Below are positions 1 through 64,000 of a DNA stretch of 64,000 bases, in pieces. Position numbers and translations under genes: made by a program. The first letter of the stretch is position 1, and each line of letters begins with the position of its first letter. This stretch comes from Sphingobium yanoikuyae (GTDB lineage Bacteria; Pseudomonadota; Alphaproteobacteria; Sphingomonadales; Sphingomonadaceae): the NCBI RefSeq assembly GCF_013001025.1, contig NZ_CP053021.1, positions 1,240,001 to 1,304,000 on the forward strand, in the 5' to 3' direction. Under the pieces are notes generated by a model. That model was not told where the DNA came from and made no database searches. It saw only the letters and a program-made list of their open reading frames with translations.

Positions 1-1707
1 ATGGCGCTTGGCCAGTTCTGCATCGTCGACCAGCAGCTGGATGCCGCGATTGGGGATGTCGATCAGGATCGGGTCGCCGGTCGCGACCAGCGCGATCAGG
101 CCGCCCTCGGCCGCCTCGGGCGAGACATGGCCGATCGACAGACCCGACGTGCCGCCGGAGAAGCGCCCGTCGGTGATGAGCGCGCAGGCCTTGCCCAGCC
201 CCTTCGACTTCAGATAGCTGGTCGGATAGAGCATTTCCTGCATGCCGGGGCCACCCTTGGGCCCTTCATAGCGGATGACGACGACGTCGTTCGCCTTGAC
301 TTCATTGCCCAGGATGCCCGCGACCGCCGCGTCCTGGCTTTCATAGACGCGGGCCGTGCCATGGAAGGTCAGGATGCTGTCGTCGACGCCGGCGGTCTTC
401 ACGATGCAGCCCTCGGGCGCCAGATTGCCGAACAGCACGGCCAGGCCGCCATCCTTGGAGAAGGGATGTTCGGCGCTGCGGATCACGCCGGTCTGGCGAT
501 CCATGTCCAGTTCCTTCCAGCGGTTATTCTGGCTGAAGGCCTGGGTGGTGCGCACGCCGCCGGGCGCGGCCTTGAAGAATTCCTGCACCGCCTCGCTGTT
601 GGTGCGGCTGATGTCCCAGCGGTTGATCGCCTCGCCCATGGTGGTGGCGTGGACGGTCGGCAGGCTGGTGTCGAGCAGGCCGGCGCGTTCGAGCTGGCCC
701 AGGATCGCCATGATTCCGCCGGCGCGATGGACATCCTCCATATGCACGTCCTGCTTGGCCGGCGCGACCTTGCACAGGCACGGCACGCGGCGCGACAGCC
801 GGTCGATATCGGCCATCGAGAAATCGACGCCGCCTTCATGCGCGGCGGCAAGCAGGTGCAGCACCGTGTTGGTCGATCCGCCCATCGCGATGTCCAGGCT
901 CATCGCATTTTCGAAGGCTGCATGGCAGGCGATGTTGCGGGGCAGGGCGGATGCGTCGTCCTGCTCATACCAGCGGCGCGCGAGATCGACGATGGTGTGG
1001 CCGGCCTCGCGGAACAGCTTCTCGCGATCGGCATGGGTGGCCAGGATCGAGCCATTGCCCGGCAGCGACAGTCCCAGCGCTTCGGTCAGGCAGTTCATCG
1101 AATTGGCGGTGAACATGCCCGAGCAGCTGCCGCAGGTGGGGCAGGCCGCCTTCTCGATCGCGGCGACTTCCTCGTCGGTGTAATTTTCGTCGGCGGCGAC
1201 GACCATCGCATCGACCAGGTCGAGCGCCACGGTCTTGCCGCGAATGTCGGCCTTGCCGGCCTCCATCGGCCCGCCGGAGACGAAGATCACCGGAATGTTG
1301 AGGCGCATCGCGGCCATCAGCATGCCCGGCGTGATCTTGTCGCAGTTGGAAATGCACAGCAGCGCGTCGGCGCAATGGGCATTGACCATATATTCGACGC
1401 TGTCGGCGATCAGATCGCGGCTGGGCAGCGAATAGAGCATGCCGTCATGGCCCATGGCGATGCCGTCATCGACCGCGATGGTGTTGAATTCCTTGGCGAC
1501 GCCGCCGGCCGCCTCGATCTCGCGCGCGACCAGCTGGCCCAGATCCTTCAAATGGACATGGCCGGGCACGAACTGGGTGAATGAATTGGCAATGGCGATG
1601 ATCGGCTTGCCGAAATCCTCGTCCTTCATGCCGGTGGCGCGCCAGAGGCCGCGCGCGCCCGCCATGTTACGGCCGTGGGTGCTGGTGCGTGAACGATAAT
1701 GAGGCAT
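1..1707 (-). CDS. ilvD: dihydroxy-acid dehydratase, C-terminus cut by window edge
   Basis: Catalyses dehydration of 2,3-dihydroxy-3-methylbutanoate (valine/leucine) and the isoleucine homologue, in the cytoplasm. The visible 569 codons begin [14 protein letters not shown], and the family's cluster cysteines are seen in the NCDK motif (C122) and in [10 protein letters not shown] (C192, C195). The SGG-rich C-terminal motif [14 protein letters not shown] is also visible. The family is about 610-620 residues, so roughly 45 residues lie outside the window. The minus-strand start at 1707 was chosen because the N-terminus matches the family. It is divergent from the LysR gene at 1823. Housekeeping biosynthesis, not part of the catabolic island. 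Confidence 0.96.
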
Positions 1708-1756
1708 TTTACGCCGTTCCTGTAATCTTGTTTCCCTGCAATGGCTGCCCCCTACG

Positions 1757-1770
1757 CCTTTGCACAAAGG
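1757..1770. promoter_or_regulatory. inverted repeat in the ilvD/lysR divergent promoter region
   Basis: CCTTTG/CAAAGG arms of 6 bases around a 2-base centre lie midway between the divergent ilvD and LysR starts. LysR-type regulators usually bind dyads in such regions, so this could be the site of the LysR protein, but that is inference. It is followed by an AT-rich stretch (ATATATTATTG) that may hold promoter elements. Confidence 0.3.
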
Positions 1771-1822
1771 TTGTGAAATATATTATTGAAGCGATATAAG
1801 GTCGCAAGGAGACTTTATTGCC

Positions 1823-2698
1823 ATGGACCTTCGCCCGCTGCGTCATTTTCTGGCTGTTGCCGATACACTGCATTTCGGCCAGGCGGCGCAGCGCCTGGGC
1901 ATGACCCAGCCGCCGCTCAGCCAGTCGATCCTGGCGCTGGAGCGGGAGCTGGGGGCGCCGCTCTTTACCCGGTCGAAGCGCAATGTCGCGCTGACCGCCT
2001 TTGGCCGGCAATGGCTGGAGCATGTCCGTCCGGCGGTGGAGGCGGTGGGCGCGCTGCCGGACATCGCCCGCCGCCTGCGCGACGGCAGCGCGGGGCAGAT
2101 CGGCCTCAGCTTCGTGAGCACCGCCGACTATAGCCTGTTGCCCGCGTTGGTGCGCGATTATGCCGCCCGCTTCCCGGAGGTGGAGATCGCGCTGACCGAG
2201 GCGACCAGCGACGTGCAGATTGCTGATCTGATCGACGGGGTGAATGATGCGGGCATATTGATCGCGCCCGATGGCGCGCTACCCGACGCGCTCGCCTATA
2301 TGCCCTTGTTGCGCGAGCCGCTGGTGGCGGCGGTGCCGGAGGGCTGGGTGGCGGACGACCAGGCGCAGGGTGATCCCTGGCTGGATCGACCGCTGATCCT
2401 GTTCCCGCGCCGGGTGGCGCCGGCCTTCCATGATCTGGTGAGTGGCTATCTGGCCGGCCGGGGGCAGCCCCTGCTGATCCGGCAGGAGGCGATCCAGATG
2501 CAGACGATCATCAGCCTGGTGTCGGCGGGCATGGGTATTGCGCTGGTGCCGGCGTCGCTGCGCAACCTGGCGCGAACCGGGGTGCGCTATCTCGACCTGC
2601 AGGACGCGCCGATCCTGGAGACTGGCCTTGCCTGGCGGCGGGACGATGACGGCGCAACGCTGGCGGGACTGCTGGGCGTCGCCCGCGCCATGGCCTGA
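1823..2698 (+). CDS. LysR-family transcriptional regulator
   Basis: A 291-residue LysR-type regulator. The N-terminal winged helix-turn-helix reads LRHFLAVADTLHFGQAAQRLGMTQPPLSQSI in short pieces (residues about 5-35), the classic LysR signature, followed by a substrate-binding domain of the periplasmic-binding fold. An AAGGAGA ribosome site about 10 bases upstream supports the ATG at 1823. It is divergent from ilvD, so it may control ilvD or itself; the ligand cannot be read. No other neighbour is on its strand until 9.2 kb. Confidence 0.9.
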   Translation: MDLRPLRHFLAVADTLHFGQAAQRLGMTQPPLSQSILALERELGAPLFTRSKRNVALTAFGRQWLEHVRPAVEAVGALPDIARRLRDGSAGQIGLSFVSTADYSLLPALVRDYAARFPEVEIALTEATSDVQIADLIDGVNDAGILIAPDGALPDALAYMPLLREPLVAAVPEGWVADDQAQGDPWLDRPLILFPRRVAPAFHDLVSGYLAGRGQPLLIRQEAIQMQTIISLVSAGMGIALVPASLRNLARTGVRYLDLQDAPILETGLAWRRDDDGATLAGLLGVARAMA

Positions 2699-2709
2699 AC
2701 AGAAAGAGA

Positions 2710-2736
2710 CCCCGTCGCACAAGGGATGCGACGGGG
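2710..2736 (+). terminator. GC-rich hairpin after the LysR gene
   Basis: A perfect 10-base stem (CCCCGTCGCA / TGCGACGGGG) with a 7-base loop starts 11 bases after the LysR stop. There is no clear T-tract on the + strand, so termination is likely but not certain. Confidence 0.5.
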
Positions 2737-2873
2737 CCGAGGTTCAGGGAGGTGTCACTCCAAGGGGGGAAAGAAGTGACAGCCACATCTATAGGTCCGG
2801 TCCATGAACCTTATGTGAAGCAAGCAGAATTTTTCTGCGGGGGCGCTTTAGTGCTGAAATTCGCCACGCCGGG

Positions 2874-3428
2874 CTACCAGCGTTCGCCCTGGGTCGAGGC
2901 GATGACGGGGCGCTGGTAGGAGGCGTCTTCCCTGCTCCAGTGGGGCTTGAGGAAGCCCTTCACATTGGCGGAATAGACCCAGCTCGCATCGGTGTCGGCG
3001 GTCATCTCGATCGTGCAGCGACGGGTGAGCAGCCGCCATTCGCCGCCGCGCCGCTCCAACTGGTCGATATAGCGGCCAATGGCGATCGTCGTGGTCTTGC
3101 CATCCTGCCAGAACAGGCCGCCGACCGTGTAGCTTTCGCAATAGGCGGTGTCGCCGTCGATCTCGCATAGATGGTTGGTGATGTTGTGGCTCGTCGACAG
3201 GAAGAATTTGCCATGGCCCATATTGGCCCGCGCCGCATAGTCGGGCGCGCGGGTGATGATGGGGCCATGCTCGTCCACGCCATCCTCCCACCAGCAGCTG
3301 TTGATGATGTCGACATCCTGCCGGTCGCGTCCGCGGCATTCGCGCAGGATGCAATCGCGGATCGCCTGCCGGTCCTGCAGGTCGCGCACGGTGGCGCGCA
3401 ACGCGGCGACTTCCTGTTCGAGGTCCAT
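2874..3428 (-). CDS. NTF2/SnoaL-like protein
   Basis: A 184-residue cone-shaped-fold protein of the nuclear transport factor 2/SnoaL superfamily. It opens with a short coiled helix (LEQEVAALRATVRDLQDRQAI) and then the family pattern of D-x-W-W early and a tryptophan/arginine-rich C-terminal sheet (EWRLLTRRCTIE). Members include dehydratases, isomerases and steroid delta-isomerases, so a catalytic role on the substrate of this operon is possible; the exact reaction is unknown. It is the last gene of a six-gene minus-strand operon, 16 bases after the EthD gene. Confidence 0.75.
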   Translation of the reverse strand: MDLEQEVAALRATVRDLQDRQAIRDCILRECRGRDRQDVDIINSCWWEDGVDEHGPIITRAPDYAARANMGHGKFFLSTSHNITNHLCEIDGDTAYCESYTVGGLFWQDGKTTTIAIGRYIDQLERRGGEWRLLTRRCTIEMTADTDASWVYSANVKGFLKPHWSREDASYQRPVIASTQGERW

Positions 3429-3444
3429 CTCCAGCTTTTCCCTT

Positions 3445-3858
3445 TCAGTCCTGCGGCACCAGTTGCACCTGCATCATCTCGCCATTTGGCCCCATCGGGC
3501 TGTCATGTTCCTCGACCAGGCAGACGGGGTTGCTGTTGCTGGCGAAGAGTTGCAGTTCGTCGGCCTTGCGGATGTCGAGCATCGCAGGGTCTGACAGGCC
3601 CTTCATCGCGGCCTGATAATCGGCCAGGCTGTTCCACCAGATTTCCATGATGCAGTCATAGCCGGGATGAATGATCTCACCGGTCAGCGGGTTGGGCTGG
3701 GGCGTGACATAGCGGCGGACATAGCGCTGGGCATTGGGCAGGGCGGGCTTGGCGCCCATCTTCTGCGACAGGCGCGAATGCTGGTTCTCATAATAGTCCA
3801 TGAACTGGTCCATGGAGAGGTCGTCGCGCTTCCTGAGGAAGACGATCTGCTTGATCAT
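3445..3858 (-). CDS. EthD-domain protein
   Basis: A 137-residue ferredoxin-like-fold protein of the EthD family (dimeric alpha-beta barrel). It begins MIKQIVFLRKRDDLS, with the family's early FLRKRxDLSxDQFxxYYxxxHS pattern including the conserved Tyr and His. EthD proteins accompany P450 or oxygenase systems and often act as small accessory or isomerase-like enzymes. Its role here is unknown. Gene order and 16-base spacing to both neighbours indicate co-transcription with the Ddn-like oxidoreductase. Confidence 0.8.
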   Translation of the reverse strand: MIKQIVFLRKRDDLSMDQFMDYYENQHSRLSQKMGAKPALPNAQRYVRRYVTPQPNPLTGEIIHPGYDCIMEIWWNSLADYQAAMKGLSDPAMLDIRKADELQLFASNSNPVCLVEEHDSPMGPNGEMMQVQLVPQD

Positions 3859-3874
3859 GGCTCTCCTCCCGCGC

Positions 3875-4390
3875 TCAATATTGCCGTTCGCCGGTGGCGT
3901 CCGACGCCTTGAAGCCGTCGATCGGTTCGATCGCCTTCATCATCACCAGCGGGATCAGGCGGTCGGTCGACTGCTGATAGCCGGCATAGGCGGGGAAGAC
4001 CTGACACATGAAGGCCCAGACCCGGTCGCGTTCCTCGCCCTCCGGCTCGCGCCAGGTCGCGCGGAAGGCCTGGGTCGCGACCTGGAAGTCGACCGTCTCG
4101 CTGTCGCGGATGTTGAGATACCAGGCGGGATGATGGTCGGCGCCGCCCTTGGACGCGACGATCACCACTTCGCCGCCGATATCGCCATAGATGAGGGTGG
4201 TGATGAAGGTCTTGCCGCTCTTGCGGCCGGTATAGCGGATCATGCAGTGAGTGGTGAAACCATGGCCGCCGACGGCGGTGATGTCCATGATATGGCCCTG
4301 CGCCCCGCCCGATCGCAGATACATGTCGCGATGCTCGCTGATCCAGTCCTTGCGCGTGTCGCGGATGGCGGCGGAACTGTCGTCGCTCAT
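3875..4390 (-). CDS. Ddn-like deazaflavin (F420)-dependent oxidoreductase
   Basis: A 171-residue split-barrel protein of the F420-dependent nitroreductase/quinone reductase family (Ddn, FDOR-A type). Family landmarks are visible: TGRKSGKTFITTLIYGD in the first half, then VVIVASKGGADHHPAWYLN, the F420-contacting lysine/glycine loop and the HPAWYLN motif. It should use F420H2 to reduce an activated C=C, quinone or nitro group. The start at 4390 is preferred over an in-frame upstream codon at 4462 because AGAGGAGG lies just upstream of it. The biosynthetic genes for F420 are in the same window at 42.8-48.2 kb, which supports the cofactor call. Confidence 0.86.
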   Translation of the reverse strand: MSDDSSAAIRDTRKDWISEHRDMYLRSGGAQGHIMDITAVGGHGFTTHCMIRYTGRKSGKTFITTLIYGDIGGEVVIVASKGGADHHPAWYLNIRDSETVDFQVATQAFRATWREPEGEERDRVWAFMCQVFPAYAGYQQSTDRLIPLVMMKAIEPIDGFKASDATGERQY

Positions 4391-4483
4391 GAGGGCCTCC
4401 TCTCTGTCAACTTCGGTGTAAACCAGCGCGGCGCCGGACGGACCTGAAAAGGGCGTCGCCATGGCGATGCTTGGCCGATCGGG

Positions 4484-5347
4484 TCAGCGGATGATCCGGT
4501 CATATTGCGGCAGCGGCGCGACGCCATAGCTTTGCCGATAGGAGGGCGGCTGGCGATCGCCCACGTCGCGCAGCCCATAATGTTCGGCGAGTTCCGCGCC
4601 GATCAGCGTCTGGCCGGCATGGTCCGCCAATGCCGGATCCTGCGACAGCGCCCAGATGACATGGCCGGTGAACTCGGGCGTTTCGACCATCTTTTCCAGA
4701 TAGGCATATTTGGCCGGGTCCGACGCGATCAATTGCAGCAGGCGTCCGGTGCGCAGCGCGCCCATCCAGATCGACAGGGCGGTGACGCCGGTATCGCGCA
4801 GGTCGACGGCCATGTCGGCCGCCATCTTGTCCTGGCTGACCTTGTGCGCGCCATAGCCTGGGCCATAGACATAATGGGAGGCGCCCGACCCGGATGTGAA
4901 GACGATCAGCCCCTGGCCCCGATCGACCATCATCGGTGCGGCATGATAGCTGGCGACATAGGAGCTGCGGATGCCGACGGTGATGATGTCGGCCAGCTTC
5001 AGCGGCTTTTCCCAGAAGCGGCCGGGCAAAGTGAGTTCGTCATGAATGGCGGCGACATTATTGACCAATATGTCGATATGCCCCTGTTCGGCGCGAACCC
5101 GGTCGAACAGCGCGCGGGTCTGCTCGTCATCGCCATGGTCGACACGCACGGCGATGCCCTGACCACCGGCGGCCGTCACGGCGGCGGCGGTTTCGTAGAT
5201 GGTGCCGGGCAGGGGGGCGTCACCGGCCTTTTCCGACCGGCCGGTGACATAGACGATGCAGCCATGCTGGCCGAGCGCAGTCGCTATGCCCTGGCCCGCG
5301 CCGCGACTGGCGCCGGTGACGACCGCGACCTTGGGTGTCTGGCTCAT
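4484..5347 (-). CDS. short-chain dehydrogenase/reductase (DHRS1-like)
   Basis: A 287-residue SDR. The N-terminal TGASRGAGQGIA nucleotide motif (TGxxxGxG) is followed by VNNVAA, and the catalytic set is Ser in TSGSG with YGAHK 13 residues later. The overall pattern resembles the DHRS1-like group, with a longer C-terminal tail than classical SDRs. NAD(P) alcohol/ketone redox is expected; the substrate is unknown. It lies in the minus-strand operon between the VOC protein and the F420-type oxidoreductase. Confidence 0.85.
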   Translation of the reverse strand: MSQTPKVAVVTGASRGAGQGIATALGQHGCIVYVTGRSEKAGDAPLPGTIYETAAAVTAAGGQGIAVRVDHGDDEQTRALFDRVRAEQGHIDILVNNVAAIHDELTLPGRFWEKPLKLADIITVGIRSSYVASYHAAPMMVDRGQGLIVFTSGSGASHYVYGPGYGAHKVSQDKMAADMAVDLRDTGVTALSIWMGALRTGRLLQLIASDPAKYAYLEKMVETPEFTGHVIWALSQDPALADHAGQTLIGAELAEHYGLRDVGDRQPPSYRQSYGVAPLPQYDRIIR

Positions 5348-5426
5348 CCATTCTCTCCTTGGGGCGCTGGGCTAACCCAACCAGTCTGCGTCTGGCCATG
5401 CAGATGCGGGAGATATCGCTTCGGCG

Positions 5427-5891
5427 TTAGGCCGAGCCGGGCGGATTGCCGACCAGTTCCAGTTCATGTCCGTCGGGATCATGGATCATCAATATGGCCG
5501 GCCCCTTGCCCGAGGCACGGATCGCGCCGACCGGATAGCCCGCCGCCTGCATGCGCGATGCAACACCCGACAGGTCGGGCACGCGCAGCACGATCTTGGC
5601 GATGCCGCTGTCGGTCGGCGGCGCCTTCTGCGCCTTGTCGTGCAGCAGGATCAGGGTCAGCCGGCCGCCCTTGCCATCGGCGCAGAGCATGACTTCGGTC
5701 ACTGGCCCATGTTGCAGCGTGGTGGCGGGGACGAGGCCGAGCGCGACCTGATAGAAACGCAGCGCCTTGTCGAGATCGGCCACGGGCAGGCCGGGCGCCA
5801 TCAGGGTCGCGCCGACCGGCGGCGGCGTCTGGGCATGAAGCGGGGCCGCGCCAACGGGCAGCAGGGCGAGCAGGAGGGCGATGTCGCGCAT
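5427..5891 (-). CDS. exported VOC/glyoxalase-fold protein
   Basis: A 154-residue vicinal-oxygen-chelate protein. Residues 1-21 (MRDIALLLALLPVGAAPLHAQ) look like a signal peptide, unusual for this mostly cytoplasmic fold. The VOC body starts at LMAPGLPVADLDKALRFY and ends with the family signature HDPDGHELELVG, whose Glu is a usual metal ligand. Function could be isomerase, epimerase, lyase or binding protein. Its start lies 3 bases after the stop of the desaturase-like gene, so the two are probably translationally coupled. Confidence 0.78.
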   Translation of the reverse strand: MRDIALLLALLPVGAAPLHAQTPPPVGATLMAPGLPVADLDKALRFYQVALGLVPATTLQHGPVTEVMLCADGKGGRLTLILLHDKAQKAPPTDSGIAKIVLRVPDLSGVASRMQAAGYPVGAIRASGKGPAILMIHDPDGHELELVGNPPGSA

Positions 5892-5894
5892 GGA

Positions 5895-6677
5895 TCAGGC
5901 ACTTTCGCTGGCGGTGCTAACCGGGGCGTCATCCGTCTTCCGGCGCTGCTTGATCTTGTCGAAATCGGCCTCGAACTTGGGACGCATGGTGCCGCACAGC
6001 CGGTCCCAGATCGTCGTGTAGCCACCGAAATTGCCGGTGAAATAGCGATGATGCTGATCGTGGAAGGTGGCGGAGATGAACCATTTGGTCGCCCAGCTGC
6101 GGTTCCACCAGCGCGGCAGCATCTCATAGCCGGAATGGACATAGAGGCCCATGATGATGTTGGTCGGCACGATCAGCGCGACGGTCGCGTCATGGACGGT
6201 GAAGACGGTCAGGAACAGCGGCACGAAGCCGCCATTGATCAGCGATTCCAGCGGGCTGACCGACAGGGTGGTGAGCAGGTTGGGGGATGTCGACTTGTGA
6301 TGCAGCTTGTGGACCCAGCTATAGACCGGTTCCTTGTGCATCCAGCGGTGCAGCCAGTAGAAATAGGTGTCGAACAGGAAGAAATAGAGCGCATATTCAA
6401 GCGCGATCATCCACCAGGCGCCAGGCGCCGGATTGAAGCTGATCGCGCCGATTTCGACCAGCTTGGTCTTGATCGTGCCGAGCAGCAGGCCGGTGATGGC
6501 GAGGTTGATGACGGCAAAGCCGGCCTCGTTCCGGAAAATCTTCCATTTGAAGCCGCGCGGCTGGATCTTGCGTGCCTTGAAATAGCCGCTGACGATGCCG
6601 GCGCCGATCCCGGTCGCGACAAACAGGCCAAGCCATAGCGAGAGAAGATGCTCGCCCTTTCCCAGATATTCCAGCAC
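5895..6677 (-). CDS. sterol desaturase/fatty acid hydroxylase-family membrane protein
   Basis: A 260-residue membrane di-iron protein. The three histidine clusters of the superfamily are HRWMH (110-114), HKLHH (123-127) and HDQHH (206-210), between hydrophobic segments at about 12-32, 53-70, 88-108 and 150-180. It should hydroxylate or desaturate a lipid-like or sterol-like substrate at the inner membrane. It starts at GTG 6677, preceded by GGGAAGGA. It is the first gene of the six-gene minus-strand operon that also encodes the F420-type oxidoreductase. The substrate cannot be deduced. Confidence 0.88.
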   Translation of the reverse strand: MLEYLGKGEHLLSLWLGLFVATGIGAGIVSGYFKARKIQPRGFKWKIFRNEAGFAVINLAITGLLLGTIKTKLVEIGAISFNPAPGAWWMIALEYALYFFLFDTYFYWLHRWMHKEPVYSWVHKLHHKSTSPNLLTTLSVSPLESLINGGFVPLFLTVFTVHDATVALIVPTNIIMGLYVHSGYEMLPRWWNRSWATKWFISATFHDQHHRYFTGNFGGYTTIWDRLCGTMRPKFEADFDKIKQRRKTDDAPVSTASESA

Positions 6678-6775
6678 GCCGGTCCTTCCCGTTGCAGACA
6701 GAAGGGCCTGCTATCATGGGATGGGCCGGGGATTTTGTCGGCGCTGACACATAGGCTGGAAATGCGGGCGGACGC

Positions 6776-7405
6776 TCAGCCGCGATTGGCGTTGATCCCG
6801 TCCAGCACGAAATCGGCGATCGCTGCGTCGATGCTGGCATCGTCCGCCAGCCCCGCCGGGTAGAGCCAGTCGCGAAACAGCCGGTTGGCGAGCACCGCGG
6901 CAAAGGCGGCGCGGACCATCAGGCGCGGATCGACGCGCGGCGTCCCCTCGATCCGGGCCGACTGGACGGCGGCGCCCTGCTCGAAATAGGCAGCCAGGCT
7001 CTCGATCGGATTGCCACTGTCCCCCGCCGGGCCGCCAGCCAGCATCATCGCCCGCAGCAGCGCTTCGTGCTCGGTGACGAAGCGTTGCAGTTCGGCGATG
7101 TAGAGGCGCGCGGTGTCGGCGCGGCTGGCATCGTCCTGCGGCACCGGATGATCGGCATTGAAGCGTTCGAGATGCTGGCTGAGCGGGCGGAACACCGCTT
7201 CCTGGAACAGGGCGGCCTTGGACGCGAAGCTGCGAAACAGTTGCGCTTCGGTCGTGTCGGCGGCGCGGGCGATCGCGGCGGTCGTCGCGCCGGCATAGCC
7301 ATGGCGGCGAAATTCCTCCTGCGCCGCCTGGATCAGTCGGCTGGCGACCTCCGCCGAGGATCGGCGCGGCCGCCGGGCCGGCTTGTTGGCGTCGCCGCCG
7401 TTCAT
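6776..7405 (-). CDS. TetR-family regulator
   Basis: A 209-residue TetR protein. The helix-turn-helix occupies about residues 20-65 (LIQAAQEEFRRHGYAGATTAAIARAADTTEAQLFRSFASKAALF), with a helical ligand domain after it. Its ATG overlaps the stop of the antiporter gene by 4 bases (ATGA), so it is co-translated with that gene and more likely responds to something related to it than to the neighbouring catabolic operon. The protein ends 98 bases before the desaturase-like gene start. Confidence 0.88.
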   Translation of the reverse strand: MNGGDANKPARRPRRSSAEVASRLIQAAQEEFRRHGYAGATTAAIARAADTTEAQLFRSFASKAALFQEAVFRPLSQHLERFNADHPVPQDDASRADTARLYIAELQRFVTEHEALLRAMMLAGGPAGDSGNPIESLAAYFEQGAAVQSARIEGTPRVDPRLMVRAAFAAVLANRLFRDWLYPAGLADDASIDAAIADFVLDGINANRG

Positions 7406-9036
7406 GCGCGCAGGCGCGCTTCGGACAGGTCAAGCTCACGGGTGAGCTTGCGCCCGACCTCGCTGCCGATCTTGCGGCTGCGCAATAGGGTGAGCAGGGC
7501 GGCGCGTTCCGCCGCGACGCCGACCATGCGGAAATCGCGGAACAGGGCGCCCTGCGCACGCAGGCTGTCGGCTTCGGCTGCGCCCAAGGCCTCGATCCGC
7601 TCGCGATACAGGTCCATCACGCGGGCACCAGCCTCGGCATAGCGTTCGGCATGGCCATGGGTTTCGGCCAGGTCATGCTGATGCCGCTCGATCGCCTGGA
7701 TCGCTGCCTCGGCGGTGACGATGCGGGCGGCATCTTCCTCCGCGGCCTTGTTGGCTTCGGCCGGCATGTCAAGATTCTTGAGCAGCAGCGGCAGAGCGAC
7801 ACTGGCCAGGATCAGCGACAGGATGATGACCCCGGCGGCCAGGAAGATGGCAAGATCGCGCGCGGGGAAGGGCGTGCCGTCGTTGAGCGCAAGCGGCAGG
7901 GTCAGCACACCGGCAAGGGTGATGGCACCACGCACGCCGGCGAACGATGTCGCCGCCACCAGCCGCCAGTTGGGCCGGCGCGGACCATCGACGCCGCGAT
8001 ACTGGTTGCGCAGGATTGTGAAGCGCAGCGACAACCACACCCACAGGAAGCGCAGCGCAGCGAGGCCGACGACGATCGCGACCGTGTAGAGCGCCAGCCA
8101 GCCGGGTTCGCTATGGCCGGTCAGTGCGACCGTGCGCTTCGCTTCGGCGAGGATGCCGGGCAATTGTTCGCCCAGCAGCACGAAGATGATGCCGTTGAGC
8201 GTGAACTGGATCGTGTCCCACACCGAATTGCGGCGCATCCGGGTTTCGGCCATCGCCTCACGCGAGATTTCGGCGAAGGTCATGGTCACGCCCGCGGCGA
8301 CGGCGGCCAGGATGCCGGAGGCATGGACATGTTCGGCCAGGATATAGGAGCCGAAGGGGATCAGCAGGCTGACCAGGATCTGCGATCCGGTTTCCTCGCC
8401 CCAGCGACGCGTGACCCAGGCCTTGGCGCGTGACACGACCAGCGTGACCCCGACGCCGATCGCGATGCCGGCAAAGGCGAGCCAGAGGAAGTTGAGTGCA
8501 GCATCGCCGGCGGAGAAGCTGCCGGTCAGCGCCGCAGCAATGGCGAAGCGCAGGCAGACCAGGCCGGATGCGTCGTTGAGCAGCGATTCCCCTTCGAGGA
8601 TGTGCATCATGCGCTTGGGAATGGGCACGCGCGCGGCGATGGCGGACACGGCGATCGGATCGGTCGGCGAGACCACGGCGGCGAGGGCGAAGGCGACGGC
8701 GAGCGGCATCGCCGGGATCATCCAGTTGATGAAAAAGCCCATGCCGATGACGGTGGTCAGCACCAGCCCCAGCGCCAGTTCGACCACGGTCGAGGCGTCC
8801 TTGAGCAGTTCATCCTTGGGAATGCGCCAGCCGTCGAGGAACAGCAGAGGCGGCAGGAACAAGAGCAGGAATATTTCGGGATCGAGCGCGACCCTGTGCG
8901 ATGTCGACAGGCCGATGATCGCGCCAAGGGCGATCTGGACCAGAGGTGTCGGGATGGAAATCGGCATCATGCGCGACAAGGCGCCACTGACGACGACAGC
9001 CAGCAACAGGAATAATACGACCGAAATGACGTCCAA
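7402..9036 (-). CDS. Na+/H+ antiporter, NhaP/CPA1 family
   Basis: A 544-residue monovalent cation:proton antiporter with about 12 membrane helices in residues 1-410 and a soluble, helical C-terminal tail of about 120 residues. The core signature VVSPTDPIAVSAI (about 145) and the following LNDASG motif hold the family's transport aspartates. A TTG start at 9036 with GGAG about 8 bases upstream is the most likely start; no nearby ATG fits better. It is divergent from the phosphate transporter gene. A general ion-homeostasis gene, not evidently tied to the island. Confidence 0.92.
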   Translation of the reverse strand: MDVISVVLFLLLAVVVSGALSRMMPISIPTPLVQIALGAIIGLSTSHRVALDPEIFLLLFLPPLLFLDGWRIPKDELLKDASTVVELALGLVLTTVIGMGFFINWMIPAMPLAVAFALAAVVSPTDPIAVSAIAARVPIPKRMMHILEGESLLNDASGLVCLRFAIAAALTGSFSAGDAALNFLWLAFAGIAIGVGVTLVVSRAKAWVTRRWGEETGSQILVSLLIPFGSYILAEHVHASGILAAVAAGVTMTFAEISREAMAETRMRRNSVWDTIQFTLNGIIFVLLGEQLPGILAEAKRTVALTGHSEPGWLALYTVAIVVGLAALRFLWVWLSLRFTILRNQYRGVDGPRRPNWRLVAATSFAGVRGAITLAGVLTLPLALNDGTPFPARDLAIFLAAGVIILSLILASVALPLLLKNLDMPAEANKAAEEDAARIVTAEAAIQAIERHQHDLAETHGHAERYAEAGARVMDLYRERIEALGAAEADSLRAQGALFRDFRMVGVAAERAALLTLLRSRKIGSEVGRKLTRELDLSEARLRA

Positions 9037-9193
9037 ATCTTCGCTCCAACTTATGTGTGGGGCGACCCTAGGCGGACGGATTGCCGATGGGCAAGCGCCG
9101 GGGGCGAATTTTCCTTCGATTTCAGCACCGCAACGCGGCTGTCATGCAGCGGACCTAGAGGGTTAACATTATTTGCCGTTCGGGGACGATTCG

Positions 9194-10795
9194 ATGAATG
9201 CAAGCGTGGCAATTGGCGGGGCACGCCGGCCCGAGATGGACAAGGGGCTGGGCATGGCCGGCTCGATCGGCTTTGGCGCTGCCATCATCGCCGCGCTGAT
9301 CTATGTCGTCTATAGCGTCTATAGCGATGCGACGGCGGTGGGCGTGGCACCGACCGCCTATCTGCCCTTCCTGCTGCTGTTCCTGGCGCTGCTGATCGCG
9401 CTCGGCTTCGAATTCGTGAACGGCTTCCATGACACCGCCAATGCGGTCGCGACGGTGATCTACACCAATGCGATGCCGGCCAATATCGCGGTGGTCTGGT
9501 CGGGCTTCTTCAATTTCCTTGGCGTGCTGCTATCGACCGGCGCGGTGGCCTTCGGCATCGTGTCGCTGCTGCCGGTCGAACTGATCCTGCAAGTCGGGTC
9601 CAGTGCCGGTTTCGCCATGGTGTTCGCGCTGCTGATCGCGGCGATCATGTGGAACCTCGCCACCTGGTGGCTGGGTATCCCGTCGTCCAGCTCGCACACG
9701 CTGATCGGATCGATCATTGGCGTCGGCGTCGCCAATGCGCTGCTGCACGGCAAGAGCGGCACGTCCGGCGTCGACTGGAGCAAGGCGACCGAGATCGGCC
9801 AGGCGCTGCTCTTTTCGCCGCTGATCGGCTTTGGCCTGGCGGCGCTGCTGTTCGTGGCGATGAAAGTCCTTGTCCGCAACAAGGCGCTCTATCGCGAGCC
9901 GCAAAATGGCATGCCGCCGCCATTGTGGATCCGTGCGTTGCTGATCTTCACCTGCACCGGCGTCAGCTTCGCCCATGGTTCCAATGACGGACAGAAGGGC
10001 ATGGGCCTCATCATGCTGATCCTGATCGGCACGGTGCCGACCGCCTATGCGCTCAACCGCGCGGTGCCGGCGCGCTACACCACCGAATTCCACGCTAATT
10101 CGATTGCCGCCACGGCGGCGCTAGGCCAGCGCGCGCCCGCCATGATGCAGCCGGCCGAGGCGCGGGCGCAGGTCACGCGCTATATCGCCGACAAGCGCTT
10201 TGCCGACACGACCATGCCGGCGCTGTCGGTGCTGATCGCCGATGTCGATCGGCAGGTGATGAATTATGGATCGCTGGCGCAGGTGCCGGCCGCTGCCGTG
10301 TCCAACATCCGCAACGACATGTATCTGGCCTCCGAAGCGATCAAGCGGCTGGGCAAGGAGAAGGCGGCGGGGCTGTCCGAAGCGAAGATGACGGCGCTGA
10401 CGACTTACAAGGGTTCGCTCGATGCCGGCACCCGCTTCATCCCGACCTGGGTGAAGATTGCCGTCGCCTTTGCGCTGGGACTGGGCACCATGGTTGGCTG
10501 GCGGCGGATCGTGGTCACGGTGGGTGAGAAGATCGGCAAGACGCATCTCACCTATGCGCAGGGTGCCTCGGCCGAACTGGTGGCGATGGCGACGATCTTT
10601 GGCGCGGACCATATGGGTCTGCCGGTTTCGACCACCCATGTCCTGTCGTCGGGCGTGGCCGGCACGATGGCGGCCAATGGATCGGGCCTGCAGATGGCGA
10701 CGGTGCGCAACCTGCTGATGGCCTGGGTGCTGACATTGCCCTGTTCGATCCTGCTCGCAGGGCTGCTATATATGGTCTTCGCGCAGATCTTCTGA
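9194..10795 (+). CDS. inorganic phosphate transporter, Pit family
   Basis: A 533-residue membrane protein of the PiT family. Both family repeats are present: GFEFVNGFHDTANAVATVIYT near residue 75 and FAHGSNDGQKGMG near 260, with a second signature GLPVSTTHVLSSG near 475. A soluble loop of about 140 residues separates the two membrane halves. The ATG at 9194 is preferred over an upstream TTG (9173) because GGGGA lies 7 bases before it. It is followed by the CorA gene on the same strand. Confidence 0.93.
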   Translation: MNASVAIGGARRPEMDKGLGMAGSIGFGAAIIAALIYVVYSVYSDATAVGVAPTAYLPFLLLFLALLIALGFEFVNGFHDTANAVATVIYTNAMPANIAVVWSGFFNFLGVLLSTGAVAFGIVSLLPVELILQVGSSAGFAMVFALLIAAIMWNLATWWLGIPSSSSHTLIGSIIGVGVANALLHGKSGTSGVDWSKATEIGQALLFSPLIGFGLAALLFVAMKVLVRNKALYREPQNGMPPPLWIRALLIFTCTGVSFAHGSNDGQKGMGLIMLILIGTVPTAYALNRAVPARYTTEFHANSIAATAALGQRAPAMMQPAEARAQVTRYIADKRFADTTMPALSVLIADVDRQVMNYGSLAQVPAAAVSNIRNDMYLASEAIKRLGKEKAAGLSEAKMTALTTYKGSLDAGTRFIPTWVKIAVAFALGLGTMVGWRRIVVTVGEKIGKTHLTYAQGASAELVAMATIFGADHMGLPVSTTHVLSSGVAGTMAANGSGLQMATVRNLLMAWVLTLPCSILLAGLLYMVFAQIF

Positions 10796-10847
10796 TCGAC
10801 AGGAGCGGCATATCGGCGACCGGAACGATCCGCTGATCCCCATCATC

Positions 10848-11822
10848 TTGCCGGTTCCGGGCATGGGGCCGGGGCTGATCTGGGGGCTCGACTTCGCGCC
10901 TGACGCGATCAGGCCGGTGGATCATTGCGATGGCGGAATGACAGGCGGCTTTCGCTGGCTGCACCTGAACCTGGCCGATCATGGCACGCGGCAATGGATC
11001 GAGGGGGCGGCGATGCTGCCCGAGGCGGTGCGCGAACTGATCCTGTCGCCCGATACGCATCAGCGGGCGCTGGTCGATGGCGACACGGTCGGCTGCGTGT
11101 TGCATGATTTCGAGCGGGATTTCGATGTGGCGGATACCGCGCGGGTGGGCGCGCTGCGCATGGCGTTGACGCCGACATTGATGCTGACCACCCGGCTGCA
11201 TCCGCTGCGCTGCGCCGACATCGCGCGTCATCGGCTGGAGCGGACGAAGGGCGTTATCGGCGGGGCGCAGGCGCTGGACCTGCTGGTCGGCGCCATTGCC
11301 GAGAATATCGCCGATATCAGCCGCACCCTGTCGGCGGACATCCAGCGCGCCGAGGATGCCTTTCTGGAGGGGCATCATCCGCCCCAGCCGCGCGACCTGG
11401 TCGGCATTCGCCGCCGGCTGGCGCAACTACATCGCCTGCTGTCGGGCGCGCGCGGCGTGTTCCAGCGGCTGGAGCGGGACGAGGAATTGCCGGACGTGCT
11501 GCTGCCCACCGTCGAGAAGCTGACACAGCGGTTGCAGGCGCTGGATGCCGACATATTGGAAGGACAGGCGCAATTGCGATTGCTGCGCGACGAACTGGAC
11601 ATACAGGCGGCGCAGCGGACCAACCAGAATCTCTACATCCTGTCGATCATCACTGCGCTGATGCTGCCGGCGACCCTGGTCACCGGACTGTTCGGCATGA
11701 ACACCGGGGGCATGCCCTTTGCCGGTGCGTCGCACGGCACGCTGACCGCGACACTGGTCGCAGCCGGGGCGGCTGGCGTCAGCTATTGCCTGCTGCGCTG
11801 GATGGGGTTCATGCGGCGCTGA
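10848..11822 (+). CDS. CorA-family divalent cation transporter (ZntB-like)
   Basis: A CorA-type channel of up to 324 residues: a large soluble N-terminal funnel with long helices (about 130-260), then two C-terminal membrane helices with the selectivity motif GMN (in LFGMNTGGMPF, about 285). It likely carries Mg2+ or Zn2+; the GMNTGG context resembles ZntB-like members. The start is uncertain: TTG 10848 or ATG 10863 are possible, and neither has a strong ribosome site. It lies 52 bases after the phosphate transporter and may share its transcript. Confidence 0.85.
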   Translation: MPVPGMGPGLIWGLDFAPDAIRPVDHCDGGMTGGFRWLHLNLADHGTRQWIEGAAMLPEAVRELILSPDTHQRALVDGDTVGCVLHDFERDFDVADTARVGALRMALTPTLMLTTRLHPLRCADIARHRLERTKGVIGGAQALDLLVGAIAENIADISRTLSADIQRAEDAFLEGHHPPQPRDLVGIRRRLAQLHRLLSGARGVFQRLERDEELPDVLLPTVEKLTQRLQALDADILEGQAQLRLLRDELDIQAAQRTNQNLYILSIITALMLPATLVTGLFGMNTGGMPFAGASHGTLTATLVAAGAAGVSYCLLRWMGFMRR

Positions 11823-11876
11823 ACCGCGATCCATCGCGCCGACGATCTTGGGTCGGGGCCTCTCCTAAAATTGAAT

Positions 11877-11892
11877 GATAGTGAATACTATC
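11877..11892. promoter_or_regulatory. inverted repeat upstream of the DUF1214 operon
   Basis: GATAGT and ACTATC form 6-base arms around GAAT, 40 bases before the DUF1214 start. Its left half (ATAGTG-AATA) resembles the island motif CCATAGTGCAATA with one base missing, so it might be a divergent relative of that operator. This is a weak inference. Confidence 0.35.
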
Positions 11893-11932
11893 TATATGCT
11901 GCCCGCCAGTGGCAGAGGAGAGGCGTGCCATC

Positions 11933-13105
11933 ATGATCATCGAACCCGACATCCTGGCCTATCTGACTGATCTGGAGAGCGCGGTCGCCAATCTTGGCGA
12001 CACCTGGCACCCCGACGATCCGGCCTATCGCGCCGACGTCTATCGCCAGACGATGACCAGCCTGTCCTATGCCTATTTCGCCTATTTCCATGCCACGCCG
12101 GAGCATCCCGATTGGGCACCCTTGTGGAACCCGGTCTATACGCTCCAGCCCAATCCGGACGATATCTACCTCCAGTCGCCGATCCGCGGGGATCTGACCT
12201 ACCGGATCGCCGGCAATCGGGGCAGCTGCAAGATATTGAGCTTCACCACCCAAAGGGCCTTGTCCGGCACGGTCGATGAAATGCCCCGACCCAATGGCCA
12301 TCATGAGGTGGACGACAGCGATCTGGGGCTGGAGCCGGGGGAGCATTTCGAACTGATCCTGAGCGCCCAGCGCCCGGCGGGCTATGCTGGCAAATGGGCG
12401 CCGATCGATCCCCAGGCGGGCGGGCTGATGGTGCGCTATCGCAGCTATGACTGGCTGAACGAGGTTGATCCGCAACTGACGATCGAATGTCTGGATCCGG
12501 TGCCGCCCAAGCCGCGCCTTTCGCCGGAGGAGATTGTCGCGCGCATCCGGGAAATGGCAAAATTTCCTGGTCGCAAGACGCGGCTTTATTATCCGATGCA
12601 GAATGGCGTGAAGGAGCGGGTTGGCTTCAACCGGTTCGAGCCGGTGCGGATGCCCGGCGCGCTTGCCAAGCAGGTCTATTGGCCAGCCTGCTTCCAGTTC
12701 GATGCCGATGAGGCGCTGATCATCGAGACCGACATCCCGGCCCATGCGCCCTACTGGAATATCCAGCTCAACGACCCCTATTTCAACGCGCTGGAATATG
12801 TCTATCGCCTGTCCAGCAGCAACGGCCATTATGCGAAGCTGAGCCGTGACGGCAAATATCGGGCCGTCATCGCGCTGGAAGACCCCGGCGTGCCCAACTG
12901 GCTTGATCCGGCCGGCTATCGCGAAGGCGGCATCTATGGCCGCTGGTATGATTGCGACAGCGCGCCGGTGCCGACCATCACGCGGGTGAAGCTGAACGCG
13001 TTGCGCACCCATTTGCCCGCCGACACGCCTATCGTCACGCCGCAGCAGCGCGCCGAGGAGTTGCGGCTGCGGGTGCGGGCCTGCCAGCGTCGGCGGCGCT
13101 GGTGA
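11933..13105 (+). CDS. DUF1214-domain protein
   Basis: A 390-residue soluble protein. The C-terminal third matches the DUF1214 pattern (ALIIETDIPAHAPYWNIQLNDPYFNALEYVYR in pieces, and a late RWYDCD). The function of this family is unknown, though such proteins recur in catabolic clusters of alphaproteobacteria and actinobacteria. The ATG at 11933 follows AGAGGAGAGG; an upstream GTG (11909) is less likely. It opens a three-gene operon with a sulfotransferase and an alcohol dehydrogenase. Confidence 0.78.
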   Translation: MIIEPDILAYLTDLESAVANLGDTWHPDDPAYRADVYRQTMTSLSYAYFAYFHATPEHPDWAPLWNPVYTLQPNPDDIYLQSPIRGDLTYRIAGNRGSCKILSFTTQRALSGTVDEMPRPNGHHEVDDSDLGLEPGEHFELILSAQRPAGYAGKWAPIDPQAGGLMVRYRSYDWLNEVDPQLTIECLDPVPPKPRLSPEEIVARIREMAKFPGRKTRLYYPMQNGVKERVGFNRFEPVRMPGALAKQVYWPACFQFDADEALIIETDIPAHAPYWNIQLNDPYFNALEYVYRLSSSNGHYAKLSRDGKYRAVIALEDPGVPNWLDPAGYREGGIYGRWYDCDSAPVPTITRVKLNALRTHLPADTPIVTPQQRAEELRLRVRACQRRRRW

Positions 13106-13122
13106 AAGGGAGGGGATTGCCA

Positions 13123-14316
13123 ATGATGTCGAACGGATATGAACCGCCGCTACGCTTCGCCGCCGCGCTCGATCAGCTGCACGATCTGGTGACGGCCGAA
13201 ACCGGCCATGATGATTTTGGCCCCGACGATTATCTGCCGGGGCTTCGCGTGCTGCTCCAGTCGATGGATTATGATCCGCGCTTTACCGTGGCGGGGCGGC
13301 GCACCGCCTGGGGCCATGTGGTGGGCGTTCTGCGCGGCCGGGCAAGTGCGATCGCGGCGATGAAGGCGCATCCGGGCTTCGATGCCCGGCCGATCCTGAG
13401 CCCTGTCGTCATCACCGGCGTGCCACGCACCGGGACCACGGCGCTGCATCGGTTGATGGCGGTCGATCCGCGCTTCCAGGGGCTGCAAAGCTGGCTGCTC
13501 GATACGCCGCGTCCGCGTCCACCGGTCGAAAGCTGGCAGGAGGATGCCGATTTCCGCCGTTCGGTCGCCTTGCTGGAGCGGCGCTATGTCGATGCGCCAG
13601 CCAAGCGGGCCGCGCATCATGTCGCGGCCGAGGAAGTGCATGAATGCTGCATGCTGCTGCGCCAGTCCTTTGTTTCCAACCTGTGGAGCTGCGGCTGGTC
13701 GGCGGCGAGCTATGACGCTTGGTGGTGCGCGCAGAGCGAAGCGGCGGGCTATGACCATTATCGCCGCTGTGTGCAGTTGATCGGCGCCAACGACCCGGAC
13801 AAGCGCTGGCTGCTCAAAAATCCCGGCCATATCGAAAATCTAGACCTGCTCTTTGCCGTCTTTCCCGATGCAAAGGTGATCCAGACCCATCGCGATCCGG
13901 CCAAGGCATTGCCTTCGCTCGTGTCGCTGCTGATGGCGGGGCATGGCGCGATGGAGGACGGGCGGCCGGCCGAGCGCGGCGCGCTGATGCTGGCACGCGA
14001 AACGGCCAAATGGTCCCATGCCGTGCGCAAGGCGGAAAAGGTGGCGGAACGCCATCCGGGCCAATTGCTCGATATCGTCCATGGCGATTTCCATGCGCAG
14101 CCCATGGCCGTGCTTGAGCGCATCTATGCCTTTATCGGCATGGAGATGCCCGATGCGATACGCATGGCCATGGCACAGCGGATCGCGGACAAGCCCGAGA
14201 TGCAGCATGGGGTTCATCGCTATTCGATCGCCGACTATGGCATGAGTGCGCAAGAGGTGCATTCGGCGTTCGGTGATTATGTGGCGCGCTTCGACCTCGC
14301 GGAGACAAGGCGATGA
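13123..14316 (+). CDS. PAPS-dependent sulfotransferase-family protein
   Basis: A 397-residue protein with the 5'-phosphosulfate loop GVPRTGTTALHRL (101-106 core) and the 3'-phosphate motif THRDPAKALPSLVSL. It should transfer sulfate from PAPS to a hydroxyl or amino group, although some bacterial members have unknown chemistry. A GGGAGGGG site precedes the ATG at 13123. It starts 17 bases after the DUF1214 gene, and its stop overlaps the next start by 4 bases (ATGA). A sulfotransferase beside catabolic genes is odd and may protect or mark an intermediate; this is inference. Confidence 0.85.
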   Translation: MMSNGYEPPLRFAAALDQLHDLVTAETGHDDFGPDDYLPGLRVLLQSMDYDPRFTVAGRRTAWGHVVGVLRGRASAIAAMKAHPGFDARPILSPVVITGVPRTGTTALHRLMAVDPRFQGLQSWLLDTPRPRPPVESWQEDADFRRSVALLERRYVDAPAKRAAHHVAAEEVHECCMLLRQSFVSNLWSCGWSAASYDAWWCAQSEAAGYDHYRRCVQLIGANDPDKRWLLKNPGHIENLDLLFAVFPDAKVIQTHRDPAKALPSLVSLLMAGHGAMEDGRPAERGALMLARETAKWSHAVRKAEKVAERHPGQLLDIVHGDFHAQPMAVLERIYAFIGMEMPDAIRMAMAQRIADKPEMQHGVHRYSIADYGMSAQEVHSAFGDYVARFDLAETRR

Positions 14317-15323
14317 AGGCGGCCATCTATCCGGGCGATGGCCAGCCGATCGTCATTGCCGACCTGCCCGACCCACAACCGGCGATGGGGGAATTGCTGA
14401 TCCGCGTCCACCGCTGCGGCATCTGTGGCACCGACCTGTCGATGACCAGGGGCGGCATGTGGGATTATGGCCGCGGCGTGCAGATCGGCCATGAATATGC
14501 CGGCGAAGTGGTGGAGGTCGGCGCGGGTGTCGATCGCTTTCGTGCTGGCGACCGGGTCGCGGTCATGCCCTCGATCGGTTGCGGCCAGTGCAGTCCCTGC
14601 CAGGAGCATGGCAATCCGGTATTATGCGGCGCAAAGCCGGGCGGCGCGATGCGGGGCTTTGCCGAATTCGCGGTGGTGCCGGCCGATGCGGCGGTGCGCC
14701 TGCCCGAAACCCTGTCCCTGGCCGATGGCGCGCTGATCGAGCCGCTGGCCGTCAGCCTGTATGGCGCGCGCTTTGCCGATATCCGTCCTAGCGACCCGGT
14801 GCTGGTGCTCGGCGGCGGCACGGTTGCGCTTTATGCCATCTACTGGGCGCGGCGGTTGGGAGCGGGTCGGATCGTGGTCCTGTCGCGATCCGACCGGCGG
14901 CGTGATCTTGCGATCGCCATGGGTGCCGATGCCTTCTTCTCTTTTGGCGACGAGGAAAAGGGGCAGGTGATCGAAGCGCTGGGTGGCGCGCCCCGGATCG
15001 TGTTCGAGGCTATCGGGGTGGACGGGATGCTGGGGCGGGCAGTGAACCATGTCGCGCCATTCGGGCGGATCGTGTCGCTGGGCTTCTGCACGGCGCCGGA
15101 TGCGATCATTCCGGCGCTGGCATCCTATAAATGCGCCAGCCTGCAATTTGCCGTCGGCTATCGCATGGCGGAATTCCTGCACATCGCCGACCAGATGGAC
15201 AAAGGGCATGTTGATCCCAAGGCGATTATCAGCAATGCGATCTCGCTGGATCAGCTGCCGGCGATGATGGCGACGCTGCGCGGGACCAATGAAGAGACCA
15301 AGGTGCATGTCCGTTGCGGCTAG
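14313..15323 (+). CDS. zinc-dependent medium-chain alcohol dehydrogenase
   Basis: A 336-residue MDR enzyme. Catalytic zinc ligands are seen at C38 (CGICGTD) and H60-E61, and the structural zinc cluster C90, C93, C96, C105 is complete. The nucleotide-binding segment reads [14 protein letters not shown]. It should oxidise a secondary or polyol alcohol with NAD(P). It overlaps the sulfotransferase stop by 4 bases, so it is coupled to it, and its own stop overlaps the convergent pncB stop by 4 bases. Confidence 0.88.
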
Positions 15324-16624
15324 ACCTGGACGGCGACCGCCTTTCGTCCGTCGCCGCCGAAGACGCGCAGATAGCGATCGATCTCGGTCGGATCACCGGT
15401 CGCCTTGGCGGGATTGTCCGACAGCTTCACCGCCGGGCGGCCATTGGCGTCCACCACCTTGCACACCAGTGAGATCGGATCGAGCCCGTCGGTTTCGAAC
15501 GGGGCGCAGCCGCGAAAATCATTGGTGAGATTGGTGCCCCAGCCAAAGCTCATGCGCACGCGGCCATGGAAATGGCGATAGGTCGCCTCGATACTGTCGA
15601 CGTCCATGCCATCGGAAAAAATCAGCAGCTTGTTGCGCGGATCGCGCCCCTTTTCCTGCCACCAGCTTATGATCTGCTCACCCGCCTCGATCGGTGGCGC
15701 GCTGTCGGGGCGGAAACCAGTCCAGTCGGCCACCCAGTCCGGCGCGTCCTTCAGGAAGGCGGCGGTGCCGAACGCGTCGGGCAGGGCGATGCGCAGATTG
15801 CCGCCATAATGGGCCTGCCATTGTTCCAGCACGCTATAGGGCGCGCGGGCGAGCGCTGCGTCGTCCGGTGCCAGTGCGGCCTGCACCATAGGCAGTTCAT
15901 GCGCATTGGTGCCGATCGCCTCCAGATCGGCATCCATCGCCAGCAGCACGTTGGACGAACCGATGAAACGGTCGCCCAGTCCTTCCTTCAGCGCCTCGAC
16001 GCACCAGCGCTGCCACAGGAAGCCATGGCGACGGCGTGTGCCGAAGTCGGAGATGACGAGATCGGGCAAGGCGCTCAGGCGCTCGACCTTCTCCCACAGC
16101 TTGGCCTTGGCGCGGGCATAAAGCACGTCGAGCGCGAAGCGGCCACGCCCCTTCATCGCCGCGCGCGATCGCAATTCGTTGATGATCGCGAGGGCCGGGA
16201 TCTCCCACATCATCGTCTCGATCCAGAGCCCGTGGAAGCGCAGCTCATATTGGCCATCGACCTGGCGCAGCTCATATTCCGGCAGGCGAAAGTCGGCGAG
16301 CCAGGCGATGAAATCCGGGCTGAACATCTGGGTCCGGCCATAGAAGCTGTTGCCCGCCAGCCAGATCAGTTCCTTCTTGCCGAACCGTAAGGAGCGGGCA
16401 TGATCGAGCTGGGCGCGCAGTTCGCCTTCATCGATGATGTCGGCCAGGCGCACATGGTGGGTGCGGTTGATCAGCTTGAAGGTGGTCTGGACATCGGGAT
16501 GCTGCTGCCGGATCATCTGCAGCATCAGCAGCTTGTAGAAATCGGTGTCGAGCAGGCTGCGCACGATCGGGTCGAGCCGCCAATTATGGTTGTAGGTGCG
16601 GGTGGCGATATCGGTGAAGACCAT
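15320..16624 (-). CDS. pncB: nicotinate phosphoribosyltransferase
   Basis: Converts nicotinate and PRPP to nicotinate mononucleotide in NAD salvage. The 434-residue protein has the family N-terminus ([16 protein letters not shown]) and the loops around [13 protein letters not shown] and [10 protein letters not shown]. The motif FSDGMD is also typical. The ATG at 16624 is preferred over a TTG at 16645. A housekeeping gene embedded between the sulfotransferase operon and the island; its stop codon overlaps the convergent alcohol dehydrogenase stop. Confidence 0.94.
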
Positions 16625-16708
16625 GAAGAACCTGATGGACAGCAAAATTGACAGGGGCGTGCTGCACCGTTCCCCATGGAGATCATGATGGCAAGGCTGA
16701 TGAAGGGA

Positions 16709-17476
16709 TTATCGGCCGATGAAGTTCGGGGCGCGCTTGTCCCGCGCGGCGGCCAGTCCCTCGCGATGATCGGCGGTGGTCGCCAGCAGCGGCTGGACCA
16801 TGAACTCGCGGTCGAGGAACTGGTCGAAGGATAGCGTGGTCGCCTCGAACAACTGCTTGCTCATCGCCTGTGCGACTGGCGGCCCCTGCGCAATGCGGGT
16901 CGCCAGTTCGATCGCCGCGTCTCGGATTGGGCGTTCTGCTTCGATCGAGAGGATGAGGCCGAGCTGCAAGGCTTCGTCTGCGTCGAGCGTCCGGCCGCTG
17001 TAGACGATTTCCTTCGCGCGCATCGGGCCGACCAGCCGGGCCAATTGCCAGATGGCGCCGGCGTCGGGCGCATAGCCGATCCGGCCGAACAGCTGGGCAA
17101 AGCTGGCATTCGGGCTGGCGAGGATCAGGTCGCAGGCGAGCGCCAGGCTCCAGCCGGCGCCGACGCAGACGCCGTCGACCGCTGCGATGACGGGCTTGGG
17201 CGTGGCGGCGATGGCGCGGATCATGCGGTGGAGCGCGCGCATCCGCTTGAGGAAAGCGGCACTGTCGGCGGCACCCATCTCGCCGGTATCGGCGCCCGAG
17301 CAGAAATGACCGCCTGCACCGGTCAGGACGACCGCGCGAACCCCGTCATCCTGGGCCAGATTGTCGAACAGCGTGGCGATCTCGCCGCGCATCGCCATGG
17401 TGAAGGCATTGCGCCGGTCGGGGCGATCGAGCGTCACGATCGCCACTGCGCCGTCATGCTCCAGCCGAAGGGTCAT
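16709..17476 (-). CDS. enoyl-CoA hydratase/isomerase, PaaG-like
   Basis: A 255-residue crotonase-fold protein. The oxyanion-hole segment is GGHFCSGAD and the second is GVCVGAGWSLALA. The usual second catalytic Glu (PExxxG) is replaced: the stretch reads LFGRIGYAPDAG, resembling PaaG-type isomerases that carry a PDxGG aspartate instead. An isomerase such as delta3-delta2-enoyl-CoA isomerase is therefore more likely than a plain hydratase. The start at 17476 overlaps the esterase stop by 4 bases (ATGA), so the two genes are coupled. Confidence 0.84.
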   Translation of the reverse strand: MTLRLEHDGAVAIVTLDRPDRRNAFTMAMRGEIATLFDNLAQDDGVRAVVLTGAGGHFCSGADTGEMGAADSAAFLKRMRALHRMIRAIAATPKPVIAAVDGVCVGAGWSLALACDLILASPNASFAQLFGRIGYAPDAGAIWQLARLVGPMRAKEIVYSGRTLDADEALQLGLILSIEAERPIRDAAIELATRIAQGPPVAQAMSKQLFEATTLSFDQFLDREFMVQPLLATTADHREGLAAARDKRAPNFIGR

Positions 17477-19017
17477 GGCGTGGGCGTCCAGCCGAAGGTC
17501 TGACCGCTTTCCCGCTGCCATTTGTCGAACCAGGGGGTGAGCTGGCGGGCGCGGAAGTCCGGGGTGGCGGCGATATGCTGGCCGATGACCAGCGGGTCAG
17601 TGCGGCCGTCCTGGGTGGCGGGCCATCGCGGCAAGCCGGGGCCGTTGGGGTCGCTGCTGCGCACATAGTTCAGCATCCAGCCCGACATGGTCCTGGCGAG
17701 CGTCTGGCTTTCCGCATCGGCCGAGGGAGACTGGCCGAGCCAGAACAGGCGGTCGGCGCAATGGTCCGCGCCTGGCTTCGCGCTGCGCTGGTCGGGCGGC
17801 ACGAAATCGAACTGATAGGCGCGTGTAGGCAGGCCGGCGCGGGCCGCCAGTTGGGTCATGCCGAGCGCCGCCGAGGTGAACAGGAAATCGGTCTGCACCT
17901 GGCGCAGCAATTCCGCCTCGTCGGACAGGCCGTAGCTGGAGGACACGGCCGACAGATCGATGCCGAAGCGGCGCGCCATTTCGGCCCGGCCAAAGCCCAT
18001 CAGGCCAAAGATGCTGGCTTCGTTGCTGGTCGATCCGCTGATCAGCGGGACATGCGCGATCTGGCCTCTTGCGAACAGGGTGGAAAGGGGAGCAGGGAGC
18101 CAGCTGCCATCGACGGTTGCGCCAAAGTCCGGCGCGCCGCTGTCGCCGGCCAGCACCTGTGCGACGCTGAGCCTGCGCAGGGCAGCGAGCGATGGCGCGC
18201 CATTGCCGGTCACGCCGGTGCGCTGGGCAAAGGCCAGTCCCTGCTCCTGCGCCTGGGGCAGGGGGCGGTTGGCGTTGAACAGGCCGCCGGCCGAATGGGC
18301 GCTGGCGCGCGCGAACAGGCCTCTGGCCATCGGCGTCGCCATCAGCGCATTGATGCTGGAGCCGCCCGCCGAACAGCCGATGATGGTCACATTGTCCGGA
18401 TCGCCGCCGAAACGGGCGATATTCTGCCGGACCCAGTGCAGCGCCGCGACCTGATCCATCAGCCAGAAATTGGCCGTCGCCTTGGGCGCTTCGTTTGTCA
18501 GCGCCGGGTGCGCGAAGAAGCCGAGCCGCCCGATGCGGTAATTGGGCGCGACAAGGACGACACCCTGCTTGACCAGCGGGGGCATGCCGTTGCGGAATGG
18601 TTCCCGACCCGAGCCGACGAAATAGGCGCCGCCATGGACGACGAACAGCACCGGCAATTTGCGGGCGCCAAGGTCGGGCGAGGCGATGTTGAGGGTCAGG
18701 CAATTTTCATCCTGGGGGAAGGCGGCGTCCTCTTTGCGCGGTGGCTGGGGGCAATCAGCCGCAAAGCCTGTAGCGTCACGCTCGGTCTTCCAGGCGCGGA
18801 CCGGTTGCGGTGCGCGCCAGCGATTGACGCCGACCGGGGGCGCGGCATAGGGAATGCCGCCGAAGAAGCGGACATCGTCGCGCACAACGCCGCGGATCGG
18901 CCCGGACGTTGTGGACAATCGGGGCGGTGCCGAAGAAGGGGCGGCATTTCCAAGGCTTGCCCATAAAGCGACGGCCGCGGCCGCGCAGGCGACAGGGCGC
19001 TGCACCATCTCCATCAT
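17473..19017 (-). CDS. secreted type-B carboxylesterase
   Basis: A 514-residue alpha/beta-hydrolase of the carboxylesterase type B family, with a signal peptide ending near residue 26 (ALWASLGNAA). The nucleophile elbow is GCSAGG (Ser216), the oxyanion segment is HGGA (128-131), and N-terminal GGIPYAAPPVG is typical. It should cleave an ester outside the cytoplasm, so it may perform the first step of the pathway. ATG codons at 19017, 19014 and 19008 are possible starts; AAGGGG fits the last best. Its promoter carries the island motif, and it is divergent from the first PQQ dehydrogenase. Confidence 0.88.
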   Translation of the reverse strand: MMEMVQRPVACAAAAVALWASLGNAAPSSAPPRLSTTSGPIRGVVRDDVRFFGGIPYAAPPVGVNRWRAPQPVRAWKTERDATGFAADCPQPPRKEDAAFPQDENCLTLNIASPDLGARKLPVLFVVHGGAYFVGSGREPFRNGMPPLVKQGVVLVAPNYRIGRLGFFAHPALTNEAPKATANFWLMDQVAALHWVRQNIARFGGDPDNVTIIGCSAGGSSINALMATPMARGLFARASAHSAGGLFNANRPLPQAQEQGLAFAQRTGVTGNGAPSLAALRRLSVAQVLAGDSGAPDFGATVDGSWLPAPLSTLFARGQIAHVPLISGSTSNEASIFGLMGFGRAEMARRFGIDLSAVSSSYGLSDEAELLRQVQTDFLFTSAALGMTQLAARAGLPTRAYQFDFVPPDQRSAKPGADHCADRLFWLGQSPSADAESQTLARTMSGWMLNYVRSSDPNGPGLPRWPATQDGRTDPLVIGQHIAATPDFRARQLTPWFDKWQRESGQTFGWTPTP

Positions 19018-19020
19018 CCC

Positions 19021-19076
19021 CTTATCAATTTTGCTCTATGGTGCATAATAATGTTGGAGAGGATTATCGCTGTCAA
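19021..19076 (-). promoter_or_regulatory. esterase promoter with island operator motif
   Basis: On the minus strand, TTGACA (19071-19076) is followed by a 17-base spacer and CATTAT (19048-19053), a good -35/-10 pair. Directly downstream lies ACCATAGAGCAAAATTG (starting at 19042), one copy of the motif shared across the island and nearly identical to the copy at 63792. A site overlapping the transcription start suggests repression. Confidence 0.7.
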
Positions 19077-19110
19077 GCGCGCAGGCGCGTTGACAGGGTC
19101 ATGAATCTGC

Positions 19111-19132
19111 ACCAAGGTGCAATATAAAGAGG
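19111..19132 (+). promoter_or_regulatory. island operator motif upstream of the first PQQ dehydrogenase
   Basis: ACCAAGGTGCAATATAAAG matches the shared motif and also contains the dyad TGCACC-AA-GGTGCA (19109-19122). It lies about 35 bases before the lipoprotein start at 19166. Confidence 0.6.
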
Positions 19133-19165
19133 CGCGAACAGGGGCGCACGGAGAAGGATGAGAAC

Positions 19166-21211
19166 ATGAAGGGAAGAGTGTCGACGGCCGTGGCGATCCT
19201 GGCCCTGGCAAGCGGGCTGGTCGCCTGCGGCGCGGACAGCGCAGCGCCGGGCGGTCCGACCGCCAACTGGTCCAGCTTTGGCGGCGACGACAAGGAGCAG
19301 CACTACAGCGCGCTCGACCAGATCAGCGCCGACAATGTCGGCAAGCTCGGCCTCGCCTGGTCCTATGACATCGATACCTATGACAGCTATACACAGCCGC
19401 TGGCGATAGATGGCGTCCTCTATTTCGCGGTCGGCCTGTCGGTCGTCCATGCGCTCGACGCCAAGACCGGCAAGCTGCTGTGGCAATATGACCCCGACGT
19501 GGCGAGCCAGCCGGAGGCGAAATGGCGGATGCGCGCCGGCTGGGGCACGCGCGGCATCGCCTATAAGGACGGGCTGATCTATACTGCCACCCGCGAAGGC
19601 CGGCTGATCGCGGTCGACGCCAAGACCGGCAAGCCGCGCTGGTCGGTCCAGACGCTCGACGAGGCGGAAAACGGCTATATCACCGGCCCGCCATGGGTGG
19701 CCGGCGACAAGATCGTGGTCGGCTTTGGCGGCGCGGACTACAGCCCGACTCGCGGCTATGTGACCGCCTATGATGCCAAGACCGGCAAGAAGGCGTGGCG
19801 CTGGTTCGTGGTGCCGGGCGATCCGGCCAAGGGCTTTGAGAACAAGGCGATGGAGGCCGCGGCCAAGACCTGGACCGGCGAATGGTGGAAGTTCGGCGGG
19901 GGCGGCACGGTGTGGCATGCCATGGCCTATGACGCCAAATATGACCGCATCTACCTCGGCACCGGCAATGGCTGGCCGTGGAATCAGAAGATCCGTTCGC
20001 CCGGCGGCGGCGACAATCTTTATCTCGCCTCGATCGTGGCGATCGACGTGAAGACCGGCGAATATGCCTGGCACTATCAGGTGAACCCGGAAAACAGCCA
20101 TGATTTCAACGATGCGATGGATATCGAGCTGGCCGATATCGAGATTGGCGGCAAGATGCGGTCGGTGCTGATGCACGCGCCCAAGAATGGCTTCTTCTAT
20201 GCGCTGGACCGCGAGACCGGGAAGTTCATTTCGGCCGGCGAGTTCGCAAAGCAGAATTGGGCCAAGCGGATCGATCCGGTCACCGGCCGGCCCGAGATCA
20301 ATCCCGAGGCGCAATATCCGAACGGCAAGCCGTTCATGATGTATCCCTTCCCCAATGGCGCGCATGGCGTCCAGGCGATGGCGTTCAGTCCCAAGACGAA
20401 CCTCAGCTACATTCCAGTGATGGAGGGCGGCCGCGTGTTTGTCGATCCGGCCAATGTGAAGGACTGGACCTACAAGCCGGGGATGATGGTCAATACCGGT
20501 CTGGGCGCGCCGCCGGCCAATCTGGTGCCGCCCGCTGCGGTGAGCAAGCTGGTCGCCTTCGACGTCGCCAACAACAAGGTCGCCTGGTCGGTGCCGCAAC
20601 CTGGCGTGTTCAACGGCGGTATCATGGCGACGGGCGGCGGCCTGCTGTTCCAGGGAACGAATGACGGTAATTTCAACGCCTATTCGGCGACCGACGGGCG
20701 CAAGCTCTGGTCCTTCCCTGCGCAGAACGGCATATTGTCCGCGCCGATCAGCTACACGGTCGGCGGCAAGCAATATGTGTCGGTGATCACTGGTTTCCGC
20801 AGCAGCTTCCCCAACGTCCCCAACTGGGATTATCGCCAGCAGCAGCGACGGGTGCTGACCTTCGCGATCGGTGGCACCAAGGCGCTGCCCAAGTTCGAGC
20901 CGGTGGACGAGCCGATCCAGGATGATCCGGCCTTCACCGTCGACGCCGCAAAGGCCAAGGTCGGCGGCGGCATCTACAATAGCAGCTGCGTCATCTGTCA
21001 TGGCGCAGGCATGATGGCGGGCGGCGCCGCGCCGGACCTGCGCAAGTCGGCGGTGCCGCTGGACGCGGAGACGTTCAAGTCGGTGGTGCATGACGGGGCG
21101 CTGATGACACGCGGCATGGGCGCCTTCGAGCAGTTGAGCGATGCCGATCTGGAAGGGCTGCGCCACTATATCCGCCAGCGCGCGCGGGAAACCGCGCCCA
21201 AGGCAAACTGA
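19166..21211 (+). CDS. PQQ-dependent dehydrogenase lipoprotein with C-terminal cytochrome c
   Basis: A 681-residue quinohemoprotein-type dehydrogenase. Residues 1-21 are a lipoprotein signal (SGLVAC, Cys21), then an eight-bladed propeller with repeated DAKTGK tryptophan motifs, then a heme-c domain with CVICH (C608-H612). It should oxidise an alcohol or aldehyde in the periplasm, passing electrons to a cytochrome. The active-site aspartate region HDFND is present. The adjacent Cys-Cys pair typical of many PQQ alcohol dehydrogenases is absent. No pqq synthesis genes are in the window. It is followed by a hairpin, so it is probably a single-gene unit. Confidence 0.92.
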   Translation: MKGRVSTAVAILALASGLVACGADSAAPGGPTANWSSFGGDDKEQHYSALDQISADNVGKLGLAWSYDIDTYDSYTQPLAIDGVLYFAVGLSVVHALDAKTGKLLWQYDPDVASQPEAKWRMRAGWGTRGIAYKDGLIYTATREGRLIAVDAKTGKPRWSVQTLDEAENGYITGPPWVAGDKIVVGFGGADYSPTRGYVTAYDAKTGKKAWRWFVVPGDPAKGFENKAMEAAAKTWTGEWWKFGGGGTVWHAMAYDAKYDRIYLGTGNGWPWNQKIRSPGGGDNLYLASIVAIDVKTGEYAWHYQVNPENSHDFNDAMDIELADIEIGGKMRSVLMHAPKNGFFYALDRETGKFISAGEFAKQNWAKRIDPVTGRPEINPEAQYPNGKPFMMYPFPNGAHGVQAMAFSPKTNLSYIPVMEGGRVFVDPANVKDWTYKPGMMVNTGLGAPPANLVPPAAVSKLVAFDVANNKVAWSVPQPGVFNGGIMATGGGLLFQGTNDGNFNAYSATDGRKLWSFPAQNGILSAPISYTVGGKQYVSVITGFRSSFPNVPNWDYRQQQRRVLTFAIGGTKALPKFEPVDEPIQDDPAFTVDAAKAKVGGGIYNSSCVICHGAGMMAGGAAPDLRKSAVPLDAETFKSVVHDGALMTRGMGAFEQLSDADLEGLRHYIRQRARETAPKAN

Positions 21212-21251
21212 CCTCCCATGGCATCCGTCCCCTTGTGGCGGATGCTGCTTC

Positions 21252-21281
21252 GCCTCGCCTCCTTTCATCGGGAGGCGGGGC
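21252..21281 (+). terminator. hairpin downstream of the first PQQ dehydrogenase
   Basis: An 11-base stem with one G-T pair (core CGCCTCC / GGAGGCG) and an 8-base loop lies 41 bases after the stop at 21211, followed by TCCTTGTCT. It is a plausible intrinsic terminator without a strong T-tract. Confidence 0.5.
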
Positions 21282-21329
21282 TCCTTGTCTGCGCCGAGCG
21301 GGGGCTTGCACAAAGTCCAGCCGTGAGGC

Positions 21330-21365
21330 ATCAAATTTGCACGTTCATGCAATTGCGCTATGATC
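21330..21365. promoter_or_regulatory. two island motif copies upstream of TetR gene
   Basis: On the minus strand two half-conserved copies lie in tandem: TCATAGCGCAATTGCATG (21347-21364) and GAACGTGCAAATTTGATG (21329-21346). Together they also make a TTGCA-6-TGCAA dyad. The TetR gene starts about 50 bases downstream, so autoregulation is likely. Confidence 0.55.
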
Positions 21366-21413
21366 GTCGGTTACGTGCCCCCGCCGGGCGCGCCTCGGGG
21401 AGGATGAGCGAAT

Positions 21414-22151
21414 TTGACGACGGACAAGGACATGGCTGACCTCAAGGAAAATGGCGATCGGCCGCAGACCTATTCCAGTCCGGCGATCATCGAACGCCGT
21501 CGCCGGATATTGGAGGAAACGCGCAAGGTGATCGCCGAACAGGGGATCGCGGCGCTGAGCATGAACGAGATCGGCCAGCGCGCGGGTGTCGCCAAGCGGA
21601 CCCTCTACAACGCCTTCCAGACCCGCGAGCGCATGATCGCCACCGCGATCCAGGAATATTTCGACGAATATGTCAGCCGCATCGTCTATTCGAGCCCGCC
21701 CGGCACGATGCAGCATAATCTTGAACGCATGATTTCGGTCGTCCAGCGGAACCGGAAGATCCGTAATTATATCAAGGCGATCATGGCGCTCTATTTCAGT
21801 TCGGATGTCGACCGCGACATCTGGACCGCTATGCACTCGCCCGCCATCCATCATAACAAGCAGTGGATAGAGGCGCTCGACGCCACGAAGCAACTTCAGC
21901 CCTGGGTGCAGGTCGACAAGCTGGTCGATGATTTGGTGCGCTTCGAATATGCGACCATCAACGACTGGGCGCAGGGCCGCATACCAGATGACGAGGTGAT
22001 CGTCCGGCTGGTCAGCAGCTATCTGTCCTGCCTGCTTGGTTCGCTGAAGGGCGCGGCACGCAAGGAGGTCGAGGCGCTGATCAAGGACATTGCCGAGCGC
22101 GGCATGGACGCGCTGCCGATGTCGCCCAAGACCAAGACGAAAGCGGCTTGA
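21414..22151 (+). CDS. TetR-family regulator, candidate island regulator
   Basis: A 245-residue TetR protein. The DNA-binding domain (about 28-75) reads EETRKVIAEQGIAALSMNEI then AGVAKRTLYNAFQTRERMIATAI; the rest is a helical ligand domain. It starts at TTG 21414 behind GGGGAGG, or at ATG 21432. The promoter region before it and the next promoter both carry copies of the shared island motif, so it is one of two candidates for the protein that binds that motif. The ligand is unknown but is probably a CoA ester or other intermediate. Confidence 0.86.
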   Translation: MTTDKDMADLKENGDRPQTYSSPAIIERRRRILEETRKVIAEQGIAALSMNEIGQRAGVAKRTLYNAFQTRERMIATAIQEYFDEYVSRIVYSSPPGTMQHNLERMISVVQRNRKIRNYIKAIMALYFSSDVDRDIWTAMHSPAIHHNKQWIEALDATKQLQPWVQVDKLVDDLVRFEYATINDWAQGRIPDDEVIVRLVSSYLSCLLGSLKGAARKEVEALIKDIAERGMDALPMSPKTKTKAA

Positions 22152-22157
22152 ATCTGC

Positions 22158-22189
22158 GCCGTGATGCAAATTTCCTTGCATCATGGTGC
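22158..22189. promoter_or_regulatory. perfect 8-base inverted repeat with island motifs on both strands
   Basis: TGATGCAA (22162-22169) and TTGCATCA (22176-22183) form a perfect dyad around ATTTCC. Each arm is the core of the shared island motif, one per strand (CGTGATGCAA and CCATGATGCAA). It sits between the TetR stop and the enoyl-CoA hydratase start and looks like a full TetR-type operator. Confidence 0.65.
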
Positions 22190-22245
22190 GCGCCTCGTCT
22201 AGGCATGCCCCAGGCCCGACATGGGCATCAGCATGGGAGAGTGAG

Positions 22246-23067
22246 ATGAGCGCGCCGAGCGAAGACCCCGAACTGTTGTTCGAGCAGCGCGCGGATGGCG
22301 TGGCTGTCATCACCCTCAACCGGCCGCGCGCGAAGAACACCGTCTCCTTCACCATGTGGGAGCAGTTTTCGGCCGCGTTGGACCGGCTGGAAAATGCGAC
22401 GCCGGCGCGGATGCTGATATTGTGTGGGGCGGAAGGCTATTTCAGCAATGGCGGCGACGTGAAGCTGCCGCCGGCGCGGGGCGAGGGGGCGTTGCGACTC
22501 GCCGCTCGGCTGGAGATGGGGCAGCGGATCATCCGCCGGCTGCGCGCGCTGCCGATCCCGACCGTGGCGGCGGTGGAGGGCGGCGCCTTCGGCGTTTCCT
22601 GGAGCCTGGCGATGGCCTGCGACATGATCTTCGCTGCCGACAATGCGCGGTTCGGTGCGCCATTCCTGGATTTCGGGTTGGTGCCCGATGGCGGGGCGGC
22701 TTGGTTCCTGACCCGGCAATTGGGGCGGGCACGCGCGGCCGAGATCATCTTTTCGGGGCGGACGCTGGAGGTAGCCGAGGCATTGAGCCTAGGGCTGGTC
22801 AGCCGGCTGGTGCCGCCGGGCGAGGCGGTCGCGCAGGCGCTGGCGCTGGGCGCGACGATTGGCGGCGGCAACGCCCATGCGGTCGAACTGACCAAGCGGC
22901 TGCTGGATCAGGCGGAAAGCGGCGACCTGTCGGCCAATCATGCGCTGGAACTGGTCTATTGCCATACCTGCCAGGCGGGGGAGGAGGTGCCCCGCGCCCG
23001 CGAGGCGTTCAAGGCACGCGCAGCGGCGAAGGCTGCCGCGAAGGGCGCAACTGGGGCGAAGGAATAA
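22246..23067 (+). CDS. enoyl-CoA hydratase/isomerase family protein
   Basis: A 273-residue crotonase-fold protein. Oxyanion segments are GYFSNGGD and GGAFGVSWSLAMA; the later loop reads FLDFGLVPDGGAAW, with PDGG as in PaaG-like isomerases rather than the PExxxG of classical hydratases. An alanine/lysine-rich tail ends the protein. It may isomerise or hydrate an unsaturated acyl-CoA. The ATG at 22246 follows GGGAGAGTGAG. It is 3 bases from the next gene, forming a two-gene unit. Confidence 0.84.
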   Translation: MSAPSEDPELLFEQRADGVAVITLNRPRAKNTVSFTMWEQFSAALDRLENATPARMLILCGAEGYFSNGGDVKLPPARGEGALRLAARLEMGQRIIRRLRALPIPTVAAVEGGAFGVSWSLAMACDMIFAADNARFGAPFLDFGLVPDGGAAWFLTRQLGRARAAEIIFSGRTLEVAEALSLGLVSRLVPPGEAVAQALALGATIGGGNAHAVELTKRLLDQAESGDLSANHALELVYCHTCQAGEEVPRAREAFKARAAAKAAAKGATGAKE

Positions 23068-23070
23068 GTC

Positions 23071-23712
23071 ATGCAGTTCGACATGCGCAGCCTGCCGATG
23101 GCGACCCGCTACAAGATCGTCAATTCGACCATCACCCCGCGCCCGATCGCCTGGATCACCACCCGGTCCGAAGCGGGCGTGGTCAATGCCGCGCCCTACA
23201 GCTTCTTCAACTGCGTCGGCACGGAGCCGCCGTTGGTAGCGCTGGGCCTGCTCAAGGAGCCGGTATCGCGCGGCCTGAAGAACACGGCTGCCAACATCGT
23301 CGCCACTGGCGAGTTCGTCGTGAACCTGGTGTGCGAGGATGATGCCGAGAAGATGAACCATTGCAGCGTCGATGCGCCGGCCGATGTCAGCGAGATCGAC
23401 TATGCCGGGATCGAGACCGCGCCGTCGGTGCTGGTCGCACCGCCGCTGATCGCCAGCAGCCCGGTCAGCTTCGAATGCCGGAAGGTCGCGGCGATGGACA
23501 TCGGCACGATGCAGACGGTGATCATCGGCGAGATCGTGATGGCGCATATCCGCGACGAGTTCATCACCGATCGCGAGCGGGTCTATTTCGACACGCCGGC
23601 GATGAAATTGATCGGCCGCACCCATGGCAGTGGCTGGTATGTGCGCAACGGCGACAGTTTCCAGATGGACCGGCCACGCTATGATCCGGCACGGCTGACG
23701 GGCAAGGAATGA
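23071..23712 (+). CDS. flavin reductase-like (FMN-binding split barrel) protein
   Basis: A 213-residue protein of the flavin reductase domain family. The N-terminal ITPRPIAWITTRSEAGVVNAAPYSFFN pattern is the usual flavin-binding start, and a GEIVMAHI segment occurs later. It could supply reduced flavin to an oxygenase or act as a flavin enzyme. It follows the enoyl-CoA hydratase by 3 bases. A role as FMN reductase for the LLM-class protein at 26290 is possible but not shown. Confidence 0.82.
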   Translation: MQFDMRSLPMATRYKIVNSTITPRPIAWITTRSEAGVVNAAPYSFFNCVGTEPPLVALGLLKEPVSRGLKNTAANIVATGEFVVNLVCEDDAEKMNHCSVDAPADVSEIDYAGIETAPSVLVAPPLIASSPVSFECRKVAAMDIGTMQTVIIGEIVMAHIRDEFITDRERVYFDTPAMKLIGRTHGSGWYVRNGDSFQMDRPRYDPARLTGKE

Positions 23713-23720
23713 ATTTGAAC

Positions 23721-23740
23721 CCATAGTGCAATATTACTTG
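23721..23740 (+). promoter_or_regulatory. island operator motif before the CaiB/LLM operon
   Basis: CCATAGTGCAATATTACTTG is the best example of the shared motif. The copy at 54161-54182 on the other strand agrees with it at all but a few bases over 20 positions. It lies in the 141-base gap before the double-CaiB gene. Confidence 0.68.
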
Positions 23741-23853
23741 CGCTGCCGGGAAAAAGCGTGTCTGTTTCAACGGAAAGGTCGGAGGCGCGATTCCGCGGAC
23801 TACCGGCCAGATCCGAACAAGAGGCGGCGCAGACCGCCAAACAGGAGTGCGTG

Positions 23854-26253
23854 ATGCCCGGCCCTCTGGACCATCTTGTCGTTATCGAGCTGTCGACCGA
23901 AATGCCGGTCGCGATCGCGGGCATGCTGCTCGCCGACCATGGCGCGGACGTGCTGAAGGTCGAGCCCAGGGGCGGCGCCTATTTCGCCCATGAGCTGACC
24001 CGCAAGAGCTGGGACCGGTCCAAACGCAGTGTCGAGCTAGACGTGGCCGATGCGGACGACCGGGCAGCGCTGCGCGGACTGCTCGGCGGAGCGGACATCT
24101 TCATCCATGCACTGGAGGAGGGAGAAGCGAAGGCGCTTGGCCTGGACGGTGAGAGCCTGGCGCGCGACTATCCGGAACTGATCGTGTCGGCGCTGACCGC
24201 CTATGGCGCGGACACGCCCTTTGCCGACCGGCCGCGCGGCGAGGGGCTGGCGGCCGCGCTGCTGGGCACGATGATCGACAAGTCCAGCCCGTTCCGCGAA
24301 GGGCCGGTCTATCTGGGGCATCCCGCGCTTCATTATGGTCAGGCGTTTCTGGGCGTGATCGGCGCGCTGACGGCGATCCGTGCGCGACGATCGAGCGGCA
24401 AGGGGCAGAAGGTCGAATCCTCGCTGCTCGACGCGATGCTGGCCCAGTCTCCGATGAACAATTGGTGGCAGGAAGACGGTATTTCCTACATCAAGGCAGG
24501 GGATTCCGGCGCGGTCGACCGCTTTGGCCGGACCCGGCTGGTGACCGGCATGTTCGAATGCGGCGACGGCCTGTTCCTGCAGATCCATACCGGCGGCCAG
24601 GGCGGTTTCAAGGCGGCGATGGACCAGCTGGGCTTTGGCGACCGGGTCTCGGTGGTCAAGGGCGCGGCGGAAATGTCGGTACCGCTGAGCGATGACGAAT
24701 ATCATATCGCCCGCGTCGAGATTTTCGATGCGTTCAAGGCGCGGCCGCGCGCCGAATGGATCGCGCTGTTCCAGGCGGCCGATGTGGCGGCTCTGCCGGT
24801 GCTGGAACCGGCCGAAGTGCTGCTGGACGAGCAGGTGGAGTTTGTCGGGCAGCGGATTGCGCTGCCGGACGCGGAATTCGGCACCATCTATCAGGCCGCA
24901 CCGGCCGTGCGGTTCGATCGCACGCCCTGCGCCGCGCCGCGCCCGGCGCCGGCGATCGGCGCAGACAATGGCGCGCTCGCCCATCTGATCGCGCGCAAGC
25001 GGGGCGAACTGGCGGCGGCGGGCAAGCCGCTCGACCGGCCGCTCGAAGGCATCAAGGTGGTGGACTTCTCCTCCTTCTTCGCGGTGGGCTTTGGCGGACG
25101 GCTGCTGTCGGACCTGGGCGCCGACGTCATCAAGGTGGAGACGCCCGACGGCGACCAGATGCGGCCGCTGCCCGACTGTTTCGACGCGGCACAGCGCGGG
25201 AAGCGCGACATCGTGTTGAACCTGAAGCAGCCCGAGGCGCTGGAAGCGGCGCTGAAGCTGGTGGCTGAGGCCGATGTCGTCACCCATAATCTGCGCCCCG
25301 GCAAGGCCGACAAGCTGGGCATCGGCTATGAGGCGCTGTCGAAGATCAATCCGCGCCTGCTCTATGTCTATCTGCCCGGCTATGGCTCCAAGGGGCCAAA
25401 GTCGCTGCTCAAGAGCTTCGCGCCCTTGGTGTCGGGCTGGACCGGCCTGCTTTACGAAGGGGGCGGCGCGGGCAATCCGCCGACCCGGTCGGTGTTCGGC
25501 AATGAGGATTATAATAACGGCTTCCTGGGTGCGGCGGGCATATTGATGGGGCTGGAGCGGCGCGCGATCAGCGGCGTCGGCGACTATATGGAGATACCCC
25601 AGCTCCATTCGAGTCTGTGGACCACGTCCGAGCATTTCCTGGATGCCGACAAGCAGGTCGTCTATGGCTTCCGCCTCGACAAGGATCAGGCGGGCTATAG
25701 TGCGCTCGACCGGCTCTATCGCACCAGCGACGGCTGGATCTGCATAGCTTGCCGGCAGGACGGGCGCTTCGCGGCGCTGGCGCAGGCGGTCGGTCAGGCC
25801 GGGCTAGTCGACGATCCGCGCTTTGCTTCGCCAAAGGAACGGTCGCTGCATGACGCGGCGCTGCTCGCGGCGCTGGAGCCCTGGTTTGTCGACAAGACGA
25901 GCGCGGAGGCCTTCGCCCTGCTCGATGCGGCGGGTGTACCGTGCGAGATACCGGCGGCGAAAAGCTGGGTGCGCGAGGCGCTGTGGCAGGACTGGGCAAT
26001 GGCCAGCAATCGGGTGATCGAGAATTTCGATTCCATGTATGGCCATGTCCGCCAGTTCGGCAGCTTCATCCATCTGAGCGATACGCCGGGCCATGCGCGC
26101 AAGTCCGCGCCGCGGCTGGGCGAGCATACGCGGCAGATATTGGCCGAGATCGGCTATGCGCCGGACGCGATCGACGCGCTGATCGACAGCGGCAAGGCGA
26201 TGCAGGCGGCGGACGTGACCGGCCGTATCCAGTCGCGCGTCTCGGCCGCCTGA
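23854..26253 (+). CDS. two-domain CaiB/BaiF (family III) CoA-transferase
   Basis: A 799-residue fusion of two family III CoA-transferase domains (about 1-390 and 400-799). The N-terminal half begins DHLVVIELSTEMPVAIAGMLLADHGADVLKVEP and the second restarts at LEGIKVVDFSSFFAVGFGGRLLSDLGADVIKVE. The catalytic Asp is seen in the second half (GNEDYNNG), but the matching place in the first half reads ALHYG, so the N-terminal half may be inactive and structural. The ATG at 23854 follows AGGAG; an upstream in-frame codon is unlikely. It should move CoA between carboxylic acids and heads a four-gene operon. Confidence 0.9.
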   Translation: MPGPLDHLVVIELSTEMPVAIAGMLLADHGADVLKVEPRGGAYFAHELTRKSWDRSKRSVELDVADADDRAALRGLLGGADIFIHALEEGEAKALGLDGESLARDYPELIVSALTAYGADTPFADRPRGEGLAAALLGTMIDKSSPFREGPVYLGHPALHYGQAFLGVIGALTAIRARRSSGKGQKVESSLLDAMLAQSPMNNWWQEDGISYIKAGDSGAVDRFGRTRLVTGMFECGDGLFLQIHTGGQGGFKAAMDQLGFGDRVSVVKGAAEMSVPLSDDEYHIARVEIFDAFKARPRAEWIALFQAADVAALPVLEPAEVLLDEQVEFVGQRIALPDAEFGTIYQAAPAVRFDRTPCAAPRPAPAIGADNGALAHLIARKRGELAAAGKPLDRPLEGIKVVDFSSFFAVGFGGRLLSDLGADVIKVETPDGDQMRPLPDCFDAAQRGKRDIVLNLKQPEALEAALKLVAEADVVTHNLRPGKADKLGIGYEALSKINPRLLYVYLPGYGSKGPKSLLKSFAPLVSGWTGLLYEGGGAGNPPTRSVFGNEDYNNGFLGAAGILMGLERRAISGVGDYMEIPQLHSSLWTTSEHFLDADKQVVYGFRLDKDQAGYSALDRLYRTSDGWICIACRQDGRFAALAQAVGQAGLVDDPRFASPKERSLHDAALLAALEPWFVDKTSAEAFALLDAAGVPCEIPAAKSWVREALWQDWAMASNRVIENFDSMYGHVRQFGSFIHLSDTPGHARKSAPRLGEHTRQILAEIGYAPDAIDALIDSGKAMQAADVTGRIQSRVSAA

Positions 26254-26289
26254 ACCAACAACAGATAATCGGGAAGAGGAACCCAAAGG

Positions 26290-27297
26290 GTGCAGTTGAA
26301 CCTTCGTTACGACATGAACCGGCCGGATTTCGGCGCGCCGCATCCCGTGCTCTACCGCACTGCGATCAAGCAGGCGCAATGGGCCGACAAGCTGGGATTC
26401 ACGCAGGTGTTCCTGGCCGAGCATCATGGTGCGGAGGGCGGCTATTGCCCGTCCTCCATGGTGCAGGCGGCGTCGATCCTGGGCGCGACGGAGAATATCG
26501 TCGCGCATCTGTCGGCACTGGTCGTCACCATGCACGATCCGCTGCGGCTGGCCGAGGATCTGGCGGTGCTGGACAATATCGCGCCCGGCCGTGTGTGGCT
26601 GACCGCCGGCATGGGCTATCGCCCGCATGAGTTCGAGATGTTCGGCAAGGACATCAGCAAGCGGCTGGCGATCATGAACGAGGCGATGGCCACGCTGAAG
26701 CAGGCCTGGACAGGTGAGCCTTTTGAATTTCGCGAGCGCACCGTGCGGGTGACGCCGGCCCCGGCGAGCCCGGGTGGCCCGAAAATCTACATGGGCGGGT
26801 CGACCGACAAGTCGGCGATCCGCGCGGCCAAGGGTGGCTATCAATATTTCCCCGGCCATCCCGACCTCTTCACCCTCTACAAGGAAGAGCGGGAAAAGGC
26901 CGGCTTCCCGCCGCCCGAGGAACTGCGCAAGCCGGCGGCCAGCTTCCTCTATGTCTCCGACGATCCGGACCGCGACTGGCCGCTGGTGGCGCCGCATGTC
27001 GCCTATGCGACCAACGCCTATGCCGAATGGGCCAAGGAGCGCGGCACCGGCCAGACACGCTACCAGCCCGCCGAGACGATCGAGGGGCTGAAGGCGATGC
27101 CTAACATCAAGGTGCTGACGCCCGACGAATGTTTTGAATATCTGAAAGGATTGGGCCGGGGCACCGCCGTCACCTTCCACGCGCTGCTGGGCGGGCTGGA
27201 CCCCGAAGTGTCGTGGCGCAGCCTGCGCCTGTTCGAGAAGGAAGTGCTGCCGCGCCTGCGTGCCGAGCCGGGCCTGCTGGAAAATCCGGGAGAATGA
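26290..27297 (+). CDS. LLM-class (luciferase-like) oxidoreductase, possibly F420-dependent
   Basis: A 335-residue TIM-barrel protein of the luciferase-like monooxygenase class. Family marks are FLAEHHG near residue 40, an NIAPGRVWLTAGMGYRPHEFEMFG segment and a late GHPDLFT. Such proteins bind FMN or F420; the sequence alone does not separate the two reliably. The presence of F420 synthesis genes in the same island makes F420 credible. GTG 26290 is preceded by GAAGAGGAA. It overlaps the next start by 4 bases (ATGA). Confidence 0.85.
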   Translation: MQLNLRYDMNRPDFGAPHPVLYRTAIKQAQWADKLGFTQVFLAEHHGAEGGYCPSSMVQAASILGATENIVAHLSALVVTMHDPLRLAEDLAVLDNIAPGRVWLTAGMGYRPHEFEMFGKDISKRLAIMNEAMATLKQAWTGEPFEFRERTVRVTPAPASPGGPKIYMGGSTDKSAIRAAKGGYQYFPGHPDLFTLYKEEREKAGFPPPEELRKPAASFLYVSDDPDRDWPLVAPHVAYATNAYAEWAKERGTGQTRYQPAETIEGLKAMPNIKVLTPDECFEYLKGLGRGTAVTFHALLGGLDPEVSWRSLRLFEKEVLPRLRAEPGLLENPGE

Positions 27298-27941
27298 GCA
27301 TGGAAGAACGCAATCGTCGCGGCACGCTGGCCGCCATGCTGGCGCTGCCGATCGGCATGGCCGCGGCTGCCGAAGCATCGGCCGCCGCGCCCAGGGGAAA
27401 GGCAAGCGGCATGGACATGGCCCAGCGGCTGGACATCATCGAGTCCAGGCAGGCGATCACCGAACTCCTCTATGCCTATGCGCGGGCCAATGACCGGGCG
27501 GACGAGGCGCTGCTGCGATCGCTCTTCTGGCCGGAATCGACGCACAAGCATGGCAAGTTCGAGGGCAAGTCGTCCGATTTCGTCGGCTTCGCGTTCAAGA
27601 TCGTGTCGACGCTGAAATATGCCTGCCACCACATCACCAATGTCTCGGTCGATGTGAAGGGGGACAAGGCTTTTTCTGAATGCTATTATTTCGCGCAGCA
27701 TCGGCGCGACCGCAAGGAAGGCGGGGGCGAGGAGGATGTCTTCTTCCAGGGCCGCTATCTCGACGATCTGGAACGGCGAAACGGGGTGTGGAAGATCATC
27801 CGTCGCCGGGGCCTGTCCGACTATACCTCGCCGCCCGAACCGGCGCAGACGTCCTATGCCGACTGGCCGGCGGGACAGCATAGCGAGAAATATCCGAGCG
27901 ACGACTATTACAAGATGCGCCAGCAGTTTCTGGGCAGCTGA
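27294..27941 (+). CDS. exported NTF2/SnoaL-like protein
   Basis: A 215-residue NTF2-like protein with an N-terminal export signal: RRGTLAAMLALPIGMAAAAE (twin-arginine-like, near 8-27) followed by an AAP-rich cleavage region. The fold starts at AQRLDIIESRQAITELLYAYARANDRADEALL and holds the family ESTHKHGKF and HHITNVSV stretches. Catalysis such as dehydration or isomerisation is typical for the superfamily, but the substrate is unknown. The ATG at 27294 overlaps the LLM stop by 4 bases. A signal on a SnoaL-type protein is unusual. Confidence 0.74.
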   Translation: MSMEERNRRGTLAAMLALPIGMAAAAEASAAAPRGKASGMDMAQRLDIIESRQAITELLYAYARANDRADEALLRSLFWPESTHKHGKFEGKSSDFVGFAFKIVSTLKYACHHITNVSVDVKGDKAFSECYYFAQHRRDRKEGGGEEDVFFQGRYLDDLERRNGVWKIIRRRGLSDYTSPPEPAQTSYADWPAGQHSEKYPSDDYYKMRQQFLGS

Positions 27942-27944
27942 TCC

Positions 27945-28922
27945 GTGCGGGCGCTGATGTGCGAGGCGCATGGCGCGCCCGAGCAACTGGCGTTCCGTGA
28001 TGTACCCGTGCCCCAGCCGGGGCCGGGCGAGATCAGGCTGGCGGTGCGGGCGGCGAGCGTCAATTTCCCCGACGCGCTGATGATCCAGAATCTCTACCAG
28101 ACCAAGCCGCCCTTGCCCTTCATCCCCGGCGGCGAGGCGGCAGGCGTGGTCGATGCGATCGGCGAGGGCGTCAGCGGTTTTCGGATCGGCGACCGGGTGG
28201 CGGCGATCCCGTTCCAGGGCGCGTTTGCCGAGCAGGCGGTGGCGCCGGCTTTCCGCACCAGCATCATTCCCGATGCGATGGGCTTCGACGTCGCGGCCGG
28301 TTTCACCATGGTCTATGCGACGGCGCTGCACGGGCTGCGCCAGCGCGGGCGGTTGCAGGCCGGCGAGACGCTGCTGGTGCTGGGCGCGGCGGGCGGCGTG
28401 GGACTGGCGGCGGTGGAGATCGGCAAGCGCATGGGTGCGCGGGTGATCGCGGCGGCCTCCAGCGCGGAAAAGCTGGATCTGGCGCGGGCGCATGGCGCGG
28501 ACGAGACGGTGAATTATGCGCAGGTCGACATCAAGCAGGCGGTGAAGGCGCTGGCCGGGGAGCGCGGCGTCGATGTGATCTTCGATCCGGTCGGTGGCGA
28601 TCTGGCCGAGCCGGCCTTTCGCACCATGGGCTGGGACGGGCGCTATCTGGTGGTCGGCTTTGCCGCCGGGACCATTCCCGCGATCCCGTTGAACCTGCCG
28701 CTGGTGAAGACGGCGTCGATCGTCGGCGTGACATGGGGGATGCACAGCCGGCGCGAGCCGGACATCCATGCCGCCAATATGGCGCAGCTTTATGACTGGT
28801 ATGAACAGGGCGGATTGCGGCCGGCGATCGGCGCGCGGTTCGCCTTTGACGAGAGCCGGGAAGCGATCCGCTGGATCATGGATCGCAAGGCGCAGGGCAA
28901 GGTGGTGATCGAGATGGCCTGA
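27945..28922 (+). CDS. zinc-free NADPH:quinone oxidoreductase-type MDR protein
   Basis: A 325-residue medium-chain reductase without zinc ligands. The nucleotide-binding segment is VLGAAGGVGLAAVEIGKRMGARVIAAAS and the N-terminal GGEAAGVV is typical of the quinone oxidoreductase/enoyl reductase group. It may reduce an alpha,beta-unsaturated carbonyl or CoA ester. It starts at GTG 27945, 3 bases after the NTF2-like stop, and is the last gene of its operon. An ATG at 27957 is a less likely start. Confidence 0.88.
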   Translation: MRALMCEAHGAPEQLAFRDVPVPQPGPGEIRLAVRAASVNFPDALMIQNLYQTKPPLPFIPGGEAAGVVDAIGEGVSGFRIGDRVAAIPFQGAFAEQAVAPAFRTSIIPDAMGFDVAAGFTMVYATALHGLRQRGRLQAGETLLVLGAAGGVGLAAVEIGKRMGARVIAAASSAEKLDLARAHGADETVNYAQVDIKQAVKALAGERGVDVIFDPVGGDLAEPAFRTMGWDGRYLVVGFAAGTIPAIPLNLPLVKTASIVGVTWGMHSRREPDIHAANMAQLYDWYEQGGLRPAIGARFAFDESREAIRWIMDRKAQGKVVIEMA

Positions 28923-28991
28923 TCGGGTCATCACAGGGTCAGGCTCAGGTCATTGCCGCGAAGTTCACACCGTTGATCATCGAGAATTTGG

Positions 28992-29104
28992 GCGTTTTGC
29001 GGCGCAAACGCGCCGCCAAAGTCACGCCGACGCGACAGTCACGCGACATTGGGGTCACGCCCGCGCGTCTGTGACGCGACACGAACGCGCCCCTTGGGTC
29101 ACGC
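28992..29104. repeat. GTCACGC heptamer array in a convergent gap
   Basis: The 255-base gap between two convergent genes holds five copies of GTCACGC or GTGACGC at 29021, 29038, 29054, 29071 and 29098. The first four are spaced 16-17 bases apart. A GCGTTTTGC...GCAAACGC hairpin lies at about 28992-29012, just before them, and could terminate either flanking operon. Nothing else in the gap is clearly coding, apart from a possible 62-residue Arg-rich minus-strand frame (28945-29133) that I do not support as a gene. Confidence 0.5.
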
Positions 29105-29177
29105 ATGGCATTGAAGCAGATCGGCAATTCCATCGCGGAGTATGGAGCAGAAAAGCGCCATGTAGGAAAGTGGTGCG

Positions 29178-30230
29178 TCAGCTGGCCGGCCAGTTGGCGA
29201 GTGGGGCGCCGGCGATGGCGGTGCGGGCCTGGACGATCATGCCCTTGCCGCGCGAGACCACATAGAGGGTGCGCCGATCCGGCCCGCCCCAGCAGAGATT
29301 GGTCGGCATGGCGATCTTTTCGCCGACGGGATCATGCAGGATGTCGATCTGCCGGCCCTGCGGCGTCAGCGCGACCAGCCGGTTGGAAAAGGGCAGGGTG
29401 ATCCAGAGATTGTCGGCCATGTCGAAGGCGATGCCGTCGCAATAACCCAGCGCCGCCTTTTCCTGCGGCGGCAGCGCGAGGATGGCCTTGACCGTCTGGT
29501 CGGGGACGACGGTGCCGAGTTGCGGGCCGAAATCCTGCGGGTCGGCAAGGGTGCCGTCGGCGTTGCGGTGCCAGCGGCGGATGCGCCCTTCGGCCGTCAG
29601 CGAGGCATAGAGATGGCGTTCGTCCCGGTCGAGGCAGAGGCCGTTGACCCCGCGCAGGTCGCGCGCGACGATCGCGGCGCTGCCGTCGGGCCGGACCATG
29701 TAGATGAAGCCGGCCGGCGTGGTGGTGCCGATATTGGCGACCGGACCCCAACTGCTGTGGGTGCAATAGATGCTGCCGTCCCGCGCGGTGGCGGGGCCGT
29801 TGGAGGCGACCAACTGGCGCCCCTCCAGTTCCGAAACGAGCGTTTCGACCGCGCCGGTTTCAAGCGTGATGCGCTGGAGCGGGCCGGGCTGCTGTTTGAG
29901 CAGGCCCATATTCGCGACGATCACGCGGCCCTGCGCATCGACGGCGACGCCATTGGCGGCGAGCGGGGCGCCAACCTGCCGCAGCGGCTGGCCGGGCGCC
30001 AGAACGCCGATCGCGCCGCCGCTGTTGGACAGGAACAGGCGGCCGTCGGGGGCGCTGGCGACGCCCTCGGCATGGTCGAGCCCGTCGATGACCAGGCTGA
30101 AATCGGCCGGGGTCAGGGGCGCCGGGACCGTGGAGGCACGCGACGGGCCGGCGCGGGTGCAGCCGGCGAGCGCGAGTGCCGCGCCGCCGAGCAGGGCCGT
30201 GCGCCGGTCGACCGCCCTGTCAGCGGCCAT
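29178..30230 (-). CDS. SMP-30/gluconolactonase-family lipoprotein
   Basis: A 350-residue six-bladed beta-propeller of the SMP-30/gluconolactonase type. The N-terminus has a twin-arginine lipoprotein signal (DRRTALLGGAALALAGC, Cys near 24). Family motifs include LDHAEGVASAPDGRLF, ANGVAVDAQGRVIVA, SNGPATARDG and NGLCLDRDE, which carry the metal-binding Glu, Asn and Asp positions. It probably hydrolyses a lactone outside the cytoplasm. It is the last gene of the 13-kb minus-strand operon that also encodes the hydroxyacyl kinase and dehydrogenase set, so a gamma-lactone substrate would make sense; that is inference. Confidence 0.83.
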   Translation of the reverse strand: MAADRAVDRRTALLGGAALALAGCTRAGPSRASTVPAPLTPADFSLVIDGLDHAEGVASAPDGRLFLSNSGGAIGVLAPGQPLRQVGAPLAANGVAVDAQGRVIVANMGLLKQQPGPLQRITLETGAVETLVSELEGRQLVASNGPATARDGSIYCTHSSWGPVANIGTTTPAGFIYMVRPDGSAAIVARDLRGVNGLCLDRDERHLYASLTAEGRIRRWHRNADGTLADPQDFGPQLGTVVPDQTVKAILALPPQEKAALGYCDGIAFDMADNLWITLPFSNRLVALTPQGRQIDILHDPVGEKIAMPTNLCWGGPDRRTLYVVSRGKGMIVQARTAIAGAPLANWPAS

Positions 30231-30232
30231 CT

Positions 30233-30649
30233 TCAGCGCACCGGCGCGAAGCCGGCGATGCGGTGATCGCCCGCCTCGACCGGGCGGAAGCGCAGGCTCA
30301 TGCCGCAGGCCGGATCGACGCCTTCATCATCGACTAATATGCCCGCGATCCGCACGCCCGGCGCATCGTCGGGCTCGAACAGGATGACGGTGTAGGGGAC
30401 CTCAGCCTTGTGGTCGCCGGGCAGCAGGCTGCGGATCACGGTGGTGAAGCTATAGGCCTTGCCCTCGGCCGAAACCGGGCGCCATTCCAGCACGGCATCG
30501 GGTTTTCCGGGAACGACCTCGGGTGGATACCAGACCCATTCGCCGGTTTCGGCGTCGGCGGTGATGCGCAGTTCGCCGGCATCGAGGCCGTCGTAAAAGC
30601 CCTGGAACAGCGGGTCTTCCAGATGGACGGGATAGATGGGAATGCCCAT
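30233..30649 (-). CDS. OB-fold protein (DUF35-like, Ltp2 partner type)
   Basis: A 138-residue DUF35/OB-fold protein. It begins MGIPIYPVHLEDPLFQGFYDGL and ends in a beta-rich domain. The zinc-ribbon cysteine pairs common in this family are missing from the region where they would lie (EWVWYPPEVV). Such proteins bind thiolase-fold aldolases of the Ltp2 group, as in steroid side-chain degradation. Its gene sits 2 bases after the thiolase-like gene, in the same orientation, which supports a complex of the two. Confidence 0.8.
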   Translation of the reverse strand: MGIPIYPVHLEDPLFQGFYDGLDAGELRITADAETGEWVWYPPEVVPGKPDAVLEWRPVSAEGKAYSFTTVIRSLLPGDHKAEVPYTVILFEPDDAPGVRIAGILVDDEGVDPACGMSLRFRPVEAGDHRIAGFAPVR

Positions 30650-30651
30650 GG

Positions 30652-31799
30652 TCAGTCCCTCGCAAGGATGGTGGTGGAATGATTATTGCCGCCCAGGCCC
30701 GCGACGGCGCAGAGGCGGGCATCGGGCACCTGACGATCGCCCTCCTGCCCGCGCAGCTGGCGCACCGCCTCGATCAGCAGGTTGATGCCGGGGACATAGC
30801 CGCCCGACATATGGCCGCCGCTGGTGTTGACCGGCATCCGGCCGCCCGGCTTCGCATGGCCGGCAGCGTAGAAGCGCGCGCCTTCGCCGCGATCGCACAG
30901 GCCCAGCATCTCGGTCTGGACGATCGCCGAGATGGAGAAGCCGTCATAGACCTGAGCCAGGTTCAGATCCTTGGGATCGACGCCGGCCATGGCATAGGCC
31001 TGCGCCGCCGAGTCCCAGCCGGGATAGTCGAAGGTGCAGGGTTTCTGGGTGAACAGCACGCCATGGGGATAGTTGTTATAGCCGATGCCGAGGCCCTGCA
31101 CCGATATCACCGGATGGGGCAGGTCGCGGGCGGCCTCCACCGCGCTCACCACATAGGCGCCGCCGCCATCGGTGGTGAGGCAGCAGTCGGCGACGCGCAG
31201 CGGGGTCGAGATCATCGGCGTCTGGCGATAGGCGTCGAGGTCCATCGGATCGCGCTTCTGGGCGCTGGGGGTCAGCGCCGCCCAGGCGCGGTAGGTCATC
31301 GAGACCGAGGCCAGTTCCTCCTCGCTCATGCCGAATTCATGGGCATAGCGATTGGCCATGGTCGCGAAATAGGTGGGCTGGCCGAAGAAGCCGGCGGGCA
31401 TTTCCAGCCCCGCCTTCTGCGGCTCGCGCGCGTGGAAGCCATAGACGCCGCCCGGCTTGGTCGAGCGGATGGCATAGGGGACGAGGACATGGCGGGCGAG
31501 CCCGGCCTCGATCGCCAGTTGCGCCAGCCGCAGCGCGTCACCCGTGGTGGCGGTGCCGCCCGCCGTGTCGGCAACGGCAGTGAAGCGCCGGGTCGCGGCG
31601 CCGATCGCATGGGCAACCTCCTCCGACGGATGGCCGACATATTTGTTGCTGACATGGCCGTCGATATCGGCGGGAGTGAGGCCCGCATCGGCGATCGCGG
31701 CCAGGCTGGCGCGGGTCATCATCTGCATCACCGTTTCCTCGCCCTTGCGCAGGAAAGCGGTTTCGCCAATGCCGGTGATGGCGATCTTGTTGCCCTTCA

Positions 31800-31803
<4 letters not shown>
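30652..31803 (-). CDS. thiolase-fold Ltp2-like retro-aldolase
   Basis: A 383-residue protein of the SCP2-thiolase/Ltp2 group. The place of the nucleophilic cysteine reads AGGTATTGDAL, with no Cys. The place of the NEAF-type motif reads QVYDGFS, a Tyr-Asp pattern of Ltp2-like enzymes, and the C-terminal CxG is replaced by GGNNHS. It should therefore do a retro-aldol cleavage of a CoA ester rather than thiolysis, in complex with the downstream OB-fold protein. Its start overlaps the preceding FadJ-like stop by 4 bases (ATGA); ATG 31800 is a second possible start. Confidence 0.82.
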
Positions 31804-33861
<2,058 letters not shown>

Positions 33862-33875
<14 letters not shown>

Positions 33876-35949
33876 TCAAGCCTCTGTGCGTTTGGGCACC
33901 CGGCTGGCCGGCGGACTGCGCGGCCAGCACCTGACGGGCGCGTTGGCGGAAATAATGCTGGAGCCCGGCGATCTCGTCGTCGGTCAGTTCCTGGAAGCGC
34001 GGCATGCCACGTTCGCGCAGGATGCCGTTGTGCAGCACATCCTTCATGCTGGCGGTGTCGAGCGGGACGCCCGACTGGAGCAGGTCCGGCGCAGCGCCGC
34101 CCGACACGGCGTTGGCGCCATGGCAGATGGAGCAGCGCTGGCCAAAGACGGTGGCGCCGATGGCGGCCTTGGCCGGATCGACGGCGAAGGCGGGATCGTC
34201 GATCACCGGCATGTCGACGGGATCGACTTTCGGCAGCGCGGCCTTGCCATCGAGGGCGAAGGTCAGGACGCGCCATTGCTGGGTGCGGTAATTCCATTCG
34301 CGCGGCAGGCCGATGGCGCTGGGGAAGCGGGAGCCGGCGATCACCGTCACATATTGCCGGCCGCGCGCGCGATAGCTGATCGGCTGGGCCATCACCGCGG
34401 TCTGGGCGTCGAACGACCAGAGCGGCTTGCCGCTGGTGGCGGCATAGGCGACGAACTTGCCGCCGGCATTGCCCTGGAACAGCAGGTTGCCGGCGGTGGT
34501 CGCGGTGCCGCCGCCGCCGCGCAGGCCGGGCATCGGGATGCGCCAGGCCTCGCTCTGCGTCACCGGGTTCCAGGCGAGCAGGAAGCTGGTAGCGGGGCGA
34601 TCGGGCGTGACGCTGGGCGGCGGCGCGCCGGTGCCAACGCTGATGCGCTGGCCATCGAGATGCTTCCAGCCCTTTAGTGGCTCGGCGGGGTCGATATAGA
34701 CGCGGCCCTGGTCCATCGTCGGGATATAGACGAGGCCGCTGCCCGGATTGAAGGACATCGCCTCGATATTATGGGCGCCGAAGGGCGAGGGATAGACGAT
34801 CGCCGCCTTGCCGCCGGGATAGCGGGCGGCGGGGTTTTCGATCGGCCGGCCGCTCTTTACGTCGATGCCGCTGGCCCAGTTGACCGGGACGATATTGCGG
34901 GCGGAGATCAGCTTTCCGGTGGCGCGGTCGATGACGTAGAAGAAGCCGTTCTTGGGCGCGTGCATCAGCACGTCGCGGTCCTGTCCGTCGATCTTCAGCC
35001 GGGCGAGTTCCATGTCCATCGCCGAGTTGAAGTCCCAGGTCTCGCCCGGATTGGTCTGATAGTGCCAGACATATTCGCCGGTGTCGGCGTCGAGCGCGAC
35101 GATCGAGCAGAGGAAGAGATTGTCGCCGCCGCCCGGACTGCGGATCTTCTGGTTCCAGGGGGAGCCATTGCCGACGCCGATATAGATGCGGTTATATTTG
35201 GGGTCATAGGCCATGGCGTTCCAGGCGGTGCCGCCGCCGCCATATTTCCACCATTCGCCGGTCCAGGTCTTGGCGGCCATCGCCATCGCCTTATTCTCGA
35301 AGCCGAGCTTCGGGTCGCCGGGCACGGTGTGGAAGCGCCAGAGCTGCTTGCCGGTCTTCTGGTCATAGGCGGTGACATAGCCGCGGATCGGGGCGAAATC
35401 GGCGCCGCCATGGCCGATCAAGACCTTGCCGTTGAACACCCAGGGCGCGCCGCTGATATAGCGCTCGTCATCCTTGCCGATGGTCTGGGTCGACCAGAGC
35501 CTGTGCCCGGTGCGGGCATTGATGGCGATCAGCCGGCCGTCGATCGTGCCGACATAGACGGCGCCATTGTCATAGGCGATGCCGCGACTGCCCCAGGCGC
35601 CGCGCATCTTCTGGTCGGCGACCTTCCAGCTTTGCGGGTCATAGGTCCATAGTTCATGGCCGGTGGCGGCGTCGACCGCGTGGACGATGCTGTAGCCCGA
35701 GGCATAATAGAGGATGCCGTCGACCGCGATCGGCGCGGTCAGGCTGGAGCCGCCGCCGTCGATATCCTGATACCAGGCGAGGCCGAGCCGGTCGACATTG
35801 CGGTCGTTGATGTCTTTCAGCGGGCTGTAGTGATTTTCATCGATGCCGCCATAGCCGGGCCAGTCGGTGCCGTCGCGCCGGGCCTGGCCGGAGGGCGCGC
35901 AGGCAGCGAGCAGGGCCAGAAACGGCAGAGTGAGGGACGCAAGACGCAT
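33862..35949 (-). CDS. second PQQ-dependent dehydrogenase lipoprotein with cytochrome c
   Basis: A 695-residue protein homologous over its whole length to the one at 19166. It has a lipoprotein signal (LALLAAC, Cys17), the propeller with DAATGHELW-type repeats, the active-site TWDFNSAMD segment, and a C-terminal heme motif RCSICH. Like the first copy it lacks a vicinal Cys-Cys pair. It should oxidise an alcohol or hydroxy acid in the periplasm. It lies between the ligase and the FadJ-like gene and overlaps the latter by 14 bases. Confidence 0.92.
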
Positions 35950-35954
35950 GAAGA

Positions 35955-37490
35955 TCAGCCCCCGATCGTCCGGTCGGACGGCCAGAAGCGCTGGCGCAGC
36001 GCCTTCTTGTTGACCTTGCCCATGATGGTGCGGCCGATGTCATCGACCATCTCGTAGCCGCGCGGGCATTTATAGCCGGCAAGGCTGGCGCGGCAGAAGG
36101 CGTTGAGTTCGTCGGCGCTCGGCGGATCGGCCGGATCGCGCGGGATCACCAGCGCGCGGGCTTCCTCGCCCATTTCCGCATTGGGGGCGGCGACCACGGC
36201 GATGTCGGCCACCTTGGGATGGCGCAGCAGCACATGTTCGGATTCCGCCGGATAGATGTTGACCCCGCCCGACACGATCATGTCGGACACGCGATCGGTG
36301 ATGAAGAGATAGCCCGCATCATCGACATAGCCCATTTCGCCCAGGGTGAAGATGCCGGGTGCGATATGGGCGGCGGCGGTTTTCTCCGGGTCGCCGCGGT
36401 AGACGATGCCATGGCCGCTGGTGTCGCGAAAATAGACCTGGCCAACTTCGTTGGCGCCCAGAACCGTGCCATCATCGCCATAGATGACGGTTTCGAACGG
36501 AGCGAGGGCGCGGCCGACCGATCCGGGTCGCTCCAGCCATTCGGGCGAGGTGATGAAGGTGGTGGAGCCGGCCTCGGTGCCGCCATAGGCCTCTACCAGC
36601 ACCGGGCCGAACCAGTCGATCATCGCCTGCTTGACGGCGCGGGGGCAGGCCGCGCCGGTATGGGCGAGGCGCTGGATGCTGGAGACGTCATATTTGGCGC
36701 GCACCTCTTCCGGCAGGGCGAGCATGCGCTGGAAATGGGTGGGAACCATGACCGAGCCGGCGACCCGATATTTCTCGATCAGCGCCAGCGCCCTTTCCGC
36801 GTCGAAATGCTCGACCGTGATGAGGCTCATGCCGCCGAAGACGTTGCGCGCCATGCCGAGCGGGCCGGTATGGTAGAGCGGGCCGACGGCGATGCCGGGC
36901 GATGGCGTGATGCGGGCGCGCACCGTTTCCGCCAGCGCCTGGACCGTGGCGACCCGCGGGAAATATTGCGGCGGGGTCTCGGTCGCCTTGGGCCGGCCGG
37001 TGGTGCCGGAGGTATAATGGAGATGAGGCAGCGGAGCGACGTTCGGGTCGGGCTCGGCGGTCGAGGCGGCGGCGAGCCAGTTTTCCCAATGGATCACGCC
37101 TTCGCGATCGGGGCAGCGCCAGCCGATGACGGTGGCGACGCCCGCCTCGGCCGCGGCGGCGAGGCCCGCCTCCATCGTTTCGGGGCCGACCAGCAGCGCG
37201 ACGGCGCCGCTGTCCTTGAGGATATAGGCAGCTTCGGACGGGGTGAGATGGAAGCTGACCGGGACGCTGGAAATGCCGGCCTCCAGACAGGCGACATAGG
37301 CGATCACGGTTTCGACGCTGTTGGGCGCGAAGACGGCGACCCGGCGTTCGTGCAGGTCAAGGCCGTTCAAGGCGTTGGCAGCGCGGTTCAGCAGGTCATC
37401 CAGTTGCAGCCAGTCGAGCGAGACACGCTCGTCCGTCAGCGCCATGTCGGTGCGACGGTCGGGCGCGACAGCCTGGAGGGTGAGAGACAT
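35955..37490 (-). CDS. acyl-CoA synthetase (AMP-forming ligase)
   Basis: A 511-residue adenylate-forming enzyme. The P-loop is YTSGTTGRPKATET, the A5 motif is AYGGTEAGSTTF, and the A8 hinge reads DRVSDMIVSGGVNIYP. C-terminal GKVNKKALRQ carries the catalytic Lys. It activates a carboxylic acid as its CoA thioester. In the Lva pathway the corresponding gene (lvaE) activates levulinate or 4-hydroxyvalerate. The ATG at 37490 was chosen over a longer open frame because it fits the family start. Confidence 0.9.
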   Translation of the reverse strand: MSLTLQAVAPDRRTDMALTDERVSLDWLQLDDLLNRAANALNGLDLHERRVAVFAPNSVETVIAYVACLEAGISSVPVSFHLTPSEAAYILKDSGAVALLVGPETMEAGLAAAAEAGVATVIGWRCPDREGVIHWENWLAAASTAEPDPNVAPLPHLHYTSGTTGRPKATETPPQYFPRVATVQALAETVRARITPSPGIAVGPLYHTGPLGMARNVFGGMSLITVEHFDAERALALIEKYRVAGSVMVPTHFQRMLALPEEVRAKYDVSSIQRLAHTGAACPRAVKQAMIDWFGPVLVEAYGGTEAGSTTFITSPEWLERPGSVGRALAPFETVIYGDDGTVLGANEVGQVYFRDTSGHGIVYRGDPEKTAAAHIAPGIFTLGEMGYVDDAGYLFITDRVSDMIVSGGVNIYPAESEHVLLRHPKVADIAVVAAPNAEMGEEARALVIPRDPADPPSADELNAFCRASLAGYKCPRGYEMVDDIGRTIMGKVNKKALRQRFWPSDRTIGG

Positions 37491-37501
37491 GCAGCGTCCT
37501 T

Positions 37502-38854
37502 TCAGGCGGCCGGCGCGTGGATGGCACGCGCGGCGATGGTGGGGGCGAGGTAGCGCAGGGCCATGCGGAAGGAGAGCAGGGCGACGACCGAGCAGAAGGT
37601 GACGACCACCGCCAGCGACTGGCCCAGCGCGGCTTCCGACCGGAAGACATATTGGGTGAGCGCAGCGACGATCGCCGGGCCGGCGCCCAGGCCCAATATG
37701 GTGAAGACGAACAGGAAGAAGGCCAGCATCCGCGCGCGGATCGTCGCCGGCGCGATCAGCCCCATGATCGAGGAGACATAGACCATGAAGGGCACGGTGA
37801 TGAACTGCGCCACGCAGTAGCAGACCAGGAAGACATAGACGTTGGTGGCGAAGAACATATAGGCGATCACCGGCAGGAAGCCGAGGATCAGCCAGCTGTA
37901 GAAGCGCAGATGGGCGTCCGTCATGCCGCGCGTGAACAGGCGGTCGACGATCCAGCCGTTGATCACCAGCGACACGGCCGACACGATGTTCATCAGGCTC
38001 AACGCCACGCCATATTGCACCGGCTTCCAGCCGAAATGCCGTTCGATATAGGCGGGCACCCAGTTGGTCATCGAATAGCCGCACATGGCAAGGCAGGATG
38101 TGCCGACCAGCATCAGCGCCAGCAGCCGCCAGTTCTGGCGCACGAATCCGGCGATCGCGCCCTTTTCCGCGACCGGGCGCGCGGCCCTGGTCGCGCCGCG
38201 GCGGCCCGGTTCGGGGAAGGTGAAGACCAGCAGGGCGATGAGCAGGCCGGGCACGCCGACCATCATCATCACCAGCTGCCAGGGCTGGGCCGGGCCATGG
38301 AAGGGAATATGGATGCCGCTATGCGCGGCGGCGAAGGCGATGGCGACGCCGCCTAGGGCAAATGCTGTCGCAGAGCCGACCTTGCCCGCCATCTGGAAGG
38401 TGGAGGTGGCGCGGGTCAGCAGCCGCGGCGGGAAGGCGTCGGCGATCAGCGAATAAGCGGCGGGCAGCAGCGCCGCTTCCCCCACGCCAACGAAGATGCG
38501 GCCGACCAGCAGCGCCTCATAGCTTTGCGCGAAGCCGCAGGCGGTGGTGGCGACGGCCCAGAGCGCGACGCCGCCGAAGATGATCCAGCGGCGCGAATAA
38601 CGATCCGCCGCCCAGCCGAGCGGCAGGCCGAAAATGGCGTAGAAGATGGCGAAGGAGGTCGAGGTGATCATGCTGACCTGGACATCGCTGAGCAGCAGAT
38701 GCGCCTTGATCGGCGTGACCAGCATCGACACGATCAGCCGGTCGACCCAGGACAGGACATAGAGGCCGAACAGCACGGCCACCATCCACCAGGCGGTGCC
38801 CAGTTGCTGGGTATCGCCGCCGTCCGGGGCTCTCTCCTGGCTGGTCATCAGCAT
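37502..38854 (-). CDS. MFS transporter
   Basis: A 450-residue major facilitator protein with 12 predicted helices. The loop 2-3 signature is GLPLGWAADRYSRR near 85 and the first helix carries LYVLSWVDRLIVSM. It resembles the aromatic-acid/sialate-type transporters used for organic anions, so it probably imports the pathway substrate or its periplasmic oxidation product. The start is ATG 38854 or ATG 38848, behind GGGAAGGA. It lies between the dehydrogenase and ligase genes, as expected for an uptake step before CoA activation. Confidence 0.9.
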   Translation of the reverse strand: MLMTSQERAPDGGDTQQLGTAWWMVAVLFGLYVLSWVDRLIVSMLVTPIKAHLLLSDVQVSMITSTSFAIFYAIFGLPLGWAADRYSRRWIIFGGVALWAVATTACGFAQSYEALLVGRIFVGVGEAALLPAAYSLIADAFPPRLLTRATSTFQMAGKVGSATAFALGGVAIAFAAAHSGIHIPFHGPAQPWQLVMMMVGVPGLLIALLVFTFPEPGRRGATRAARPVAEKGAIAGFVRQNWRLLALMLVGTSCLAMCGYSMTNWVPAYIERHFGWKPVQYGVALSLMNIVSAVSLVINGWIVDRLFTRGMTDAHLRFYSWLILGFLPVIAYMFFATNVYVFLVCYCVAQFITVPFMVYVSSIMGLIAPATIRARMLAFFLFVFTILGLGAGPAIVAALTQYVFRSEAALGQSLAVVVTFCSVVALLSFRMALRYLAPTIAARAIHAPAA

Positions 38855-38882
38855 GATCCTTCCCTTCGCCCTTTTGCGTCTC

Positions 38883-40112
38883 TCAGCGTTGCGGCAATGC
38901 GTTGAGTTCGGCGATCTTGAGCTTGCCGAGCTGGGCCATGTGGACTTCGTCCGGCCCGTCGGCGAGGCGCAGGTAGCGCGCATTCATGAAGGCGGCGGCA
39001 GGCGGGAAGTCGCTGGCCATGCCGATGCCGCCGAACACCTGCATCGCCCGGTCGGCGACCGTCTGGGTCATGCGAGGGGCGACGATCTTGATCGCGGCGA
39101 TCAGATCCTTGGCGACCTTGTTGCCGTGGCGGTCCATCGCGTCGGCAGCCTTGAGCGTCAGCAGACGGGCCTGCTCGATCTCGCAGAAGGACAAGGCGAT
39201 ATCCTGGCGGATGCTGCCCTGATCGGCGAGCTTGCGGCCGAAGGCGACGCGGCTGTCGACGCGGCGGGCCATATATTCGAGCGCGCGCTGGGCCTGGCCG
39301 ATGAGGCGCATGCAGTGGTGGATGCGCCCCGGCCCCAGGCGGCCCTGGGCGATCTCGAACCCGCGTCCTTCGCCCAGGATCAGATTTTCCCTGGGCACGC
39401 GCACATCCTTGAAGACCATTTCGGCATGGCCGCCGGGCGAATGGACGGCGTTCATCACGTCGAGCGGGCGGACGATCTCTATCCCCGGCGTGTCGGCCGG
39501 GATCAGGATCTGCGAATGCTGCTGGTGGCGCGGCCGGTCCGCATTGGGTGTGCGACCGAGCAGGATATAGACTTTGGTCAGCGGATCGAGCGCGCCCGAA
39601 ATCCACCATTTGCGGCCATTGATGACATAGTGGTCGCCATCGGCGACGATCGTCGTTTCGACATTGGTGGCGTCGGACGAGGCGACGCCCGGCTCGGTCA
39701 TGACATAGCAGGAGCGAATATCGCCGGCGAGCAGGGGCTTGAGCCACTTCTCCTGCTGCTCGGGCGTACCGTAGCGGGCGAGCACCTCCATATTGCCGGT
39801 GTCGGGCGCGGAGCAGTTATAATATTCCGACGATCCGATCACCCGGCCCATCAGTTCGGCCAGCGGCGCATATTCGAGGTTGGTGAGGCCCGGACTCCAT
39901 GCCCCATATTCATGCGGCAGGAACAGGTTCCACAGGCCCGCTTCCTTCGCCTTGGCCTTGATCGTCTCGGTGCCCGGCCAGCGCTGCCACAGATGGGCGG
40001 GATCATGGTGGAAATGATCCCGTTCCTTCTCGATCGGATAGACATGGGCGTCCATGAAATCGGTGAGCTGCGCCCGCAGCGCCTGCACCTTGTCGGAATA
40101 TTCGAAATCCAT
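38883..40112 (-). CDS. acyl-CoA dehydrogenase, ACAD11/LvaC type
   Basis: A 409-residue acyl-CoA dehydrogenase of the ACAD10/11 group. The C-terminal [16 protein letters not shown] motif is the mark of that group. The FAD-binding segment is [17 protein letters not shown]. In ACAD11 and LvaC, such enzymes act with an APH-type kinase on phosphorylated 4-hydroxyacyl-CoA, removing the phosphate and yielding an enoyl-CoA. The kinase gene at 40919 is in the same operon, so this role is likely. The FAD enzyme is soluble. Confidence 0.87.
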
Positions 40113-40155
40113 GCGATCGGTCCTTTTGGGAAATGGGGCGAAGGCGGCCAGGGGA

Positions 40156-40917
40156 TCAGGTCAGCGTGAGGCCGCCGTCCACGATCAGCGTCTGCCCGCA
40201 GATGTAGGTGGAGAGGGGGGAGGCGAGGAACAGGGCGACGCCCGCCATCTCCTCCACCGAGCCGAAGCGGCCGAGCGGGATGCGCGACAGCGCGCGATCG
40301 CGCCGCTCGTCATTGTCCATCGTCACCTTGGTCATCTTGGTATCGACCAGGCTGGGGGCGATGCCGTTGACGCGGATGCCCTCGCCCGCCCAGGCGATGG
40401 CGAGCGCGCGGACCAGATTGACGGCGCCGGCCTTGGACGCGGCATAGGCGGGGTTGCCGAAGGTTGCCTTGAACCCGCCGATCGAGCTGACGACGATGAC
40501 GGCGCCTTTCGTGGCGGCCAGCGCATCCCTGAAGCGGTTGGAGATGTGGAGGATGGAGTCGAGATTGACCGCCATCACCTTGTTCCAGCCGTCGACCTCG
40601 AACTCCTGGCGGCGATAGAGGACGGCGCCCTGCGAATGGATGAGGATATCGAGCGCATCGAAAGGGGCGGGTGCGGCGGCGATCGCGGCGGGATCGCTGA
40701 CATCGACCTGGGTATAGCCGATGCCGTCCAGATCCGATCCTTCCTCGCCGGCATAATCGGCGGCGCTGGCACGCGTGCCCCAGACATGGACGTGGGCGCC
40801 GCGCTTCAGAAAGGCCTGGGCCATGCCATTGCCGATGCCGCTCGATCCGCCGACCACCAGCACCGTCTTTCCGGTGAAGTCCAGTTCATTGCCCAAGGGG
40901 GAACATCCTTCCTGCAT
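40156..40917 (-). CDS. SDR oxidoreductase (LvaD position)
   Basis: A 253-residue SDR with a [14 protein letters not shown] nucleotide motif, the IHSQGAV loop, Ser in VSSIGG and a YAASK active site (Tyr/Lys). The late [13 protein letters not shown] pattern is usual. It probably interconverts a hydroxyacyl- and ketoacyl-CoA. In the Lva pathway the SDR LvaD reduces the 4-keto acyl-CoA; the position here between kinase and dehydrogenase genes matches. It starts 1 base after the kinase gene. Confidence 0.86.
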
Positions 40918-40918
40918 G

Positions 40919-41941
40919 TCAGCGGATCAGCGCCTGGGCGCGGTCGAAAAGGTGGATGGCGCGGCTGTGGAGCCGGTCGCCGGTGTCGCGTGGCGCCTTG
41001 CCGGCACAGGCGCGGGCATGGGTGCCCTCCAGCAGGATGCCGAGCTTGTAGCAGGCGAGTACATGATACCAGTCGACCGCCGACAGATTGCGCGCGGAGC
41101 CGGCGCTATAGCGCGCGACCAGTTCGGCGGGCGTCGGGAAACCCTCCCACGGCGTGACCGACACGGTGCTGGCGCCGCTGCCGTCGGGCCAGGTGGCGAG
41201 CACCCAGCCCAGGTCCAGCAGCGGATCGCCGATCGTCGCCAGTTCCCAGTCGATGATCGCGGCAAGATCGCCGCTGTCGGGGCGGTACATGACATTGGCG
41301 AGATGATAGTCGCCATGCATGATGCCGGGGGTAAAATCGGCCGGGCGGTGCCGTTCCAGCCAGGCGGCGATGGCGTCGACGCTGGGCAGCGCCTGCGGCC
41401 CGGTCCAGTCGGAAAATTCGCCATAGCCGGCAAGCTGGCTGCGCCAGCGATCGACCTGGCGGCCGAGGAAATTGTCGGGCCGGCCGAAATCGGAAAGGCC
41501 GAGCGCCTGATGATCGAGCGCGCCCAAGGCGGCGATGCCGTCGACCAGGGCCAGTCCCATGGCGTGGCGCACCGCGGGCGACCCGGCATGGGGCATGGGC
41601 AACTGGCCGACCGGATTGAAGCCATCGACCGGCTCCATCAGGTAGAAGGCGACACCCAGCACATCCTCATCACCGCAATCGGCGATCAGCGCGGGATGGG
41701 GAACATTGGTGCCGGCGATGGCGCGCAGCAGCCGTGCTTCTCGCCGCATCGTTTCATTGCTGTTGGGGCGGGGGTGCGCCGGCGGACGGCGGAAGATATA
41801 GTCGCGGCCGTCGCGGGTCAGGCGCAGCAGGATATTCTGCGTCCCCCCGGCAAGCGGCGTCACGTTGTCGATCGGACCGGCGCCAAGCCCCTGATCCGTC
41901 ATCCACGTCGCCAGCGACTCGATGTCGACCGCTGATTCCAC
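40919..41941 (-). CDS. APH-fold acyl-CoA kinase (ACAD11 N-domain/LvaA-like)
   Basis: A 340-residue aminoglycoside-phosphotransferase-fold kinase. The catalytic loop is IMHGDYHLANVMY, the metal-binding motif is IIDWELATIGDP, and an N-terminal LAGGTQNILLRL loop binds ATP. Such proteins are fused to dehydrogenases in human ACAD10/11 and separate as LvaA in Pseudomonas putida, where they phosphorylate the 4-hydroxyl of acyl-CoA. It is the first gene of the 13-kb operon. It starts at GTG 41941. A small LvaB-like partner is not seen here. Confidence 0.84.
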   Translation of the reverse strand: MESAVDIESLATWMTDQGLGAGPIDNVTPLAGGTQNILLRLTRDGRDYIFRRPPAHPRPNSNETMRREARLLRAIAGTNVPHPALIADCGDEDVLGVAFYLMEPVDGFNPVGQLPMPHAGSPAVRHAMGLALVDGIAALGALDHQALGLSDFGRPDNFLGRQVDRWRSQLAGYGEFSDWTGPQALPSVDAIAAWLERHRPADFTPGIMHGDYHLANVMYRPDSGDLAAIIDWELATIGDPLLDLGWVLATWPDGSGASTVSVTPWEGFPTPAELVARYSAGSARNLSAVDWYHVLACYKLGILLEGTHARACAGKAPRDTGDRLHSRAIHLFDRAQALIR

Positions 41942-41995
41942 TTAGGCATCCCTCGCTTTTTTCGACTGTTAGCCGTCGATTAGGTCAATTGGATA

Positions 41996-42040
41996 ATGCA
42001 CTTGACGAACCATCATTGCAATGAGAAATTGCACTCATGG
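41996..42040. promoter_or_regulatory. dense motif cluster between the kinase operon and TetR gene
   Basis: Three sites lie close together: CAAGTGCATTAT on the minus strand, the perfect palindrome CATTGCAATG (42014-42023), and CCATGAGTGCAATTT (42026-42040, minus strand). The last overlaps the ATG of the TetR gene at 42037. One regulator could control both directions from here. Confidence 0.62.
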
Positions 42041-42756
42041 TCAGACTTCAACTCGCCAAGGCCGAAGATGCCACCCGCGGATCCGCTGCCGAGCAGATCA
42101 AGCAGGTGGCGTTGCGCCTGTTCGCCGAAAAGGGCGTCGATGGCGTGACCGTGCGCGAGATTGCGGCGGCGGCGGGGCAGAAGAATCACGGTGCCGTCAG
42201 TTACTATTTCGGGTCGAAGGAGGCGCTGGTCCGGGCGCTGGTGATGGATGGGGCGATGGCGCTGGAGCGGGAGCGCAATGCGGCGCTCGACGGGCTGGAG
42301 GCGCAGGGTGGGCCGCGCACGATCCGCGAAGTGGTGGAGATATTGGTGCGGCCGGTGCTGGCGCTGCCCGATAGCCATTATGTCCAGTTCATCGTCATCT
42401 TTGCCATGACCCATCGCGACATGATGCTGGATGCGATCGATCCGGCCTGGAACAATGCCTATGGCCGGTGCCTGGACCATTTGCGGGGCATGATGGCGGA
42501 TTTGCCGGTGGCGCTGCAGAACCAGCGCTTCGTGTTCATGGGGGCGTATCTGAGCGCCGTGCTGTCGGCCCGGCAGCGCGCGCTGGCCGACGAGAGCCGG
42601 GCGCATCCGATGTGGGGCAGCGAGGCGAGCGTCGAGCATTTCCTGCAGACGCTGGTGGCGCTGCTGGAGGCGCCGGCGGATCTTCCGGCGGCGATGCTCA
42701 GGCAACTGGGGCAACGCGACGGCGCTATTGCGGATCGACCCGGCCCTGTCGGTTGA
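42037..42756 (+). CDS. TetR-family regulator upstream of the F420 operon
   Basis: A 239-residue TetR protein. The HTH domain (about 20-68) reads AEQIKQVALRLFAEKGVDGVTVREIAAAAGQKNHGAVSYYFGSKEALV in pieces; the ligand domain follows. Its start codon is inside a motif cluster, so it may repress itself and the divergent kinase operon. It is 51 bases upstream of fbiC on the same strand and may be co-transcribed with the F420 genes. It is the second candidate for the island regulator. It ends with a Pro/Gly-rich tail. Confidence 0.87.
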   Translation: MVRLQLAKAEDATRGSAAEQIKQVALRLFAEKGVDGVTVREIAAAAGQKNHGAVSYYFGSKEALVRALVMDGAMALERERNAALDGLEAQGGPRTIREVVEILVRPVLALPDSHYVQFIVIFAMTHRDMMLDAIDPAWNNAYGRCLDHLRGMMADLPVALQNQRFVFMGAYLSAVLSARQRALADESRAHPMWGSEASVEHFLQTLVALLEAPADLPAAMLRQLGQRDGAIADRPGPVG

Positions 42757-42807
42757 ACCGGGGCGCAATCACAATCAGAACATAGAAGACGAAACAAGCG
42801 GAGCGGG

Positions 42808-45228
42808 ATGATGGCAGTTACGGAAAGGATTGGCGAAGCGGAGCACGCGCGCACGGCAGAGCTGCTGGCGATGCCGCTGGCCGAACTGATGGCGCAGGCG
42901 GCGGCGCTGCGCGACGAAGGCCATGGCCGGGTGCAGAGCTGGTCGCGCAAGATATTCATCCCGCTGACCCAGCTATGCCGCAATCTCTGCCATTATTGCA
43001 CCTTCTCGCAGCCGCCCCGGCCGGGCGAGAATGCCTATATGACGCGCGAGGAAGTGCTGGCGGTGGCACGCGCCGGCAAGGCGGCGGGCTGCACTGAGGC
43101 GCTGTTTACGCTGGGCGACAAGCCGGAACTGCGCTTTGCTGCCGCGCGCGAGGAACTGGCGCGGCTGGGCCATGACAGCACCCTGTCCTATCTGGCGGAA
43201 ATGGCGGCGCTGGTGCGTGACGAGACCGGACTGCTGCCGCACATCAATGCCGGGGTCATGACCCGCGAGGAAATGGCCGGTCTGCGCCGGGTGTCGGTGT
43301 CGCAGGGGCTGATGCTGGAGTCGGTGTCCGACCGGCTCTGCCGCAAGGGCGGCGCCCATTATCGCTCGCCCGACAAGGAACCGGCGGCGCGGCTGGAGAC
43401 GACCCGGCTGGCGGGTGAACTGGCCATTCCCTTCACCACTGGCATCCTGATCGGCATCGGCGAGACGCGCGAGGAACGGATCGAGGCGCTGGAGGCGATC
43501 CGCGACCTGCAGGATGGCTATGGCCATATCCAGGAAGTGATCGTCCAGAATTTCCGGGCGAAGGAACGCACGGTGATGGCCAATGCGCCCGAACCGGACA
43601 TGGACGATCTGCTGTGGACGATTGCGGTGGCGCGGCTGATCCTGGGGCCAGAGATGAATATCCAGGCGCCGCCCAACCTGTCGGCGGCGGACTTCCCCCG
43701 ACTGATGGCGGCGGGGATCAACGATTGGGGCGGGGTGTCGCCGGTGACGCCCGACCATGTGAACCCGGAAGCGCCCTGGCCGGCGGTCGAGCGGCTGCGC
43801 GCCGCGACCGAGGGCGAAGGGCGGATGCTGGTCGCCCGGCTGCCGGTCTATCCGGCCTATGCGCAGGATAATGACCGCTGGCAGGACCAGGCGATGGTTC
43901 GCCATGTGCTGGCCCATGCCGATGCAATGGGTTTTGCGCGCGAGGATAGCTGGTCGCCGGGCATCGCGCTGGAGCCGCGCGTCACGCGCCCGTCGGCGCT
44001 GCCCGTCGATCCCGCGATCGTGGCGATCGTCGACCGGGCGGTGACCGGGGCGCTGCTGGAAGAAGCCGAGATCGAGACGCTGTTCACCGCGCGCGAGACC
44101 GACCTGGAGCATGTCTGCGCCAGCGCGGACGCGCTGCGGATGCAGGAGATGGGCGACACGATCAGCTATGTCGTCAACCGCAACATCAACTACACCAATA
44201 TCTGCGCCTATAAATGCAGCTTCTGCGCCTTTTCCAAGGGCGACAAGGCGGAGGCGCTGCGCGGCAAGCCCTATGACCTGGACCTGGAGGAAGTGGTGCG
44301 CCGCACCCGCGAGGCGTGGGAGCGGGGCGGCACCGAAGTCTGCCTGCAGGGTGGCATCCACCCCCATTATACCGGCGACACCTATCTGAACCTGGCCCGC
44401 GCGGTAAAGGCGGCGGTGCCCGAGATGCACATCCACGCCTTTTCCCCGCTGGAAGTGTGGCAGGGGGCGGCGACGCTGGGCCTGCCGGTCGAGGATTTCC
44501 TGCGCCGGCTGAAGGCGGTGGGGCTCGACACGCTGCCCGGCACGGCGGCCGAGATACTGGATGACGAGGTGCGGGCGATCATCTGCCCGGACAAGCTGGA
44601 CACGGCGCAATGGCTGGAGGTGATCGAGACCGCGCATCGCGTCGGCTTCACCACCACCGCGACGATCATGTTCGGCCATGTCGACACGCCGCGCCACTGG
44701 GCAAGGCACCTGATCCGCATCCGCGACCTGCAGCGGCGGACCGGCGGCTTCACCGAATTCGTGCCCTTGCCCTTCGTCCATATGGAGGCGCCGATGGGCG
44801 TGCGCGGCCAGTCGCGCCATGGCCCGACCTTCCGCGAGGTGCGGTTGATGCACGCGGTCGCGCGGCTGGCGCTGCACCCGCATATCCGGTCGATCCAGAC
44901 CAGCTGGGTCAAGCTGGGGCCGGAAGGGGTGAAGGCCTGCCTGGAGGGCGGCGCCAATGACCTGGGCGGCACGCTGATGAACGAGAGCATCTCGCGCGCG
45001 GCCGGCACCCAGCATGGCCAGGAAATGCCGCCCGCCGCGACGGAGGCGCTGATCCGGTCGATCGACCGCACGCCCCGGCAGCGCAGCACCGCCTATGGCG
45101 GCGTAAGCGAAGACATTCACGCACGCGGAATGACCGCGGCGGAACTGACACCCATGGTCCTGACGCCCCCGCGCAAGCGGCGGCGCGAGGCCGATACGAA
45201 CCAGGAGAGGTTTGAATATGCAGAATGA
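42808..45228 (+). CDS. fbiC: FO synthase, CofG-CofH fusion
   Basis: An 806-residue double radical-SAM enzyme that makes the F420 chromophore FO from tyrosine and 5-amino-6-ribitylaminouracil. The N-terminal CofG half has CRNLCHYC (C57, C61, C64) and the C-terminal CofH half has CAYKCSFC (C466, C470, C473). The fusion order is as in actinobacterial FbiC. A GGAGCGGG site precedes the ATG at 42808. The gene overlaps the next by 11 bases. It heads a five-gene F420 operon. Confidence 0.95.
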   Translation: MMAVTERIGEAEHARTAELLAMPLAELMAQAAALRDEGHGRVQSWSRKIFIPLTQLCRNLCHYCTFSQPPRPGENAYMTREEVLAVARAGKAAGCTEALFTLGDKPELRFAAAREELARLGHDSTLSYLAEMAALVRDETGLLPHINAGVMTREEMAGLRRVSVSQGLMLESVSDRLCRKGGAHYRSPDKEPAARLETTRLAGELAIPFTTGILIGIGETREERIEALEAIRDLQDGYGHIQEVIVQNFRAKERTVMANAPEPDMDDLLWTIAVARLILGPEMNIQAPPNLSAADFPRLMAAGINDWGGVSPVTPDHVNPEAPWPAVERLRAATEGEGRMLVARLPVYPAYAQDNDRWQDQAMVRHVLAHADAMGFAREDSWSPGIALEPRVTRPSALPVDPAIVAIVDRAVTGALLEEAEIETLFTARETDLEHVCASADALRMQEMGDTISYVVNRNINYTNICAYKCSFCAFSKGDKAEALRGKPYDLDLEEVVRRTREAWERGGTEVCLQGGIHPHYTGDTYLNLARAVKAAVPEMHIHAFSPLEVWQGAATLGLPVEDFLRRLKAVGLDTLPGTAAEILDDEVRAIICPDKLDTAQWLEVIETAHRVGFTTTATIMFGHVDTPRHWARHLIRIRDLQRRTGGFTEFVPLPFVHMEAPMGVRGQSRHGPTFREVRLMHAVARLALHPHIRSIQTSWVKLGPEGVKACLEGGANDLGGTLMNESISRAAGTQHGQEMPPAATEALIRSIDRTPRQRSTAYGGVSEDIHARGMTAAELTPMVLTPPRKRRREADTNQERFEYAE

Positions 45229-45883
45229 GGCTTTGGCGACGATCGCCGTGCTTGGCGGGACCGGCAAGGAAGGTGGCGGCCTGGCGCTGCGCTGGGCGCA
45301 CAAGGGGCACAAGGTCATCATCGGCAGCCGGACCGCCGAGCGGGCGCAGGAAGCGGCCGACGCGATGAACGCGACGCTGGGCGGGAGTTCGGTTGTCGGC
45401 GCGGCCAATCCCGATGCGGCGGCGCAGGCCGACATCATCGTGCTGGCCGTGCCCTATGCTGCGCAGCAATCGACGGTGAAGGATGTCGCCGACGCGCTGG
45501 CGGGCAAGATATTGATCGACGTGACCGTGCCGCTGGTGCCGCCCAAGGTCAGCCGGGTGCAGTTGCCCGAGGGCGGATCGGCGGTCGAGGCGGTGCAGAA
45601 GATGCTGGGCGAGGGCGTCCGCGTCGTGTCCGCCTTCCAGAATATCAGCGCGCATCATTTGACCAAGCTGGACGAGGAGATCGAGTGCGACGTGCTGGTC
45701 TGCGCCGACGACAGCGAGGCGGCGGATCAGGTGGTCGCACTGGCGCAGGAAATCGGCCTGCGCGCCTGGAATGCCGGCCCCTTGTGCAATTCGGTTGTTG
45801 CAGAAGGACTTACGTCGGTCTTGATTGCGCTCAATCGGCGGTACAAGGTACCCGGATCGGGTATTCGCATCACCGGAGTGTAA
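45218..45883 (+). CDS. NADPH:F420 oxidoreductase
   Basis: A 221-residue Rossmann protein of the F420-dependent NADP reductase family. The N-terminal loop AVLGGTGKEGGGLALRWAHKGH and the following IIGSRTAERA, an NADPH phosphate-binding arrangement, are characteristic. It should regenerate F420H2 from NADPH. The ATG at 45218 follows CAGGAGAGG. It overlaps fbiC, which supports co-expression of cofactor synthesis and reduction. No glucose-6-phosphate F420 reductase (Fgd) is seen in the window. Confidence 0.92.
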   Translation: MQNEALATIAVLGGTGKEGGGLALRWAHKGHKVIIGSRTAERAQEAADAMNATLGGSSVVGAANPDAAAQADIIVLAVPYAAQQSTVKDVADALAGKILIDVTVPLVPPKVSRVQLPEGGSAVEAVQKMLGEGVRVVSAFQNISAHHLTKLDEEIECDVLVCADDSEAADQVVALAQEIGLRAWNAGPLCNSVVAEGLTSVLIALNRRYKVPGSGIRITGV

Positions 45884-45892
45884 GCTGCATCC

Positions 45893-46666
45893 ATGATAGT
45901 CGCACCGGCCGCCGTCACATTATCGGCCCTGAACGGGGTTCCCATGGTTGCGCCGGGCGACGATTTGTCGGCCATGCTGCTGTCGGCCTGCCATGCCAAT
46001 GGCCTGCCGCTGCAGGATGGCGACATCGTCGTGCTGGCGCAGAAGATCATATCCAAGGCGGAGGGACGCGCAGTGCCGCTGGCCAGCGTGTCGCCCTCGG
46101 AGGAGGCGATCGACCTGGCAGCGCAATGCCACAAGGATCCCCGGCTGGTCGAACTGATCCTGTCGGAGAGCGAGAAGCTGATGCGGGTCCGGCCGGGCGT
46201 ACTGATCGTGCGCCATCGGCTGGGTCTGGTGCTGGCCAATGCCGGGATCGACCAGTCCAACATCGCGCAAGATGGGGATGGCGTCGCGCTGCTGCTGCCG
46301 CTCGATCCCGATGGCAGCGCTGCGGCGCTGCGGCAGGCGGTGCGTGATGCCCTGGGGATCGATATCGCGGTGGTCATCATCGACAGCCTGGGCCGGGCCT
46401 GGCGCAAGGGCACCTGCGGCGTGGCGATCGGCGTGGCCGGAATGAGCGGCCTGCTCGACCTGCGCGGCGCGCCGGACCTGCATGGCCGGCCGTTGCAGAC
46501 CAGCGAACTGGGCCTGGCCGACGAGGTGGCGGCCGCCGCCTCGCTGATCATGGGGCAGGCCGGGGAAGGCCGGCCGATCGTCGTGGCGCGCGGCATTGCG
46601 CGGGGCCGCAATGAGGGCAGCGCGGCCGAACTGATCCGCGAACCGGCGATGGACCTGTTCCCATGA
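45893..46666 (+). CDS. cofE: coenzyme F420-0:L-glutamate ligase, single-domain
   Basis: A 257-residue glutamate ligase that adds the polyglutamate tail. The motif QKIISKAEGR near residue 50 and LVVxxRHRLGLVLANAGIDQSN (in pieces) near 105 are typical of CofE. The protein ends at about the length of archaeal CofE. It lacks the C-terminal FMN-reductase domain of FbiB that reduces dehydro-F420. The gene starts at ATG 45893, 9 bases after the reductase stop. Confidence 0.94.
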   Translation: MIVAPAAVTLSALNGVPMVAPGDDLSAMLLSACHANGLPLQDGDIVVLAQKIISKAEGRAVPLASVSPSEEAIDLAAQCHKDPRLVELILSESEKLMRVRPGVLIVRHRLGLVLANAGIDQSNIAQDGDGVALLLPLDPDGSAAALRQAVRDALGIDIAVVIIDSLGRAWRKGTCGVAIGVAGMSGLLDLRGAPDLHGRPLQTSELGLADEVAAAASLIMGQAGEGRPIVVARGIARGRNEGSAAELIREPAMDLFP

Positions 46667-47604
46667 GCGTGCTGGCCCTGGCCGGGGGCGTCGGCGGCGC
46701 CAAGTTGGCCAATGGCCTGGCCGGCGTCGTGCCGCCGGGCGCACTGACCATTGCCGTCAACACGGGCGATGATTTTGTCCATATGGGCCTGCATATCTCG
46801 CCCGACATCGACAGCGTCACCTATGCGCTGGCGGGCATGAACGATAGCGTGCGGGGCTGGGGCGTGGCCGATGAAAGCTGGGCCTTCATGGACGCGACAA
46901 GGCGGCTGGGCGGCGAAAGCTGGTTCAACCTGGGCGATCGGGATCTGGCGACCCATGTGCTGCGCACCGCCTTGCTGCGCGAGGGCACGTTGTCTTCGGT
47001 CACTGCCGACATCGCCGCGCGGCTGGGCATCGGGCCCGCGATCGTGCCGATGAGCGACGATCCGGTCCGGTCGATGATCGATACCGACCAGGGCGAAATG
47101 GCCTTCCAGGATTATTTCGTGCGCCATCAATGCGGGCCGCGCTTCAAATCGATCCGGTTCGACGGCGCAGCAGCGGCGCGGCCGAGCGCCGGGCTGCTGG
47201 CGGCGCTGGATGATCCCGCGCTGGAGGCGATCATTCTCTGTCCGTCCAACCCGATCCTGTCGATCGACCCGATTTTGGCGGTGCCCGGCGTGCGGGACCG
47301 GCTGGCAGCGCGGCGCGTGCCGTGCGTGGCGCTGTCGCCGTTCATCGCGGGACAGGCGGTCAAGGGGCCGGCGGCCAAGATCATGACCGAACTGGGCCTG
47401 CCGACGACGCCGGCGACGATCGCCCGCCATTATGACGGGCTGATCGACGGGCTGATGGTGGACGGTGCCGATGCGGCGGGCTGGTCCGACGATGGTCTGG
47501 CGGTGCGCAGTGCCGACATATTGATGCGCAATGTCGATCAGCAGCGGGCATTGGCCGCTCAGATGATCGATTTTGCGGCAGCCTTGCGGCGCGCGGCGCC
47601 ATGA
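46663..47604 (+). CDS. cofD: 2-phospho-L-lactate (or related) transferase
   Basis: A 313-residue enzyme of the CofD/FbiA family. It joins the phosphoryl-lactyl-type moiety to FO, giving F420-0. The N-terminal GGVGGAKLANGL and later NTGDD motif bind substrates; SNPILSIDPIL is typical. It overlaps cofE by 4 bases (ATGA) and cofC by 4 bases. All four synthesis genes are thus tightly coupled. Confidence 0.95.
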   Translation: MSVLALAGGVGGAKLANGLAGVVPPGALTIAVNTGDDFVHMGLHISPDIDSVTYALAGMNDSVRGWGVADESWAFMDATRRLGGESWFNLGDRDLATHVLRTALLREGTLSSVTADIAARLGIGPAIVPMSDDPVRSMIDTDQGEMAFQDYFVRHQCGPRFKSIRFDGAAAARPSAGLLAALDDPALEAIILCPSNPILSIDPILAVPGVRDRLAARRVPCVALSPFIAGQAVKGPAAKIMTELGLPTTPATIARHYDGLIDGLMVDGADAAGWSDDGLAVRSADILMRNVDQQRALAAQMIDFAAALRRAAP

Positions 47605-48179
47605 CCCTGTCCATCCTGATCCCGGCCAAGAGCTTCGCGCAGGGCAAGAGCCGGTTGGCGCAGGTTCTGGGGCCACGGGATCGGGCGGCGCTGTGCCGGC
47701 AATTATTGGGGCATGTGCTGGCAGTGGCGCGCGATGCGATCCCGGATTCGGCCGTGCATGTCGTCAGCGCCTGCCCGGAGGTGCGCGGTTTCGCGACCGA
47801 GCGGGGCGCGACTGTCCTGGCCGAGCGGGAACCCGGCCATGTGCCGGCGCTGATGGCGGCGATGCAGGCGTTGCCGGCCGATCGCCCGGTGCTGATCCTG
47901 AGCGCGGACCTGCCGATGCTGGCGGCCGCGGACCTGCGCGCGATGGTGCAGGAACCCGCCGATGTGGTGATCGCCACCGATCGTGAGGGGCAGGGGACGA
48001 ACGCGCTGCTGCTGAAGTGGCCCGGCCTCATTCCGCTGCGCTTCGGGCCGAAGAGTTGTGCTGCCCATGTCGGGGAAGCCGAACGAGCCGGACATCGCGT
48101 ATCGGTCATCCGGCGACCCGGTCTCGCCGACGATGTCGACCTGCCCGAGCATCTCCAAATATTTTCCGTTGGTGCATAA
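47601..48179 (+). CDS. cofC: phospholactate/3-phosphoglycerate/PEP guanylyltransferase
   Basis: A 192-residue nucleotidyltransferase fold protein of the CofC/FbiD family. The N-terminal ILIPAKSFAQGKSRLA and the later LILSADLPML metal loop are clear. It activates a 3-carbon phospho acid with GTP for CofD. Which of 2-phospholactate, PEP or 3-phosphoglycerate it uses cannot be read here. It overlaps cofD by 4 bases and ends the F420 operon. Confidence 0.92.
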   Translation: MTLSILIPAKSFAQGKSRLAQVLGPRDRAALCRQLLGHVLAVARDAIPDSAVHVVSACPEVRGFATERGATVLAEREPGHVPALMAAMQALPADRPVLILSADLPMLAAADLRAMVQEPADVVIATDREGQGTNALLLKWPGLIPLRFGPKSCAAHVGEAERAGHRVSVIRRPGLADDVDLPEHLQIFSVGA

Positions 48180-48232
48180 TTGCCTTGGTTCTGCTGAACG
48201 GGCGGGGTAAGGCAATAAAATTGCATCTAGGT
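48179..48232. promoter_or_regulatory. dyad and island motif after cofC, before thiolase
   Basis: ATTGCCTT (48179-48186) and AAGGCAAT (48209-48216) form an 8-base dyad starting on the cofC stop codon, followed by AAAATTG. It could end the F420 transcript. Overlapping it, CCTAGATGCAATTTTAT (48215-48231, minus strand) is a variant of the island motif. GGAGGAG at 48241 is the ribosome site of the next gene. Confidence 0.5.
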
Positions 48233-48251
48233 ATATAATTGGAGGAGTCGG

Positions 48252-49424
48252 ATGGCGGAGGCATATATTGCGGCCGTGGCGCGCAGCGCCGGTGGCAAGC
48301 GGGGCGGCAGGCTGGCGGGGGTGCATCCTGCGGATCTGGCCGGGCGCGTGCTGGCGGGACTGGTGGGCCGCAGCGGGATCGATCCGGCCGCGATCGAGGA
48401 TGTCATCATGGGCTGTGCCTGTCCCGGCGGCGAGCAGGGCGCGAACATCGCCCGCAACGCCGTGCTGGCCAGCGGCCTGCCCGAATCCGTGCCCGGCACC
48501 CATGTCGACCGCCAGTGCGGATCGTCGCAGCAGGCGCTGCATTTCGCCGCCGCGACGGTGATGGCGGGCGTGCAGGACGTGGTGATCGCCGCCGGTGTCG
48601 AGAGCATGACGCGCGTGCCGATGGGGCTGCCCTGGACGCTGGCGGCCAAACATGGGTTCGGCACCTATCGCAGTCCGGGGATCGAGGCGCGCTATCCCGA
48701 CACGCCGTTCAGCCAGTTTGGCGGGGCCGAGATGATGGCGCGCAAATATGGCTTCGACCGTGCCGCGCTCGACGCCTATGCGCTGGAGAGCCATCATCGC
48801 GCGGCGGCGGCGACGCAGGCCGGCAAGTTCGATGCGGAGATCGTGCCGCTGGAGGTCGAGACCGCCGAGGGCGAAACGCTGGTCCACAAGGTGGATGAAG
48901 GCATCCGCTTCGATGCCAGCCTGGAGAAGATTGCCAGCGTCAAGCTGTTGACCGAGGGCGGGGTGATTTCCGCCGCCAATGCCAGCCAGATCTGCGATGG
49001 CGCCGCGGCGCTGCTGATCGTCAATGAGCGGGGCCTCAAGACCCATGGCCTGACGCCGCTGGCGCGGGTGCATGAAATGACCGTGCTGGGTCATGATCCG
49101 GTCATCATGCTGGAGGCGCCGATCCCGGCGACCGAGCGGGCGCTGGCGCGGGCAGGCATGACGCTGGGCGAGATCGATCTTTATGAAGTGAACGAGGCGT
49201 TCGCGCCGGTGCCGCTGGCCTGGGCCAAGGCGCTGGGCGCCGATCCGGCGCGGCTCAACGTGCATGGCGGGGCGATTTCGCTGGGCCATCCGTTGGGCGG
49301 ATCGGGCGCCAAGCTGATGGCGACGCTGGTCAGTGCCCTCCACGATCGTGGCGCGCGCTATGGCCTCCAGACCATGTGCGAGGCCGGCGGCATGGCCAAT
49401 GTGACGATCGTGGAACGGCTCTGA
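48252..49424 (+). CDS. acetyl-CoA acyltransferase (thiolase)
   Basis: A 390-residue thiolase. The nucleophile is Cys89 in DRQCGSS, the His is in GHPLGGSGA and the second Cys in MCEAGGMAN, so all catalytic residues are present. NEAFAP is also present. It should cleave a 3-ketoacyl-CoA in the last step of beta-oxidation. A hairpin follows the stop. It is probably its own transcription unit next to the F420 operon. Confidence 0.93.
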   Translation: MAEAYIAAVARSAGGKRGGRLAGVHPADLAGRVLAGLVGRSGIDPAAIEDVIMGCACPGGEQGANIARNAVLASGLPESVPGTHVDRQCGSSQQALHFAAATVMAGVQDVVIAAGVESMTRVPMGLPWTLAAKHGFGTYRSPGIEARYPDTPFSQFGGAEMMARKYGFDRAALDAYALESHHRAAAATQAGKFDAEIVPLEVETAEGETLVHKVDEGIRFDASLEKIASVKLLTEGGVISAANASQICDGAAALLIVNERGLKTHGLTPLARVHEMTVLGHDPVIMLEAPIPATERALARAGMTLGEIDLYEVNEAFAPVPLAWAKALGADPARLNVHGGAISLGHPLGGSGAKLMATLVSALHDRGARYGLQTMCEAGGMANVTIVERL

Positions 49425-49431
49425 GGGGAAT

Positions 49432-49469
49432 GGATCGGCCCTTCCCCGGTGGCGGGGAAGGGCCGATCC
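49432..49469. terminator. 16-base hairpin between convergent thiolase and dehydrogenase
   Basis: A perfect 16-base stem (GGATCGGCCCTTCCCC and its complement) with loop GGTGGC lies between two convergent stop codons, 8 bases from one and 2 from the other. It probably ends both transcripts. Only short T-tracts flank it. Confidence 0.75.
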
Positions 49470-49470
49470 T

Positions 49471-51153
49471 TCAATTGGCTTCGTCGAGCAGGCGGCGGGC
49501 GATGACCTGGGCCTGGATTTCGCCGGCGCCCTCGAAAATGTTGAGGATGCGCGCGTCGGCCAGCAGGCGGCTGACCTGATATTCGGTGGCGAAGCCGTTG
49601 CCGCCATGGATCTGCAGCGCATTGTCGGCCGCAGCCCAGGCGACCCGCGCGCCGATCAGCTTGGCCATGCCGGCTTCCAGATCGCACCGCTTGTCCTCAT
49701 CCTTGCGCCGGGCGGCGAAATAGGTGAGCTGGCGCGCGCCCATGATCTCCGCCGCCATCATCGCCAGCTTGTTGGCGACGCGCGGGAAGTCGAAGATCGG
49801 CCGGCCGAACTGCTTGCGGTCGAGCGCATAGGAAAGGCCGATGTCGAGCGCTGCCTGAGCGACACCGATGGCGCGGGCGGCGGTCTGGATACGGGCGCTT
49901 TCGAAGGTCGCCATCAACTGCTTGAAGCCCTGGCCCTCGACCCCGCCGAGCAGATTGGCGGCAGGCACGCGGAAATCGTCGAAGCCGATCTCATATTCCT
50001 TCATGCCGCGATAGCCGATCACCTCGATCTCGCCGCCGCTCATGCCGGGCGTGGGGAAGGGGACGTCGACGGTGCCGCGCTGCTTGGGCGCGATCAGCAT
50101 CGACAGGCCGCTATAGTTGCGGGTGTCGGGATCGGTGCGGACCAGCAGGGTCATCACATCGGCGCGGGCCGCATGGGTGATCCAGGTCTTGTTGCCGCTG
50201 ACCCGATATTCGCCGTCGGCGAGCGTCGCGCGGGTGCGCAGTGCGCCAAGGTCGGAGCCGGTGTCAGGCTCGGTGAAGACGGCGGTCGGCAGGATCGCGG
50301 CATTGGCGATCTGCGGCAGCCAATGGGCCTTCTGCTCGGCGGTGCCGCCGGTCAGGATCAGTTCGGCGGCGATTTCCGACCGGGTGGCGAGGCTGCCGAC
50401 GCCGATCCAGCCGCGCGACAATTCTTCCGACACGACGCACATCGCGGTCTTGCCCATGCCAAGGCCGCCAAACTCTTCTGGAATCGTCATGCCGAACACG
50501 CCCATCTCGCCCAGTTCCTGGACCAGCGGCAGCGGGATGAGTTCATCCTTGAGATGCCATTCATGGGCGAAGGGCGCGACCTTCTCGTTCGACAAAGCGA
50601 AGAACTGGTCGCGCACCATGTCGAACATCTCGTCGAGGCCGCAATTTTCCAGCGTCGCCCGGCCGCGCGCATCGACCAGATGGCCGGCAATGGCGCTCTT
50701 CACTGCCTGGCCGCCGCCGCTGCGAATGAGGGTGCGCAGGGCCGGGGCGTCGAGCGCGGACAGATCGTCGGTCAGGTCGGTGGGGCGGATCACCTCGCCC
50801 TGATTCATCGGGATGCCGCCCAGCATCTGCGCGCCATATTCGGCGAAGAGCAATTGGGCGAGCAGTGCCTCGATCTCGCCGAAGCTGCCCTGGGCGTCGA
50901 GACTGGCCGCCCAGCTGGCGACTTCGCGCAGCATTTCGGCATAGGCGGCGAACCAGCCAAAGCCGTGGACGACATGCTGCTCGACATCGGCGAGGACGCG
51001 ATCGACCTTGCCGCCCTCGCTGCAGATTCGGGCCTTCACATGCGGGCGGGCGGCGGCGACGAAGGCGTGCGCGGCATCGGCTGCGCCCGACAGCAAGGCC
51101 GGCAGATCGGGCAGGACCAGGATATTCTTGTCCATCTCCATGGTCGCGCTCAT
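49471..51153 (-). CDS. acyl-CoA dehydrogenase with N-terminal extension, methylsuccinyl-CoA dehydrogenase-like
   Basis: A 560-residue flavoprotein: about 165 N-terminal residues of mostly helical sequence (including HGFGWFAAYAEMLREVA) and then a complete dehydrogenase body with TEPDTGSDLGALRT and the catalytic Glu in NIFEGAGEIQ. Both length and domain order resemble (2S)-methylsuccinyl-CoA dehydrogenase, so a branched dicarboxylyl- or 2-methyl-acyl-CoA is possible. No other ethylmalonyl-CoA pathway gene is in view. The ATG overlaps the upstream hydratase stop by 4 bases (ATGA). Confidence 0.82.
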   Translation of the reverse strand: MSATMEMDKNILVLPDLPALLSGAADAAHAFVAAARPHVKARICSEGGKVDRVLADVEQHVVHGFGWFAAYAEMLREVASWAASLDAQGSFGEIEALLAQLLFAEYGAQMLGGIPMNQGEVIRPTDLTDDLSALDAPALRTLIRSGGGQAVKSAIAGHLVDARGRATLENCGLDEMFDMVRDQFFALSNEKVAPFAHEWHLKDELIPLPLVQELGEMGVFGMTIPEEFGGLGMGKTAMCVVSEELSRGWIGVGSLATRSEIAAELILTGGTAEQKAHWLPQIANAAILPTAVFTEPDTGSDLGALRTRATLADGEYRVSGNKTWITHAARADVMTLLVRTDPDTRNYSGLSMLIAPKQRGTVDVPFPTPGMSGGEIEVIGYRGMKEYEIGFDDFRVPAANLLGGVEGQGFKQLMATFESARIQTAARAIGVAQAALDIGLSYALDRKQFGRPIFDFPRVANKLAMMAAEIMGARQLTYFAARRKDEDKRCDLEAGMAKLIGARVAWAAADNALQIHGGNGFATEYQVSRLLADARILNIFEGAGEIQAQVIARRLLDEAN

Positions 51154-52016
51154 CCTTCCCCCGCCTGCTTCTTGTTCGCCGATGCCATTGCCTTGGCATC
51201 CAGTCCGCCGACCAGATTGCCGGTCATCAGCTGATTATGGGCATGGGCGAGATGGTGCATGTGGAACACGCTATCCATCACCTGCCGCTTGCCGCGCGCA
51301 TCCTCGACGAAGTTGAACGCCTGCTTGGTCAGGGCCAGGCCGAACCGTTCATGCTGGGCGATCTCCGCGGCGATCTTGGCCACTTCCTCGCGCAGCGTCT
51401 CGCGCGGGAAAATCTCGTTCACCATGCCGAAATTATAGGCGCGCTGGGCCGGCATGCGGCGGCCGAGCAGCAGCAGTTCGCGCGCGACGCGGGTCGGCAG
51501 TTCGAAGGCATGGGCGAAATATTCGACCCCCGGCTGGGCCATGCGCTGCACCGGATCCTGGAAGAAGGCATCTTCCGACGCGATGATGAGGTCGCAGACC
51601 CAGGCCAGCATCAGCCCGCCGGCGATGCAGGCGCCCTGCACCATGGCGATCATCGGCTTGGGGATGTCGGCCCAGCGCCGGCACAGGCCCAGATAGCCGT
51701 CCTGTTCCAGCACATATTGGCGTTCGGCGCCGCCCTTGTTCAGATGGTCCCACCACATGCTGGTGCGCGTGCGCGGCATGTGGCTGTCCTTGTCCGGGGT
51801 GCCGATGTCATGGCCGGCGGAGAAATGCTTGCCCTCACCACCGAGCACGATCACCTTGACCCCGTCATCCTCGACCGCGCGCTTGAAGGCGTCGTCAAGC
51901 TGGCCGAGCAGCCGGTAATTCTGGGCATTGCCATATTGGGGGCGGTTCAGCATCACCCAGGCGACGCCGTCCACCACATTGTAGGTCACGAATTCGGGCT
52001 GCGCTTCTTCGGACAT
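51150..52016 (-). CDS. enoyl-CoA hydratase family protein, atypical
   Basis: A 288-residue crotonase-fold protein with the first oxyanion segment GGEGKHFSAGHD and a second GACIAGGLMLAWVCDL. A longer insert (SHMPRTRTSMWWDHLNKGGAERQ) follows the first. The region of the usual second catalytic Glu reads QDPVQRMAQPGVEYFAHA, which departs from classical hydratases. It may act as an isomerase, lyase or hydratase on a CoA ester. It sits in the CaiB/SDR/dehydrogenase operon. Confidence 0.8.
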   Translation of the reverse strand: MSEEAQPEFVTYNVVDGVAWVMLNRPQYGNAQNYRLLGQLDDAFKRAVEDDGVKVIVLGGEGKHFSAGHDIGTPDKDSHMPRTRTSMWWDHLNKGGAERQYVLEQDGYLGLCRRWADIPKPMIAMVQGACIAGGLMLAWVCDLIIASEDAFFQDPVQRMAQPGVEYFAHAFELPTRVARELLLLGRRMPAQRAYNFGMVNEIFPRETLREEVAKIAAEIAQHERFGLALTKQAFNFVEDARGKRQVMDSVFHMHHLAHAHNQLMTGNLVGGLDAKAMASANKKQAGEG

Positions 52017-52028
52017 CGTCCCTCTCCC

Positions 52029-52811
52029 TCAGCGCGGCGGCATGCGCAGGCCACCGTCGAGCCGCACATATTCGCCGTTCCAATAGTCATTCTCGATCAT
52101 CGCCAGCGCCATTGCGGCAAACTCCTCGGGCTTGCCAAAACGCTTGGGGAAGGGAACGGTGGCCGACAGCGCATCGCGCACCTTGTCGCTGGCCCGTGCC
52201 ATCAGCGGCGTGTCGAAAATGCCGGGCAGGATCGCATTGACGCGGATGCCTTCGCCCATCAGGTCGCGCGCCATCGGCAGGGTCAGGCTTACGATGCCGC
52301 CCTTCGACGCGGAATAGGCCGCCTGGCCGATCTGGCCGTCGACCGCCGCCGCGCTGGAGGTGTTGATGATGACGCCGCGCGCCTTGTCCTCCAGCGGGTC
52401 GAGGCTGAGCATGCCGGCGGCCGACTTGGCACAGCAGCGGAAGGTGCCGATCAGGTTGATCTGGATGATCCGTTCGAACTGGTCGGTCGGGAAGGCCTTG
52501 ATCTCGCCGGTCTCGCGGTCGCGGCTGGCGGTCTTGATGACATTGCCGGTGCCCGCGCAATTGACCAGGATACGTTCCTGGCCATGGGCGGCGCGCGCCT
52601 TGGCAAAGCCGGCATCGACCGAGGCCTCGTCGGTGACATCGACCTTGCAGAAGGTGCCACCGATGTCCGCCGCGACCTTCGTCCCGGTTTCCTCGTTGAA
52701 ATCGAACAGCGCCACCTTGGCGCCCTGCGCCGCGATGGCGCGGGCCGTCGCCTCGCCCAGACCCGATGCCCCGCCGGTGACGATGGCGGCTACCCCCTGG
52801 TCGATCTTCAT
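52029..52811 (-). CDS. SDR oxidoreductase, HSD10-like
   Basis: A 260-residue SDR. The nucleotide motif is VTGGASGLGEATARAI, the D-loop is KVDVTDEASV, and the active site is NTSSAAAVDGQIGQAAYSASKGG with YSASK. The long insertion after VNCAGT (residues TGNVIKTASRDRETG) is as in HSD10-type 3-hydroxyacyl-CoA dehydrogenases. It should oxidise a 3-hydroxyacyl-CoA. The ATG at 52811 overlaps the CaiB stop by 4 bases. A longer in-frame start was rejected. Confidence 0.88.
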   Translation of the reverse strand: MKIDQGVAAIVTGGASGLGEATARAIAAQGAKVALFDFNEETGTKVAADIGGTFCKVDVTDEASVDAGFAKARAAHGQERILVNCAGTGNVIKTASRDRETGEIKAFPTDQFERIIQINLIGTFRCCAKSAAGMLSLDPLEDKARGVIINTSSAAAVDGQIGQAAYSASKGGIVSLTLPMARDLMGEGIRVNAILPGIFDTPLMARASDKVRDALSATVPFPKRFGKPEEFAAMALAMIENDYWNGEYVRLDGGLRMPPR

Positions 52812-54061
52812 GCCTGTGTCCTCTCCTTCACGGGGCGTTGGGCGATCGCGCCGTCGCTCGTCAGCGCGTCGAGCGCGCCGTCGTCGAGGCCGAGCCATTC
52901 CCCCAATATTTCGCGGCTATGTTCGCCCACGCGCGGCGGGCAGTGACGATAATCGGCCGGCGTCGCCGACAGTTTGCCGGGATAGGCGACGGTCGGTATC
53001 TCGACCCCATCCTCTTCCCGGCGATAGCGATGGACGGTCTGGCGGGCGTCGATGAAGGGATCCTCGAACACATCCTGGATGCTGTTGACCGGGCCGGCGG
53101 GGACGCCGGCGGCGACGAAGCGCGCCATCAGGTCGTCGCGGGCGAAGGGGCGGACGATCTCCTGTACCTTCGCCTCGATCGCGTCACGGTTGATGAGACG
53201 CTGGGCGCTGGTGGCGTAGAGCGGATCGGTGCCCAGTTCCGCATGGCCCATTTCCGTGCAGAAGGCGCGGAACTGGCGATCATTGCCGATCGCGATGATC
53301 ATCATGCCGTCGGCGACCTCGAATGTCTTGTAGGGGACGACGGTGGGATGGCGATTGCCCAGGCGTCCGGGCACGATGCCGCCGACCAGCCAGTTCATCC
53401 CCTGATTGGCGAGCATCGCGATCTGGGTGTCGAGCAGCGACACGTCGATCTGTTGCCCCTCGCCTGTGCGTTCGGCATGGCGCAGGGCGGCGAGGATGGA
53501 GACGGTGGCGAACATGCCGGTCGACAGGTCGGCCATGGCAACGCCGGCGCGCAGCGGGCCACCATCCTCTTCGCCGGTGATGCTCATGAAGCCGCCCATG
53601 CCCTGGGCAACGAAATCATAGCCGCCCCGGTCGGCATAGGGGCCGGTCTGGCCGAAGCCGGTGATCGAGCAATAGACGAGGCGCGGGTTGATCGCCTTCA
53701 GGCTGGCATAGTCGAGGCCGTATTTGCTGAGGCCCCCGACCTTGAAATTCTCGACCAATATGTCGGCTTCCGCGGCCAGCCGACGGATCAGCTCGGCACC
53801 TTGCGGCGTCGCCAGGTTGATCGCGGCGGAGCGCTTGTTGCGATTGCAGGACAGATAATAGGCACTGGTGCCGATTTCCGGCTCGCCATCGGCGCCGGTC
53901 AGGAAGGGCGGGCCCCAGGCGCGGGTATCGTCGCCATGGCCGGGCAGTTCGATCTTGATGACGTCGGCACCGAAGTCGGCGAGTATCTGGGTCGACCATG
54001 GCCCCGCGAGCACGCGCGACAGGTCGAGAACCTTGATCCCTTCAAGCGCGTGGCCGCTCAT
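52808..54061 (-). CDS. CaiB/BaiF family III CoA-transferase
   Basis: A 417-residue single-domain CoA-transferase. The N-terminus is LEGIKVLDLSRVLAGPWSTQILADFGADVIKIE, a GQTGPY loop occurs in the middle, and the catalytic Asp lies in AGVAMADLSTG. It activates an acid by transfer from a CoA donor. It is the first gene of a four-gene operon (CoA-transferase, SDR, crotonase, dehydrogenase), a self-contained activation and oxidation module. Confidence 0.93.
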   Translation of the reverse strand: MSGHALEGIKVLDLSRVLAGPWSTQILADFGADVIKIELPGHGDDTRAWGPPFLTGADGEPEIGTSAYYLSCNRNKRSAAINLATPQGAELIRRLAAEADILVENFKVGGLSKYGLDYASLKAINPRLVYCSITGFGQTGPYADRGGYDFVAQGMGGFMSITGEEDGGPLRAGVAMADLSTGMFATVSILAALRHAERTGEGQQIDVSLLDTQIAMLANQGMNWLVGGIVPGRLGNRHPTVVPYKTFEVADGMMIIAIGNDRQFRAFCTEMGHAELGTDPLYATSAQRLINRDAIEAKVQEIVRPFARDDLMARFVAAGVPAGPVNSIQDVFEDPFIDARQTVHRYRREEDGVEIPTVAYPGKLSATPADYRHCPPRVGEHSREILGEWLGLDDGALDALTSDGAIAQRPVKERTQA

Positions 54062-54160
54062 CGGCTGCCCGCCTTGACCGCTGTCATCGCCATCCGCTCC
54101 TGTCCCCGTCTATCTGCTGCATCGGTTGATGATTCTGATAGCGGGTGCAGGAATGGAGGG

Positions 54161-54182
54161 CAAGAATTATTGCACTATGGGA
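54161..54182 (-). promoter_or_regulatory. island operator motif before CaiB operon
   Basis: On the minus strand TCCCATAGTGCAATAATTCT matches the copy at 23721 over CCCATAGTGCAATA and again in CTTGC. It lies about 100 bases before the CaiB start at 54061, in the gap between it and the cytochrome c gene. Confidence 0.66.
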
Positions 54183-54193
54183 TACTTTTGGCG

Positions 54194-54580
54194 CTATTTC
54201 TTGGTAGCGCCGGCGAGATAGGCGAGCAGGTTGGCGCGATCGGCCGGGTTGGGCAGGCCGGCAAAGACCATGCGGCTGCCGGGGACGGAGGCGCTGGGCT
54301 TGGCGAGGAAGCCGTCGAGCGACTTGGCATCCCAGCGGATCTTGGCCTTTTGCATCGCCGGGGAATAGGTGAAACCGGGGACGGTGCCCGACGTGCGCCC
54401 GAACACGCCCGAGAGCGAGGGGCCGAGCTTCTTCACGCCCGGATCGACCGAATGGCAGACGGCGCAGCGGGCGAAGACCGCTTTGCCCTTGGTCGCGTCG
54501 CCCGTCTGGGCAAGCGCCGGGCCGGTAGCCGCGACTGCCATAGCGAACATCGTCACGCGCGAAACAAGCTTCATCGACAT
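54194..54580 (-). CDS. periplasmic class-I cytochrome c
   Basis: A 128-residue cytochrome c2-like protein. A signal peptide ends near ALAQTGD (about 25). The heme site is CAVCH, and the Met ligand is expected in SRMVFAGL. It is a soluble electron carrier that could accept electrons from the two PQQ dehydrogenases of the island. It is on the minus strand just upstream of the CaiB operon; the motif at 54161 is downstream of it. Confidence 0.9.
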   Translation of the reverse strand: MSMKLVSRVTMFAMAVAATGPALAQTGDATKGKAVFARCAVCHSVDPGVKKLGPSLSGVFGRTSGTVPGFTYSPAMQKAKIRWDAKSLDGFLAKPSASVPGSRMVFAGLPNPADRANLLAYLAGATKK

Positions 54581-54618
54581 CCTGATTCCTCTTCCCTTCT
54601 TCTCTGGTCAAAATCTAT

Positions 54619-54637
54619 ACCAGTGTGCATAAATAAG
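54619..54637 (+). promoter_or_regulatory. island operator motif before the EamA transporter gene
   Basis: ACCAGTGTGCATAAATAAG, preceded by CTAT, parallels the copy at 63792 (CTATACCATAATGCAAAATT, in pieces). The EamA gene starts at 54688. Confidence 0.5.
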
Positions 54638-54687
54638 CCAATAGCCGTCTGAGTCTGAACGGCGGTTGAAGCGGGAAGGATGCGGAA

Positions 54688-55584
54688 ATGGCCGAGGGCG
54701 GACCCATGGCGAACCATCGGTTCGGGCCGGGCGGGATGGCGCTGGCGTTGCTGGTGAACATCATGTTCGCGCTCAACGTGATCGCGATGAAGGTGGTTGT
54801 GGATGCGACCGCGCCGCTATTGTCGGTGGCGCTGCGGATGGGGACGGTCTTCCTGATCTGTGCGCCGGCGCTGCGTCGGCTGCCGGGCCGGACGGGCTGG
54901 CTGATGCTCTATGGCTTCCTCAATGGCGGGCTGTTCCTGCTGCTGCTGAACCTGGCTTTGTTCATGGCGACCAATGTCGGGGCACTGGCGATCGCGGGGC
55001 AATTGAGCGTGCCCTTCTCGCTGCTGCTGGGCGCTCTGCTGCTGGGCGAGCGGCTCAACCGGCGCAAGATTGTCGGCGTGCTGATGGCCTTTGCCGGGGT
55101 CGTGGCGCTGGTGTTCGACCCGCATATATTGGCGGAGGTGCCCGCCGTATTGGTGATGGCCAGCGCGGCGATGGTGTGGGGCGGCGCGACCCTGGTGCAG
55201 CGCAAGCTGACCGGGGTGAGCGTGATGAACGGCCAGGCGTGGAACGGGCTGATGGGCGCGGCGGTGCTGGCGCCCTTTGCCCTGATTTTCGAGCGGCCCG
55301 CGATTGCGGGGCTGGCCCATGTCGGCTGGGTGCCGACCGGCTGGTTCGCCTTTTCCTGCCTGGGCGCGACGGTGCTGGGCCAGGGGACGCTCGCCTGGCT
55401 GCTGCAACGCTATCCGATCTCGACCATCATGCCGCTGATGCTGGCATCGCCGGTCATGTCGACCGTCTTTGCCTCGCTCTATTTCGGCACGCCGATCACC
55501 ATCGGCATGATTGCGGGCGGGACCGTTGCTCTGCTGGGCGTGACGATCATCGCCTTCTCGCCCGATCGCCGGCCTGTTGATTGA
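54688..55584 (+). CDS. EamA/DMT-family transporter
   Basis: A 298-residue drug/metabolite transporter with ten predicted membrane helices in two EamA repeats (repeat starts near 15 and 155). It may export or import a metabolite or an amino acid; the substrate is unknown. The ATG at 54688 follows GGGAAGGATGCGG. Its promoter has an island motif copy, so it probably belongs to the regulon. Confidence 0.87.
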   Translation: MAEGGPMANHRFGPGGMALALLVNIMFALNVIAMKVVVDATAPLLSVALRMGTVFLICAPALRRLPGRTGWLMLYGFLNGGLFLLLLNLALFMATNVGALAIAGQLSVPFSLLLGALLLGERLNRRKIVGVLMAFAGVVALVFDPHILAEVPAVLVMASAAMVWGGATLVQRKLTGVSVMNGQAWNGLMGAAVLAPFALIFERPAIAGLAHVGWVPTGWFAFSCLGATVLGQGTLAWLLQRYPISTIMPLMLASPVMSTVFASLYFGTPITIGMIAGGTVALLGVTIIAFSPDRRPVD

Positions 55585-55589
55585 CAATC

Positions 55590-55628
55590 AAAAAATGGGC
55601 CGGCGTCGCATGCCTCGACGCCGGCCCA
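55590..55628 (-). terminator. intrinsic terminator for the 55.7-63.5 kb operon
   Basis: A 13-base stem TGGGCCGGCGTCG and its complement with a 7-base loop. On the minus strand the stem is followed by TTTTTTGATTG, a real T-tract. It lies 23 bases after the thiolase stop at 55651, so it ends the minus-strand operon. Confidence 0.85.
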
Positions 55629-55650
55629 GGGGGCTTCCGAAAGGCGGTGG

Positions 55651-56850
55651 TCAGACCGCCCGTTCGAAGATGGCGGCCAGGCCCTGACCGCCGCCAATGC
55701 ACATGGTTTCCAGGCCATAGCGGCCGTCGCGCCGCTGCAGTTCGCGCAGCAGATTGGCGAGGATGCGTCCGCCGGTCGCGCCGATCGGATGGCCGAGCGA
55801 AATGCCCGATCCATTGACGTTGAGCTTGTCGCGATCGTCCCAGTTCCAGCCCTTGAGGCAGGCCAGAACCTGCGGCGCGAAGGCTTCGTTGAGTTCGACC
55901 AGATCGATGTCGTTCCAGCCAAGGCCATTGCGGGCGAACAGCTTTTCGACTGCCGGCACCGGGCCGATGCCCATGCGCGAGGGATCGCAGCCGGCCGCCG
56001 CCCAGCTGTGCAGCCAGGCCATGGGTTCAAGGCCCAGTTCCTCCAGCTTGTCCTCCGCGACCACCAGACAGGCGGCGGCGGCATCATTCTGCTGGCTGGC
56101 ATTGCCGGCGGTGACCACGCCATCCTTCTCGATCGGCTTCAACAGGGCGAGCGATTCCGGCGTGGCGTCGGCACGAATGCCCTCATCCATGGCGAAGATC
56201 AGCGGATCGCCCCTGCGCTGCGGCACGGCGACCGGGACCAGTTCGTCGTCGAACTTGCCGGCGGCCCAGGCGGCTGCGGCGCGCTGATGGCTCATCGCGG
56301 CATATTCGTCGCAGGCCTCGCGGCTGATGTCATAATCCTTGGCGAGATTGTTCGCCGTCTCGATCATGCCGCTGATGATACCATAGCGGGCGATCGGCTG
56401 CGACATGACGCGGCCGCGGGTCAGGCGGTCATGGAACTGGGTCGATCCGGAACGGGCACCCCAGCGATGGTCCATCGAATAATATTCGACATTGGACATG
56501 CTCTCGACCCCGCCGGCGACGACGATGTCGGCGGCGCCGGTCTGGATACGCATGGCCGCGTCGATCACCGCCTGAAGCCCCGAACCGCAGCGCCGGTCGA
56601 GCTGGACGCCGGGAATGCTTTCAGGCAGACCCGCCGCCAGCGCCGACCAGCGGCCGATGCAGGGCGCCTCGCCATTGCCATAGCCCTGGGAGAAGACGAC
56701 ATCGTCGATCCGTTCGGGATCGATTTTGGTCCGCTCCATCAGCGCCTTGATGATGACCGCGCCCAGATCGCCGGCGCTGAAGGATTTCAGAGAACCGCCA
56801 TATTTGCCGACGGCGGTGCGGATGGGGGCGACGATGGCGGCTCTGCGCAT
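55651..56850 (-). CDS. acetyl-CoA acetyltransferase (thiolase)
   Basis: A 399-residue thiolase. Cys88 in LDRRCGSG, the NEAFAP motif, GHPIGATG and MCIGGGQG are all present. It should perform the final thiolytic cleavage. It is the last gene of a seven-gene minus-strand operon, and a strong terminator follows. Confidence 0.94.
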   Translation of the reverse strand: MRRAAIVAPIRTAVGKYGGSLKSFSAGDLGAVIIKALMERTKIDPERIDDVVFSQGYGNGEAPCIGRWSALAAGLPESIPGVQLDRRCGSGLQAVIDAAMRIQTGAADIVVAGGVESMSNVEYYSMDHRWGARSGSTQFHDRLTRGRVMSQPIARYGIISGMIETANNLAKDYDISREACDEYAAMSHQRAAAAWAAGKFDDELVPVAVPQRRGDPLIFAMDEGIRADATPESLALLKPIEKDGVVTAGNASQQNDAAAACLVVAEDKLEELGLEPMAWLHSWAAAGCDPSRMGIGPVPAVEKLFARNGLGWNDIDLVELNEAFAPQVLACLKGWNWDDRDKLNVNGSGISLGHPIGATGGRILANLLRELQRRDGRYGLETMCIGGGQGLAAIFERAV

Positions 56851-56878
56851 GCGATGTCCTTTGCGGGAATGGGGAGGA

Positions 56879-58033
56879 TCAGGCGGCCGCTTCGGCCTGG
56901 CGGATCATCTGCTTGGCGATGATGGTCTGCTGGATCTGGCTGGTGCCCTCATAGATGCGCAGCAGCCGGACATCGCGATAGAAGCGCTCGACCTTATACT
57001 CGGCCATATAACCGGCGCCGCCGTATATCTGGACGGCGCGGTCGGCGATCCGGCCAACGGCTTCGGAGGCGTAATATTTGAGCGCGGCGCACTCCAGGCT
57101 GACCGGCTCGCCCGCGTCGAACTTGGCGGCGACCGACTGCATCAGCGCCTCGGTCGTCAGCATGTCGACCTTCATGTCGGCAAGCATCGCCTGGACCAGC
57201 TGGAAATCGGCGATGCGCTGGCCGAACTGCTTGCGCTCCATCGCATATTGCAGGGCCATGTCGATCAGCCGCTGGCACATGCCGAGCGCGACCGCGGCGA
57301 TATGGATGCGGCCGCGATCCAGCACCTTCATCGCGGTCTTGAAACCGCGACCGGGTACGCCACCAATGATGTTGGCGGCCGGCACGACGACATCGTCCAG
57401 GATCACGTCGGTGGTGATCGACCCCTTCTGCCCCATTTTCTTGTCGGGCTTCCCGAAGCTGATGCCGGGCGTGCCGGCGGGCAGGATGAAGGCAGAGATG
57501 CCGGCCGCGCCCTTCACGTCCGGTTCGGTCCGGGCCATCAGGGTGAAGACGCTGGCGCGCGGCGCGTTGGTGATGAAGCGCTTGGTGCCGGTGATGCGGT
57601 AGGTGTCGCCGTCGCGGATGGCGACGGTGCGCAGCGAACCGGCGTCGGACCCGGCCTCCGGCTCGGTCAGGCCGAAGCTGGCGATCGCTTCACCGGTGGC
57701 GAATTTGGGCAGCCATTCGCGCTTCTGTTCCTCGGTCCCGTCCATGACGATGCCCTGGCTGCCGATGCCGACCGTGGTGCCGATCACGGAGCGGAACACG
57801 ACCGACGCGCGGGTGATTTCGCGGATGATCGCCGCTTCCTCCGCCATGGTGCAGCCGATGCCGCCAAACTCCTCCGGCACCGACAGGCCGAACAGGCCCA
57901 TGTCGCGCATCTGCTGGATGATGGTTTCGGGAACCGCATCCGCTTCCTCGACGGCGTCCTCGGCCGGGATCAGCTTTTCGCTGACGAAGCGGCGGACAGT
58001 GGTGCGGAACAGGTCGAACGTCTCGGCGTCCAT
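56879..58033 (-). CDS. acyl-CoA dehydrogenase
   Basis: A 384-residue dehydrogenase with FGLTEPEAGSDAGSLRT and the catalytic Glu in LRIYEGTSQIQQ; C-terminal tail ends EAAA. It looks like a full-activity short/branched-chain type and should form a double bond in an acyl-CoA with electrons to ETF. The ATG at 58033 follows AGGAGA. It is in the same operon as two partial-motif dehydrogenases at 61.1 and 62.3 kb. Confidence 0.94.
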   Translation of the reverse strand: MDAETFDLFRTTVRRFVSEKLIPAEDAVEEADAVPETIIQQMRDMGLFGLSVPEEFGGIGCTMAEEAAIIREITRASVVFRSVIGTTVGIGSQGIVMDGTEEQKREWLPKFATGEAIASFGLTEPEAGSDAGSLRTVAIRDGDTYRITGTKRFITNAPRASVFTLMARTEPDVKGAAGISAFILPAGTPGISFGKPDKKMGQKGSITTDVILDDVVVPAANIIGGVPGRGFKTAMKVLDRGRIHIAAVALGMCQRLIDMALQYAMERKQFGQRIADFQLVQAMLADMKVDMLTTEALMQSVAAKFDAGEPVSLECAALKYYASEAVGRIADRAVQIYGGAGYMAEYKVERFYRDVRLLRIYEGTSQIQQTIIAKQMIRQAEAAA

Positions 58034-58046
58034 GAAAAATCTCCTC

Positions 58047-58871
58047 TCAATATCCGATGTCGGCGACCATCGCGTCGCTGCCGTCGCAGCGGATCGCGCG
58101 GCAGCGGCCGGCTTCATCCTCGCGCAGCAATACGGGCTGGCCGGCGAAGATCGGCGCGACCGCGCGGAAGGCGAAGCGGGTCGGGCTGCGGCCGCCGCGC
58201 CGGGCGTGACCGAACAATCTGGCGGCGGTGAAGGGGCCGTGGATCAGCAGGCCGGGATAGCCCTCCTCGCCGGTCGCATAGGGCAGGTCGTAATGGATGC
58301 GATGGCTGTTGAAGGTGACGGCCGAGAAGCGGAACAGGTCGACGCTGTTTGGCGCCCAGTTCACATCATCGGGGCTGACATCAAAAGCGGCGGGGACGAT
58401 CGCGGGCGTCGGTGCGCCGGTGTCGCGATAGACGATGGTCTGCACCTCGCTCACCCGTTCGCGATCGGCCTGGACGATGCTGTGGCCGACCTTCACGAGG
58501 ACAAGCTCGCCGCTGCGGCCGCTCTTGTGGGCGATGTCCAGCACGGTCGAGGTGCGGGTCGCTTCCCAGTCGAGCATCAAGGGCGCGTGGAACTGCATCT
58601 CGGCGGCGGCGAACATGCGGCGCGGCAGGCTGATCGGCGGCAGGAAGCCGCCGCGTTTGGGATGGCCGTCCGGGCCGATCTGGTCGGCGGCGGCAACCGG
58701 CAGGAAGAAGGCCCAATGGGCCAGCGAGGGCTGGACTGCCTCGACATCGAGCGGCTCGCCGATCGCGGCGGCGAAGCGGCGCAGCGCTTCCCGGTCGAGC
58801 ATTTCGGTCCGGCTCTCGGTCCTGCCGGCCCATGTCTGCCAATGGGCGATATCGGATGGGGAAAGTGTCAT
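58047..58871 (-). CDS. FAS1-like/HTD2 hot-dog dehydratase
   Basis: A 274-residue double hot-dog protein of the HTD2 or mesaconyl-C4-CoA hydratase group. The C-terminal half has FNSHRIHYDLPYA, the catalytic His/Asp segment, and LLIHGPFTAARL. It probably hydrates or dehydrates a 3-hydroxyacyl- or branched enoyl-CoA. It overlaps the CaiB stop by 4 bases (ATGA at 58868). Confidence 0.86.
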   Translation of the reverse strand: MTLSPSDIAHWQTWAGRTESRTEMLDREALRRFAAAIGEPLDVEAVQPSLAHWAFFLPVAAADQIGPDGHPKRGGFLPPISLPRRMFAAAEMQFHAPLMLDWEATRTSTVLDIAHKSGRSGELVLVKVGHSIVQADRERVSEVQTIVYRDTGAPTPAIVPAAFDVSPDDVNWAPNSVDLFRFSAVTFNSHRIHYDLPYATGEEGYPGLLIHGPFTAARLFGHARRGGRSPTRFAFRAVAPIFAGQPVLLREDEAGRCRAIRCDGSDAMVADIGY

Positions 58872-60076
58872 GCGACCAGTCCTTCGTCATGGAGGCGGCC
58901 GATCGCGCCGCTGTCGAGCCCCAGCAGCTCGCTCAATATCTGGTCGCTATGCTCGCCAAGGCGTGGGGCCGTACCGACGGCACCGCGCGCCTCGCCGGCC
59001 AGCGTGCCCGCCGGGCCGGATGTGGGGTAGGTGAGGCCGCTGGGATGGGCGATCGTCTCGAACAGGGGATTGGCGGTGAACAGCCGTTCGTCCTGTGTCA
59101 CCGCCTGATGCAGCGACTGATATTCGCCCCAGGTGACGCCGCCCGCGTCGAAGGCGGGTTTCAGCGTGTCGCTGCTGCGCGCGGCGAAGGCGGCTTCGAA
59201 CAGCGGGAAGAGCCGGGCGCGATGGGTGAAGCGGGCGCCCTCATCCCTGGCGAAGTTGGCACCCGTTTGGCTTTCGATCGCGGCGATCGCTTCGCCAAGG
59301 TCCAGCGTCTTGAGCAGGCCGGTCCATTGGCGCGGGGTGATGGCGACGACGATCAGCCTTTTGCCGTCGGCGGTCAGGAAATCCCGGCCGAAGGCGCCGA
59401 ACAGGTCATTGCCCATGCGCGGTCGGTCGCCGGCCGACAGGACTTCCGCCACGGAGCCGAGATGCGACAGGGTGGATGCAGCGAGGTCTGACAGCGGAAC
59501 GCGGATTTCCGCGCCCTGGCCGGTCGCGCGCCGGCGCAGCAGGGCGGACGTCATGGCAAAGGCGGCATAGGCGCCGCCGAGCAGATCCCAGGCCGGCAGG
59601 ACATGGTTGACCGGGCGGTCATCGTCGGCCGGGCCGGTCATCATCGGCACGCCGGCGGCGGCGTTGATGGTATAATCGACCGCTGGTGATCCATCGGCCC
59701 AGCCCATCACGCGGACGCTGATAATGTCGGCACGGCGCGCGGCCAGCGTGTCATGGCTGAGGAAGCCCTTGACCGGATAATTGGTGAGGAACAGGCCGGC
59801 ATTGTCGCCCGGCGCGGTGGCGATGGCAACCGCCAGTTCGCGCCCTTCGGGCCGGCCAAGGTCGATCGCGATCGACTTCTTGCCCTTGTTGAGGCCTTCC
59901 CAATAAAGGCTGGCGCCGGACGGCGCGACCGGCCAGCGGCGATAGTCCGGGCCGCCACCGATAGCATCGAAGCGGATCACCTCTGCCCCCATCTGGGCCA
60001 GATGCAGGCCGCAGGACGGGCCGGCGATGAAGGCGGCACCCTCGACCACGCGCAGGCCCTTGAGCATGTCGTACAT
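58868..60076 (-). CDS. CaiB/BaiF family III CoA-transferase
   Basis: A 402-residue CoA-transferase. It opens LKGLRVVEGAAFIAGPSCGLHLAQMGAEVIRFD, and the catalytic Asp position is likely the D in LPAWDLLGG. The ATG at 60076 has AGGGGAAA upstream; a longer frame to 60172 was rejected. It is coupled by overlap to the dehydratase and could work on a different acid than the transferase at 52808. Confidence 0.9.
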   Translation of the reverse strand: MYDMLKGLRVVEGAAFIAGPSCGLHLAQMGAEVIRFDAIGGGPDYRRWPVAPSGASLYWEGLNKGKKSIAIDLGRPEGRELAVAIATAPGDNAGLFLTNYPVKGFLSHDTLAARRADIISVRVMGWADGSPAVDYTINAAAGVPMMTGPADDDRPVNHVLPAWDLLGGAYAAFAMTSALLRRRATGQGAEIRVPLSDLAASTLSHLGSVAEVLSAGDRPRMGNDLFGAFGRDFLTADGKRLIVVAITPRQWTGLLKTLDLGEAIAAIESQTGANFARDEGARFTHRARLFPLFEAAFAARSSDTLKPAFDAGGVTWGEYQSLHQAVTQDERLFTANPLFETIAHPSGLTYPTSGPAGTLAGEARGAVGTAPRLGEHSDQILSELLGLDSGAIGRLHDEGLVA

Positions 60077-60086
60077 GGAATTTCCC

Positions 60087-61100
60087 CTAGCCCAGCCTGA
60101 CCATGGTGCGGCCGATATTGGCGCCCGAGAACAGGCCCCAGAAGGCGTCGAGTGCCTTGTCGATGCCATCATAGACGGTTTCGGCCGAGGCCATCTGGCC
60201 GGCCTGGTTCCAGGCGGTCATGCGTTCCAGCATCTCCGCCTCCAGATCCATATGGTCGAGCGCGATATAGCCCTGCATGCGGATCCGCTTGGTCATCAGC
60301 ATGGTGAGGTTGCGCGGCACGGTCGGCGCGTCGGTGACATTATATTGCGAGATCATGCCGCAGATGGCGAAGCGCGCGAAATCATTGGCGAGCGACAGCG
60401 CGGCCTGCAGATGATCGCCGCCGACATTGTCGAAATAGACGTCGATGCCGCTGGTGCCGATCGCCTTGACTTCGCGGGCGAGGGCCTTGGTCAGGTTCGG
60501 CTCCGCCTTGTAGTCGATCGCGGCTTCGACCTTGAGCACATCGCGCAGGAAGGCGGTCTTGTCCGGGCCGCCGGCCGATCCGATCACCTTGCATCCCATG
60601 TTGCGGGCGATCTGGCAGGCGATCGATCCGACCGCGCCGGACGCGGCCGACACGAAGACGGTATCGCCCGGCTGCAACTCCGCAATGCGGATGAGGCCGG
60701 CATAGGCGGTGAGGCCAGTCATGCCGGCGAAGCAGAGATAGGCCTGGGGTGGCAGTGCCTGGCGATCGCGATGCTGGAGCGCGCTGCCGGGAGCGTTGAA
60801 CGCCTCACGCCAGCCGAGCCGGGAAAAGACCAGGTCGCCGGGGGCGAAGGCCGGATCGTTGGAGGCGATCACTTCGCCGATCGCCGGTCCTTCCATCGCC
60901 GCATCGATCGCGAAGGGCGGGACATAGCTTTTGGCGTCGCTCATCCGCCCGCGCATCGCCGGGTCGACCGCCATCCAGAGATTGCGGACCTGAACCTCGC
61001 CGGGGCCGGGCGCTGGCACGGCCTGCTCGACGGTGGCGAAATCCTCCGCCACCGGGGCGCCGACCGGGCGGCGCTTCAACTGTATTTCGCGCGATTTCAT
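60087..61100 (-). CDS. zinc-free NADP-dependent MDR reductase
   Basis: A 337-residue medium-chain reductase of the leukotriene B4/prostaglandin reductase-like group (QOR-like). The nucleotide loop is FVSAASGAVGSIACQIARNMG, and no zinc ligands are seen. It may reduce an enone or enoyl group. The start is ATG 61100 or 61106, behind GAGGGG. It lies 11 bases before the CaiB gene. Confidence 0.86.
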   Translation of the reverse strand: MKSREIQLKRRPVGAPVAEDFATVEQAVPAPGPGEVQVRNLWMAVDPAMRGRMSDAKSYVPPFAIDAAMEGPAIGEVIASNDPAFAPGDLVFSRLGWREAFNAPGSALQHRDRQALPPQAYLCFAGMTGLTAYAGLIRIAELQPGDTVFVSAASGAVGSIACQIARNMGCKVIGSAGGPDKTAFLRDVLKVEAAIDYKAEPNLTKALAREVKAIGTSGIDVYFDNVGGDHLQAALSLANDFARFAICGMISQYNVTDAPTVPRNLTMLMTKRIRMQGYIALDHMDLEAEMLERMTAWNQAGQMASAETVYDGIDKALDAFWGLFSGANIGRTMVRLG

Positions 61101-61113
61101 GGTCATCGGCCCC

Positions 61114-62265
61114 TCAATAGCCATTGAGGCGTGCCCAGCGCTCGCGATGCCAGGCGGTGCTGCCATGGCATTGCTCCGCGACGCGGGCGCGCTTCAAGTA
61201 AAGGCCGGCATCATGCTCATGGGTCATGCCGATGCCGCCATGCAGCTGGACCATCTGCGAGGAGATGCGGTGCAGCGTCTCGCCGGCGGTTGCCTTGGCG
61301 AGCGAGGCGAGGGCGGGAAGTGCAGGATCATCGGCATCGATCGCCGCCAGCGCGGTTTCGACCGCCGATCGCGTCAGCTGCAATTCGCCGAACAGTTCGG
61401 CCGCGCGATGCTGGAGCGCCTGGAAGGAGCCGATGATCGCGCCGAACTGGACGCGGGTCTTGAGATAATCGAGCGTGATGTCGAAGGCCTGGGTCGCGCT
61501 GCCCAGCATTTCGGCCGCCATGCCGATCGCGGCCCGGTCGCGGATCGCGTCGATCAGGTCGGCGGCCTTGCCGACTTCGCCCAGCACATCGTTGACAGCG
61601 ATGTTGACACTATCGAAGCGGTAAAGGGCCGGGCGGCGGGCATCGATCTGGTCGAGAGCCTGCCGCTCCAGCCCGGCGCTGTCGGTCGGCATCAGGAACA
61701 GGGTCAGGCCGTCGCGATCGCCCGGCGCGCCGCTGGTGCGCGTGGCGACGATGGCGAGATTGGCGATCATGCCGTCCTGCACCGGGCGCTTGGTGCCGGA
61801 CAGCGCCCAGCCATCGCCCGATGCTGTGGCGGCCAGCGCGGTGCGCTCTGGCGCATGATGCGGCCCTTCGTCGAGCGCCAGCGTGCCGATCAGCGATCCA
61901 TCAGCGATGCCCGGCAGCCAGCGGGCCTGCTGATTCTGCGTGCCGGCGAGGCGCAGCGCAGACGCAGCGACCAGCGCGGAGCTGATGAGCGGTGAGGCGG
62001 CCAGGGTGCGGCCCAGTTCCTCGATCACCAGGCCAAGGCTGAGATAACCGAAATCGGCGCCGCCATGGGCTTCCGGCACGATGATGCCGCACCAGCCCAT
62101 CTGCGCCATTTCGGCCCAGGCGTCGGCATCATAGCCGTCCGATCCGCTGCCGCCGCCGCCGCCATGATCGTACAGGCCGCGCAGCGCGGTCACGGGCAGG
62201 CGGTCGCGCACCCATTCCGACGCCATGTCCTTCAGCATCGTCTGTTCTTCGTTCAGCACCGCCAC
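61114..62265 (-). CDS. acyl-CoA dehydrogenase-like subunit lacking the usual catalytic Glu
   Basis: A 383-residue dehydrogenase fold protein. An early insertion GGGGGSGSDG (near 30) and a C-terminal EQCHGSTAWHRE in place of the YEGTxxIQ motif are unusual. The FAD/substrate region ALDEGPHHAPE also departs from the TEPxxGSD consensus. It is probably the non-catalytic or modified partner of the subunit encoded next to it, as in heteromeric actinobacterial FadE pairs. The start is GTG 62265 (GGAGG upstream). Confidence 0.83.
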   Translation of the reverse strand: MAVLNEEQTMLKDMASEWVRDRLPVTALRGLYDHGGGGGSGSDGYDADAWAEMAQMGWCGIIVPEAHGGADFGYLSLGLVIEELGRTLAASPLISSALVAASALRLAGTQNQQARWLPGIADGSLIGTLALDEGPHHAPERTALAATASGDGWALSGTKRPVQDGMIANLAIVATRTSGAPGDRDGLTLFLMPTDSAGLERQALDQIDARRPALYRFDSVNIAVNDVLGEVGKAADLIDAIRDRAAIGMAAEMLGSATQAFDITLDYLKTRVQFGAIIGSFQALQHRAAELFGELQLTRSAVETALAAIDADDPALPALASLAKATAGETLHRISSQMVQLHGGIGMTHEHDAGLYLKRARVAEQCHGSTAWHRERWARLNGY

Positions 62266-62311
62266 GGCGCGTCCTCCCGCATCCTGTCTCTTCTCTCGTC
62301 CTCGCCCATGC

Positions 62312-63493
62312 TCAGCCCGGCAGGCCCAGCGTGCGCTTGGCGGTGATATTGTTCTGCACCTCGTAGCTGCCGCCGTAGATGGAGAAGGCCTTGCTGTGCA
62401 GCCAGGCGCGCGTCGCCTCCTTCTCGGCCGCGCTATAGGGATCGCCGGCCCAGCCCAGGCCGTCGGCGCCCATGATCTCGACCAGCAGCTCGGCCCGTTC
62501 CTGGATGATGCCGGACCACAAATTCTTGAGTGCGGACACGCCATGGCTGGGGCCGCCATTCTTGGCTTCGGCGGCGAGCCGGCGGACCGTCGCCATATAG
62601 GCTTCATGCCGCATCGCATTGCGCACCAGCCGGGCGCGCAGGTCCGGGCTGTCGATCCGCCCGAGCGCATCCGTGCCCAGATAATCGTGGGCCAGCGGGG
62701 CGAGAGGGGTGATGTCGGCCTTCACCTCCGACAGGCTGTTGCGTTCGAATTGCAGCAGCCGCTTGGCGATGGTCCAGCCCTGGTTGACCTCGCCCACCAG
62801 ATTGCCCTTGGGCACCTTCACATCGTTGAAGAAAACCTCGCAAAAATGGGTCGATCCGCTGATGAGGACGATCGGTCGCGCCTCGATCCCTTCGGATTGC
62901 ATGTCGACCAGCAGGAAGCTGATGCCGCCCTGCTTGCGCTCGGTGTCGGTGCGGACGAGGACGAAACACCAGTCGGCCTGGTCGGCGCCCGATGTCCAGA
63001 TCTTCTGCCCGCTGACCAGCCAGTGGTCGCCCATGTCGATGCATTTGGTCTGGAGCGCGGCCAGGTCCGATCCCGCGCCGGGTTCGGAAAAGCCCTGGCA
63101 CCAGCGCCGTTCATGGCTGGCGATGAAAGGCAGATGTTCCAGCTTCTGTGCTTCGTCGCCATATTCCAGCAAGGTCGGGCCAAGCATCATCGTGCCATAG
63201 CTGCGGATCGGGTTGAAACCGCCGATCGCGGCCAGTTCCTCGCCGATGATCTTGCCATGGGCTTCGGTGAGGCCGGCGCCACCATAGCGCGGCGCCCAGG
63301 TCGGCACGCCCCAGCCCTTGTCGGTCATCCGCTCACGCCAGAGCTGGTAGTCGGCATTGGCGGCGGCGGCATGGGCGTCGCCCTGGAAGAGGAGGCCGGG
63401 CACATTGGTCAGCGCCGGCGGAAAATTCGCCTTCAGCCAGGCGCGCGCCTCCTGCCGGAATTCTTCTCTATCGATGGGCTCCATTTCCGCCAT
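62312..63493 (-). CDS. acyl-CoA dehydrogenase subunit
   Basis: A 393-residue dehydrogenase with CQGFSEPGAGSDLAALQT and C-terminal SIYGGSYEVQNNITAKR. The YEG position reads YGG, so the base may lie elsewhere. It is the first gene of the seven-gene operon and its neighbour at 61114 is also an acyl-CoA dehydrogenase, so the two probably form one heteromeric enzyme. The start is ATG 63493 or 63484. Its promoter has two island motif copies. Confidence 0.86.
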   Translation of the reverse strand: MAEMEPIDREEFRQEARAWLKANFPPALTNVPGLLFQGDAHAAAANADYQLWRERMTDKGWGVPTWAPRYGGAGLTEAHGKIIGEELAAIGGFNPIRSYGTMMLGPTLLEYGDEAQKLEHLPFIASHERRWCQGFSEPGAGSDLAALQTKCIDMGDHWLVSGQKIWTSGADQADWCFVLVRTDTERKQGGISFLLVDMQSEGIEARPIVLISGSTHFCEVFFNDVKVPKGNLVGEVNQGWTIAKRLLQFERNSLSEVKADITPLAPLAHDYLGTDALGRIDSPDLRARLVRNAMRHEAYMATVRRLAAEAKNGGPSHGVSALKNLWSGIIQERAELLVEIMGADGLGWAGDPYSAAEKEATRAWLHSKAFSIYGGSYEVQNNITAKRTLGLPG

Positions 63494-63597
63494 CCACTCA
63501 CATCCCTGTTCTGCTCGAAAGGCGAGCGCGCCGTCCCGGTGTTACCCGTCGGGCTGCTCGCGGCTTTCGGATGGCCGCTTGCGATCCATGACCGATT

Positions 63598-63646
63598 CCT
63601 TAGGTCAATATTGCACAGGTGGCTAGTTATATTTTGCACTCAAGGG
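63598..63646 (-). promoter_or_regulatory. two island motif copies before the 63.5 kb operon
   Basis: On the minus strand CCTGTGCAATATTGAC (63598-63619) and CCTTGAGTGCAAAATATA (63628-63646) are both variants of the shared motif. They lie 105-150 bases upstream of the dehydrogenase start. Confidence 0.55.
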
Positions 63647-63761
63647 TAATTTTCATCCGCAACGGAAATCGCGAATTTTGCGCAATGTGACGGAAAAGCT
63701 TGGAAATGCGGTGGTGCCCGTGCTCCGCGCGCGGGAAAATATCGTAACGACGATTGCCCGA

Positions 63762-63814
63762 TTGACAGCCAGCGGCGTGCTCATAAACTATACCATAATG
63801 CAAAATTGATAAGG
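63762..63814 (+). promoter_or_regulatory. P450 promoter with island operator motif
   Basis: TTGACA (63762-63767), a 16-base spacer and TAAACT (63784-63789), then ACCATAATGCAAAATTGAT (63792-63810). The motif copy is nearly the same as that downstream of the esterase -10 on the other strand at 19021-19042. The position suggests an operator at the start of transcription. Confidence 0.7.
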
Positions 63815-63863
63815 CCGGTCCGACAGGATGCGAGAACCGGCCACCGCTGCAGGAGAGCGCATT

Positions 63864-64000
63864 ATGGAAACCATGGCCGCCCGTCCGATCCCGGCGCACG
63901 TGCCGCCCGACATGATCGGCAATTTCAGCCTGTTCAGTTCGCCGGGGCTGGAGCCGACGCCCAATGGCGACCCGCAGGCGGCGAGCGCGGTGGTGCATGA
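63864..64000 (+). CDS. cytochrome P450-like N-terminus, cut by window edge
   Basis: The visible 45 residues begin METMAARPIPAHVPPDMIG. Proline-rich PAHVPPxxxxxFxxF starts of this kind are typical of soluble bacterial P450s, but the heme and I-helix motifs are outside the window, so the call is tentative. AGGAGAG lies 7 bases before the ATG. If right, it is a monooxygenase expressed from a promoter with the island motif. Confidence 0.6.
   Translation, partial: METMAARPIPAHVPPDMIGNFSLFSSPGLEPTPNGDPQAASAVVH

Follow-up and report, generated by a model that had tools for sequence, protein, structure and literature searches.

Coenzyme F420 is already known from Alphaproteobacteria: it has been confirmed in trace amounts in Oligotropha and Paracoccus, and the FbiC fusion in Proteobacteria and an Fno-type reductase are described in the same review (PMC8498797). 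Its role in those species is described as minor or niche-specific, and unknown, whereas the operon described here lies inside a defined catabolic cluster with a conserved palindrome. As of 2021, F420-dependent enzymes outside Actinobacteria had not been studied experimentally in bacteria, and experiments were said to be needed to establish a role (PMC8498797). Some work has been done since, as the solved structure of an F420-dependent enzyme from Thermomicrobium (9hav, found among our LLM fold matches) indicates. Six Novosphingobium strains have been reported, in one sentence, to carry genes annotated for coenzyme F420 biosynthesis (PMC13318209), so that F420 genes in sphingomonads are already in print.

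We analysed a 64,000-nt stretch of Sphingobium yanoikuyae DNA (the window), in which genes for F420 production and reduction lie among catabolic genes. One known parallel is the npd picrate system of Actinobacteria, which also places an NpdG-type F420 reductase beside catabolic genes; there, however, F420 is reportedly made by the host from genes elsewhere, whereas here the whole F420 biosynthesis set sits inside the cluster. What is new is this setting of an F420 operon in a conserved catabolic cluster. Among the titles and abstracts listed in a search of open-licence papers, none describes the cluster.

The F420 operon

The five F420 genes lie where the first-pass annotation had put them, or a few bases off, and all score above their NCBIfam cut-offs (Table 1). 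Both radical SAM halves of FbiC are present (TIGR03550 and TIGR03551 each exceed the cut-off in an NCBIfam profile search), and a genome search showed fbiC to be the sole copy in the host. The protein is 98% identical to FbiC of Sphingobium scionense, which points to the same genus and agrees with the sphingomonad origin suspected earlier. From these assignments, FbiC would make FO, CofC and CofD would attach an arm derived from 2-phospholactate or PEP, and CofE would add glutamates. The presence of npdG bears out the claim that the operon encodes its own NADPH:F420 reductase, which may reduce F420 with NADPH or work in reverse. The genes had been described as packed with 4- or 11-base overlaps; this holds for fbiC/npdG (11 bases) and for cofE/cofD and cofD/cofC (4 bases each), but npdG and cofE are separated by a 9-base gap. 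The npdG frame extends back without interruption to a TTG at 45212.

TetRb shares the strand of fbiC and ends 51 bases upstream of it, and is therefore probably where the transcription unit begins. A promoter scan found none; one terminator-like site turned up, below the shuffled mean. A comparison of junctions showed that ThioA stands directly 3' of npdG in relatives that lack cofEDC.

As for the form of the cofactor, the operon shares its CofC/CofD/CofE set with the proteobacterial 3PG-F420 pathway of Mycetohabitans (PMC8764529), but differs at two CofC residues. In an alignment to 7p97 (the best PDB match) and 6bwg, the 3-PG-diagnostic serine (Mrhiz-CofC S162) is a glycine, within RFGPKS, and the position of His145 is a glutamine. 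These residues do not support 3PG-F420 as the product and lead us to expect a CofC of the 2-PL/PEP type. CofE is 257 aa long with PF01996 as its sole domain match; a domain search did not find in it the C-terminal dehydro-F420 reductase domain of FbiB.

Table 1. Features of the window, with positions counted from its first base and profile scores in bits (score/cut-off where paired)
Feature	Position	Strand	Basis or note
Ddn-like protein (Ddn/FDOR-A family)	3875..4462	-	PF04075 90.8 bits, cut-off 22; Ddn chains E 1.6e-20
Second PQQ dehydrogenase and second TetR (TetRa)	19166..22151	+	left end of conserved cluster (gene order)
Flavin-reductase-like split-barrel protein	23071..23712	+	PF01613; 4z85 E 2.1e-31
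Fused double CoA-transferase family III protein	23758..26253	+	PF02515, two stretches
LLM-class oxidoreductase, candidate F420 user	26290..27297	+	PF00296
SMP-30/gluconolactonase-like protein, possible lactonase	29178..30230	-	PF08450
SCPx/lipid-transfer-type thiolase	30652..31803	-	PF22691
FadB/FadJ-like bifunctional beta-oxidation enzyme	31800..33875	-	PF02737 and PF00378; FadJ model below cut-off
PQQ2, PQQ-dependent alcohol dehydrogenase with cytochrome domain	33862..35949	-	TIGR03075 489.5/480.05
Acyl-CoA ligase	35955..37490	-	PF00501 (longer frame); generic acyl-CoA synthetase models below cut-off
MFS transporter, true start probably shorter	37502..38983	-	PF07690
ACADa, ACAD11-like acyl-CoA dehydrogenase	38883..40112	-	2wbi (ACAD11) E 5e-122
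SDRb, short-chain dehydrogenase	40156..40917	-	PF13561
APH-fold kinase, like ACAD10/11 kinase domain	40919..41941	-	PF01636; 8v3v (ACAD11) E 6.8e-27
21-base palindrome, proposed operator	41985..42005	.	between divergent kinase-SDR-dehydrogenase and TetR-fbiC operons
TetRb, TetR-type regulator, probable first gene of F420 operon	42037..42756	+	PF00440
fbiC, fused FO synthase (CofG+CofH radical SAM)	42808..45228	+	806 aa; NF006687 1139.8 bits, cut-off 1018
npdG, NADPH:F420 oxidoreductase	45218..45883	+	TIGR01915 225.1 bits, cut-off 149.8
cofE, F420-0 gamma-glutamyl ligase	45893..46666	+	TIGR01916 257.2/180.65
cofD, phospholactate/PEP transferase	46663..47604	+	TIGR01819 272.3/257.45
cofC, guanylyltransferase	47601..48179	+	TIGR03552 138.9/105
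ThioA, thiolase	48252..49424	+	NF005077 691/590
Second catabolic block	49471..61166	mostly -	acyl-CoA dehydrogenases, ECH, SDR, CoA-transferases, thiolase, cytochrome c, MaoC-like, ADH

Catabolic neighbours and a conserved palindrome

Profile matches to the neighbouring genes confirmed that the F420 operon adjoins genes of CoA-ester catabolism. Sequence matches in the structure database identify both a kinase and an ACAD11-like dehydrogenase, the pair that defines an ACAD10/11-like 4-hydroxyacyl-CoA module. The module resembles the ACAD10/ACAD11 route for 4-hydroxyacyl-CoA (PMC12440821, PMC11342911) in that the kinase and dehydrogenase genes belong to one operon, with an SDR gene between them; it differs in that they face F420 genes across a single intergenic region. 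The PQQ enzymes may oxidise an alcohol, the resulting acid then being activated to its CoA ester, and the route encoded by the cluster would pass via a 4-hydroxyacyl-CoA. The LvaA/LvaC pair is another known parallel to the kinase and dehydrogenase. GC content is 0.634-0.682 across all 4 kb blocks of the window, giving no sign of recent import; the second catabolic block is present in only some relatives.

The two divergent operons flank a 21-base palindrome, which is kept in 20 of 21 aligned kinase/TetRb intervals, representing 17 of 18 distinct genomes with such an arrangement, and no other site in the window matches the degenerate pattern with fewer than 3 mismatches. It is not a universal feature of the cluster: among 14 further loci it was present only in Emcibacter L018 and in L232 (G095), the latter already part of the aligned set, and the scan did not find it in L012, L013, L183, L020, L021, L062, L234, L236-L239 or L251. 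We infer that a TetR repressor bound there would control both the F420 operon and the kinase/acyl-CoA dehydrogenase operon; we propose that the cofactor would in this way be made when the substrate is present.

Distribution of the F420 genes and the cluster

Among the genomes compared, all sets of which are samples drawn from larger groups, fbiC is patchy (29 of 61 Sphingobium genomes). The gene is orthologous to that of the window in 15 genomes, and in 12 it adjoins the same catabolic genes, so for orthologues at least it is not the case that most relatives keep the operon outside such islands. The remaining three are a contig fragment and two copies outside the cluster (G001, G023). The other 14 positive genomes have a more distant fbiC, and so far G003 alone among them has been shown to have the cluster. 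Gene order in the cluster is conserved not only within Sphingobium but also in Novosphingobium rosa and Niveispirillum irakense, where the catabolic block likewise lies next to an orthologous fbiC. In G003 (L151) npdG lies inside the cluster and fbiC elsewhere, suggesting npdG as an invariant member, but this was ruled out by G095, whose cluster has neither gene in place and whose fbiC is elsewhere in the genome. In G167, from another genus, the fbiC and npdG found within the cluster belong to a different clade.

The cofEDC genes show a complementary pattern: six genomes have them in the cluster and contain no other cofD match, and six have the cluster without them and all carry cofD elsewhere (this count excludes G065 and G016, which are fragmentary with cofD near fbiC, and G001 and G023, which have no cluster). 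Some relatives keep cofEDC, or fbiC as well, outside the cluster. Because fbiC served to retrieve most of the cluster loci, its presence in those loci follows from the selection. A less biased set anchored on the LLM (at least 75% identity) comprises six family genomes, including the host, and all six carry fbiC: within the cluster in four, elsewhere in G095, and on another contig in G239, where the cluster contig is only 39 kb long.

The Ddn-like and LLM genes had been named as nearby candidate F420 users, and both are as described; the former lies outside the conserved cluster, and the cofactor of the latter is not secure. PF04075 is found in 10 of 61 Sphingobium genomes, all of them cofD carriers (cofD occurs in 30 of 61). 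No PF04075 match was found in the cluster-bearing congeners G003, G008, G012, G026, G028, G061 and G065, and we therefore rejected the Ddn-like protein as the F420 user of the pathway.

These patterns bear on whether the F420 genes are there by neighbourhood only, as a general-purpose operon in a large accessory island that serves unrelated enzymes (Ddn-like proteins, other LLMs). Such a reading would fit the patchy occurrence, the orthologous fbiC-npdG pairs that G001 and G023 carry outside the cluster, the G095 cluster, which lacks F420 genes, and a further LLM at another place in the host genome (G000:C1:4183744) that shares the motif of the cluster LLM, but we consider it unlikely given the palindrome conserved between the two operons, the persistence of the cluster across genera, the independent pairing in G167 and the complementary cofEDC pattern.

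The LLM oxidoreductase as candidate F420 user

Homologues of the cluster LLM (E<=1e-20) occur in 22 of 249 family genomes, from 17 genera, and all 22 are among the 36 fbiC carriers; even homologues of 34-48% identity are confined to carriers in this set. At the class level, all 17 genomes with a homologue at E<=1e-30 carry fbiC (base rate 53/327), as do 28 of 35 at E<=1e-20, the seven exceptions being weak. Within 50 kb, fbiC and the LLM are linked in 8 of 22 genomes, as judged from distances read by eye and against a rough chance rate of 2.25%.

The nearest solved relatives of the LLM are of the FMN type: FMN-type luciferases rank first both by sequence profile and by fold (VIA-align), and the alignment shows an EHH motif. 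This motif is associated with luciferases. NCBIfam scores (TIGR04027 88.6, TIGR03619 84.7) are all below cut-off, and the names of these models proved no guide to the cofactor: among 10 distant homologues, the F420 model TIGR03619 came first in all 8 from fbiC carriers and also in 1 of the 2 from non-carriers. A loosely written signature, EHH-x3-[DG]-G-Y-x-P, is found in 34 of 36 LLMs of fbiC carriers (including both of the host's) and in 0 of 5 of non-carriers; it was written after viewing the alignment, from 40 fetched loci covering 5 of the 7 non-carriers, and may serve as a lead only. We regard the LLM as a candidate F420 user.

The luciferase likeness raises the alternative that the LLM is an FMNH2-dependent two-component monooxygenase (type II Baeyer-Villiger-like) that receives its reduced flavin from the flavin reductase at 23071, with F420 destined for another enzyme of the pathway or of the cell. 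A lactone product could then pass via the SMP-30 protein to the 4-hydroxyacyl-CoA kinase, and the cluster does contain flavin reductase and lactonase-like genes. We nevertheless find this rather unlikely, because in the family set the LLM homologues keep strictly to fbiC carriers while the flavin reductase tracks F420 weakly: in this control 14 of 57 were fbiC carriers, a mild enrichment (p 0.015, kinship being taken into account at the genus-level count only).

An FMN-type LLM could be reconciled with the fbiC co-occurrence if the cluster flavin reductase had switched to F420H2, so that a chain from NpdG through F420H2 to FMNH2 fed the LLM. In two Emcibacter MAGs (L018, L020) a homologous gene does lie about 3 kb or less from the fbiC operon, but homologues 57-60% identical occur in genomes that gave no match for fbiC (G085, G299, G307, G327), and this arrangement strikes us as improbable.

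Beyond the sphingomonads, LLM homologues turned up in 14 records of a plasmid collection, which come from Rhodococcus, Streptomyces and two haloarchaea; a phage collection yielded no LLM match. The LLM of a catabolic cluster on Rhodococcus pRZP2 is 47.7% identical to that of the host and has similar neighbours (Zn-dehydrogenase, AMP ligase, phosphotransferase, acyl-CoA dehydrogenases, thiolase plus OB-fold protein, CoA-transferase). Unlike the host cluster, it has two P450s, and neither an F420 biosynthesis gene nor a PQQ dehydrogenase is annotated in the 33 kb inspected.

Discussion

Synteny, the palindrome, the G167 pairing and the LLM co-occurrence support the view that the F420 genes belong to the catabolic cluster, and the position of the operon beside an apparent shared switch suggests that the cofactor serves the degradation pathway. 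The first-pass annotation had gone further, proposing that F420 is made for this pathway and not for general metabolism. Its first half is upheld by the same lines of evidence. The second finds no support, since the sole fbiC of the genome would supply all F420, the motif recurs in an LLM encoded elsewhere in the genome, and relatives keep cofEDC, or fbiC too, outside the cluster.

On balance we lean, with slightly better than even confidence, towards an F420 production and reduction operon of the catabolic cluster, TetR-controlled together with the divergent operon, whose F420 is most likely spent by the cluster LLM oxidoreductase. More tentatively, the pathway may be equipped with a substrate-controlled F420 supply of its own, and its F420 enzyme may stem from the LLM superfamily's branch of bacterial luciferases, where the nearest solved members are of the FMN type; this would be an additional, separate switch to F420 in that fold, shared with the Rhodococcus clusters.

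If the LLM does use F420, F420 enzymology would gain a luciferase-type branch, and so would the search for degradation enzymes that depend on F420. With F420 genes beside an apparent pathway-specific switch in a cultivable Sphingobium group, the role of F420 outside Actinobacteria would become directly testable.

The F420 operon and its neighbourhood

The five F420 genes lie where the first-pass annotation had placed them, all with open frames and scores above the curated NCBIfam cut-offs. The tight packing described there holds for the other junctions but not for npdG and cofE, which are separated by 9 bases. fbiC occurs once in this 5.94-Mb genome (G000, window at G000:C1:1240001-1304000), and FbiC reaches 98% to that of Sphingobium scionense, the nearest named relative.

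Features of the F420 operon and of the interval upstream of it
Feature	Position	Remarks
palindrome TCAAnTGnATnATnCAnTTGA	41985-42005	kinase/TetRb interval
TetRb (TetR gene)	42037-42756	same strand as fbiC, 51 bases upstream
fbiC	42808-45228	open frame; above curated NCBIfam cut-off
npdG	45218-45883	open frame; above curated NCBIfam cut-off
cofE	45893-46666	open frame; above curated NCBIfam cut-off
cofD	46663-47604	open frame; above curated NCBIfam cut-off
cofC	47601-48179	open frame; above curated NCBIfam cut-off

We defined cluster content by Pfam and NCBIfam scans and synteny by tblastn of the window proteins onto fetched loci. The left part holds, in order, a PQQ dehydrogenase, TetRa (a second TetR regulator), an enoyl-CoA hydratase, a flavin reductase, a fused double CoA-transferase, the luciferase-like oxidoreductase (LLM), a SnoaL-like protein and a Zn-dehydrogenase. 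On the opposite strand follow an SMP-30-like protein, a small protein, an SCPx-type thiolase, a FadB-like protein, a PQQ dehydrogenase, an acyl-CoA ligase, an MFS transporter, an ACAD11-like dehydrogenase, an SDR and a kinase. To the right of the kinase comes TetRb-fbiC-npdG-cofE-cofD-cofC-thiolase, and beyond that thiolase a second block with acyl-CoA dehydrogenases, CoA-transferases and a thiolase. The small gene (30233-30649) gave no Pfam match at E<=1e-5; it is a neighbour of the SCPx-type thiolase, and in the Rhodococcus cluster the thiolase has an OB-fold protein next to it.

Gene order around fbiC is conserved across the fetched loci. Comparison with relatives, proposed earlier as a check, bore out the association: among 15 Sphingobium genomes with FbiC at least 70% identical, the dehydrogenase-SDR-kinase block adjoins fbiC in 12 (G000, G008, G012, G017 at locus L002, G021, G026, G028, G029, G061, G065, G074, G082). 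G016 is represented by a fragmentary contig on which the thiolase alone of these neighbours is present, and G001 and G023 have fbiC elsewhere. The block, with the ligase, also occurs in Novosphingobium rosa (L016) and in Niveispirillum irakense (L017), a member of a different family. Separately, npdG genes 86-89% identical lie outside any such cluster in G011 (L152), G010 (L153) and G022 (L154), in one conserved chromosomal neighbourhood; the adjoining gene is TetRa-like in G010 and G022, and G011 has glycogen genes there.

Predicted catabolic route and type of F420

Sequence comparison links the kinase to the kinase domain of ACAD11 (8v3v, E 6.8e-27) and the dehydrogenase to ACAD11 as well (2wbi, E 5e-122). 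According to PMC12440821 and PMC11342911, ACAD10/11 act through phosphorylation of 4-hydroxyacyl-CoA for entry to beta-oxidation. Together these matches and this role suggest that the pathway probably passes via 4-hydroxyacyl-CoA. In our alignment CofC has Gly where 3-PG enzymes carry a Ser, described as diagnostic in a passage of PMC8764529, so the F420 made here should derive from 2-PL or PEP. The reductase domain of FbiB is absent from CofE.

Distribution and placement of the F420 genes

F420 beyond Actinobacteria and Archaea is already known: the review PMC8498797 reports it in Oligotropha, Paracoccus, Paraburkholderia and Thermomicrobium, in trace amounts in the first two, both Alphaproteobacteria, and for Novosphingobium strains a paper of 2026 notes genes annotated as F420 biosynthetic (PMC13318209). 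Counting our own genome, 29/61 Sphingobium genomes carry fbiC and 30/61 cofD, the one extra being G014. The pathway is thus ordinary in Sphingobium, and the interest lies in its genomic position. Matches to fbiC in G003, G005, G010, G011, G013 and G083 are in two pieces or have a reported internal stop; gene decay, faulty assembly or simply the ends of the matches may be the cause.

Six genomes (G000, G017, G021, G028, G029, G061) have cofEDC in the cluster and no other cofD match genome-wide. Another six (G003, G008, G012, G026, G074, G082) have a cluster without cofEDC and cofD elsewhere, with cofE and cofC adjoining it in all five loci viewed (G003, G008, G012, G074, G082); here 14 bases separate npdG from the thiolase behind it, or 22 in G074. 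As in-cluster cofD copies group with the Niveispirillum and N. rosa copies (FastTree), it is simpler to assume that the cluster lost cofEDC. The G003 cluster keeps npdG but contains no fbiC; the fbiC of this genome lies on another contig, with one stop reported within the match. In G167, from another genus, cluster fbiC and npdG belong to a different clade in both FastTree trees, each time with support 100, so that F420 genes of another lineage accompany the same catabolic genes. A counter-example is G095, with a near-complete cluster, no F420 genes inside it and a full set elsewhere.

A palindrome between the divergent operons

The palindrome is present in 20 of 21 aligned kinase/TetRb intervals, or 17 of 18 distinct genomes (three entered twice; Niveispirillum and the fbiC-less G095 cluster included); in L016 its first base differs. 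No other window site fits the degenerate pattern with fewer than 3 mismatches. The next match, at 8709, has 3, with 0.10 chance matches expected in the window at <=3. One site between the kinase/dehydrogenase operon and the F420 operon would fit the needs of a shared TetR repressor, with putative binding there.

The arrangement is not general. Among 14 further loci the palindrome was found only in L232 (G095 again) and the Emcibacter MAG L018, upstream of TetRb in a different gene order; that scan did not find it in Emcibacter L020 or in the clusters of G216, G294, G167 and G065. The tblastn comparison likewise gave no TetRb homologue for the loci of G294, G167 and G065. The absence of the palindrome from several clusters slightly lowers our confidence in the main explanation, an F420 operon that belongs to the catabolic cluster and is controlled with it by a TetR repressor, which we still favour by a modest degree.

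Candidate F420 users

Across 249 Sphingomonadaceae genomes, fbiC occurs in 36 and LLM homologues in 14 (E<=1e-50) or 22 (E<=1e-20). All 22, from 17 genera, carry fbiC; the chance of this overlap is 2e-22 counted by genome and 3e-14 counted by genus, neither figure tree-corrected. The flavin reductase of the LLM operon is only mildly enriched (57/249 genomes, 14 with fbiC; p 0.015), so neighbourhood alone does not account for the LLM pattern. In 327 Alphaproteobacteria, 53 carry fbiC (two as split cofG and cofH). LLM homologues with E<=1e-20 occur in 35 of them, of which 28 have fbiC and seven do not; the seven are all weak matches (best E 7e-24 to 8e-21), and at E<=1e-30 all 17 genomes carry fbiC. 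In an uncontrolled count over 72,556 plasmid records, 14 had LLM homologues: Rhodococcus 10, Streptomyces 2 and haloarchaea 2, all F420-producing groups. Plasmid pRZP2 of Rhodococcus sp. ZPP (L251) has LLM beside a catabolic gene set similar to the Sphingobium cluster; this actinobacterial megaplasmid set additionally has P450s and two PEP-utilising enzymes. The strongest candidate for the F420 consumer is the LLM.

The Ddn-like protein (3875-4462), earlier proposed as a nearby user, is not a member of the conserved cluster. PF04075 genes occur in 10/61 Sphingobium genomes, all ten with cofD, so this protein is probably F420-linked independently of the cluster. A second LLM-class gene far from the window (G000:C1:4183744-4184718, L210), 29% identical to the cluster LLM, shares its EHH..DGY motif; F420 may therefore have further users in this genome. 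The suggestion that the cofactor does not serve general metabolism is unsupported. The genomic data do give good support to its serving the pathway, with some clusters as exceptions.
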